37,106 bases of DNA from Corallococcus terminator. GTDB taxonomy: Bacteria > Myxococcota > Myxococcia > Myxococcales > Myxococcaceae. Position 1 is the first letter of the stretch, and each line of letters starts with the position of its first letter. The stretch lies in the NCBI RefSeq assembly GCF_003611635.1, contig NZ_RAVZ01000055.1, positions 1-37,106 of the forward strand, read 5' to 3'. Shown piece after piece: positions 1 to 37,106 of this stretch. The notes under the pieces are model-generated. The model did no database searches, was not told the origin of the DNA, and saw nothing but the letters and a program-made list of their open reading frames with translations. The translations under genes and the position numbers were made by a program.

Positions 1-81
1 CCCCGTTGGCGCCCGGACTCCATCGGAACCGGGGAGCACATCCGCCTTCCCCGCGCCGTGGAATCGACGAGGATGGACCCC

Positions 82-540
82 ATGCAAATCTGGGTTGATG
101 CCGATGCATGCCCTGGCCCCGTGCGGGACATCCTCCTGCGCGCCGTCCAGCGCCTGAAGGTCCCCATCGTCTTCGTGGCGAACAAGCCGCTGGCGCTGCC
201 GCGACTGGCCTATGTCTCCACGGTGCAGGTGGGCGCGGGGCTGGACGTGGCGGACCGGCACATCGCCACCTCCGCGCAGACAGGCGACCTGGCCGTCACG
301 CAGGACATCCCGCTGGCCGCGCTCCTCGTGCCCAAGGGCGTGGTGGTGATGGATCCGCGCGGGGAGCTCTTCACGCCGGAGAACATCGACGAGCGGCTGT
401 CGGTGCGAAACTTCATGCAGGACCTGCGCGACAGCGGCGTCACCACCGGCGGCCCCAGCAGCTTCTCGCAGCAGGACCGCCAGCAGTTCGCCGCCACGCT
501 CGACCGGGAACTCAGCCGGCTCGTGAAGCAGCAGGGCTGA
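82..540 (+). CDS. YaiI/YqxD family (DUF188) protein
   Basis: A 152-residue protein of the YaiI/YqxD (DUF188) family, whose molecular role is not firmly established; members are small cytoplasmic proteins with a PIN/NYN-nuclease-like fold. The family signature IWVDADACPGPVRD lies right at the N-terminus, and the later blocks DLAVTQDIPLA and DPRGELFTPENIDERL and the GGPSSFS stretch are all present, so it is full length. The frame is open from a GTG at 58 and has an ATG at 73, but the ATG at 82 is preferred. It puts the DADACP motif at the usual distance from the start and has a GAGGA ribosome-binding site at 69-73. The gene converges on the lipoprotein gene with only 9 nt between stop codons. 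Family assignment is confident; function is unknown. Confidence 0.9.
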   Translation: MQIWVDADACPGPVRDILLRAVQRLKVPIVFVANKPLALPRLAYVSTVQVGAGLDVADRHIATSAQTGDLAVTQDIPLAALLVPKGVVVMDPRGELFTPENIDERLSVRNFMQDLRDSGVTTGGPSSFSQQDRQQFAATLDRELSRLVKQQG

Positions 541-549
541 GGCCGTCGC

Positions 550-1068
550 CTACCGGCCGCTCGCGCCGCCACTGCCCTCCACCGCGGGCGTGCCCGTCGA
601 GGGCGACACGGGGCTGGTGCCGATGGCCTTGTTCTTCTTCCAGGCGTCCGGGGTGATGTCCAGGCGCGCCCCGGGGTTCTGCGGCGTGACGAGCGGAATC
701 AGGGGCGCCGCCCTGACGGGATCCGTGGTGGCCTCACCCGAACCGCCCGTGCCCACCTTGTCGACGTCCACGCACATGTAATCGTCCGCCGACGCCTGCC
801 CGGAGGTGCCAGAGCCTCCCGTGGCCGCGTCAGGGGCCGTGTCCCCATAGAAGTTCATCCCGTGGTCGCGGAGCATCGCCTGCGTGCGAGGGGAAGCCTC
901 CGCGTCCCAGGACAGCTCGTCACTGGCTCCCACCGGAGGCTCCGTGCGCTGCGCCTGCGAACCGGATCCTCCGGTACCACTGGCGTCCTCGGATGCACGG
1001 GAGGACCCCTCGTGGGCACAGCCTCCCAGCAGGAGGGCGGTGAGCGCGGCCATGAGCGGAAGCTTCAT
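550..1068 (-). CDS. Small Gly/Ser-rich lipoprotein, function unknown
   Basis: A 172-residue predicted lipoprotein. The N-terminus is a short lipoprotein signal peptide: MKLP, a hydrophobic run of Ala and Leu, and a lipobox ending LLGGC with the acylated cysteine at residue 17 followed by Ala. The mature protein is low-complexity, rich in Gly, Ser, Thr and Pro, with repeated GTGGSG-like patches and no enzymatic motif I recognise. The C-terminal half has a slightly more ordered stretch (DDYMCVDVDKVG, then a Pro-rich region around TPQNPGARLDITPDAW). A strong ribosome-binding site, GGAGGA seven bases before the ATG, supports the start. It lies downstream of and co-directional with the M20 amidohydrolase gene, with 120 nt between. 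It is probably a lineage-specific envelope protein. Confidence 0.75.
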   Translation of the reverse strand: MKLPLMAALTALLLGGCAHEGSSRASEDASGTGGSGSQAQRTEPPVGASDELSWDAEASPRTQAMLRDHGMNFYGDTAPDAATGGSGTSGQASADDYMCVDVDKVGTGGSGEATTDPVRAAPLIPLVTPQNPGARLDITPDAWKKNKAIGTSPVSPSTGTPAVEGSGGASGR

Positions 1069-1118
1069 CGGGGGTTCCTCCAGAAGTGTCGTCCGTCATT
1101 CAAGGTGGAGGCACTTGT

Positions 1119-1169
1119 GTCCGGGGCAAGCGACAGGAACCGGCCGGGCCAGCGGCTCCGTCCCCGGAC
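1119..1169 (-). terminator. Inverted repeat, candidate terminator of the amidohydrolase gene
   Basis: Perfect 8-bp arms (GTCCGGGG at 1119-1126 and CCCCGGAC at 1162-1169) flank a 35-nt GC-rich spacer that itself contains CCGGCCGG. It lies between the amidohydrolase stop and the lipoprotein start. There is no U-tract, so this could be a factor-independent-like hairpin, a regulatory stem or chance in GC-rich DNA. Confidence 0.3.
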
Positions 1170-1188
1170 GCGCCCTTCCCCTCACGTC

Positions 1189-2523
1189 TCAGTGGTGGGT
1201 GGGCGTGTTGCCCCCGTGCAGGCAGGCCAGCGCCGCCACGGTCAGCGACTCACATCCCCTGCGCAGCGAGCCCGCCCGGTCCGGTGCGTAGAAGGGCGAA
1301 TGCGGCCCTGGCACGTGCGACACCTTCTCCAGCGGGGTCTCTCCTGGCGCCTCCGCCCAGGTCTTCAGCGGCGTGATGCCCACGTACCAGTACGCCGTGG
1401 GCACCGGGCGCTCCGGCCCGCGCGCGAAGAAGGGGAAGTCCTCGCTCGCCGTGGCGAGCACGCCCGGCACCAGCGCGTCCTGCCCGAACCACTCCGCATG
1501 CGCGGCGCGAACCCTGCGGATCAGCGCCGGGTCGTTGCGGTTCACCGGCGTGCTCGCCACCACCTCCACCTGGGGAGGCTTCGGTGAGCCCGAGGCCAGG
1601 GACTCGCCCTTCGCGATGCGCTCGATGGCGGCGAGGACACGGGCCATCACCGCGCCGTCCTCCGTGCGCACCGTCAGCTCCAGCAGCGCTTCGTCCGGAA
1701 TCACGTTGGCGCGATTTCCCGCCTGGAAGTGCCCCACCGACACCACCGCCGCCTCCAGCGGGGACAGTTCGCGCGACACGATGGTCTGCAGGCGCAGCAC
1801 CACGCTGGCCCCCAGCACCACCGGGTCCACCGACAGCTCGGGCTGCGCCCCGTGCGCCCCCCGGCCGAAGAGGCGGATGCGCACGCTCGTGGCGCCCATC
1901 ATCGTCACGCCCTCGCGGTGCATGAAGGTGCCCACCGGCAGCGGCGCGGTGTGCTGGCCCAGCACGGCGTCCGGCGTGCCGAAGCGCGCATACAGCCCGT
2001 CCTCCAGCATCGCCAGCGCGCCCGTCAAGGTCTCTTCCGCCGGCTGCCCCACCACCATCACCGTGCCCCGCCAGGCATCGCGCGAGCGCGCCAGCAGGGC
2101 CGCCGTACCCACCAGGCACGCGGTGTGGACGTCGTGGCCGCACGCGTGCATCACCGGCACGCCGTCCTTCGTCGTCACGTGGCTCGCGTACGGCAGCCCT
2201 GTCTTCTCCTCCACGGGCAGCGCATCCATGTCCCCACGCAGCAGCACCGTGGGCCCCTCCCCGTTGCACAGCACGCCCACCACGCCGTGGCCGCCGACGC
2301 CCTGACTCACCTCGTAGCCCGTGGCCGCAAGCCTTCGGGCCACCTCCGCCGCCGTGTGCGCTTCCTCCCCGGACAGCTCCGGGTGTTCGTGCAGATCTCC
2401 GTAGAGCGCGTCCACGTCCGGCAACACCGCGTCCAGGTGTTGCAGGACGCGACGCGCGCGGTCCTTCAGGTCGGCCTCGGGGGTTTCGCTCTCCGAGACA
2501 TGCGGGGTGCCGGTGTCGTTCAT
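1189..2523 (-). CDS. M20D-family amidohydrolase (metal-dependent aminoacylase/carboxypeptidase type)
   Basis: A 444-residue cytoplasmic enzyme of the M20D family (hippurate hydrolase / N-acyl-amino-acid amidohydrolase / IAA-amino-acid hydrolase group), which hydrolyses N-acyl or aminoacyl amide bonds with two divalent metals. Visible motifs are DLHEHPELSGEE near residue 43, GDMDALP near 97, the metal-binding HACGHDVH at 126-133 (Cys128, His130), GQPAEET at 159-165 with the catalytic glutamate pair, the GQHTAPLPVG loop, and ASEDFPFFA near the C-terminus. The middle holds the inserted dimerisation domain. The start ATG at 2523 follows a GGGAG site; the frame stays open further upstream, but that extension is Pro/Arg-rich and unlike the family. 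The gene diverges from the outer-membrane protein gene across 250 nt. The exact substrate cannot be read from sequence. An N-acyl-amino-acid hydrolase beside a lipopeptide synthetase is suggestive but may be coincidental. Confidence 0.9.
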   Translation of the reverse strand: MNDTGTPHVSESETPEADLKDRARRVLQHLDAVLPDVDALYGDLHEHPELSGEEAHTAAEVARRLAATGYEVSQGVGGHGVVGVLCNGEGPTVLLRGDMDALPVEEKTGLPYASHVTTKDGVPVMHACGHDVHTACLVGTAALLARSRDAWRGTVMVVGQPAEETLTGALAMLEDGLYARFGTPDAVLGQHTAPLPVGTFMHREGVTMMGATSVRIRLFGRGAHGAQPELSVDPVVLGASVVLRLQTIVSRELSPLEAAVVSVGHFQAGNRANVIPDEALLELTVRTEDGAVMARVLAAIERIAKGESLASGSPKPPQVEVVASTPVNRNDPALIRRVRAAHAEWFGQDALVPGVLATASEDFPFFARGPERPVPTAYWYVGITPLKTWAEAPGETPLEKVSHVPGPHSPFYAPDRAGSLRRGCESLTVAALACLHGGNTPTHH

Positions 2524-2773
2524 TGCTTGCGCTCCCTGGCCGGTGACGTGCTGGGGGTGAGGGTGATGGCGCCGGCCATCCCTCAAGGTGGAAGTTCCGC
2601 AAGGGGTGTCACAGGTGGAAGCCGGGAGGCGGGCGGGGGCTCGCGGGGGGCCCAGGGCGCCCGGCCCTCCAGGGTGCCGTGGGCCTTCGGGGAATCGCCT
2701 GTCCGTTCGTTGTCCGCCCATCCCTGGGAGGCCACCTTGAAGACGCGCAGACAACAGCGGAAAGGGAGCAGTC
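2524..2773. promoter_or_regulatory. Divergent intergenic region, presumed promoters
   Basis: A 250-nt region between the divergently transcribed amidohydrolase (-) and outer-membrane protein (+) genes; both promoters should lie here. Ribosome-binding sites are visible at each edge (GGGAG on both strands). I do not see a convincing -35/-10 pair. Confidence 0.4.
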
Positions 2774-3394
2774 ATGAAGCGAGGCATCGGACTGGGGCTC
2801 TGCCTGGTGGGGTTGACGGGCGGAGCCGCGGGGGCCCAGGCACCTCCGGATGACGCACCCGTGCGGTCGCGGCACCACATGGAGTGGAGGGGCCCCTACT
2901 TCCTGCTGGGACTCGGCGTGGAGGGCTACACGGGGAAGCTCGCGCCCAACCTGGATCCGGGGCCGACCTACGGCGTGCTCATCGGCTATCGCCCCAACGA
3001 CTACCTGGGCCTGGAGGTGGGCTACAGCGGCGGCGCCAGCAACATCGCCGTGTCGGAGAGTCCCTCCATCGGCAACCCGGACATCGTGCGCAATGGAGCG
3101 CAGGCGGGCCTCACGCTGGGCTTCAGCGCCACGCGGCTCCAGCCGTTCGCGCTCGCGGGCATCGGCATGGAGCGCTACTCGGTGCGCTCGGGGAACTTCT
3201 TCCAGTTCTTCGACGACACGGGCGGCTACGCACCCGTGGGCCTGGGCGCGCGCTACCAGCTCACACCCCGGCTCACGGTGGAGGCACGCGGCACCTACAG
3301 CTTCCTGTTCGGGCAGGACTTCGCGCGGGCGCAGGACCTGGGCGCCGGGGATGGCCGCTACGCGGGCACGCTCCAGATTGGCGGCAGCTACTGA
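2774..3394 (+). CDS. Small outer-membrane beta-barrel protein
   Basis: A 206-residue exported protein with a Sec signal peptide (MKRG, then a hydrophobic core ending around GAAGAQA, cleavage near residue 22). The mature part has the alternating hydrophobic/aromatic pattern of an OmpA-like or OmpW-like eight-stranded barrel: GPYFLLGLGVEGYTG, YGVLIGYRPNDYLGLEVGY, AGLTLGFSATRLQPFALAGIGMERY, VGLGARYQLTPRLTVEARGTY, and a final strand ending GGSY, an aromatic C-terminus typical of BAM substrates. There is no OmpA peptidoglycan-binding domain, so it is a barrel-only protein. The start is supported by GGGAG about eight bases upstream. A compound hairpin follows two bases after the stop and separates it from the megasynthetase gene, so co-transcription is unlikely to be strong. 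Function beyond envelope location is unknown. Confidence 0.85.
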   Translation: MKRGIGLGLCLVGLTGGAAGAQAPPDDAPVRSRHHMEWRGPYFLLGLGVEGYTGKLAPNLDPGPTYGVLIGYRPNDYLGLEVGYSGGASNIAVSESPSIGNPDIVRNGAQAGLTLGFSATRLQPFALAGIGMERYSVRSGNFFQFFDDTGGYAPVGLGARYQLTPRLTVEARGTYSFLFGQDFARAQDLGAGDGRYAGTLQIGGSY

Positions 3395-3395
3395 C

Positions 3396-3431
3396 GGGAC
3401 TTCCACCCGCGGCCGTGTTCGCGGGGGTCCC
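3396..3431 (+). terminator. Compound hairpin terminator after the outer-membrane protein gene
   Basis: GGGAC (3396-3400) pairs with GTCCC (3427-3431), and inside it CCCGCG (3406-3411) pairs with CGCGGG (3420-3425) around an 8-nt loop. The structure starts right after the outer-membrane protein stop. No poly-U tract follows, which is common for terminators in high-GC genomes. Confidence 0.55.
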
Positions 3432-3457
3432 AAAGTCTTGAGGTATCGTCCGGGCAG
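3418..3457 (+). promoter_or_regulatory. Candidate promoter of the megasynthetase gene
   Basis: Only about 60-100 nt separate the outer-membrane protein stop from the megasynthetase start. A -10-like TATCGT lies at 3444-3449, which would place transcription start near 3456-3458 and leave a leader of about 37 nt before the ATG at 3494. The upstream TTCGCG at 3418-3423 is a poor -35 with 20-nt spacing. This is a weak, pattern-only call. Confidence 0.25.
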
Positions 3458-3493
3458 GTGCGGGCCCCCCGAAGCGCCCGCGTCTCCTCTCCC

Positions 3494-5690
3494 ATGCCCG
3501 TGACCCTGATCGATCTCCTCGAAGAGCGAAGCACGCGTCGTCCGGACCAGCGCCTCTACACGTTCCTGGAGGACGACGCGGAGGTCACCCTCACGCAGGG
3601 TGGACTGGCCTCGCATGCCCACCGCATCGCCGCCGCGCTCCAAGCCCTCGCTTCCGGAGGGGAGCGCGCGGTCCTGCTCTATCCGCCGGGTGCGGACTAC
3701 CTGGCTGGATTCTTCGGCTGTGTGTGTTCAGGCCTGGTGGCGGTGCCCGCGTACCCGCCGGATCCTTCCCGGCTGGAGCGCACCCTCCCCCGCCTGCGCG
3801 CGCTCATCGCGGACTCCGGGGCCACGGTGGTGCTCACCACCTCCGTCATCCTGTCCATGGCGGAGTTCCTCTTCACGGACGCGCCGGAGTTGCGCGCGCT
3901 GAAGTGGGTGGCGACGGACGCGTTGGAGGCGGGCGGTGAGTCCGCGTGGAAGCGGCCGGACGTGACGGCCGACACGCTGGCCTTCCTGCAATACACGTCC
4001 GGCAGCACGGGCACGCCCCGGGGCGTGATGCTCAGCCACGGCAACCTGCTGCACAACCTGGACGCCATCCGCCGCGCCTTCCAGACGCGCGACGACAGCG
4101 TGGGCGTCATCTGGCTGCCGCCGTACCACGACATGGGGCTCATTGGCGGCGTGCTGGTGCCGCTGGCCCAGGGCTTCCACACCGCGCTGATGTCGCCGCT
4201 GTCGTTCCTCAAGCGGCCGCGCGCGTGGCTGGAGGCGCTGACCCGCTTCGGCGGCACCATCAGCGGCGGTCCCAACTTCGCGTTCGAGTTGTGCGTGCGG
4301 CGCATCCCGCCCGCCGAGCGGGAGGGCCTGGACCTGAGCCGCTGGGAGGTGGCGTTCTGCGGCGCGGAGCCCATCCGTCCGGACACGCTGGCGCGCTTCA
4401 CGGAGGCCTTCGCGCCGCACGGGTTCCGCCGCGAGGCGTTCTATCCCTGCTACGGCCTGGCGGAAGGGACGCTCATCGTCTCCGGAGGCGCGAAGGAGGC
4501 GGCCCCCGTCCTGCGCGACGTGGACGCGACCGCGCTGGAGTCGGGCCAGGCACGTGAGCCGGCGCGACAGTCCCGGACGTTGGTGGGCTGCGGCGCGACG
4601 CTTCCGGGTCAGCGACTGCTCGTCGTGGAGCCGGACTCCGGCCGGGTGCTGGCGCCGGGCGAGGTGGGCGAAATCTGGGTGAAGGGGCCCAGCGTGGCCC
4701 AGGGGTACTGGCGGCAGCCGGAGGAGTCCGCGCGAGTCTTCGGCGCGCGCATCACCACGGGGGAAGGACCGTTCCTGCGCACCGGGGACCTGGGGTTCCT
4801 GGACGCGGGGGAGCTGTACGTCACCGGCCGCGCCAAGGACCTGATCATCCTGCGGGGCCGGAACCTGTACCCGCAGGACCTGGAGGCGGTGGTGGAGGAG
4901 AGCCACCCCGCGCTGCGGCCCGGGTGTGGCGTGGCGTTCGGCGTCGAGGTGGATGGCGAGGAGCGGCTCGTCGTGGTGCAGGAGGTGGATCCGCGCAAGT
5001 GGGACGGGGACGCGGCGCAGCTCCTGGGGACCTTGCGTCGGAGGCTGGCGGAAACGCATGAGGTGATGCCCCACGCGGTGGTGCTCATCGAACCCGGGAG
5101 CCTGCCGAAGACGTCCAGCGGCAAGGTGCAGCGGCGGGCCACGCGCACGGCGTTCCTGGAGGGAGGGCTGCGGGAGCTGCATGCGTGGCGTGCTCCTGGA
5201 ATCGACGCTCCGGAGACGCATGGCCCCGCCGCGGGCCGCGCATCCGGATCCGAGCAGCGGCACGCGCCTCCTCCGGCCTCGGCGCTGGAATCGCGCAGGG
5301 GCGCGAGGACGGAGGCGTTCGACGCGCACGCCTCGGCTTCGGAGCTGGAGTCCCACGTGCTCGCGCTGGTCGAAGCCCAGGAGGACAAGACCGATGCATC
5401 GGCATCGGAGCCGAAGCCGGTGAGCGGACTCGTCGCGCGTGCCCCGGCTTCGGAGCAGGAATCCCGCGTGCTCGCGCGGGTGGCGGCGCGACTGGGCTCT
5501 CGCGTCGAGGACCTGGATGTCCATGCGCCGCTGACGCAGTACGGGCTGGACTCGCTGGCGGCGGTGGAGCTGGCGCATGTGCTGGAGCAGGACCTCGGGG
5601 TGCCCGTTCCGATGGAAGCGCTGCTGCGCGGCGCGAGCACGGCGGAGCTGGTGCGCGAAGCGACGACGTCGAAAGCCGCTTCCCGTTCAG
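3494..5690 (+). other. Loading unit: fatty acyl-AMP ligase plus ACP
   Basis: The first ~560 residues are a FAAL-type adenylating domain, which activates a free fatty acid as acyl-AMP and passes it to the adjacent ACP. The P-loop TSGSTG (codons from 3995), the YGLAEGT block (~4450) and a C-terminal KTSSGKVQRRATR block (~5107-5146) are intact, so it should be active. The ACP follows at about 5465-5660 with the phosphopantetheine serine in YGLDSLAAVE (Ser codon 5552). Between them lies a linker with reiterated SELES / SEQES ... VLA motifs. This arrangement predicts an N-acylated product; chain length cannot be read. Confidence 0.9.
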
Positions 5691-8600
5691 CGCCGAGCCG
5701 CGTCCCGCGCACGGAGTCGATGCCGCTGTCCTTCGCGCAGGAGCGCCTGTGGTTCCTGGACCGCCTGGAGCCGGGCAGCGCCTTCTACAACGTCCCCATC
5801 GTGTCCCGGCTGGACGGAACGCTCGACGTGTCCGCGCTGGAGCAGAGCCTCCAGTTCCTCGTGCGGCGTCATGAATCCCTGCGCACCGTGTTCGTGGAGA
5901 CGCGCGGCGAGCCCGGCCAGCGCATCCTTCCGGAGCTGACGCTGTCGCTGCCCGTCGTGGACCTTGCTTCACTTCCCGCCGAAGCGCGCGAAGCCGAGGC
6001 CCGGAAGCTCGCGGACGAAGAAGCCCGCCGGCCCTTCGACCTGGCCCGGGGCCCCCTCATCCGGGTGGGCCTGCTGCGCCTGGACACCACCCGGCACTGG
6101 CTGCTGCTCACCGTGCACCACCTGGTCGCGGACGGCTGGTCCATGCGCGTGCTGCTGCGGGAGCTGGCGGAAGCCTACGCGGCGCTGTCCACCGGGTGCG
6201 TCCCCAGCCTGCCCGAGCCATCCCTCCAGTACGTGGACCATGCGTCATGGCAGCGCGCGTGGCTGCGCGGTGAGCGGCAGGAGGACCTGCTCGGCTGGTG
6301 GCGGGAGCATCTGGCCGGAGCACCGCCCGTGCTCGACCTTCCCGGGGATCGCCGCCGGCCCCGCGTACAGTCCTACCGGGGCGCCCAGCGGACCCACCGC
6401 TTGGAGAAGGCCGCGTGGGAGCGGGTGAAGACGCTCGCCTCACGCGAAGGCACCACGCCCTTCGTGGCGCTGCTCGCGGGCTTCCAGGTGCTGTTGCACC
6501 GCTACACCGGCCAGGAAGACCTGGTGGTGGGCGTGGACACCGCGCACCGCGCCCGTCCGGAGACCGCGGGCATCGTCGGCCTGTTCGTCAACCAGCTCCC
6601 CCTGCGCGCCGACCTCTCCGGCGCGCCGTCGTTCCGCGAGTTGCTGCGCCGCGCCCACCGCGCGTCCCTGGAGGCGTGGGCCCACCAGGACCTGCCCTTC
6701 GACGCGATGGTGCGCGGCCTCAACCCGGAGCGCAGCCTCGCGCACGCGCCCCTCTTCCAGGTGAAGCTCGTCCTCCAGGACGCCGCGTCCCACCCGGTGC
6801 ACCTGCCCGGCCTCACGCTGAGCAGCGCGCTCGGAGACACCGGCGCCACCAAGCTCGACCTCACGCTCTCCGTCACCGACTCCGGCAACGGACTGGAGCT
6901 GATGTGCGAGTACGCCACCGACCTCTTCGACGCGGACACCATCGCGCGGATGCTCGGGCAGTTGGACACGCTGCTGGCCGGGGCGGCGGAGCACCCCGGG
7001 CACGCCATCACGGCGCTGCCCCTGCTGACCCCGGAGGATCGCCAGCGGGTGATGGAGGCGTGGCGCACCCCGGGCATGGCCGTGTCCCCCGACCTCGCGC
7101 ACCAGCTCTTCGAGGCCCGGGTCCGGGCCACGCCCGACGCCATCGCCGCAGCGCTGGGCGAAACGACGCTGACGTACGCGCAGCTCGACGCTCGCGCCAA
7201 CCAGCTCGCGCGACACCTCATCGCGGTGGGGGTCCGACCGGATCAGGTCGTGGGCGTGCATCTGGAGCGCACCCCGGACCTGGTCGTGTCACTGGTCGGC
7301 GTGCTCAAGGCGGGCGGTGCCTTCCTGCCGCTGGATCCAGGGCACCCCGCAGCGCGACTGGAGGCGATGCTGCGCGAGGCAAGGGTGTCCGTGCTCCTGA
7401 GCAACGAGGCCCTGGCGGACCGGCTGGCGCCCCAGGGTGAGTTGCTGGTGCTGCTGGACGAGGAGCGCGCTTCACTGGAGGCCCGACCGGCCCTGCCCCC
7501 GGAGCCCGCGCCCGCCGTCACGCCCGCGCACCTCGCCTACGTCATCTTCACCTCCGGCTCCACCGGCACGCCCAAGGGCGCGCTCCTGGCGCACCACGGC
7601 CTGAGCAACACGGCGCTCCGCCTGGGCGAAGCGCTGAGGCTCGGTCCGGGCAGCCGCCTGCTGCAACTGGCGTCCATCGGCTTCGATGCCTTGGTGGTCG
7701 AGGTCTTCTGCGCCCTGCTGTCCGGCGCGACGCTGGTGCTCGCGGCCCCGGAGACCCTGCTCCCGGGGCCTCCGTTGCAGCAGGCCCTCGCCGCCGGGCG
7801 CATCACCACCCTCATCGCCACGCCCACCGCGCTGGCGCCCCTGGAGCCCTCCGCGCTGCCCCTGCTGCGGGTCGTGGCGTCCGTGGGCGAGGCCTGCACG
7901 CCGGAGCTGGCCGCGCGCTGGAAGCCGGGCCGCCGTTTCCTCAACGCCTACGGCCCCACGGAGATCACCGTCTGCGCGACGATGGACGTGGACGTGGACA
8001 CCGAACGTCCGTCCATCGGCCATGCCATGCCGGGCGCGAGCGTGTTCGTGCTCGATGGGCGCGGTGAGCCGGTGCCCATGGGCGTGCCGGGAGAGCTGTG
8101 CGTGGGAGGCGTGGGCGTGGCGCGCGGCTACCTGGAGCGGCCCGCGCTCACCGCCGAGCGCTTCATGCCCGACCCGTTCTCCCAGGAGCTTGGCGCCCGG
8201 CTGTACCGCACGGGAGACCGCGTGCGCACGCTGTCCAACGGCCGCCTGGAGTACCTGGGCCGCCGCGATGCCCAGGTGAAGGTGAATGGCATCCGCGTCG
8301 AGCTGGGAGAAGTGGAGGCCGTGCTGGCCCTGGTCCCGGGCGTGCGTCAGGCGGTGGTGCTCCCACGGGAGGTCGCGGGCGAGACGCGCCTCTGCGCCTG
8401 GATGGTGGCGGAGGAATCGCTGGAGCTTCCGGCCGTGCGCCGCTTCCTCAAGGAGCGGCTGCCCGACGCCTTCGTGCCTTCCGCCTTCGTGCGGCTGGAC
8501 GCCCTGCCCCTCACCCAGGGCGGCAAGCTGGACCGCCATGCCCTGCCCGCGCCCGGAGCCACGCAACCCGCTTCGGACGCACCCTTCACCGCTCCCGTCA

Positions 8601-11600
8601 CCGCCATGGAGCAGCGCATCGCCGAGGTCTGGGCGCGCGTGCTCGACGTGCCGCGCGTGGGCCTGCACGCGCACTTCTTCGAGGACCTGGGCGGTGGCTC
8701 ACTCCTGGTGGTGAAGGCCAGCACGCAACTGCGCGAGGCCCTGGGGCGGGAGATTCCCGTGACCCACTTCTTCGAACATCCGACGGTCGCCCAGCTCGCC
8801 GCGCGGCTGGAGCGCGACGCCACCGCGCCCCATCCCGCGCCCCGTCCGGAAGCTCCGCGCGAGGCCTCCGGGCAGGACTCCGGCGACATCGCCATCATCG
8901 GCATGGCGGGTCGCTTCCCGGGCGCTCCGGACGTGCACGCGTTCTGGCGCAACCTGCGCGAAGGCGTGGAGTCCATCACGCGCTTCGCCAAGGAGGAGCT
9001 GGAGCCGTCACCGCTGTTCGCGGACGCGCTGCGCGACCACCCCGACTTCGTGCCGGCCGGCGGCGTGCTGGAGGAGGCGGACGGCTTCGACGCCGCCTTC
9101 TTCGGCCTGTCCCCTCGCGAGGCGCAGTGGATGGATCCGCAGCAGCGCCTGTTCCTCCAGTGCGCATGGAACGCCCTCGAGGACGCGGGCTACGACGCGG
9201 AGCGCATCGCCGAGCCCGTCTCGCTGTACGCGGGCGCGGGCAGCTCCAACGTGCACCTGCTGTCCCTGCTGGGGCAGACGCGCAAGGACCCCGCCTCCCT
9301 GTTCGAGGCGCTGGGGACGAGCGGCGGCGAGAACGTGGCCACCAAGACGGCCTACAAGCTGAAGCTCGGGGGAGAGAGCCTCAACGTCTTCACGGCGTGC
9401 TCCACCGGCCTCGTCACGGTGCATCTGGCCTGCCAGAGCCTGCGCACCCGGCAGTCGGACCTGGCGCTGGCCGGCGCGGTGAAGGTGGCCCTGCCGCAGC
9501 GCACGGGCTACCTCTTCCAGGAGGGGATGATCCTCTCGCCGGACGGCCACTGCCGCGCGTTCGACGCGAAGGCCCGGGGCACCGTGCTGGGCAGCGGCCT
9601 GGGCGTGGTGGTGCTCAAGCGGCTCGCGGACGCCGTGCGGGATGGGGACCGCGTGTACGCGGTCATCAAGGGCTCCGCGCTCAACAACGACGCGGCGGCC
9701 AAGGTCAGCTACACCGCGCCCAGCATCCAGGGGCAGAGCCAGGTGGTGGCCCGGGCGCTCGCGGCGGCGGGCGTGGACGCGGACAGCGTGGAGTACGTGG
9801 AGGCGCACGGCACCGGCACCTCGCTGGGCGACCCCATTGAAGTCGCGGCCCTCACGCGGGCGTACCGGGCGCACACGCAGCGCACGGGCTACTGCGCGCT
9901 GGGTTCGGTGAAGACGAACATCGGGCACCTGGACACGGCCGCGGGCATCGCCGGCCTCATCAAGGCCGCCCTCGCCCTGCACCACGGCGAGGTGCCGCCC
10001 AGCCTCCACTTCGAACAGCCCAACCCGCAGATCGACTTCGCGCGCAGCCCCTTCTTCGTGAACACCACCCTGCGCCCGTGGGAGCGCACCGCAGGGCCCC
10101 GCCGCGCGGCCGTCAGCTCGTTCGGCATTGGCGGAACCAACGCGCACGTGGTGCTGGAAGAAGCGCCCACGCGTGAGCCCGTCTCCTCAGGCCGTCGCTC
10201 ACGGCAGCTCGTCACGCTGTCCGCCCGCACGCCCGCCGCGCTGGAGGCGGTGACGCGCGAGCTGGCGGACGCGGTGGAGGCGCGCTCCGACGTGGAGCTC
10301 GCGGACGTGGCCTTCACGCGCAATGTGGGCCGCAAGGGCTTCGAGGTGCGCCGCACGGTGGTCGCGGAGGACCTCGCCGGACTCGTGGAGGCCCTGCGCA
10401 AGCCGGGCACGACGTCCACCGTGCGCGACGTGGATGCGCCGCCCTCGCAGCGCGCGGCCTTCCTCTTCCCGGGTCAGGGCGCGCAGACCGTAGGCATGGC
10501 CCGCGAGCTGTTCGACACCGAGCCCCGCTTCCAGCAGGAGCTGGAGGCCTGCTTCGCGCTGCTGCCGTCCGTGGGGCTGACGCAGGACCTGCGGTCCGTG
10601 CTGTTCCCGTCGGCCGCGGAAGAGGCCCGGGCGCAAGCGGCCCTCGCCGAGCCCCGCTTCGCGCTGCCCGCGTTGCTCGCCGTGGAGGTCTCGCTCGCCC
10701 GGTGGTGGATGGGGCTGGGGTTCAAGCCCACCGCGCTGCTGGGGCACAGCTTCGGTGAGTACGCCGCGGCGTGCATCGCCGGGGTGCTGTCGCTGGAGGA
10801 CGCGCTGCGGCTGGCCGTGGTGCGTGGCGAGCTGATGTCGCGGCTGCCGGCGGGCGGAATGCTCGCGGTGGGCCTGTCCTCGGACGAGGTCCGCCCGCTG
10901 CTCTCCGACACGCTGGAGGTCGCGGCCATCAACGGAGCGGACCGCTGCACGGTGTCCGGACCGTTGGAGCCGCTGGCCGCGCTGGAGCGCACGCTCGTGG
11001 TGCGGCGCGTGGGCGTGGTGCGGCTGCCCGCGTCGCATGCATTCCACTCGCGCGACGTGGAAGCGCTGATGCCCGAGTTGGAGCGGGCCGTCGCGGGCCT
11101 GTCGCTGAAGGCCCCAGCCGTGCCGTACGTGTCCAGCCTCACCGGCACGTGGATCCGTCCGGAGGAAGCCACCTCGCCGCGCTACTGGGCGCGGCAGATG
11201 CGTGAGCCGGTGCGCTTCGCCGCCGGACTGGACACCCTGCTGCAAGCCGGCCACGGGCTGTTCATCGAGGCCGGTCCGGACCAGGGCCTCACCGCGCTCG
11301 CACGGCTGCGGCTGCGCACGGCGCCGGACACGGTGGCCGTGTCCTCGCTGCGCCGCGCGGGCACCTCCACGTCCGATGTCCAGACGCTGCTGGAGTCCGT
11401 GGGCACGCTGTGGCGCCTGGGCGCGAGCGTGGACTGGGAGGCCCTGCACGCCCACGGTCCCCGCCGTCGCATCTCGCTGCCGGGCTACCCGTTCGAGACC
11501 GTTCGCATCACGGTGGACGTCCGGCCCGTGCTGCCCCTGTCGGAGGTCGCTGCCGTGGCGGCGACGCATCCTCCAGTTCTTCCGGTGGCGGCCGTCGTCC

Positions 11601-14600
11601 CGGCGGCCGTCGTGCTCGCGCCGCCTGGCCTGAGCGACATCGAGCAACGGCTGATGGAACTGTGGCGCGAGCGGCTGGGCATCGCGGACATCGGCCTGGA
11701 CGACAACTTCCTCGACCTGGGCGGCAACTCGCTCATGGCGGCGCAACTGCTCACGCGGCTGCGCGAGACGTTCCACACGCAGGTGCCGCTGAGCGACCTG
11801 TTCGAAGCGCCCACGGTGGCGGGCCTCGCCGAGCGCATCGAAGCGCGGCTCCAGGCAGAGGGCCTGCTCGGCACGGAGCAAGGGGAGGCTCCCGCGGCGT
11901 CGGCGGCGGCCATCCAGCCCTGGCCCCGCACGGACCCGCTGCCCCTGTCGTACGTGCAGGAGCGCGTCTGGGAGATGGGGGCGCGGGAGCCGGGCAGCTC
12001 GCTGTTCAATGAGCCGCTCGCGGTCCGCGTCTCCGGCGCGCTGCGCCCGGACCTGCTGGAGCGCGGCGTCAACGAGGTCATCCGCCGCCACGAGTCGCTG
12101 CGCACCGTCTTCGTCGACGTGAACGGCCAGGGTGTGCCGCGCCTGCTGCCCGAGGTGCGCATCTCCATTCCCGTGGTGGACCTGCGCGGCTTCACCGGAG
12201 ACCTGGAGGCGGAAGCCCTGCGGCGCGCGCGCCTGGAGCCCGCGGCGCCGTTTGAACTGGACCGGGGCCCGCTCGTACGGGTGAGCCTGCTGCGGTTGGC
12301 GGACACCGAGCACGTGCTGCTCGTGACCATCCATCACATCGTCGCGGACACGCTGTCACTGGTGAACCTCATCCGCGAGGCGCTGGCCCTCTACACCGGC
12401 TTCGTGCACGGCGTGACCGTGCCGCTGCCGGAGCTGTCCATCCAGTACATCGACTTCACACTCTGGCAGCGGCAGGTGCTCGTCGACGGCACGCTCGCGG
12501 ATCAGCAGGCGTACTGGCGGCGTCAGCTCGCGGGACGCCCGGGGGCGCTGTCCCTGCCGCTGGACCGACCGCGCATCCCCGGAGCACGGCGGCGCGGGGC
12601 GCGGCACGGGTTCACCTTCACGGAGGAGCTGAGCGTCGCGCTGAACGCATTCAGTCAGCGCGAAGGGCTCACGGGGTACATGACGCTGCTCGCCGGCTTC
12701 ACGGCGCTCCTGGCCCGGTGCTCGGGTCAGGACGACATCGTCGTGGGCACGTCCATTGGAAACCGGACGCGGCCGGAGCTGGAGCCGCAGATCGGCTACG
12801 TGGCGCACGCGCTGGCACTGCGCACGAGCGCGGCCGGGGACCCGGACTTCCGCACGCTCGCGCTGCGCGTGCGCGACACCACGCTCGGGGCCTTCGCGAA
12901 TCCGGACGTGCCCTATGAGCAGTTGCTGGGAGAGCTGGAGCCCGGAGAGGAGCACCGGCTGGGCCGCCTGTTCGACGCCATCTTCCTGCTGCACGCGGAG
13001 AATGTGTCCGCGCCCATCGAGGACTTCCCCGGCCTGCGGCTGGTCTACTACGACGTCACCGAGCTGCCCGCGCAGTACGGCACGTCGCTCGCGGACCTCA
13101 CGATGCTGATGCGGGAGGACGCCCGGGGCTTCTCCGGAACGCTGGAGTACGCCGTCGACCTGTTCGACGCGGACACCATCGCGCGGCTGCTGTCCCAGTT
13201 GCAGGCGCTGCTCTCCGACGCCGTCGCCTCGCCCACGAAGCCGCTGTCCCGGCTGTCGCTGGATGCGATGCCCGCGCGAGCACGGAGCACCGAGGTCCAG
13301 GTCGCGGCCAACGGCTCGCTGCTGGCCCTGCTCGCATCCCGCGCGGAGCAGACCCCGGACGCGGTGGCCGTGCGTCAGGACGAAGCGGTCCTGTCGTGGC
13401 GGTCGCTGCGGGAGAAGGCGCTGGGCCTCGCGGAGCACCTGCGTGCACGAGGCGTGGGCCCCGGTGTTCCGGTCGCCGTGTGCCTGGAGCCTTCCCCCAA
13501 CCGCGCCGTCGCGCTGTGGGGCGTGCTGTCGGCCGGGGGCGCGTACGCGCTGGTGTCGCGTGACGGGATTGAGGAGCTGGCCTCGCTCGGACGCGATGGC
13601 GCTCTGGTCCTGGTCGTGAGCGACGGAACGCTCACCCTGCCACCCGGCGTCTCCGCGTCCGTCCTCAACATCGACGACGCTTCGGCCGGCGGGATACGGA
13701 CACCCGGGCTGAAAGCCTCCGTGGACCTGGACGGCCTTGCCTGCCTTGCACGCGAAGGGACGGACACGGCGCGGCCCCGCGTGATGTTGAGCCACCGCAA
13801 CCTCGTCCACCGGCTCGCCGCGCTGGATGCGCGCGTGGAGGCACGGCCGGGCGAGCTGTGGCTGAGCACCACGGATGCCGCTTCCGACCCGGCGGACCTG
13901 GAGCTGCTGTGGGCCCTTTCCCGTGGGCTCCCCGTGGTGCTGCCGTCGCGGGGCGCCTTCCGGGAGGAACCCCGCCGGACGGGCGCGCCCACGAAGCGGG
14001 CCCTGGACTTCAGCCTCTTCTACTTCGCCAATGACGCGGAGGAGTCGGGGCGGAAGAAGTACCAGTTGCTCATCGACGGCGCGAAGTTCGCGGACGCCCA
14101 CGGGTTCAGCGCCATCTGGACGCCCGAGCGCCACTTCCACGACTTCGGGGGCCCCTACCCCAGCCCCACCGCCACCAGCGCCGCACTGGCCATGGTCACC
14201 GAACGCGTGTCCATCCGCGCGGGCAGCGTTGTGCTTCCGCTGCATGATCCGCTGCGCGTCGCGGAGGAGTGGTCCGTCATCGACAACCTCTCCAACGGCC
14301 GCGCGGGCGTGTCCTTCGCCACGGGCTGGAACGCGAACGACTTCGTCTTCGCCCCCCAGAACTTCCACCAGCGTCCGGAGGCCGTGCGCCGGGGCGTGGA
14401 GGAGGTGCGCACGCTATGGAAGGGCGGCACGGTGCGCCGCACCAACGGCGCGGGCGTGGAAGTGGACATCGCCATCCGTCCCCGCCCCGTGCAGGCGGAG
14501 CTGCCGGTGTGGATCACCGCCGCCTTCAACCCGGAGACCTTCCGGCTCGCGGGCGAGCTGGGCACGGGCCTGCTCACCAACGTGCTGGGCCTGGGCCAGG

Positions 14601-17600
14601 ATTTCGTGGAGCTGGAGCGCAAGGTCGCCATCTACCGCGAGGCCCGGCGCAAGGCCGGACACCCGGGCCGTGGCCACGTCGTGCTGATGCTCCACACCTT
14701 CGTCACCTCCAGCCGCGAGGACGTGAAGCGTCAGGCGCGGGAGCCCCTGCTGCGCTACTTCCGCAGCTCCGTGGAGCTGGTGAACGGGCTCGTGGCCAGC
14801 CAGGGCCCGGGCTTCGATGTGCGCTCGCTCACGCCCCAGGACCTGGACGTGCTGTTGGAGCAGGGCGTGTCGCGCTACCTGGAGTCGGGCGGTTTGTTCG
14901 GCACGCCGGATTCGCTGGAGGCTCGCGTGGAGCAGTTGCGGCAGGCCGACGTGGACGAGGTGGCCTGCCTCATCGACTTCGGCATCGCCCCCGACATCAC
15001 CCTGGAGGGCCTGCGGCACCTGGATGTGCTGCGCCAGCGCAGCCAGGTGTCCTCCGCGCCCGCCACGGAGTCTCCGCACGTCGAGGTGGACCGCGCCGGA
15101 ATGCTCGCGCGGCTGCTGCGCACGGCGCCGTCGGTCCACCTGCGTGGCTCCTTCGAGAGCGCGCGGATGCTCGCGGAGCTGCCGGATGCGGCGAGCGTGA
15201 TGGGGCCGGTGCGCACGCTGGTGCTGGACGACGCGGAGGGGCTGTCGCCGGACCTCGCGCGTGCGCTCCAGCGCGCCACCTCCGCGCGGATCGTGTCGCC
15301 CGTGTCGCTGCTGCCAGGGGCCCGTGAGGCCACGGCCCCAGGGCCGCGCTTCGTGCTGGATGGCGCCGGCCGGCGTGCGCCGGTGGGCGTGGTGGGTGAG
15401 CTGTTCCTGGGCGGGGATGCCGTGCCGCTCGGATTCTGGAAGGCCCCGGAGTTGACCCAGGAGCGCCTGCCTGCGTCACCGGAAGGCACGGGCGCGCGGC
15501 TCTACGGCACCGGCACTCGGGCGCGCTATCGAACGGACGGCGAGGTGGAGCTGCTGACGCCCACCCTCCGCGCACCGCCCACGTCCCCGGCTTCGACCCC
15601 GGGCATGGCGGCGAGGACCGTGACGGCAGGGGATGCCGCATCAAGGCCCGCGCCACTGCCGGGTGTCCCCGCGCATGCGACCTCGCTGCCGAACAGCCAC
15701 GCCCGGTCCACCCTCCCGACGGGTGCCACTGCGCCCGGTGTGACGTCGCAAGGCGCAACGGCCCACGCTACGCAAACGGGTGCCACCGCGCACGCTGCGA
15801 CACCACAAGGTGCCGCCCGCGCCACGCAGCAGAGTGCCGCCACGCACACGGCAACACCGCAAGGTGCCACGGCCCGCGTCACGCCGCCGGCCGCACCCGC
15901 GCGCGCCACCGCCCCTGGCTCGCAGTCCATCCAGCGCGTGCCCCGCACGAGGCCCCTGCCGTTGTCGTTCGCGCAGCAGCGGCTGTGGTTCCTGGACCAG
16001 TACGAACCCGGCAGCGCGCTCTACAACATCCCGTCCGCGATGCGCCTGGAGGGCACGCTGGACGTGTCCGCGCTGGGCCGCGCCTTCGCGGAGGTGATGC
16101 TCCGCCATGAAGCCCTGCACACCACATTCCGCGTCCAGGACGGCGACGCCATCCAGGTCATCACGCCCAGCAGCGTGGACTCCGCATTGGAAGTCGAGGA
16201 CCTGAGCGACCTGCCCGCCGCCGAACGCGAAGCCGAGGCCCAGCGCCGCGTCCGGGAGGAGGCCCGCGCCCCGTTCGACCTGTCGCGAGGTCCCCTGCTG
16301 CGCACCCGCCTGCTGCGCCTCGCGGAGCGCGAGCACCTGCTGCTCGTCACGATGCACCACATCGTCTCCGACGGCTGGTCCATCGGCGTGCTCATCCGTG
16401 AAGCCGTCATGCTGTATGAAGGCTTCACGGCCGGCCGGCCCGCGCTCCTGCCGGAGCTGCCCATCCAGTACGCCGACTTCGCCGTCTGGCAGCGTGACTG
16501 GCTCCAGGGCGCGCTGCTGGACAAGCAGCTCGCGTACTGGCGCAAGCAGCTTGAGGGCGCGCCTCCCGCGCTGGAGCTGCTCCCCGACCATCCGCGCACG
16601 GGCGACACCAGCAACCCCGGCGCCACGCACCGGGAGCTGTTCCCGCACGCGCTGATGCAGGGCCTGCGAGCGCTGTGCCGCCGTGAGAAGGGCACGCTCT
16701 TCATGGGCCTGCTCGCGGGCCTCCAGGCGCTGCTGTCGCGCTACACGGGCCAGGACGACGTCAGCATCGGCGCGCCCATCGCCGGCCGCAACCAGCCGCA
16801 GACCGAGGGGCTCATCGGCTTCTTCGTCAACACGCTGGTGCTGCGCACGAAGCTGGACGGCGACCCGACCTTCATGGAGCTGCTGCGCCGGGTGAAGGCC
16901 GTGACGCTGGGCGCGTACGCGCACCAGGACGTGCCCTTCGAGAAGCTGGTGGAAGCACTGCAACCGCCCCGGATGGCGGGCCACACGCCCTTCTTCCAGG
17001 TGACGCTGGTGCTGCTCAACACGCCAGCGGTGGAGCTGACCGGCCCGGGCCTCACCTTCCGCACGGTGGACGTGGACAGCGGCGCGTCCAAGTTCGACTT
17101 CACCCTCGTCTTCACCGAATCGCCGCGCGGGCTCCAGGTCGCCTTCGAATACCGCAGCGACCTCTTCGAGGCGACCACCGCCGCCCGAATGGTGGAGCAC
17201 CTGCGCGTGCTCTTGGAGGACGCGGTCACGAACCCCGAGCGCCGCCTCTCCGAACTCAACTTCCTGACCGACACCGAACGCCAGCGCGTGCTCGTGGATG
17301 GGAGCCCGCCTCCGTCCGGAGGCCCCGCCGAACCGCCCGTGCATGAAGCCTTCGAAGCCCAGGCCCGGCGCACGCCCGACGCCGTGGCCGCCCTCTTCGA
17401 GGACCAGCCCCTCACGTACGCGGAGCTGGAGCGCCGCGCGAACCAGCTCGCATGGCATCTGCGCGACAGTGGCGTGCTCCCGGGAGACCGGATCGCCCTG
17501 TGCCTGGAACCGTCGCTGGAGCTGCTGGTGGGCGTGCTCGGCGTCCTCAAGTCAGGCGCGGCCTTCGTCGCCCTGGATCCGGGCGCCGCCGAGGAGCACC

Positions 17601-20600
17601 TGACCTTCATCCTGAAGGACTCCGGCTCGCACACGGTACTCACCCAATCGAAGCTCATACCCAGGCTTCCCCCGACGCGCGCGCGCGTGGTGTGCGTGGA
17701 CACGGAGGCCGCGACCTTCGCCCGGTTCCCGTCCCACGCCCCACCGTCCTCCAGCGAGCCGGATTCGCTTTGCACCCTGCGCTACACGTCCGTCAGCACG
17801 GGACGTCCCCGGGGCATCGCGGTGGCGCATCGGACGCTGTCCTCGGAGGTGACGTGGACGCGCCAGCGCTCGTCCAAGGTGGACGCCGTCACCTTGCAGT
17901 TCGCATCGCTCGACGGGGCCACCGCCTGCCAGGAACTGTTCACGCCCTGGTCCGTGGGCGCCTGCGTGGTGGTGCCCTCGTCACGGACGCGTCAGGACCC
18001 TCCGACGCTGCTGGCGTTCATGGCCCGTCACGGAGTGGAGCGGGTGTTCCTGCCGTTCATCGCGCTGCGGCTGCTGGCGGACGCGGTGGCCCATGGCGCC
18101 CCCGTGCCGGAGCGGCTCGTGGAGGTGGTGACGTTCGGTGAGCCGGCGCAGGTGACGCCCGCGCTCGTAGCCCTCTTCCAACGGTTGCCCCACGCCACCC
18201 TGCGAAGACAGTACGGCCCGTCCGAAGCCCACGGCGTCGTCGCCCACCGCCCGAGCGGTCCGCCAAGCACGTGGGAGCGGCTGCTCCCCCTGGGCAGGCC
18301 CGTGCCCGGCACGCGGCTGTACATCGTGGATCCCACCGGGCGCCCCTGCCCCACGGGCGTTCCCGGCGAGGTGTGGGTCGGCGGTCCACAGGTGGCGCTC
18401 GGCTACCCCGCGCGCCCGGAGCTGACCGCGGAGCGGTTCGTCCCGGACGGCCTCTCCGGCGAAGCGGGCGCACGGCTGTACCGCACCGGAGACCGCGCCC
18501 GCTGGCGTGAGGACGGCACCGTCGAGTTCCTCGGTCGGCTCGACAGCCAGTTGCGCGTGCGCAGCTTCCGCATCGAGCCCGGCGAGGTGGAAGTCGCCCT
18601 GCTCGGCGTCCCTGGCGTGCGCGAGGCGGCGGCGCTGGTGCGCGAGGACGTGCCCGGCGACAAGCAGCTCGTGGGCTACGTGGTGCTCCAGCCGGATACC
18701 GCCTGGGAACCGGAAGCCCTCCGGCAGGCCCTGGGACGCAGCCTGCCGGAGTCCATGCTGCCCGGCGCGCTGATGCGCCTGGACGCGCTGCCGGTGACGC
18801 CCTCGGGCACGCTGGCGCACGGGCTGCTTCCCGCGCCGGAAGGGGTGGGCCTCCAGGCAGGGGCGCGCCCCACCACGCCCCGGACGCGGCTGGAGCAGAC
18901 GCTGGCGGACATCTTCGCGCAGGTGCTGGGCGTGGAGAGCGTCGGCATCACCGACAGCTTCTTCGACCTGGGTGGACACTCGCTGCTGGCCACGCAGGTC
19001 GCCTCACGCCTGCGCAACGGCCTGGGCGTGGACGTGCGACTGCGCGAGGTGTTCGACCACCCCACGGTGGAGACCCTCGCCCGCCGCATCGAGGAGCGCG
19101 TGCCCGAAGCGGAACGCGCGCCGCGGCCGCCCGCCATCACCGCGCGGCCCGGCGTCACGTCCGCCGTGCTGTCCTTCGCGCAGCAGCAGATGTGGTTCCT
19201 GGACCAGTACCAACCGGGCACCGCGCTCTACAACATCCCCGCCGCGATGAGCATGGAGGGCCTGGTGGACGTCCCCGCGCTCACCGGGGCCTTCACGGAG
19301 CTCGCGCGCAGGCATCAGGTGATGCGCACCACGTTCCAGGAACTAGACGGCACCGTCACCCAGGTCTTCGCGCCCCCCGCGCCGTGGACGCTGTCGGTCG
19401 AATCGCTGGAGCACCTTTCTCCCGAGCAACGCGAGGACGAGGCCGGGCGCCGGGCGCAGGAGGAGGCCCGCGCCCCGTTCGACCTGGCACGGGGGCCGCT
19501 CCTGCGCACGCGCCTGCTGCGGCTCGCGGAGCGCGAACACCTGCTGATCGTCACGATGCACCACATCATCGCCGACGGCTGGTCCATTGGCGTGCTCATC
19601 CACGAGCTGGTCGCGCTGTACGAGGCGAACCTCGCCGGCCGGCCCGCGCCCCTGCCGGAGCTGCCCATCCAGTACGCGGACTACGCCACGTGGCAGCGTG
19701 ACTGGCTGCGCGGCGAAGTGCTGGACAGACAGGTCGCCTACTGGCGCAAGCAGTTGGCGGGGGTACCTCCCGCGCTGGACGTTCCCACGGACCATCCGCG
19801 CGACGCGGACGCCGGGACCCCGGGCACGTGGCTGGCCATGGAGCTGCCGCTGGAGCTGGTGCAAGCCCTGCGCGCCCTCTGCCAGCGCGAAGGCGCCACG
19901 CTGTTCATGGGCCTGCTCGCCGGACTCCAGGCACTGCTGTCGCGCTACTCCGGCCAGGACGACATCCGCGTGGGCGCGCCCGTCGCGGGCCGCACGCAGG
20001 CGGAGACCGAAGGCCTCATCGGCGTCTTCGTCAACACGCTGGTGCTGCGCACGAAGCTGGACGGCGACCCCACCTTCCGCGAGCTGCTGGGCCGGGTGAA
20101 GGACGTGACGCTGAGCGCGTACGCGCACCAGGACGTGCCCTTCGAGAAGCTGGTGGAGGTCCTCCGGCCTCCGCGCATCTCGGGCCGCACGCCCTTCTTC
20201 CAGGTGGCGCTGGTGGTGCTCAACACGCCGTCGGCGGAGCTCGCCGTGCCGGGCCTCCAGATGAATCTGCTGGAGCTGGACAGCGGCACCGCGAAGTTCG
20301 ACTTCAGCCTCACGTTGAGCGAATCCCCCCAAGGCATCCGGGGCACGCTGGAGTACCGCACCGACTTGTTCGAAGAGGCCACCGCCGAGCGGCTGGTGAC
20401 ACACCTGCACGCGCTCCTGAAGGACGCGGTGGCCCATCCCGAGCAGCGCCTGTCCACGCTGTCGTACCTGTCCGAGGAGGAGCGGCGACAGCTCCAGGTG
20501 GACAGCCGCCCCCGTCCCGCCCTCACCGTGACAACGACGGACCCCGGCGGCACCGCAGCGCGCACGCCCCCCGCGCAGGCGCCACTCGTCGCGCCACGAA

Positions 20601-23600
20601 CGCCGTTGGAGCCGCCGACGACGGACGGACGAGCGGACACGTCACCGCGCCGGAGCATGGGCGCGACCATCGCGCCGCGCACCATCGAGGCGCCCGCGTC
20701 CTTCACGCAGCAGCGGCTGTGGCTCCAGGAATCACAAGCGCCGAACCGCCCGCGTTTCCACCCGACCGTCGCGCTGCGCGGGGAAGGCACCCTGGACGCG
20801 GAAGTCCTCCAGCGGGCCTTCACGGAGCTGGTGCGACGGCACCCCTCGCTTCGCACCACCTTCCGCGCCCATGACGGCCGGCCCGTCCAACGCATCCACG
20901 CCGCCACGGCGTTCCCGCTGACGGTGGAGGACCTGCGCGCGCTGGAGCCGGACCGCCGGGAAGCAGAGGTCCAGCGACGGACGCGGGAGCAAGCCCGCGC
21001 TCCGTTCGACCTGGCGAAGGGACCGCTCCTGCGCGTGGGACTCCTGCGCCTCGCAGAGCGGGAGCACCTGCTGCTCATCACGCCGCACCCCCTCATCGCC
21101 GACGGTGCGTCCATGGACCTCCTCCGCCGGGAGCTGGGGACGCTCCACGAAGCCTTCACCGCCGGGATGCCGTCCCCCCTGCCGGAGCTGCCGCTCCAGT
21201 ACGCGGACTACGCCACCTGGCAGCAGGAAGCCCTCCAGGGCGAGCTCCTGGAGGAACAGCTCGCGTATTGGCGCGGCCAGTTGGAGGACGCACCGCCGGG
21301 CTCGGAGCTGCCCATGGACCACCCGCGCACCGGCGAGGAGGATCCGCCTGGTGCCTCCCTGCCGGTGGCGCTGTCCGCCACGTTGACGAAGGACCTCGCG
21401 GCCCTGTGCCAGCGTGAAGGCGCCACGTTGTTCATGGGCCTGCTCGCGGGCCTCCAGGCCGTGCTCGCGCGACACGCGGGCCAGGACGACATCACCGTGG
21501 GCGCGCCCGTCGCGGGCCGCACGCAGGCGGAGATGGAGGGGCTGGTCGGCGCCTTCAGCAACACGCTGGTGCTGCGCACGAAGCTGGACGGCGACCCCTC
21601 GTTCCGGGAACTGCTGGGCCGGGTGAAGGCCGTGACGCTGGGCGCGTTCGCGCACCAGGACGTGCCCTTCGAGAAGCTGGTGGAGGTGCTCCAGCCTCCC
21701 TCCCGGCGCGGCGTGGCGCCCTTCTTCCAGGTGGCGCTCTCGCTCCAGGAGGGGCCGTCCACGGCGCTCGCGTTCCCCGGCATCGCATTCCATCGGGTGG
21801 AGACGGACCGGGGCACGCCCCGCTTCGACCTGTCGCTCACCCTGGCCGAAACGCCGTCGGGCCTGCGAGGCTCGCTGGAGTACCGGGCGGACCTCTACGA
21901 GGTGGAGACCGTCACCCGGTTGAGCGAACACCTGCGCCTGCTGCTGGAAACGGCGGTGGCGGAGCCCACGCGGCGGCTGTCCACGCTGTCGCTGCTCTCC
22001 GACGCGGACCGGCACCGCGTGCTCGTGGAATGGAACGCGACCGCCGTGCCGTACCCGCGTGACACGGCCGTGCATGCGTTGTTCGAAGCCCAGGCCGCGC
22101 GCACGCCGGAGGCCGTGGCGGTGGAGTTCCAGGGCCAGACGCTCACCTACGCGGCGTTGGATCGCCGGGCCAACCAGCTCGCGTGGCACCTGCGCAAGAG
22201 CGGCGTGAGGCCGGGCGCGAAGGTGGCGCTGCTCCTGGCGCGCTCGCTGGAAGTGCCGGTGTCGGTGCTCGGCATCCTCAAGGCAGGAGCGGCCTACGTC
22301 CCGCTGGATGCCGAAGCGCCCCTGGAGCGGCTGTCCTTCTTCCTGGAGGACACCGGCGCGGCGCTGGTCCTCACCTCGGAGGCGATGCAGGACCACCTGC
22401 CCGCCGGCGCCCCCCGAATCCTGCTGCTCGACACGGAAGCGGCGCGCCTCGACGCGGAGCCGGACACGGCGCCGGGGTCCCCCCAGGGAGGAGACGCGCT
22501 CGCGTACGTCCTCTACACCTCCGGCACCACTGGCCGACCCAAGGGCGTCTGCGTCCCGCACCGGGCCATCGTCCGGCTGGTGGTGGGCACGGACTTCGCG
22601 AGGTTCGGAGCGGACGAGGTCTTCCTGCAACTGGCCCCACTCGCCTTCGACGCTTCGACCTTCGAGCTGTGGGGCTGCCTGCTGCACGGAGGCCGCCTGG
22701 TGATGGCCGACCCGAAGGCCACGTCCCTGGAGGAGCTGGGCCGCACGCTGGACGCACACCACGTCACCACGCTGTGGCTGACGTCCGCGCTCTTCGAACA
22801 GATGGCCGCCACGCAGCCGGAAGCCCTGGCCCGCGTGCGCCAGGTCCTCGCTGGCGGTGATGTGCTCAACCCGGTGCGCGTGCGGGAACACGTGGCCCGG
22901 GCAGGACAATTGGTGAACGGCTACGGCCCCACCGAGGGCACCACCTTCACCACCTGCCACGTGATGACCGACGCGAGCGCGGTGGATGCGCCGGTGTCCA
23001 TTGGCCGGCCGCTCGCCAACACGCGCGTGTACGTGCTCGACGCGCACCTGCGGCCCGTGCCGCCGGGCGTGCCCGGGGAGCTGTACGTGGCGGGAGACGG
23101 ACTGGCCTGGGGCTACCTCCAGCAGCCCGCGCTCACCGCGGAGCGGTTCCTGCCGGATGCGTTCAGCGACGTGCCGGGAGCGCGGATGTACCGCTCCGGC
23201 GATCAGGTCCGCTGGAAGGCGGACGGCACGCTCCAGTTCCTCGGCCGCCGCGACACGCAGGTGAAGCTGCGCGGCTTCCGCGTGGAGCCGGGCGAAATCG
23301 AGGCCGTGCTCCTGGGACACCCGTCGGTGCGCGAAGCGGTGGTGCTCGCACGCGACGACATGCCGGGAGGACGGGCGCTGGTGGCCTACGTGGTGCCCCG
23401 CGCCCCGGAGGCCTCCTCGCACGCCGGGGCCTCGCCGCTGCTGGAGATCGCGGCCCTGCGCGACTGGCTGCGGGAGCGGCTGCCCGGGTACCTGGTGCCC
23501 ACGGCCATCGTCCAGCGGGCCTCGCTGCCCGTCACCCGCAACGGCAAGGTGGACCGCCGCGCCCTTCCCGCCCCCGAGGCTCCGGGCACGGAGGGCGGCG

Positions 23601-26600
23601 CCGTCCAGCCGCGCACGGACACCGAGGCCCGGCTCGCGTCGCTGTGGAACGGGCTGCTCGGAACGAAGGGCGCGGGCCCGAAGGACGACTTCTTCGAGCT
23701 TGGCGGCCACTCGCTGCTCGCGACACAGTTGTTGTCGCGCATCCGCGCCACCTTCGCCGTGGAGCCCCGGCTCCAGGAACTCTTCGAAGCGCGCACGCTG
23801 GAGGCCCAGGCGGCGATGGTGGAGGCCGCCCTCGCCCGCGCCGTCCGGATCCAGACGCCCCCGCTGCGTCCCGTACCGCGCCAGGGGAACCTGCCGCTGT
23901 CGTTCGCGCAGCAGCGGCTGTGGTTCCTGGACCAGTACCAGCCAGGGCTTCCCGTCTACAACATCCCGGCCGCGATGCGGCTGCACGGCGCCGTGGATGA
24001 GGGGGCGTTGGAGCGCGCCTTCACGGAGCTGCTGCGCCGCCACGAATCCCTGCGCACCACCTTCGCCTCCGACGCGGGCACGCCCGTCCAGGTCATCACC
24101 CCGAAGGCGTCCTTCCCGCTGCCCGTGGAGGACCTGCGAGCGCTGGCGGAGCAGGAGCGGGAAGAGGCCGCCCGCCGCCTGTCGGAGGAGGAAGCACGAC
24201 GGCCCTTCGACCTTGCCCGGGGACCGCTGCTGCGGGCCCGGCTGCTGCGGTGGTCGGAGCAGGAGCACCTGCTGCTCGTGACGATGCACCACATCGTCTC
24301 CGACGGCTGGTCCATGGCCATCCTCATCCGGGAGATGGTCGCGCGGTACGAAGCCGAGCGCTCCGGCCAGCCACTGGCGTTGCCGTCGCTGCCCGTGCAG
24401 TACGCGGACTACGCCGTCTGGCAGCGCGAATGGCTCCAGGGGGACGTGCTCCAGAGGCAGTTGGATTACTGGCGTCACCAGCTTGCAGGAGCCCCCTCGG
24501 CGCTGGAGCTGCCCACGGACCGTCCCCGGGGCGCGAACTCGCGCCAGCCGGGCGCGAACCTCCCGCTGCTGTTGCCCCGCACGCTGGCGCAGGACCTGAC
24601 GGTGCTGTGCCAGCGCGAGGGCGCCACGCTGTTCATGGGCCTGCTCGCGGGCTTCCAGGCCGTGCTCTCCCGCTGGGCGGCGCAGGACGACATCAGCGTG
24701 GGTGCGCCCATCGCCGGCCGGACGCGCAAGGAGACCGAAGGGCTCATCGGCTTCTTCGTCAACACGCTGGTGCTGCGCACGAAGCTGGAAGGCAACCCCA
24801 CCTTCCGCGAACTGCTGGGCCGCGTGAAGCGCGTCACGCTGGAGGCCTACGAGCACCAGGACGTGCCCTTCGAGAAGCTGGTGGAGGTGCTCCAGCCGAA
24901 GCGTCAGCTCGAAGGCACCCCGTTCTTCCAGGTGTCGCTGGTGCTGCTCAACACGCCGGCCGCGGAGCTGTCGCTGCCGGGGATGCGCATCGAATCGCTC
25001 CCGGTGGATTCGGGCACCGCGATGTTCGACCTCTCGCTCACCCTCACGGAGAAACCCGAAGGGCTGGAGGGCGGGCTGGAGTACCGCACCGACCTCTACG
25101 ACAGGGCCACGGTGGAGCGCCTCATGGGGCACCTGCGCGTGCTCCTGGAGGACGCGGCGGCCCATCCGGAGCGGCGCCTGTCCGACCTGGCCCTCCTCAC
25201 GGAAGCAGAGCGACAGCAGACGCTCGGCGAATGGACGCGTGCGCGCGCCGACTTCCCGCGCGACACGGCCGTCCACGCGCTGTTCGAAGCCCAGGCCCGG
25301 GCGACGCCCGACGCCGTGGCCGTGGAGCATGACGGCGGCACCGTCACCTACCAGCGGTTGGAGGCACGCGCGTCCGGGCTTGCCCGGCACCTGCGGACGC
25401 TCGGCCTTCCCACCGGAGCACGGGTGGCCCTGTTCCTGGAGCGCTCGCACGCGCTGCCCGTGGCGATGCTGGGCACCCTCAAGGCCGGCGCGACCTATGT
25501 GCCGCTGGACTCCGCCTCACCGCCGGAACGGCTCGCCTTCCAGTTGGAGGACGCGGGCGTCACGGTGCTCCTCACCGAGCCACGGCTGCGCGACCGCCTG
25601 CCCGCCTTCAAGGGGCGCATCATCGAGGTCGAGTCCGCCCCTCGGTCCGACACCGGAGGGACGCCGCTCCCCGACGTGGATCCGGACGTGCCCGCGTACG
25701 TGCTCTACACGTCCGGCAGCACAGGCCAGCCCAAGGGCGTGCTGATCTCCCATCGCTCGCTGGCGAACCATGCGACGTGGATGGGGACCACCTTCAGGCT
25801 GGGAGCCGGGGACCGGCAGCTCCAGTTGGCGGCCCTGGGCTTCGACGCCTCCGCCGCGGAGCTCTTCTCCACGCTCCTGTCCGGCGCCACGCTCGTGCTC
25901 GCGCCCCCCGAGGCCCAGCGCGATGTCGCGCTCCTGGCGGACACGCTGTCCCAGCAGCGCATCACCGTCCTCCAGGCCGTGCCCTCCGTGCTGCGCCTCC
26001 TGGTGGTGGAGCCCGCGTTCGCGAAGGCCACGCACCTGCGCCTGCTCTTCTGCGGCGGTGAAGTGCTGACGCCGGACCTGGCCACGCGGCTGCGTGCGGT
26101 GGCGCCGGCGGTCCGGCTCATCAATGCCTACGGTCCCACGGAGACGACCATCGACGCGACGTGGTCGCCTGTCACCGGCGAGGAGTCCGGCGCGACGGTG
26201 CCCATCGGCCGTCCGGTGGCCAACGCGGAGGTCTACGTGCTGGACACCGCGCAGGGGCCCGTGCCCATCGGCGTCCCGGGAGAGCTGCACCTGGGCGGCG
26301 TGCCCCTGGCGCACGGCTACCTGGGCCGTCCCGCCCTCACCGCGGAACGCTTCATCCCCCACCCCTTCGCCACCGAGCCCGGCGCCCGGCTGTACCGCTC
26401 AGGAGACCGGGTCCGCTGGCTGCCCGACGGACGCCTCCAGTTCCTCGGCCGGCTCGACCAGCAGGTGAAGCTGCGAGGCCTGCGCGTCGAGCCCGGCGAG
26501 GTCGAAGCAGCGCTCCTCCTGCACCCCGATGTGCGCGAAGCCGCGGTCGTGGTCCGCGACGATGGGGCCCACGGCCCCGCGCTGGTGGCCTACGTCGTCT

Positions 26601-29600
26601 CCCGCACCCAGCCCCGGGTGGAAGCCGAAGCGCTGCGCGCCGTCCTGCGGCGCACCCTGCCGGAAGCCCTGATGCCTGCGGCCTTCGTGGCGCTGGACGC
26701 CCTCCCCCGGACCGCCAGCGGCAAGCTGGACCGACGCACCCTTCCCTCCTCCGAGTCGCAGCGCGCCAGCGAGGCCTTCATCGCCCCGCGCACGGACACG
26801 GAGCGCCGCCTCGCCGCGCTCTGGCGGGAAGTGCTCGGGCAGGACGCGGTGGGCGCGACGGACGACTTCTTCGCGCGCGGCGGACACTCGCTGCTCGCGA
26901 CGCGGTTGCTGTCACGCCTCCGCGCGGCCTTCCAGGTGGAGCTGCCGCTCCAGGCCCTCTTCGAGGCCCGCACGCTGGAGGAACAAGCCCTGCGCGTGGA
27001 AGCCCTGATGCGGGAGGGAACCTCGCTCCAGGCTCCTCCGCTGCGCCCCGCGCCGCGCGAGGAGCGCATGCCGCTGTCGTTCGCGCAGCAGCGGCTGTGG
27101 TTCCTGGATCAGCTCGAACCGGGCACGGCCACGTTCAACATCCCCGTCGCCCTGCGCGTGGAGGGAGCGCTGGACGTGCGCGCGCTGGAACACTGCGTCC
27201 AGGAGGTGGTGCGCCGGCACGAGTCCCTGCGCACCGTCTTCCAGGCGGGCCCCGACGGACCGTCGCAGGTCGTCCTGCCCGCGCTCGCGCTGCCTCTCGA
27301 AGAGGTGGACCTGCGGGCGCTGCCGCCTGACGCCCGGGATGCGGAAGCCCACCGCCTGGAGGTGGAAGAGGCCCTGAAGCCCTTCGACCTGGCCCGGGGA
27401 CCGCTGCTGCGGGCCCGGCTCCTGCGGCTGCGGGAGGACGCCTGGAGGGTGTTGCTGACGATGCACCACATCGCGTCGGACGGCTGGTCCATGGACGTGC
27501 TGGTACAGGAGGTGGGCGCGCTGTACGTCGCACACCAGCAGGGTCGTCCCTCGCCACTCACGCCCCTGGCCATCCAGTACGCGGACTACGCGCTCTGGCA
27601 GCGCCAGTGGCTGCGAGGCGACCTGCTGGAGAAGCAACTGGATTACTGGCGCCACCAGTTGGCGGGAGCCCCGGCCGTGCTGGAGCTGCCGTTGGATCGG
27701 CCCCGTCCAGCGATGCGCGCCCACCGGGGCGGCATGGTGGCACGGACGGTGGAGCCGGCCCTCGTCGCCGGACTGGAGACGCTGGCCCAGCGCGGACGGG
27801 CCACGCTCTTCATGGCGTTGATGGCGGCCTTCCAGGGCCTGCTGCACCGCTACAGCGGACAGACGGACGTGGTGGTGGGCACCGACGTGGCCAACCGCGG
27901 CGCCAGGGAGACCGAAGGCCTCATCGGCTTCTTCATCAACCAGCTCGTGGTGCGGCTGCGCATGGACGGCAACCCCACCTTCCTGGAGCTGCTGGAGCAG
28001 ACGCGGCGCGTGTCGCTGGGCGCCTTCGCGCACCAGGACCTGCCCTTCGAGGAGGTGGTGCGCGCCATGAACCCGGAGCGCAGCCGCGCGCACGCGCCGC
28101 TGTTCCAGGTGAAGCTCATCCTCCACAACACGCCACGCACGGTGCTGGAGCTGCCCGGCCTGCGCTTGAGCATGGAAGAGGTGAACACCGCCGCCGCGAA
28201 GCTGGACCTGACCCTGTCCGTGACGCCCACGCCCGAAGGCCTGGTGTGCGTCTGGAGCTACGACCGGGACCTCTTCGACGAGTCCACCATCGAGCACATG
28301 GCGGAGCGCTTCCAGGCGGTGCTCGCGAGCATCGTCACGCACGCCGGGGCCCTGCGCCTGTCGGACCTCCCGCTGCTGCCGGAGCCGGAGCGTCAGCGGC
28401 TCCTCGGGACATTCAACGACACCGCGCTCCCATACGCGGAGCGCTGCATCCACGACCTCATCGCTGAACAGGCGGCACGGACGCCGGAGGCGCTGGCGGT
28501 GGTGGCCCCGGACGGAACGCTCACCTACGCGGTGCTGGAGCGACGGGCCAATCAGCTCGCGCACCTGCTCCAGCGACACGGCGTCGCGCCGGAGACGCGC
28601 GTGGGCCTGTTCGTGGAGCGGCGGGCGCACGCGCTCGTGGGCCTCCTGGGCATCCTCAAGGCGGGCGGGGCCTACGTGCCGTTGGATGCGGGCGCGGCCA
28701 GTACCCCGGAGCGCATGCGGCAGGTGCTGAAGGGCGCGGGCGTGCAGGTCCTCGTCACGGAGGAAGCGCTGGCGGACGCGCTGCCTTCGCAGGGCGAGCT
28801 GAAGGTGCGCCTGGATGCGAATGACGGGCTGCTGGACGCGCAGCCCCAGGAGGCGCCCCACACGGGCGTCCTTCCGGGCAACGCGGCCTACGTCATCTAC
28901 ACGTCGGGCAGCACCGGCCAGCCCAAGGGCGTGGTCATCGAACACCGTCAGCTCGCCTGCTACGTGGCGGGCGTCAGCGACCGGCTGGGGCTGCCTCAAG
29001 GCATGTCGTTCGCGACGGTGTCCACGCTGGCGGCGGACCTGGGCCACACGGCGGTGTTCCCCACGCTGTGCGCGGGCGGCGCGGTGCACCTGGTGGGCCG
29101 GGACACGGCGACGGATGCGGGAAGGCTGGTGGCGTATGGCCGGGCGCATGAGGTGCAGGGCTTGAAGATCGTCCCCACGCACCTGGAAGCCCTGCTCGCG
29201 GGCCAGGACGCGCAACGGCTGCTGCCGCGTCGCCGGCTGGTGCTGGGCGGAGACACGGTCTCGTGGACGCTGGTGGAAAGGGTCCACGCGCTGGCCCCCG
29301 ACTGCGAGGTGTTCAACCACTACGGCCCCACGGAGACGACGGTGGGCGTGCTCGCGCAGCGGGTGGAGCGCGGCGGGCGCACACCGGGGACGCGGTCGGT
29401 GCCGCTGGGCCGTCCGCTGGGCAACGTGCGCGTGTACGTGCTGGATGCGTACGGGCAGCCGGTGCCCACGGGCGTGCCGGGAGAGCTGTTCATCGGCGGC
29501 GCGAGCGTGGGCCGGGGCTACCTGGGCCGGCCGGACCTGACGGCGGAGCGCTTCGTGCCGGACGGCTTCGCGGCGCAGCCGGGCGCACGCATGTACCGGA

Positions 29601-31045
29601 CGGGAGACCGGGTGCGCTGGCTGCACGATGGTCGCATCGAGTTCCTGGGCCGCGCGGACCACCAGCTCAAGATTCGCGGCTACCGCGTGGAGTTGGGCGA
29701 AGTGGAGGCCGTGCTCGCCCGCCATCCGGACGTGAGCGAGTGCGTGGTGGTGGCGCGCGACGACGCGTCCCAGGGCCGGCAACTCATCGCCTACGCGGTG
29801 GGCCGCTTCGAGAAGGCACTGGAGGAGCCCGCATTGCGCGCGCACCTGACGGCGCGGCTGCCGGACTACATGGTGCCCGCGACGTTCGTGGTGCTGGAGG
29901 CCCTGCCCCGCACGTCCAACGGCAAGGTGGACCGCAAGGCGCTGCCGGAACCGTCCCGCACCCACGAGGACACCAGCCACGTCGAGCCCCGCACGCCCAC
30001 CGAACAGCGGCTGGCGGCGCTGTGGAGGGACCTGCTGGGCGTGCCGCGCGTGGGCGCGCACGACAGCTTCTTCGACCTGGGCGGCCACTCGCTGCTGGCC
30101 ACGCAGGTGGTGGCCCGGGCGGCGTCGCTGTTCAGCGTGAGGCTCGCGGTCGTCGACCTCTTCGAGGCACCGACGCTGGAGGGGCTGGCCGCGCGCATCG
30201 ACGCAGGGACGTCCTCGGACTCGCCGCTGGTGATGTTGCGCAAGGGAGGCGAGCGCACGCCCTTCTTCTGCGTGCATCCGGTGGGAGGCAGCGTGCTGGG
30301 CTACCTGGAGCTGGCGCGGCGCATGGATCCAGCCCAGCCCTTCTACGGCCTCCAGGTGCCGAAGGACGGTGCCGGAGCGACGGTGGAGGCCATGGCCACG
30401 CGCTACCTGGAATCGGTGCGCGGCGTGCAGCCGTCGGGACCGTACCGCCTGGGCGGCTGGTCCATGGGCGGACGCGTGGCGTACGAGATGGCCCGCCAGC
30501 TCCGCGCCCGGGGTGAAGCGGTGGAGATGCTCGTCGTCATCGACGCGATGGGCGAGGAGCCCGCCTCCGACCAGGCCCTCACCCCGGACGAAGCCGTGGG
30601 CCAGCAGGTGCTGGAGTTCGCGGCGCACCTGTCACGGCTGGCGGACATGCACCCGCGCGCGGCGGAGGTGCTGCGATGGGTGGATCCGGTGGAGCTGCGC
30701 CAGGTGCTGGGAGCAACGCCCGACGTGGGCATCGGCATGGGCCTGGAGGAGGCGGCCCACGAGGAACTGCGTGAGCTGTGGCACCGCTTCAGGGTGAACC
30801 AGGGCGCCACGAGGACCTATGTCCCCGGGCCGTATGACGGGGCGCTGGTCCTGCTCCGGGCCGAACAGGGCCCGGAGGCTCCGGCGGAACTCGGCTGGGG
30901 GACGCTCGCACGCGGTGGGGTGACGGTGCACACCGTGCCGGGAGACCACTTCACCCTCGTCCGTCCGCCCCACGTGGACGCGCTGGCCGAACGGCTGCGG
31001 ACTCTGCTCGCCGCCCCGTCCAGTTCGGACGGAAAGTACGGGTAG
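3494..31045 (+). CDS. Giant hybrid FAAL-NRPS-PKS megasynthetase with embedded luciferase-like monooxygenase and terminal thioesterase
   Basis: One open frame of about 9183 residues (roughly 1 MDa) encoding a lipopeptide-type assembly line. Domain order, with residues counted from the ATG at 3494: FAAL 1-560, ACP ~660-720, C1 743-1189, A1 ~1200-1690, T1 ~1700-1770, KS 1798-2224, AT ~2320-2640, ACP2 ~2713-2790, C2 ~2815-3265, split A2* ~3270-4020 holding a luciferase-like monooxygenase (3504-3846), Ala/Thr-rich linker ~4023-4150, C3 ~4153-4600, A3* ~4616-5115, T3, C4 ~5225-5665, linker, C5* ~5733-6175, A4 (Val), T4, C6, A5, T5, C7, A6 (Asp), T6, TE ~8912-9180. Asterisked domains have lost catalytic residues. 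There are no E, KR, DH, ER or MT domains. The frame is also open from a GTG at 3458; the ATG at 3494 is preferred because FAAL proteins start close to the LIDLLEER block, though neither start has a clean ribosome-binding site. No stop or frameshift occurs, which argues for selection on the whole protein. Confidence 0.95.
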   Translation: MPVTLIDLLEERSTRRPDQRLYTFLEDDAEVTLTQGGLASHAHRIAAALQALASGGERAVLLYPPGADYLAGFFGCVCSGLVAVPAYPPDPSRLERTLPRLRALIADSGATVVLTTSVILSMAEFLFTDAPELRALKWVATDALEAGGESAWKRPDVTADTLAFLQYTSGSTGTPRGVMLSHGNLLHNLDAIRRAFQTRDDSVGVIWLPPYHDMGLIGGVLVPLAQGFHTALMSPLSFLKRPRAWLEALTRFGGTISGGPNFAFELCVRRIPPAEREGLDLSRWEVAFCGAEPIRPDTLARFTEAFAPHGFRREAFYPCYGLAEGTLIVSGGAKEAAPVLRDVDATALESGQAREPARQSRTLVGCGATLPGQRLLVVEPDSGRVLAPGEVGEIWVKGPSVAQGYWRQPEESARVFGARITTGEGPFLRTGDLGFLDAGELYVTGRAKDLIILRGRNLYPQDLEAVVEESHPALRPGCGVAFGVEVDGEERLVVVQEVDPRKWDGDAAQLLGTLRRRLAETHEVMPHAVVLIEPGSLPKTSSGKVQRRATRTAFLEGGLRELHAWRAPGIDAPETHGPAAGRASGSEQRHAPPPASALESRRGARTEAFDAHASASELESHVLALVEAQEDKTDASASEPKPVSGLVARAPASEQESRVLARVAARLGSRVEDLDVHAPLTQYGLDSLAAVELAHVLEQDLGVPVPMEALLRGASTAELVREATTSKAASRSAPSRVPRTESMPLSFAQERLWFLDRLEPGSAFYNVPIVSRLDGTLDVSALEQSLQFLVRRHESLRTVFVETRGEPGQRILPELTLSLPVVDLASLPAEAREAEARKLADEEARRPFDLARGPLIRVGLLRLDTTRHWLLLTVHHLVADGWSMRVLLRELAEAYAALSTGCVPSLPEPSLQYVDHASWQRAWLRGERQEDLLGWWREHLAGAPPVLDLPGDRRRPRVQSYRGAQRTHRLEKAAWERVKTLASREGTTPFVALLAGFQVLLHRYTGQEDLVVGVDTAHRARPETAGIVGLFVNQLPLRADLSGAPSFRELLRRAHRASLEAWAHQDLPFDAMVRGLNPERSLAHAPLFQVKLVLQDAASHPVHLPGLTLSSALGDTGATKLDLTLSVTDSGNGLELMCEYATDLFDADTIARMLGQLDTLLAGAAEHPGHAITALPLLTPEDRQRVMEAWRTPGMAVSPDLAHQLFEARVRATPDAIAAALGETTLTYAQLDARANQLARHLIAVGVRPDQVVGVHLERTPDLVVSLVGVLKAGGAFLPLDPGHPAARLEAMLREARVSVLLSNEALADRLAPQGELLVLLDEERASLEARPALPPEPAPAVTPAHLAYVIFTSGSTGTPKGALLAHHGLSNTALRLGEALRLGPGSRLLQLASIGFDALVVEVFCALLSGATLVLAAPETLLPGPPLQQALAAGRITTLIATPTALAPLEPSALPLLRVVASVGEACTPELAARWKPGRRFLNAYGPTEITVCATMDVDVDTERPSIGHAMPGASVFVLDGRGEPVPMGVPGELCVGGVGVARGYLERPALTAERFMPDPFSQELGARLYRTGDRVRTLSNGRLEYLGRRDAQVKVNGIRVELGEVEAVLALVPGVRQAVVLPREVAGETRLCAWMVAEESLELPAVRRFLKERLPDAFVPSAFVRLDALPLTQGGKLDRHALPAPGATQPASDAPFTAPVTAMEQRIAEVWARVLDVPRVGLHAHFFEDLGGGSLLVVKASTQLREALGREIPVTHFFEHPTVAQLAARLERDATAPHPAPRPEAPREASGQDSGDIAIIGMAGRFPGAPDVHAFWRNLREGVESITRFAKEELEPSPLFADALRDHPDFVPAGGVLEEADGFDAAFFGLSPREAQWMDPQQRLFLQCAWNALEDAGYDAERIAEPVSLYAGAGSSNVHLLSLLGQTRKDPASLFEALGTSGGENVATKTAYKLKLGGESLNVFTACSTGLVTVHLACQSLRTRQSDLALAGAVKVALPQRTGYLFQEGMILSPDGHCRAFDAKARGTVLGSGLGVVVLKRLADAVRDGDRVYAVIKGSALNNDAAAKVSYTAPSIQGQSQVVARALAAAGVDADSVEYVEAHGTGTSLGDPIEVAALTRAYRAHTQRTGYCALGSVKTNIGHLDTAAGIAGLIKAALALHHGEVPPSLHFEQPNPQIDFARSPFFVNTTLRPWERTAGPRRAAVSSFGIGGTNAHVVLEEAPTREPVSSGRRSRQLVTLSARTPAALEAVTRELADAVEARSDVELADVAFTRNVGRKGFEVRRTVVAEDLAGLVEALRKPGTTSTVRDVDAPPSQRAAFLFPGQGAQTVGMARELFDTEPRFQQELEACFALLPSVGLTQDLRSVLFPSAAEEARAQAALAEPRFALPALLAVEVSLARWWMGLGFKPTALLGHSFGEYAAACIAGVLSLEDALRLAVVRGELMSRLPAGGMLAVGLSSDEVRPLLSDTLEVAAINGADRCTVSGPLEPLAALERTLVVRRVGVVRLPASHAFHSRDVEALMPELERAVAGLSLKAPAVPYVSSLTGTWIRPEEATSPRYWARQMREPVRFAAGLDTLLQAGHGLFIEAGPDQGLTALARLRLRTAPDTVAVSSLRRAGTSTSDVQTLLESVGTLWRLGASVDWEALHAHGPRRRISLPGYPFETVRITVDVRPVLPLSEVAAVAATHPPVLPVAAVVPAAVVLAPPGLSDIEQRLMELWRERLGIADIGLDDNFLDLGGNSLMAAQLLTRLRETFHTQVPLSDLFEAPTVAGLAERIEARLQAEGLLGTEQGEAPAASAAAIQPWPRTDPLPLSYVQERVWEMGAREPGSSLFNEPLAVRVSGALRPDLLERGVNEVIRRHESLRTVFVDVNGQGVPRLLPEVRISIPVVDLRGFTGDLEAEALRRARLEPAAPFELDRGPLVRVSLLRLADTEHVLLVTIHHIVADTLSLVNLIREALALYTGFVHGVTVPLPELSIQYIDFTLWQRQVLVDGTLADQQAYWRRQLAGRPGALSLPLDRPRIPGARRRGARHGFTFTEELSVALNAFSQREGLTGYMTLLAGFTALLARCSGQDDIVVGTSIGNRTRPELEPQIGYVAHALALRTSAAGDPDFRTLALRVRDTTLGAFANPDVPYEQLLGELEPGEEHRLGRLFDAIFLLHAENVSAPIEDFPGLRLVYYDVTELPAQYGTSLADLTMLMREDARGFSGTLEYAVDLFDADTIARLLSQLQALLSDAVASPTKPLSRLSLDAMPARARSTEVQVAANGSLLALLASRAEQTPDAVAVRQDEAVLSWRSLREKALGLAEHLRARGVGPGVPVAVCLEPSPNRAVALWGVLSAGGAYALVSRDGIEELASLGRDGALVLVVSDGTLTLPPGVSASVLNIDDASAGGIRTPGLKASVDLDGLACLAREGTDTARPRVMLSHRNLVHRLAALDARVEARPGELWLSTTDAASDPADLELLWALSRGLPVVLPSRGAFREEPRRTGAPTKRALDFSLFYFANDAEESGRKKYQLLIDGAKFADAHGFSAIWTPERHFHDFGGPYPSPTATSAALAMVTERVSIRAGSVVLPLHDPLRVAEEWSVIDNLSNGRAGVSFATGWNANDFVFAPQNFHQRPEAVRRGVEEVRTLWKGGTVRRTNGAGVEVDIAIRPRPVQAELPVWITAAFNPETFRLAGELGTGLLTNVLGLGQDFVELERKVAIYREARRKAGHPGRGHVVLMLHTFVTSSREDVKRQAREPLLRYFRSSVELVNGLVASQGPGFDVRSLTPQDLDVLLEQGVSRYLESGGLFGTPDSLEARVEQLRQADVDEVACLIDFGIAPDITLEGLRHLDVLRQRSQVSSAPATESPHVEVDRAGMLARLLRTAPSVHLRGSFESARMLAELPDAASVMGPVRTLVLDDAEGLSPDLARALQRATSARIVSPVSLLPGAREATAPGPRFVLDGAGRRAPVGVVGELFLGGDAVPLGFWKAPELTQERLPASPEGTGARLYGTGTRARYRTDGEVELLTPTLRAPPTSPASTPGMAARTVTAGDAASRPAPLPGVPAHATSLPNSHARSTLPTGATAPGVTSQGATAHATQTGATAHAATPQGAARATQQSAATHTATPQGATARVTPPAAPARATAPGSQSIQRVPRTRPLPLSFAQQRLWFLDQYEPGSALYNIPSAMRLEGTLDVSALGRAFAEVMLRHEALHTTFRVQDGDAIQVITPSSVDSALEVEDLSDLPAAEREAEAQRRVREEARAPFDLSRGPLLRTRLLRLAEREHLLLVTMHHIVSDGWSIGVLIREAVMLYEGFTAGRPALLPELPIQYADFAVWQRDWLQGALLDKQLAYWRKQLEGAPPALELLPDHPRTGDTSNPGATHRELFPHALMQGLRALCRREKGTLFMGLLAGLQALLSRYTGQDDVSIGAPIAGRNQPQTEGLIGFFVNTLVLRTKLDGDPTFMELLRRVKAVTLGAYAHQDVPFEKLVEALQPPRMAGHTPFFQVTLVLLNTPAVELTGPGLTFRTVDVDSGASKFDFTLVFTESPRGLQVAFEYRSDLFEATTAARMVEHLRVLLEDAVTNPERRLSELNFLTDTERQRVLVDGSPPPSGGPAEPPVHEAFEAQARRTPDAVAALFEDQPLTYAELERRANQLAWHLRDSGVLPGDRIALCLEPSLELLVGVLGVLKSGAAFVALDPGAAEEHLTFILKDSGSHTVLTQSKLIPRLPPTRARVVCVDTEAATFARFPSHAPPSSSEPDSLCTLRYTSVSTGRPRGIAVAHRTLSSEVTWTRQRSSKVDAVTLQFASLDGATACQELFTPWSVGACVVVPSSRTRQDPPTLLAFMARHGVERVFLPFIALRLLADAVAHGAPVPERLVEVVTFGEPAQVTPALVALFQRLPHATLRRQYGPSEAHGVVAHRPSGPPSTWERLLPLGRPVPGTRLYIVDPTGRPCPTGVPGEVWVGGPQVALGYPARPELTAERFVPDGLSGEAGARLYRTGDRARWREDGTVEFLGRLDSQLRVRSFRIEPGEVEVALLGVPGVREAAALVREDVPGDKQLVGYVVLQPDTAWEPEALRQALGRSLPESMLPGALMRLDALPVTPSGTLAHGLLPAPEGVGLQAGARPTTPRTRLEQTLADIFAQVLGVESVGITDSFFDLGGHSLLATQVASRLRNGLGVDVRLREVFDHPTVETLARRIEERVPEAERAPRPPAITARPGVTSAVLSFAQQQMWFLDQYQPGTALYNIPAAMSMEGLVDVPALTGAFTELARRHQVMRTTFQELDGTVTQVFAPPAPWTLSVESLEHLSPEQREDEAGRRAQEEARAPFDLARGPLLRTRLLRLAEREHLLIVTMHHIIADGWSIGVLIHELVALYEANLAGRPAPLPELPIQYADYATWQRDWLRGEVLDRQVAYWRKQLAGVPPALDVPTDHPRDADAGTPGTWLAMELPLELVQALRALCQREGATLFMGLLAGLQALLSRYSGQDDIRVGAPVAGRTQAETEGLIGVFVNTLVLRTKLDGDPTFRELLGRVKDVTLSAYAHQDVPFEKLVEVLRPPRISGRTPFFQVALVVLNTPSAELAVPGLQMNLLELDSGTAKFDFSLTLSESPQGIRGTLEYRTDLFEEATAERLVTHLHALLKDAVAHPEQRLSTLSYLSEEERRQLQVDSRPRPALTVTTTDPGGTAARTPPAQAPLVAPRTPLEPPTTDGRADTSPRRSMGATIAPRTIEAPASFTQQRLWLQESQAPNRPRFHPTVALRGEGTLDAEVLQRAFTELVRRHPSLRTTFRAHDGRPVQRIHAATAFPLTVEDLRALEPDRREAEVQRRTREQARAPFDLAKGPLLRVGLLRLAEREHLLLITPHPLIADGASMDLLRRELGTLHEAFTAGMPSPLPELPLQYADYATWQQEALQGELLEEQLAYWRGQLEDAPPGSELPMDHPRTGEEDPPGASLPVALSATLTKDLAALCQREGATLFMGLLAGLQAVLARHAGQDDITVGAPVAGRTQAEMEGLVGAFSNTLVLRTKLDGDPSFRELLGRVKAVTLGAFAHQDVPFEKLVEVLQPPSRRGVAPFFQVALSLQEGPSTALAFPGIAFHRVETDRGTPRFDLSLTLAETPSGLRGSLEYRADLYEVETVTRLSEHLRLLLETAVAEPTRRLSTLSLLSDADRHRVLVEWNATAVPYPRDTAVHALFEAQAARTPEAVAVEFQGQTLTYAALDRRANQLAWHLRKSGVRPGAKVALLLARSLEVPVSVLGILKAGAAYVPLDAEAPLERLSFFLEDTGAALVLTSEAMQDHLPAGAPRILLLDTEAARLDAEPDTAPGSPQGGDALAYVLYTSGTTGRPKGVCVPHRAIVRLVVGTDFARFGADEVFLQLAPLAFDASTFELWGCLLHGGRLVMADPKATSLEELGRTLDAHHVTTLWLTSALFEQMAATQPEALARVRQVLAGGDVLNPVRVREHVARAGQLVNGYGPTEGTTFTTCHVMTDASAVDAPVSIGRPLANTRVYVLDAHLRPVPPGVPGELYVAGDGLAWGYLQQPALTAERFLPDAFSDVPGARMYRSGDQVRWKADGTLQFLGRRDTQVKLRGFRVEPGEIEAVLLGHPSVREAVVLARDDMPGGRALVAYVVPRAPEASSHAGASPLLEIAALRDWLRERLPGYLVPTAIVQRASLPVTRNGKVDRRALPAPEAPGTEGGAVQPRTDTEARLASLWNGLLGTKGAGPKDDFFELGGHSLLATQLLSRIRATFAVEPRLQELFEARTLEAQAAMVEAALARAVRIQTPPLRPVPRQGNLPLSFAQQRLWFLDQYQPGLPVYNIPAAMRLHGAVDEGALERAFTELLRRHESLRTTFASDAGTPVQVITPKASFPLPVEDLRALAEQEREEAARRLSEEEARRPFDLARGPLLRARLLRWSEQEHLLLVTMHHIVSDGWSMAILIREMVARYEAERSGQPLALPSLPVQYADYAVWQREWLQGDVLQRQLDYWRHQLAGAPSALELPTDRPRGANSRQPGANLPLLLPRTLAQDLTVLCQREGATLFMGLLAGFQAVLSRWAAQDDISVGAPIAGRTRKETEGLIGFFVNTLVLRTKLEGNPTFRELLGRVKRVTLEAYEHQDVPFEKLVEVLQPKRQLEGTPFFQVSLVLLNTPAAELSLPGMRIESLPVDSGTAMFDLSLTLTEKPEGLEGGLEYRTDLYDRATVERLMGHLRVLLEDAAAHPERRLSDLALLTEAERQQTLGEWTRARADFPRDTAVHALFEAQARATPDAVAVEHDGGTVTYQRLEARASGLARHLRTLGLPTGARVALFLERSHALPVAMLGTLKAGATYVPLDSASPPERLAFQLEDAGVTVLLTEPRLRDRLPAFKGRIIEVESAPRSDTGGTPLPDVDPDVPAYVLYTSGSTGQPKGVLISHRSLANHATWMGTTFRLGAGDRQLQLAALGFDASAAELFSTLLSGATLVLAPPEAQRDVALLADTLSQQRITVLQAVPSVLRLLVVEPAFAKATHLRLLFCGGEVLTPDLATRLRAVAPAVRLINAYGPTETTIDATWSPVTGEESGATVPIGRPVANAEVYVLDTAQGPVPIGVPGELHLGGVPLAHGYLGRPALTAERFIPHPFATEPGARLYRSGDRVRWLPDGRLQFLGRLDQQVKLRGLRVEPGEVEAALLLHPDVREAAVVVRDDGAHGPALVAYVVSRTQPRVEAEALRAVLRRTLPEALMPAAFVALDALPRTASGKLDRRTLPSSESQRASEAFIAPRTDTERRLAALWREVLGQDAVGATDDFFARGGHSLLATRLLSRLRAAFQVELPLQALFEARTLEEQALRVEALMREGTSLQAPPLRPAPREERMPLSFAQQRLWFLDQLEPGTATFNIPVALRVEGALDVRALEHCVQEVVRRHESLRTVFQAGPDGPSQVVLPALALPLEEVDLRALPPDARDAEAHRLEVEEALKPFDLARGPLLRARLLRLREDAWRVLLTMHHIASDGWSMDVLVQEVGALYVAHQQGRPSPLTPLAIQYADYALWQRQWLRGDLLEKQLDYWRHQLAGAPAVLELPLDRPRPAMRAHRGGMVARTVEPALVAGLETLAQRGRATLFMALMAAFQGLLHRYSGQTDVVVGTDVANRGARETEGLIGFFINQLVVRLRMDGNPTFLELLEQTRRVSLGAFAHQDLPFEEVVRAMNPERSRAHAPLFQVKLILHNTPRTVLELPGLRLSMEEVNTAAAKLDLTLSVTPTPEGLVCVWSYDRDLFDESTIEHMAERFQAVLASIVTHAGALRLSDLPLLPEPERQRLLGTFNDTALPYAERCIHDLIAEQAARTPEALAVVAPDGTLTYAVLERRANQLAHLLQRHGVAPETRVGLFVERRAHALVGLLGILKAGGAYVPLDAGAASTPERMRQVLKGAGVQVLVTEEALADALPSQGELKVRLDANDGLLDAQPQEAPHTGVLPGNAAYVIYTSGSTGQPKGVVIEHRQLACYVAGVSDRLGLPQGMSFATVSTLAADLGHTAVFPTLCAGGAVHLVGRDTATDAGRLVAYGRAHEVQGLKIVPTHLEALLAGQDAQRLLPRRRLVLGGDTVSWTLVERVHALAPDCEVFNHYGPTETTVGVLAQRVERGGRTPGTRSVPLGRPLGNVRVYVLDAYGQPVPTGVPGELFIGGASVGRGYLGRPDLTAERFVPDGFAAQPGARMYRTGDRVRWLHDGRIEFLGRADHQLKIRGYRVELGEVEAVLARHPDVSECVVVARDDASQGRQLIAYAVGRFEKALEEPALRAHLTARLPDYMVPATFVVLEALPRTSNGKVDRKALPEPSRTHEDTSHVEPRTPTEQRLAALWRDLLGVPRVGAHDSFFDLGGHSLLATQVVARAASLFSVRLAVVDLFEAPTLEGLAARIDAGTSSDSPLVMLRKGGERTPFFCVHPVGGSVLGYLELARRMDPAQPFYGLQVPKDGAGATVEAMATRYLESVRGVQPSGPYRLGGWSMGGRVAYEMARQLRARGEAVEMLVVIDAMGEEPASDQALTPDEAVGQQVLEFAAHLSRLADMHPRAAEVLRWVDPVELRQVLGATPDVGIGMGLEEAAHEELRELWHRFRVNQGATRTYVPGPYDGALVLLRAEQGPEAPAELGWGTLARGGVTVHTVPGDHFTLVRPPHVDALAERLRTLLAAPSSSDGKYG
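5720..8810 (+). other. NRPS module 1: C1-A1-T1
   Basis: C1 has an intact HHLVADG (first His codon 6116) and would join the fatty acyl-ACP to the first amino acid. A1 has an intact P-loop TSGSTG (codon 7550), FDALVVEVF, NAYGPTEIT and catalytic lysine in QGGKLDRHALP (Lys codon 8525). Aligning by eye to GrsA gives specificity residues D-A-V-I-A-V-A-V-C-K. I do not recognise this as a standard code; the last four positions resemble aromatic or hydrophobic codes, so a hydrophobic residue is a low-confidence guess. T1 carries LGGGSLLVV with the serine codon at 8699. Confidence 0.85.
8885..11860 (+). other. PKS module: KS-AT-ACP, malonyl-type, no ketoreductase
   Basis: KS (8885-10165) starts DIAIIGMAGRFPG and keeps the catalytic triad: TACSTG (Cys codon 9398), EAHGTGT (His 9806) and NIGHLD (His 9926). 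AT (about 10452-11400) has FPGQGAQ, GHSFGEY (Ser codon 10748) and the specificity motif HAFHS at 11036-11050, the usual signature for malonyl-CoA. After AT there is only a short linker and a carrier domain with LGGNSLMAAQ (Ser codon 11729). No KR, DH, ER or aminotransferase is present, so the module should leave a beta-keto thioester. Confidence 0.9.
11936..15555 (+). other. Aberrant module 2: C2 plus degenerate A2* split by a monooxygenase, no carrier domain
   Basis: C2 (about 11936-13290) has HHIVADT in place of HHxxxDG: both His and the Asp are kept, the Gly is Thr (codon 12350). A2* begins near 13310 with recognisable early A-domain sequence but has no P-loop: REGTDTARPRVMLSH stands where TSGSTGxPKG should be. 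Just after the A4 region (ELLWALSRG) a monooxygenase domain is inserted. Past it the A domain resumes in degraded form: no YGPTE (SPVSLLPG instead), A7 reads YGTGTRARYR instead of YRTGDxxRY, and the sequence stops after the A8 region with no A10 lysine and no T domain. A2* cannot be a working adenylation domain. Confidence 0.8.
14003..15030 (+). other. Luciferase-like monooxygenase domain (MupA/Atu3671 type)
   Basis: About 343 residues of a bacterial-luciferase-like, FMN-dependent monooxygenase of the natural-product subfamily found inside NRPS proteins. Hallmarks are FSLFYFANDAEESGRKKY, HGFSAIWTPERHFHDFGG, RAGSVVLPLHDPLRVAEEW, DNLSNGRAGVSFATGWN, RPRPVQAELPVWITAA and ETFRLAGELGTG. The fold looks complete, unlike the A domain around it. 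From established knowledge, embedded domains of this type occur in the terminal modules of myxothiazol and melithiazol synthesis (MtaG, MelG), where they are tied to alpha-oxidation of the bound residue. Here the likely substrate is the carrier-bound ketide or aminoacyl chain, which is inference. Confidence 0.9.
15556..15945 (+). repeat. Low-complexity Ala/Thr/Pro-rich linker coding repeats
   Basis: About 130 residues dominated by Ala, Thr, Pro, Gly, Gln and His, with imperfect reiterations of a unit like TPQGATARVT / TQTGATAHA. It sits exactly where the end of A2* and a T domain would be expected, and runs into the first C3 motif. It reads as a flexible tether rather than a folded domain. 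Confidence 0.7.
15951..19110 (+). other. Module 3: C3-A3*-T3 with an inactive adenylation domain
   Basis: C3 keeps HHIVSDG (first His codon 16355). A3* is full length but has lost key residues. The P-loop reads TSVSTG (Gly to Val, codon 17792). The A4 block reads ASLDGATACQELF, so the position of the conserved Asp235 is Ala (codon 17918). The catalytic A10 lysine is Thr in PSGTLAHG (codon 18809). Its A4-A5 framework (QELF, QYGPSEAH) resembles the Pro-type lineage with FDVSxQE and HYGPSETH. T3 is intact (LGGHSLLA, Ser codon 18980). The carrier must be loaded in trans, used only for chain relay, or skipped. Confidence 0.85.
16829..16953 (+). repeat. Repeat block copy 1 (C3)
   Basis: A 125-bp block encoding the NTLVLRTKLDGDP ... 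HQDVPFEKLVE part of the C domain. The first 38 bp are identical in copies at 20033 and 21560, and the last 43 bp are identical to copy 2. By eye there are about seven differences from copy 2 over 125 bp. Confidence 0.8.
20033..20157 (+). repeat. Repeat block copy 2 (C4)
   Basis: Second copy of the 125-bp C-domain block. A further exact 37-bp match just upstream (19970-20006) is shared with C5 (21497-21533). This points to recent duplication or gene conversion between neighbouring modules. Confidence 0.8.
21560..21684 (+). repeat. Repeat block copy 3 (C5*)
   Basis: Third copy of the C-domain block; its first 38 bp are identical to copies 1 and 2. A shorter 29-bp match to the block's start occurs in C6 at 24761-24789. 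Confidence 0.8.
22060..23830 (+). other. A4-T4, predicted valine-activating
   Basis: The adenylation domain has an intact P-loop (TSGTTGRPKG), FDASTFELW, NGYGPTEGTTF, YRSGD and the catalytic lysine in RNGKVDRRALP. The specificity residues read by eye against GrsA are D-A-F-W-L-G-G-T-F-K, one conservative change from the established valine code DAFWIGGTFK. T4 is intact (LGGHSLLA, Ser codon 23711). The upstream condensation partner would be C4 or C5*. Confidence 0.85.
23891..27000 (+). other. NRPS module: C6-A5-T5, possibly Gln/Glu
   Basis: C6 has HHIVSDG (first His codon 24287). A5 has TSGSTGQPKG, FDASAAELF, NAYGPTETTID, YRSGD and ASGKLDRRTLP, all intact. The read-out is D-A-A-Q-F-G-A-I-D-K, close to DAWQFGLIDK-type codes reported for Gln and more loosely to Glu codes; position 239 is Ala in place of Trp, so this is a tentative prediction. 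T5 has FARGGHSLLA with the serine codon at 26888. Confidence 0.8.
27068..30200 (+). other. NRPS module: C7-A6-T6, predicted aspartate
   Basis: C7 has HHIASDG (first His codon 27464). A6 has TSGSTGQPKG, the unusual A4 block LAADLGHTAVF, NHYGPTETTVG, YRTGD and SNGKVDRKALP. The read-out D-L-T-K-V-G-H-V-G-K differs only by Ile/Val from the established Asp code DLTKVGHIGK, so Asp is the best call. T6 has LGGHSLLA with the serine codon at 30089 and feeds the thioesterase directly. Confidence 0.85.
30225..31020 (+). other. Terminal type I thioesterase
   Basis: An alpha/beta-hydrolase thioesterase that releases the finished chain by hydrolysis or cyclisation. It starts PFFCVHPVGGS and has the nucleophile in GGWSMGGRVAYE (Ser codon 30461), the Asp in VVIDAM (codon 30542) and the His in PGDHFTLV (codon 30947), so the triad is complete. 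Whether release is linear or cyclic cannot be told. Confidence 0.9.
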
Positions 31046-31114
31046 CCACAGCCACGCGGAGCATCCGCCCGCGCATCGACACCGAGTCCCTGAGCTCCGT
31101 GGGCGCAGCGTCCA

Positions 31115-31139
31115 AACCTGTCCGACAGTCGGACAGGTT
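31115..31139. promoter_or_regulatory. Perfect 25-nt palindrome downstream of the megasynthetase
   Basis: AACCTGTCCGAC, one central A, then GTCGGACAGGTT: two perfect 12-bp arms. It lies 70 nt after the megasynthetase stop and ahead of the acyltransferase gene. The one-base centre and lack of a U-tract fit a dimeric regulator operator better than a terminator, but a terminator stem with a slightly opened loop is possible. Confidence 0.5.
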
Positions 31140-31253
31140 GCGCAGGATGGAGCCCGGCACCTCCCTCCCGGCGCACTTCTCGGCAGGTTGAAATCCAGGG
31201 TGGATGGAACCCGGAGAGCCTCATTTGTCCGGCTTCATGGGAAGGGCTTGCGC

Positions 31254-32519
31254 ATGGCAGGCGGGGCACGCCCCTCTGCGCCACGGTGTCCCTGGCGGCT
31301 GGCGCGATTTGGTGACGAACTTCTCGCGACCCACCTAGCATCAGGCCCGCGCCCTCCGCCGAAAGCCGCTCCCCTGAACACGCCTGAATCGCGTCACCTC
31401 GCCGGCCTGGACCTGCTCCGGGGACTGGCCATCGTCCTCGTCGTCCTCTTCCACCACCCGCGTCCCCCGGACCACGAGACCTACCGGATGGTCGCCAACT
31501 TCGGTTGGACGGGCGTGGAGCTGTTCTTCGTGCTCAGCGGCTTCCTCATCGGCGCGCAGTTCCTGGAGCCGTTGGCGAAGGGCGAGACACCGTCGCTGCG
31601 GCGCTTCTACCTGCGACGCGCGCTGCGCATCCTGCCGCCCTTCCTCGTCGTGCTGGGGCTGTACGTGTTCGTGCCCGCCTGGAGCGAGCGGCCCTTCGTG
31701 ACGCCCGCGTGGCGCTTCCTCACCTTCACGCAGAACTTCGGCCTGCACCGCAACGGCTTCTCCCATGCGTGGTCGCTGTGCGTGGAGGAGCACTTCTACC
31801 TGGTGCTGCCGCTCACCCTGCTCGCGCTGCGCGGGCGTGCCCGGGCGCCGTATGTGCTCGCGGGCGCGGTGGCCGTGATGCTGGGCGGGATGCTCCTGCG
31901 CGGCGGGCTGTGGCTGCACCTCTTCGGGAGCCTGGGCCCCGACGACCTGGCCTGGCGTGACTACGACACGTTCCTCTACTACCCGACGTACGCGCGGCTC
32001 GACGGGCTGCTGTGCGGTGTGCTGCTCGCCACCGTGCGCGTCTTCCGGCCCGCCCTGTGGCAGCGCTGGACGCAGCGGCCCGGCGTGCTGCTGCCGGGGT
32101 TCGGGCTGCTGTGCCTGGGGGGCGCGGCGTACGTGAACCAGCAATACAACCGGGAGTTCTCCTTCGCCGTGCTGGCCTTCCCACTGGCCGCGCTCGGGTA
32201 CGCGGCGCTGCTGGTGTCGATGGCCGGACCCGCCGTCTCGCGCGTCTGCGCCCGCATCCCGGGCGTGCGGACCTTCGCCGTGCTGAGCTTCACCGTCTAC
32301 CTCACGCACAAGTCCATGCAGCACCTGGTGCGCGTCGCCCTGGAGCCTTACGGCCTGGGCACGTTCCACGTCGTCACGCTGGTCGGCGGGGCCGTGGCGG
32401 TGCTGCTCGCGTCGCTCCTCCTGCACCACGGGGTGGAGCGGCCCGCATTGCGCTGGCGTGAACGGCTGGAGCGGAGACTCACCGGCAAGGAACACCGGGT
32501 CAGCCCCGCCCTGCGTTAG
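31254..32519 (+). CDS. Acyltransferase 3 family (OafA/YrhL-like) integral membrane protein
   Basis: A membrane O-acyltransferase of the acyltransferase-3 family, which typically moves acyl groups onto polysaccharides or small molecules. It opens with HLAGLDLLRGLAIVLVVLFHH (family start with the conserved His), then GWTGVELFFVLSGFLIG, RRFYLRRALRILPPF and the signature HAWSLCVEEHFYLVLPL. About ten hydrophobic segments follow, and the C-terminus is basic. The ATG at 31254 gives 421 residues with about 45 non-family residues at the front and has GGGAAGGG upstream. The frame continues up to a TTG at 31188. No ATG, GTG or TTG lies nearer the domain, but an in-frame CTG at 31375 follows a promoter-like CCTAGCATC (31331-31339). 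Its position after the megasynthetase allows a tailoring role, but surface-polysaccharide modification is equally likely. Confidence 0.85.
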   Translation: MAGGARPSAPRCPWRLARFGDELLATHLASGPRPPPKAAPLNTPESRHLAGLDLLRGLAIVLVVLFHHPRPPDHETYRMVANFGWTGVELFFVLSGFLIGAQFLEPLAKGETPSLRRFYLRRALRILPPFLVVLGLYVFVPAWSERPFVTPAWRFLTFTQNFGLHRNGFSHAWSLCVEEHFYLVLPLTLLALRGRARAPYVLAGAVAVMLGGMLLRGGLWLHLFGSLGPDDLAWRDYDTFLYYPTYARLDGLLCGVLLATVRVFRPALWQRWTQRPGVLLPGFGLLCLGGAAYVNQQYNREFSFAVLAFPLAALGYAALLVSMAGPAVSRVCARIPGVRTFAVLSFTVYLTHKSMQHLVRVALEPYGLGTFHVVTLVGGAVAVLLASLLLHHGVERPALRWRERLERRLTGKEHRVSPALR

Positions 32520-32524
32520 GGCCG

Positions 32525-32545
32525 GGCTTCTGCCCGACAGAAGCC
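32525..32545 (+). terminator. Hairpin after the acyltransferase gene
   Basis: GGCTTCTG (32525-32532) and CAGAAGCC (32538-32545) form a perfect 8-bp stem with a 5-nt loop six bases after the stop. There is no U-tract, so efficiency is uncertain. Confidence 0.5.
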
Positions 32546-32608
32546 AGGGCCAGGGAGGAGCCCTGGGCCCACGAGCTCCGCGCGTCCCGCGCGCGCTACA
32601 CCTTCGCC

Positions 32609-33349
32609 ATGCGCCCCTTCCTGACGGCGACGTGGCGGTACCTGCTGATGCTCAACTACGAGGTGGACCCGGCGGTGCTGCGGCCCCTCGTCCCCCGTGG
32701 AACCGAACTGGACGCGTGGCAGGGCCACACGTTCGCGAGCATGGTCGGCTTCCGCTTCCTCGACACCCGCGTGCGCGGCCTCGCGGTGCCCTTCCATCGG
32801 GACTTCGACGAGGTGAACCTGCGCTTCTACGTGCGCCGCCAGGGCCCCGAGGGCTGGCGGCGCGGCGTGGTGTTCGTGCGCGAAATCGTCCCCAAGCTCG
32901 CCATCGCCACCGTGGCGCGCGTCCTCTACAACGAGCCCTACGTCGCGCTCCCCATGCGCCACGCCGTGAACATGGACGGCGCCGACACGGGCGCGCCCGG
33001 CCACGTCGAGTACGCCTGGAAGTCCCAGGGCCGCTGGCACCAGCTCTCGGCCCGGACGCTCGGGAGCCCGGCGGAGAGCACGCCCGGCTCGCAGGAGGAA
33101 TTCATCACCGAGCACTACTGGGGCTACACCGCCCAGCGCGACGGCGGCTGCGCGGAATACCGCGTGGAGCACCCGCGCTGGACCGTCTGGCGGGCCCAGG
33201 ACACCGCCTTCGACTGCGACGTGGCCCGCTTCTACGGTCCCGCCTTCTCCGAGTGCCTCCGGGGAAATCCCCACTCCGCCTTCGTGGCCACCGGTTCGGA
33301 GGTGTCGGTCTTCCCAGGAAATGAACTCCTCCCCTTGCCAAGCCCGTAG
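32609..33349 (+). CDS. DUF2071 (YqjF-like) family protein
   Basis: A 246-residue soluble protein of the DUF2071/YqjF family, whose biochemical function is unknown; the fold is related to acetoacetate decarboxylase. Family features are the opening FLTATWRYLLMLNYEVDPAVL, the PRGTELDAWQGHTFASMVGFRF block, NLRFYVRRQG, and the late EHYWGYT ... EYRVEHPRW region. Length is typical for the family. The start ATG at 32609 fits the family N-terminus although no clear ribosome-binding site precedes it. There is no signal peptide. It is separated from the acyltransferase by a hairpin and from the downstream operon by a short AT-rich region, so it is probably its own transcription unit. Confidence 0.85.
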   Translation: MRPFLTATWRYLLMLNYEVDPAVLRPLVPRGTELDAWQGHTFASMVGFRFLDTRVRGLAVPFHRDFDEVNLRFYVRRQGPEGWRRGVVFVREIVPKLAIATVARVLYNEPYVALPMRHAVNMDGADTGAPGHVEYAWKSQGRWHQLSARTLGSPAESTPGSQEEFITEHYWGYTAQRDGGCAEYRVEHPRWTVWRAQDTAFDCDVARFYGPAFSECLRGNPHSAFVATGSEVSVFPGNELLPLPSP

Positions 33350-33350
33350 G

Positions 33351-33384
33351 AATCAATATTCTCAATCCAGAAATTGATTTTCTG
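33351..33384 (+). promoter_or_regulatory. AT-rich palindromic island before the DUF2089 operon
   Basis: A rare AT-rich patch. AATCAAT (33351-33357) is an inverted repeat of ATTGATT (33373-33379), and CAGAAA (33368-33373) pairs with TTTCTG (33379-33384). It lies just before the operon's first ATG (33398), so it is a good candidate promoter/operator, or a hairpin ending the DUF2071 transcript. Confidence 0.4.
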
Positions 33385-33397
33385 AACCCCAACGCCC

Positions 33398-33820
33398 ATG
33401 CCGACCACCCAAAGCCCCTGGCCCGTCCCGACCCGCTGTCCCGTCTGTGGAGGCGGCACCGTCATCGAACGGGTGCGCTGCGAGGGGTGCGAGTCCGCAG
33501 TGGAGGGGCGCTTCACGACGGGGTGGGTGCAGCAGTTGTCGCCGGAGCAGCTCGCCTTCGTGCGGGTGTTCATGGGCTGCCGGGGGAAGATCAAGGACGT
33601 GGAGCAGGCCCTGGGCCTCTCCTATCCGACGGTGGTGGCGCGACTGGACGACGTGGTGGAGGCGCTGGGCAGCACGCCGGGCGCACCGTCCGCGCCCCCG
33701 CCGCCGCCTCCCGCCCGCGAGCGCGCATCCCCGCGCCGGGCCCAGATTCTCGATGACCTCGCGGCCGGGCTCATCGATGCGGATGAGGCCGCCCAACGCC
33801 TCAAGAAGGCACGGGAGTAA
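33398..33820 (+). CDS. DUF2089 zinc-ribbon/HTH-like protein with SHOCT-like tail
   Basis: A 140-residue DUF2089 family protein. The N-terminus is a zinc ribbon, CPVCGG ... CEGCES, followed by EGRFTTGWVQQLSPEQLAFVRVFMGCRGKIKDVEQALGLSYPTVVARLD, which reads as a helix-turn-helix-like segment of a likely regulator or adaptor. A Pro-rich linker leads to a C-terminal ILDDLAAGLIDADEAAQRL hairpin like the short SHOCT/YvlB-type bihelical motif. The stop overlaps the next gene's start (TAATG), indicating translational coupling. The first ATG lacks an obvious ribosome-binding site. From its family and partner, a role in sensing or controlling an envelope response is inferred, not shown. Confidence 0.85.
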   Translation: MPTTQSPWPVPTRCPVCGGGTVIERVRCEGCESAVEGRFTTGWVQQLSPEQLAFVRVFMGCRGKIKDVEQALGLSYPTVVARLDDVVEALGSTPGAPSAPPPPPPARERASPRRAQILDDLAAGLIDADEAAQRLKKARE

Positions 33821-34872
33821 TGCCCATGATGCACCCCGAAGAGACGCCGTCCCCTGAGTCCTCCGCTTCCGCGCGCGACGGTGCCCAGCGCCACGCGATT
33901 CCCTGGGGACAGCAGGCGGAGCTGGAGCTGCATGCGACGGCCGCCGCGCTCGTCGTGTCGCCGTTGGCGGAGGGAGAGAAGCCCTACCTCGTCACGCACG
34001 GCCGGGTGGAGGCGCGCATCCGCGAGCACGGGCGGGTGACGAAGGTGGAGCTGGTGCCGCGCGAGGCGGGCTTCCTGTCGTTGTTCTGGCGCCAGGGCGG
34101 ACACGCGGAGCTGTTCGTGCCGGCCAACGTGCACGCGCGGCTGAAGCTGGACGCGGGCGCGGTGCGCGTCTCCGGACTGAAGGACTGCGCGCTGGAGCTG
34201 TCCACGGACGCTGGCACGGCGAGCCTGCGCGACGTGCACGGCAAGCTGACCCTGCGCACGGGCGCGGGCCGCATCGTCGGAGAGCGCGTGGGCGGCACGC
34301 TGCACGTCCAGGCCGACGCGGGCGCGGTGAAGCTGGACGTGGACGCGCTGGACGTGGGCGAGCACCGCATCGGCACGAAGGTGGGCGCGGTGGAGCTGCG
34401 GCTGGTGCCGGGGCTGGATGTGAACGTCGTGGCCCGCTCCTCGCTGGGCGCGGCGCACACGCGTTATCCCTCCAACCCCCAGGCCGCCACGACGCTGCTC
34501 ATGGAGACGGAGCTGGGGTCTGTGCGCATCCGCGAGTCGGGCCGGGCGCGTCCCGAGGAGGAAGGGAGCGAAACCTCGTCGTGGGAAGAGGACTCGCTGC
34601 GCTGGCAGCGCCAAGCGGAGCGCTGGCAGCGCCGCGCCGAACGCCACGCCAACCAGTGGGCGCACGCCTGGGCGAACTCCTGGGGCGCGCCGCCCTGGTC
34701 GCATCACGGCCACCACCACGGCCCCCGGCATCACCGGGCGGAGCCGCCTCCCACGCCTCCTACGTCCGGCGGCATCCCCGAGGCGGAGATGCGCCGCGTG
34801 TTGGACCTGGTGGAGGCGGGAAAGCTCAGCGCGGAGGATGCGCAGAAGCTGCTGACGGCGATGCAGCGATGA
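33820..34872 (+). CDS. Adhesin-like (DUF4097-type) beta-repeat protein with Trp/His-rich segment and SHOCT-like C-terminus
   Basis: A 350-residue protein with no signal peptide. Residues ~40-230 form short repeated beta-strands with recurring DAG/GAG turns (LKLDAGAVRVSGL, LSTDAGTASLRDVHG, LRTGAGRIVGERV, VQADAGAVKLDVD), the pattern of DUF4097-type putative adhesins that form a beta-solenoid. A charged helix with regularly spaced tryptophans follows (about 34600-34700), then a His-rich patch (HHGHHHGPRHH) and a C-terminal MRRVLDLVEAGKLSAEDAQKLL hairpin like those of YvlB/LiaX-type proteins. Its start overlaps the DUF2089 stop and its stop overlaps the next start (ATGA). The similar bihelical tails here and in the DUF2089 protein suggest the two interact. 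Function is unknown. Confidence 0.8.
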   Translation: MPMMHPEETPSPESSASARDGAQRHAIPWGQQAELELHATAAALVVSPLAEGEKPYLVTHGRVEARIREHGRVTKVELVPREAGFLSLFWRQGGHAELFVPANVHARLKLDAGAVRVSGLKDCALELSTDAGTASLRDVHGKLTLRTGAGRIVGERVGGTLHVQADAGAVKLDVDALDVGEHRIGTKVGAVELRLVPGLDVNVVARSSLGAAHTRYPSNPQAATTLLMETELGSVRIRESGRARPEEEGSETSSWEEDSLRWQRQAERWQRRAERHANQWAHAWANSWGAPPWSHHGHHHGPRHHRAEPPPTPPTSGGIPEAEMRRVLDLVEAGKLSAEDAQKLLTAMQR

Positions 34873-35471
34873 GGCTCATGCCCCGCGGCCCCTTCGAGCG
34901 CGCTCCGGGACCGTCACGGTTGCTCTACAGCACGCCGGATTGCGCCCAGTCCCTGGACGCGTTCCAGGAGTCGCTCACGGAGACGATCGATTGGTGTGGC
35001 CCCCGGGCCCGACGGGAGACGGCGGCCACCTGCCTGCGCACGCCTTCCTTGAGGCCCCGGCTCCTGGTGGACGAGCATCGCTTCAGCGCCCTGGAGCATG
35101 TTCACCGGGAGCGGGGACATGCCGTGAAGCGTGCCTCACCGGAGCCCGCGTCCCCACGAGCGCCTGGCGATCTGGGGGGAGGCCGGTTGCTGGTCTTCTT
35201 TCCAGATGACACGACTTCCGACGGCGGGGCCGCGATGGCGACAGGCGGTTTCTTCGACGACGACAATGTCCCGCCCTGGGACACCTGGGTGGGCATGTTC
35301 CGCGAGGATCCCGAACCGGCCCAGCAGTCGGAGGATTACGTCATCAGTTGGGTGCCGCCGGTCTTCGTGGAGGCCGTGGCCCAGGGCATCCAGGCGAATC
35401 CGGAGTCCTGCATCCAGTGGCTGGAGGACTCGACGACCCTCATGGCTCAGCGACTGAAGGACCTTCGCTGA
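34869..35471 (+). CDS. Hypothetical protein, third gene of the operon
   Basis: A 200-residue protein I do not recognise. The start at 34869 overlaps the previous stop as ATGA, the best argument for this start and for operon membership; the frame is open further upstream, but that part shadows the previous gene. The N-terminal half is Arg/Pro-rich with several cysteines and histidines. The C-terminal half is acidic and aromatic (GGFFDDDNVPPWDTWVGMF, then SEDYVISWVPP) and ends in a probable helix. No signal peptide or membrane segment is visible. The C-terminal part looks more conserved in character, so an internal start (an ATG at 35120 or 35235) cannot be excluded. Confidence 0.6.
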   Translation: MRLMPRGPFERAPGPSRLLYSTPDCAQSLDAFQESLTETIDWCGPRARRETAATCLRTPSLRPRLLVDEHRFSALEHVHRERGHAVKRASPEPASPRAPGDLGGGRLLVFFPDDTTSDGGAAMATGGFFDDDNVPPWDTWVGMFREDPEPAQQSEDYVISWVPPVFVEAVAQGIQANPESCIQWLEDSTTLMAQRLKDLR

Positions 35472-35508
35472 CCGCTTCCCACCGGGCCTCTCCCGACAGG
35501 AAGCAGAA

Positions 35509-35544
35509 AGGCGTCGGAGCGTCTAGCGGACGCCACCGACGCCT
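35509..35544. terminator. Strong bidirectional hairpin between convergent genes
   Basis: AGGCGTCGG (35509-35517) pairs perfectly with CCGACGCCT (35536-35544). Inside it, GCGTC (35519-35523) pairs with GACGC (35529-35533) around a 5-nt loop. It sits 37 nt after the plus-strand stop and 15 nt beyond the minus-strand stop, the right place for a shared terminator. Confidence 0.7.
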
Positions 35545-35559
35545 GGGCGGACCGAGCGC

Positions 35560-36213
35560 TCAGGCGCCCTGGGTGAGGAAGCGGAAGGGCCGCACGCAGT
35601 CCTCGCGGGTGCACCGGAAGACGTAGCCCCGGCCGTTGTCCCCGAACTCCAGGCCGTACGGCATCGCGGCGAGCTGCGCGACGAAGCGCATGGGCGCGTC
35701 ACAGCACTCGGGCGTCGCGTCACCGTTGAGCCAGCCGGGCACGCCGCCCACCTTGCTCTCCGGCGCCTCTTCCTGCGCGCGGTCCAACGCGGCCAGTTGT
35801 TCGTCGCTGGCCTCGTTGACGTCCACCGACAGGGCCTCGGTGTCCTCGGTGGCGGGCTCGAAGCCGAGCATCCACTCGGCGTAGGGCTTCACGCCTTCTG
35901 GGGACTCGACGACGACGGGCGCGCCCGCCATCACCGGCACCGCGGCGTTGGCGCCCTCCTCCGGGTCCCAGCGGAAGCAGACGGAGTCGGGGTTCTCACA
36001 CTGGAAGACGTGGACCGACGCGTAGGGCGCCAGGTCCAGCCGGCCTTCGATGTGCGGAAGCTGGAAGAGGAAGCGCAGCGGCTTGCCGCACATCTCGCAG
36101 ACGGGCCAGTCCAGGGGACCGGGCGCCTGGGGCGTGCCGCCCACCTTCAGGAGGGGCACGCCATCGGTGCGGAGGGGAACGAGCGCCCACAAGGGCGCGA
36201 CGGGAAGAGGCAT
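35560..36213 (-). CDS. DUF1963-like (YwqG-type) zinc-binding protein
   Basis: A 217-residue cytoplasmic protein resembling the DUF1963/YwqG group, whose function is not known. The characteristic parts are an early KVGGTPQAP patch, a first CxxC (CEMCGKPLRFLFQLP, Cys39 and Cys42), VHVFQCENPDSVCF, then a second half that repeats the theme: KVGGVPGWLNGDATPECCDAPMRFVAQL ... EFGDNGRGYVFRCTREDC. The paired Cys motifs suggest one or two zinc sites. It starts 10 nt after the stop of the endonuclease gene on the same strand, so the two probably share a transcript. No signal peptide is visible. Confidence 0.8.
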   Translation of the reverse strand: MPLPVAPLWALVPLRTDGVPLLKVGGTPQAPGPLDWPVCEMCGKPLRFLFQLPHIEGRLDLAPYASVHVFQCENPDSVCFRWDPEEGANAAVPVMAGAPVVVESPEGVKPYAEWMLGFEPATEDTEALSVDVNEASDEQLAALDRAQEEAPESKVGGVPGWLNGDATPECCDAPMRFVAQLAAMPYGLEFGDNGRGYVFRCTREDCVRPFRFLTQGA

Positions 36214-36223
36214 GCGACGGACT

Positions 36224-36973
<750 letters not shown>

Positions 36974-37106
36974 GACGGCCCTCGGATTCGAGGTGGGGGA
37001 TGACCCATTCTCGCCCACCGGCGGCCCCGGTTGCGTGGCCCCCTGCATTTTCCCTCCGTCCCGGTTGGTTTTTCCGCCCCAACCCGTGACATCCCCGGAA
37101 ATGGGC

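Follow-up and report, generated by a model that had tools for sequence, protein, structure and literature searches.

What can a monooxygenase do in an assembly line when the adenylation (A) domain that hosts it appears dead and no carrier follows? The question is raised by positions 13310-15945 of the window, the 37,106-nucleotide stretch of Corallococcus terminator DNA analyzed here. These positions lie inside a single 27.6-kb ORF (3458-31042; 9195 codons from the listed GTG start, with the stop codon at 31043-31045) that encodes a giant synthetase, probably of a lipid-tailed peptide. Like all features below, the ORF is on the + strand; its domain order is FAAL-ACP-C-A-T-KS-AT-ACP-C*-dA-MOX-dA-C-A-T...TE. 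Domain HMMs place a loading domain at 3485-5227, named fatty acyl-AMP ligase (FAAL) from its position and sequence type, with ACP1 (5456-5692) directly after it, and a terminal thioesterase at 30245-31027. Module 1 (C1-A1-T1, 5717-8842) has intact A1 motifs and the specificity-code letters DAVIAVAVC. The PKS module that follows comprises KS (8900-10177, active-site motif FTACST), AT (10460-11407, motifs GHSFGE and HAFH, presumably of malonyl type) and ACP2 (11639-11872, carrier motif GGNSL). There is no ketoreductase (KR) in the 78 residues between AT and ACP2, so the monooxygenase unit does sit right after a ketoreductase-less module, as the original prediction had it. Between ACP2 and the unit lies a condensation-type domain, C* (C2, 11936-13300), which reads HHIVADT in place of HHxxxDG. 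C* keeps both His residues of HHxxxD, and a condensing role is compatible with its sequence.

The monooxygenase domain (MOX, 14009-15034, residues 234-575 of the translated stretch) is complete. TIGR04020 covers it over its full length (1-341 of 341) and scores 490 bits, where the cut-off is 244.45; PF00296 matches with an E-value of 7.3e-44. Conserved columns were defined as those with one residue in at least 95% of 47 MOX sequences outside class II (see below), PuwE included; the window copy keeps 51 of 52, the sole exception being L195, which is V. As far as family conservation shows, no flavin-site residue has been lost. Class II as a whole keeps some of these columns less well (R86 in 33% of rows, L195 in 53%, T233 in 85%, H45 in 87%). 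MOX is 49% identical to the PuwE OX domain (6KET; E = 1.5e-109), with a Foldseek TM-score of 0.90 on the target. It is an intact luciferase-like monooxygenase of the TIGR04020 family, predicted to bind FMN and to oxidize a carrier-bound acyl group; no flavin reductase was recognized within the window.

The host A domain presents a different picture. An HMM derived from the five A domains that the window itself contains aligns with it on both sides of MOX, which is thus nested inside A-domain sequence, but covers only positions 2-213 of 492 before MOX (dA_N, 13349-14005) and 317-387 after it (dA_C, the A6-A7 region, 15284-15565). Motifs A3, A5, A7 and A8 were not found in the host, although A1, A3, A4 and A5 of the same protein carry them, and the A10 end with its Lys is missing. 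The A7 position reads YGTGT rather than YRTGD. As the original prediction stated, the P-loop, YGPTE, the A7 Asp and everything from A8 on are gone. From its sequence, the host is predicted to be dead and not a functional glycine-activating domain. Nor does a carrier follow. At E-values up to 1, the Pfam matches in the stretch are limited to PF00296 and PF00501, with no T domain among them, and a T-domain HMM scores 0.2 bits over the 296-residue gap from MOX to the following domain, C3 (15953-17305, HHIVSDG), whereas the same HMM recovers its seven source carriers at E-values of 2.7e-27 to 1.4e-39. The last part of this gap is an Ala/Pro/Thr-rich linker (15566-15952). Neither intact A motifs nor a cryptic T domain therefore turned up at 15030-15945 with the A HMM, Pfam or the T HMM.

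The arrangement recurs widely. From 140 MOX matches we removed two partial ones (L158, L182) and 14 exact duplicates, leaving 124 distinct domains: 75 of class II, 22 of class I, two with the order KS-AT-T-gap-MOX-C and 25 others. Class I has intact A motifs, then MOX, then a carrier, which is the MtaG/MelG type. Class II has an A remnant without any A motif, or an excised A domain (three loci, in which nearly the whole scaffold is gone and C* and MOX are kept), followed by a C domain. No case among the classified rows mixes the two. Class II was called by an A remnant after MOX, or membership of four named loci, together with a C domain next; the C domain is thus part of the definition, and motif absence, HHxxxDT, the PKS module and clade membership are independent of it. 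The share of class II should not be read as a prevalence, because the loci were hand-picked from lists ranked by similarity to the window MOX or to TIGR04020 (100 + 10), with 31 further loci found through six peptide patterns only. Among the 25 others, L015, L016 and L018 are class II units cut by contig ends and enter the class II tallies for C*, PKS modules and residue columns. Five of the 75 class II rows lack an upstream C domain in the same ORF, through choice of region (L010, L013), a contig end (L124) or frame breaks (L097, L122). Six further loci stand outside the counts, four of class I and two that are of aminotransferase (AMT) type by position.

The host A code of class I reads DILQ[LM]GM[IV]W in 21 of 21 domains read, a code we take to be of glycine type; codes were read against a reference fragment, a procedure used for class I and weak elsewhere. 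PMC11342130 is consistent with this reading and, like class I, agrees with the earlier statement that a MtaG/MelG-type host is followed by a carrier. Class II was found in one bacterial family, including Corallococcus, Myxococcus, Pyxidicoccus and Archangium. Outside that family, two of four genomes with a match were examined and both are class I (L184, L185); a search for near-identical DNA in plasmids gave no match. The gap between MOX and the next C domain lacks a T domain in class II generally, as it does in the window: 58 of the 75 gaps match the T HMM at E-values up to 10, none above 1.9 bits, and we reject a cryptic carrier. Chance resemblance of the A remnants is likewise rejected, since at least one of the two remnants is present in 72 of the 75 class II rows.

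The features upstream of MOX belong to the same conserved unit as the dead A domain and MOX. C* reads HHxxxDT in all 77 cases, a motif found in none of 20 class I C domains, 77 C domains after MOX or 215 other C domains listed. Where the upstream side of class II is visible, 72 rows have KS-AT-T ahead of C* and a single row has a truncated AT-T there. The carrier motif is GGNSL in 73 of 73, the AT has the malonyl-type HAFH in 67 of 73, and the exact KS pattern EAHGTGT occurs in 43 of 72. In 70 rows AT and T are 57-299 residues apart, presumably too little space to hold a KR. The window unit has all four class II features (dead A, no T, C* with HHxxxDT and a KR-less PKS module before it) and is placed in the class II clade. 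The unit thus stands as originally described, except that it is no single oddity but one of a large recurring class, and that C* and the PKS module are part of it.

Class II MOX domains form one clade (support 100/99) nested among class I, a second tree agrees, and the sampled C* domains form one clade as well (34 of 34 rows, support 100). Class II has a single origin. Because the two classes are clean, the dead class is a nested clade and the A domain is excised in three loci, the proposal that the oxygenase was freed from amino acid activation and became an in-line station is supported.

Selection bears on whether the entire C*-dA-MOX stretch could instead be an inert relic, retained since its deletion would upset spacing. 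The dead A domain, the lost carrier and the altered C* motif fit a relic, as does the decay of later modules in this strain. Across ten Corallococcus-set orthologues (45 pairs), however, median omega is 0.15 for MOX, below the 0.26 of C3 and the 0.28 of C*, and median MOX identity is 94%; with the family-conserved columns also kept and the A domain dropped from three loci that retained MOX, we regard a relic as very improbable. All loci were retrieved through MOX, so that loss of MOX itself is invisible in this set. Purifying selection and the kept columns also rule out MOX as a pseudogene. Within the scaffold, dA_N drifts (0.39) and the linker evolves fast (0.49); dA_C is conserved at about the level of MOX (0.145), and this dead remnant may still have a structural role, though three loci do without it. 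A predicted structure of C*-dA-MOX-dA (1196 residues, 26 sequences) has a mean pLDDT of 74 and a pTM of 0.38, with most of dA_C below 50, too low to judge packing; Foldseek on the model returns C-domain, A-domain and luciferase-like monooxygenase (LLM) folds only.

We consider it fairly probable that ACP2-C*-dA-MOX serves as an in-line station that oxidizes the chain without elongating it, and that it derives from a C-A(Gly)-MOX-T module. The ancestor, of the MtaG/MelG kind, would have lost its carrier while its A domain died. The KR-less malonyl module (KS-AT-ACP2) would leave a beta-keto thioester on ACP2, the putative substrate carrier. C* would bind ACP2 and, since it has no acceptor carrier of its own, would present the chain to MOX instead of condensing. 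MOX, with FMNH2 and O2, would then oxidize the carbon next to the thioester (alpha-hydroxylation), and C3 would condense the oxidized ACP2 chain onto T2, passing it to the next amino acid. The alpha position is suggested by analogy with relatives, for which attack at the glycine C-alpha (MtaG) or the 2-position (puwainaphycin) is itself mostly a proposal.

The substrate might also be an amino acid or peptide held by T1, or by T2 downstream of C3. PMC11342130 states that this domain oxidizes glycine on a T domain in class I relatives, and with no carrier inside the class II module (T-HMM scores in the 75 gaps reach 1.9 bits at most) either neighbor could serve. The class is nonetheless tied to the upstream PKS module and its GGNSL motif (73/73), whereas the downstream A code varies between lines. 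Moreover, two of the five class II-specific MOX residues, R247 and L250, are also present in PuwE, an enzyme that comes behind a PKS carrier, and distinguish the two from class I; PuwE lacks the remaining three. We therefore hold a T2 or T1 substrate to be quite improbable.

What MOX does on ACP2 is a separate matter. It might oxidize the beta-keto thioester more than once, or by a Baeyer-Villiger reaction, giving a shortened alpha-keto acyl unit and, after C3, an alpha-ketoamide. Myxoprincomide is reported to contain a 2-oxo-beta-leucine, which corresponds to Val extended with malonate and shortened by one carbon. Judged by protein length, L135 (ORF of 14284 aa), a class II line, may be the myxoprincomide synthetase of Myxococcus xanthus (MXAN_3779), the enzyme suspected in the original prediction, and class II may include it. 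According to PMC8739492, the LLMs CalD and MndB catalyze alpha-hydroxylation and then Baeyer-Villiger oxidation with chain shortening, and class II follows a KR-less PKS module wherever the upstream side is visible. Yet among the sequence features inspected none tells single from double oxidation, and we rate this outcome as unlikely. Whether the reaction is alpha-hydroxylation, over-oxidation or a Baeyer-Villiger oxidation, the sequence would look alike. At a similarly low level of belief we place its extension to the whole class, in which KS-AT-T(GGNSL)-C*(HHxxxDT)-dA-MOX would be a composite super-module that arose a single time in Myxococcaceae and converts an amino acid extended with malonyl into an oxidized, shortened alpha-keto unit, an encoded alpha-ketoamide maker with C* as oxygenase platform and not as condensing domain.

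The copy in the window may have lost the capacity to make the complete product of its line. A2 (A2-T2, 17369-19123) is decayed, reading TSVSTGRPRG and RSFRIEP and lacking the A10 Lys, a decay absent from five orthologues compared, and the module after A2 is also decayed in this strain.

If the oxidation station is correctly assigned, the combination of C* with HHxxxDT, a dead A domain with MOX and no carrier is a marker that separates residue-adding stations from those that only oxidize, and it applies to dozens of uncharacterized myxobacterial synthetases. Dead-A MOX modules may be miscounted as elongating, so that predicted products come out with one residue too many. The graded series of intact, dead and excised hosts in living genomes offers a rare view of an embedded domain becoming free, and it supplies models from nature for building an oxygenase into an engineered assembly line.

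In the literature, as far as the sources were accessible, we found no description of a dead-A, carrier-less MOX module with HHxxxDT, although the original myxoprincomide paper (Cortina 2012) may already have one. L135 has the same KS-AT-T-C*-dA-MOX-dA-C block as the window, in a comparison confined to the region around MOX. The MtaG/MelG type, from myxothiazol and melithiazol synthesis, shares the nesting of MOX in an A domain, and is said to carry glycine-type codes, as do the class I relatives in the same bacterial family. It differs in that its host is followed by a carrier, as with the MOx in A2 of corallorazine-like clusters (PMC11342130), whereas the window unit has a dead A domain, no carrier, a C domain with HHxxxDT and a KR-less PKS module before it; the contrast is with the type as described. 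PuwE and the KS-AT-T-AMT-MOX-C lines resemble the unit in that their MOX (49% identical in PuwE) sits in-line between a PKS carrier and a C domain and has no carrier of its own. However, an aminotransferase precedes MOX where the window has C* and dA_N, there is no C* or A remnant, and their MOX falls in another clade. In PMC4219810, the PuwE OX domain and aminotransferase are assigned the 3-amino-2-hydroxy unit of puwainaphycin. For C*, the nearest parallel in its proposed role is the X domain of glycopeptide synthetases, which PMC8949500 describes as a C-type domain with an altered HHxxxDG motif that serves as a platform for oxygenase chemistry. The X domain recruits separate P450s, whereas the window has its oxygenase in one chain with C*, in which both His residues are retained.

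One 9195-codon ORF (3458..31042, forward strand) contains the whole feature (13310-15945). HMMs made from the protein's own domains define a synthetase with the order FAAL-ACP1-C1-A1-T1-KS-AT-ACP2-C*-dA-MOX-dA-C3-A2-T2-C4-C5-A3-T3-C6-A4-T4-C7-A5-T5-TE, in which the luciferase-like monooxygenase domain (MOX, 14009..15034) splits a host adenylation domain (dA) into two remnants, dA_N (13349..14005) and dA_C (15284..15565). The window makes up one of the 863 contigs of a 10.35-Mb genome; among named relatives, Corallococcus praedator and the Myxococcaceae isolate PMG_225 match it most closely (best segment 81-82%). The A-domain HMM aligns with the host only at positions 2-213 and 317-387 of 492, and a core-motif check detects none of motifs A3, A5, A7, A8 and the A10 Lys there; the same motifs are present in the first, third, fourth and fifth A domains of the synthetase. 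No carrier is found between MOX and C3, where the carrier HMM reaches 0.2 bits (its seven source carriers score E 2.7e-27 to 1.4e-39). MOX itself matches TIGR04020 over its full length with 490 bits (cut-off 244.45). Together, these results confirm the original prediction of a complete oxygenase on an A domain that has lost its core motifs and is followed by no T domain.

The window MOX is intact as judged from its sequence, retaining 51 of 52 family-conserved columns, defined as those with one residue in ≥95% of 47 MOX domains outside the carrier-less class described below, PuwE included. Among solved structures it is closest to the OX domain of the puwainaphycin synthetase PuwE (PDB 6KET; E 1.5e-109, 49% identity), with a Foldseek TM of 0.90 on the target. 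Over 78 rows, the carrier-less class as a whole is weaker at some conserved columns (R86 33%, L195 53%, T233 85%, H45 87%). Purpose-written Nei-Gojobori counts for ten Corallococcus-set orthologues (45 pairs) give median omega values of 0.145 (dA_C), 0.15 (MOX), 0.26 (C3), 0.28 (C*), 0.39 (dA_N) and 0.49 (linker). MOX is therefore maintained, as is, unexpectedly, the A6-A7 remnant, whereas the N-terminal part of the A domain is drifting. That dA_C (15284-15565) is as conserved as MOX in a dead A domain suggests a leftover structural role. The A/P/T-rich linker that follows (15566-15952) spans 75-135 aa in the Corallococcus-set orthologues and mostly 17-67 aa in other lines of the class, with a few exceptions of up to 166 aa.

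The oxygenase family and its fusion to A domains are already known, and the genome of the window holds seven further A-MOX places. Of 147 genomes in the taxonomic class, 64 have a TIGR04020 match above the cut-off. A six-peptide-pattern scan of one genome per species (84,980 species) returned 31 loci with relatives, 15 of which (L019-L033) are myxobacterial lines with the window layout, L031 lacking the A remnant. Another 110 loci were retrieved and each MOX annotated; once two partial matches had been set aside and 14 exact duplicates removed, 124 were left, hand-picked from similarity-ranked lists, so that class shares carry no prevalence. Class I (n = 22) has a host A domain with motifs 3, 5, 7, 8 and the Lys (the full set of five in 20 rows, one of them missed in the other two) followed by T; the preceding C domain, where seen, reads HHxxxDG (17) or HHxxxDA (3). 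Class II (n = 75) has no A motif in any row, and a C domain comes next. Mixed cases, with dead A plus T or intact A without T, are absent from the 124 rows. Two rows (L171, L180) follow the PuwE plan of KS-AT-T, gap and MOX-C; the gap of L171 is an aminotransferase by Pfam, and the assignment of L180 rests on layout. An aminotransferase also occurs in the three Streptomyces/Kitasatospora loci scanned. The other 25 rows are free-standing, cut or differently arranged. Three Flavobacterium loci (L034, L035, L036) read C-MOX-A-T, with MOX ahead of the A domain rather than inside it and a C motif of HHxxxDS. ORFs of 881-1213 aa at L011, L173, L174 and L175 contain a weak or motif-less C-like match, then MOX, and no further recognised domain. 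In L097, L122 and L162, two of them in single-contig genomes, a frame break with overlapping ORFs parts MOX from the N-terminal half of the A domain; the cause may be natural fission or a sequencing error.

The neighbours of the class II unit are fixed. Upstream sequence can be read in 73 rows, including three class II loci that a contig end truncates on the downstream side; the order KS-AT-T-C*-(dA)-MOX holds in 72, and one, cut before KS, reads AT-T-C*-dA-MOX. The KS motif TACST is found in 72/72 and the carrier motif GGNSL in 73/73, and the AT motif carries HAFH in 67 of 73 and YAFH in two, with none found in four. AT-T gaps measure 57-299 aa in 70 rows; KR domains are larger, leaving no room for one in this PKS module. 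The domain ahead of MOX (C*, the C2 domain at 11936..13300 in the window) has HHxxxDT in 77/77 cases, 73 labelled and 4 with MOX in another piece or ORF. This motif occurs in 0/20 class I C domains, 0/77 C domains after MOX and 0/215 others (motif listed for 215 of 217).

In a 56-row MOX tree, the 25 class II rows chosen are monophyletic (ultrafast bootstrap 100, SH-aLRT 99), a grouping present in every one of 200 bootstrap trees. They are nested in a wider group (92/87) that also holds 21 of the 22 class I rows, and PuwE clusters with the aminotransferase type (100/99). A quick 124-row tree is concordant (class II plus three cut kin, SH-aLRT 99), and sampled C* rows likewise form one clade (34/34, support 100). 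By these trees, class II has one origin. All 21 class I host A domains read carry the specificity letters DILQ[LM]GM[IV]W, which we take to be a glycine code. Consistent with this, the MOx domains of myxothiazol and melithiazol synthesis are described as lying inside glycine-recruiting A domains, where C-alpha hydroxylation leaves T-bound glyoxylate (PMC11342130). The nesting, the glycine codes and the A remnants point to a change from C-A(Gly)-MOX-T to C*-dA-MOX. In L031 and L105 (one genome) and L096, just 14-18 residues separate C* from MOX and 26-74 separate MOX from C3, so that nearly all of the A scaffold is gone (L031 has a short A7-like scrap) and C* and MOX are retained. Since L105 adjoins L027 (91/78) and L096 adjoins L028 (88/84) in the 56-row tree, two different lines still bearing the remnant, more than one excision is likely. 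The earlier interpretation that the oxygenase was freed from amino acid activation is largely supported and widened, and in the excised loci evolution has completed that process. The literature searched, which included few subscription journals, yielded no account of a dead-A, HHxxxDT class without a carrier, of its single origin or of the excision series.

The window line may be losing modules downstream of the MOX block. Its A2 reads TSVSTGRPRG and RSFRIEP and lacks the A10 Lys (intact in five orthologues compared). Between C4 and C5 it has no A-T pair, although one is present behind C4 in each of the four orthologues whose sequence covers this point, and the C5 motif is HPLIADG instead of HHxxxDG. 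This zone (17369-22036) lies directly behind the MOX block and changes faster than in C. praedator. Outgroup distances for the window versus C. praedator are 0.252 versus 0.105 for A2, 0.196 versus 0.078 for C4 and 0.127 versus 0.076 for C3, near equal for FAAL (0.093/0.087), C* (0.121/0.126) and MOX (0.059/0.056), and intermediate for A1 (0.167, 0.132). Given this possible module loss, the orthologues are better objects for testing. In the flanks (1-3400 and 31100-37106) lie genes for DUF188, an acyltransferase-3 protein, endonuclease I and an M20 peptidase, and a scan of ten ORFs recognised neither a transporter nor a flavin reductase.

The mechanism is probably in-line oxidation of the chain on ACP2, the carrier of the KR-less PKS module. 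ACP2 would hold a beta-keto thioester whose malonate-derived alpha-CH2 is acidic, and MOX would oxidise the alpha carbon beside the thioester. Loss of the module's carrier leaves C* without an acceptor and presumably unable to elongate; we propose that it would dock ACP2 and pass the chain to MOX, after which C3 would condense the oxidised chain onto T2. The main rival is chain shortening to an alpha-keto unit. Myxoprincomide contains 2-oxo-beta-leucine, and L135, a 14284-aa ORF, is possibly its synthetase, judging by the length of the protein. The luciferase-like monooxygenases CalD and MndB are described as shortening chains, by alpha-hydroxylation and then Baeyer-Villiger oxidation (PMC8739492). 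Alpha oxidation on ACP2 has its own parallels among MOX relatives described as attacking the carbon beside a carrier thioester, in the glycine oxidation of MtaG/MelG (PMC11342130), the 2-position oxidation of puwainaphycin (a proposal in PMC4219810) and the alpha-hydroxyl of palmerolide (likewise proposed, PMC8739492). The suggested role of C* resembles that of X domains, which are described as serving P450s (PMC8949500): C* would be a platform for MOX as X domains are for P450s.
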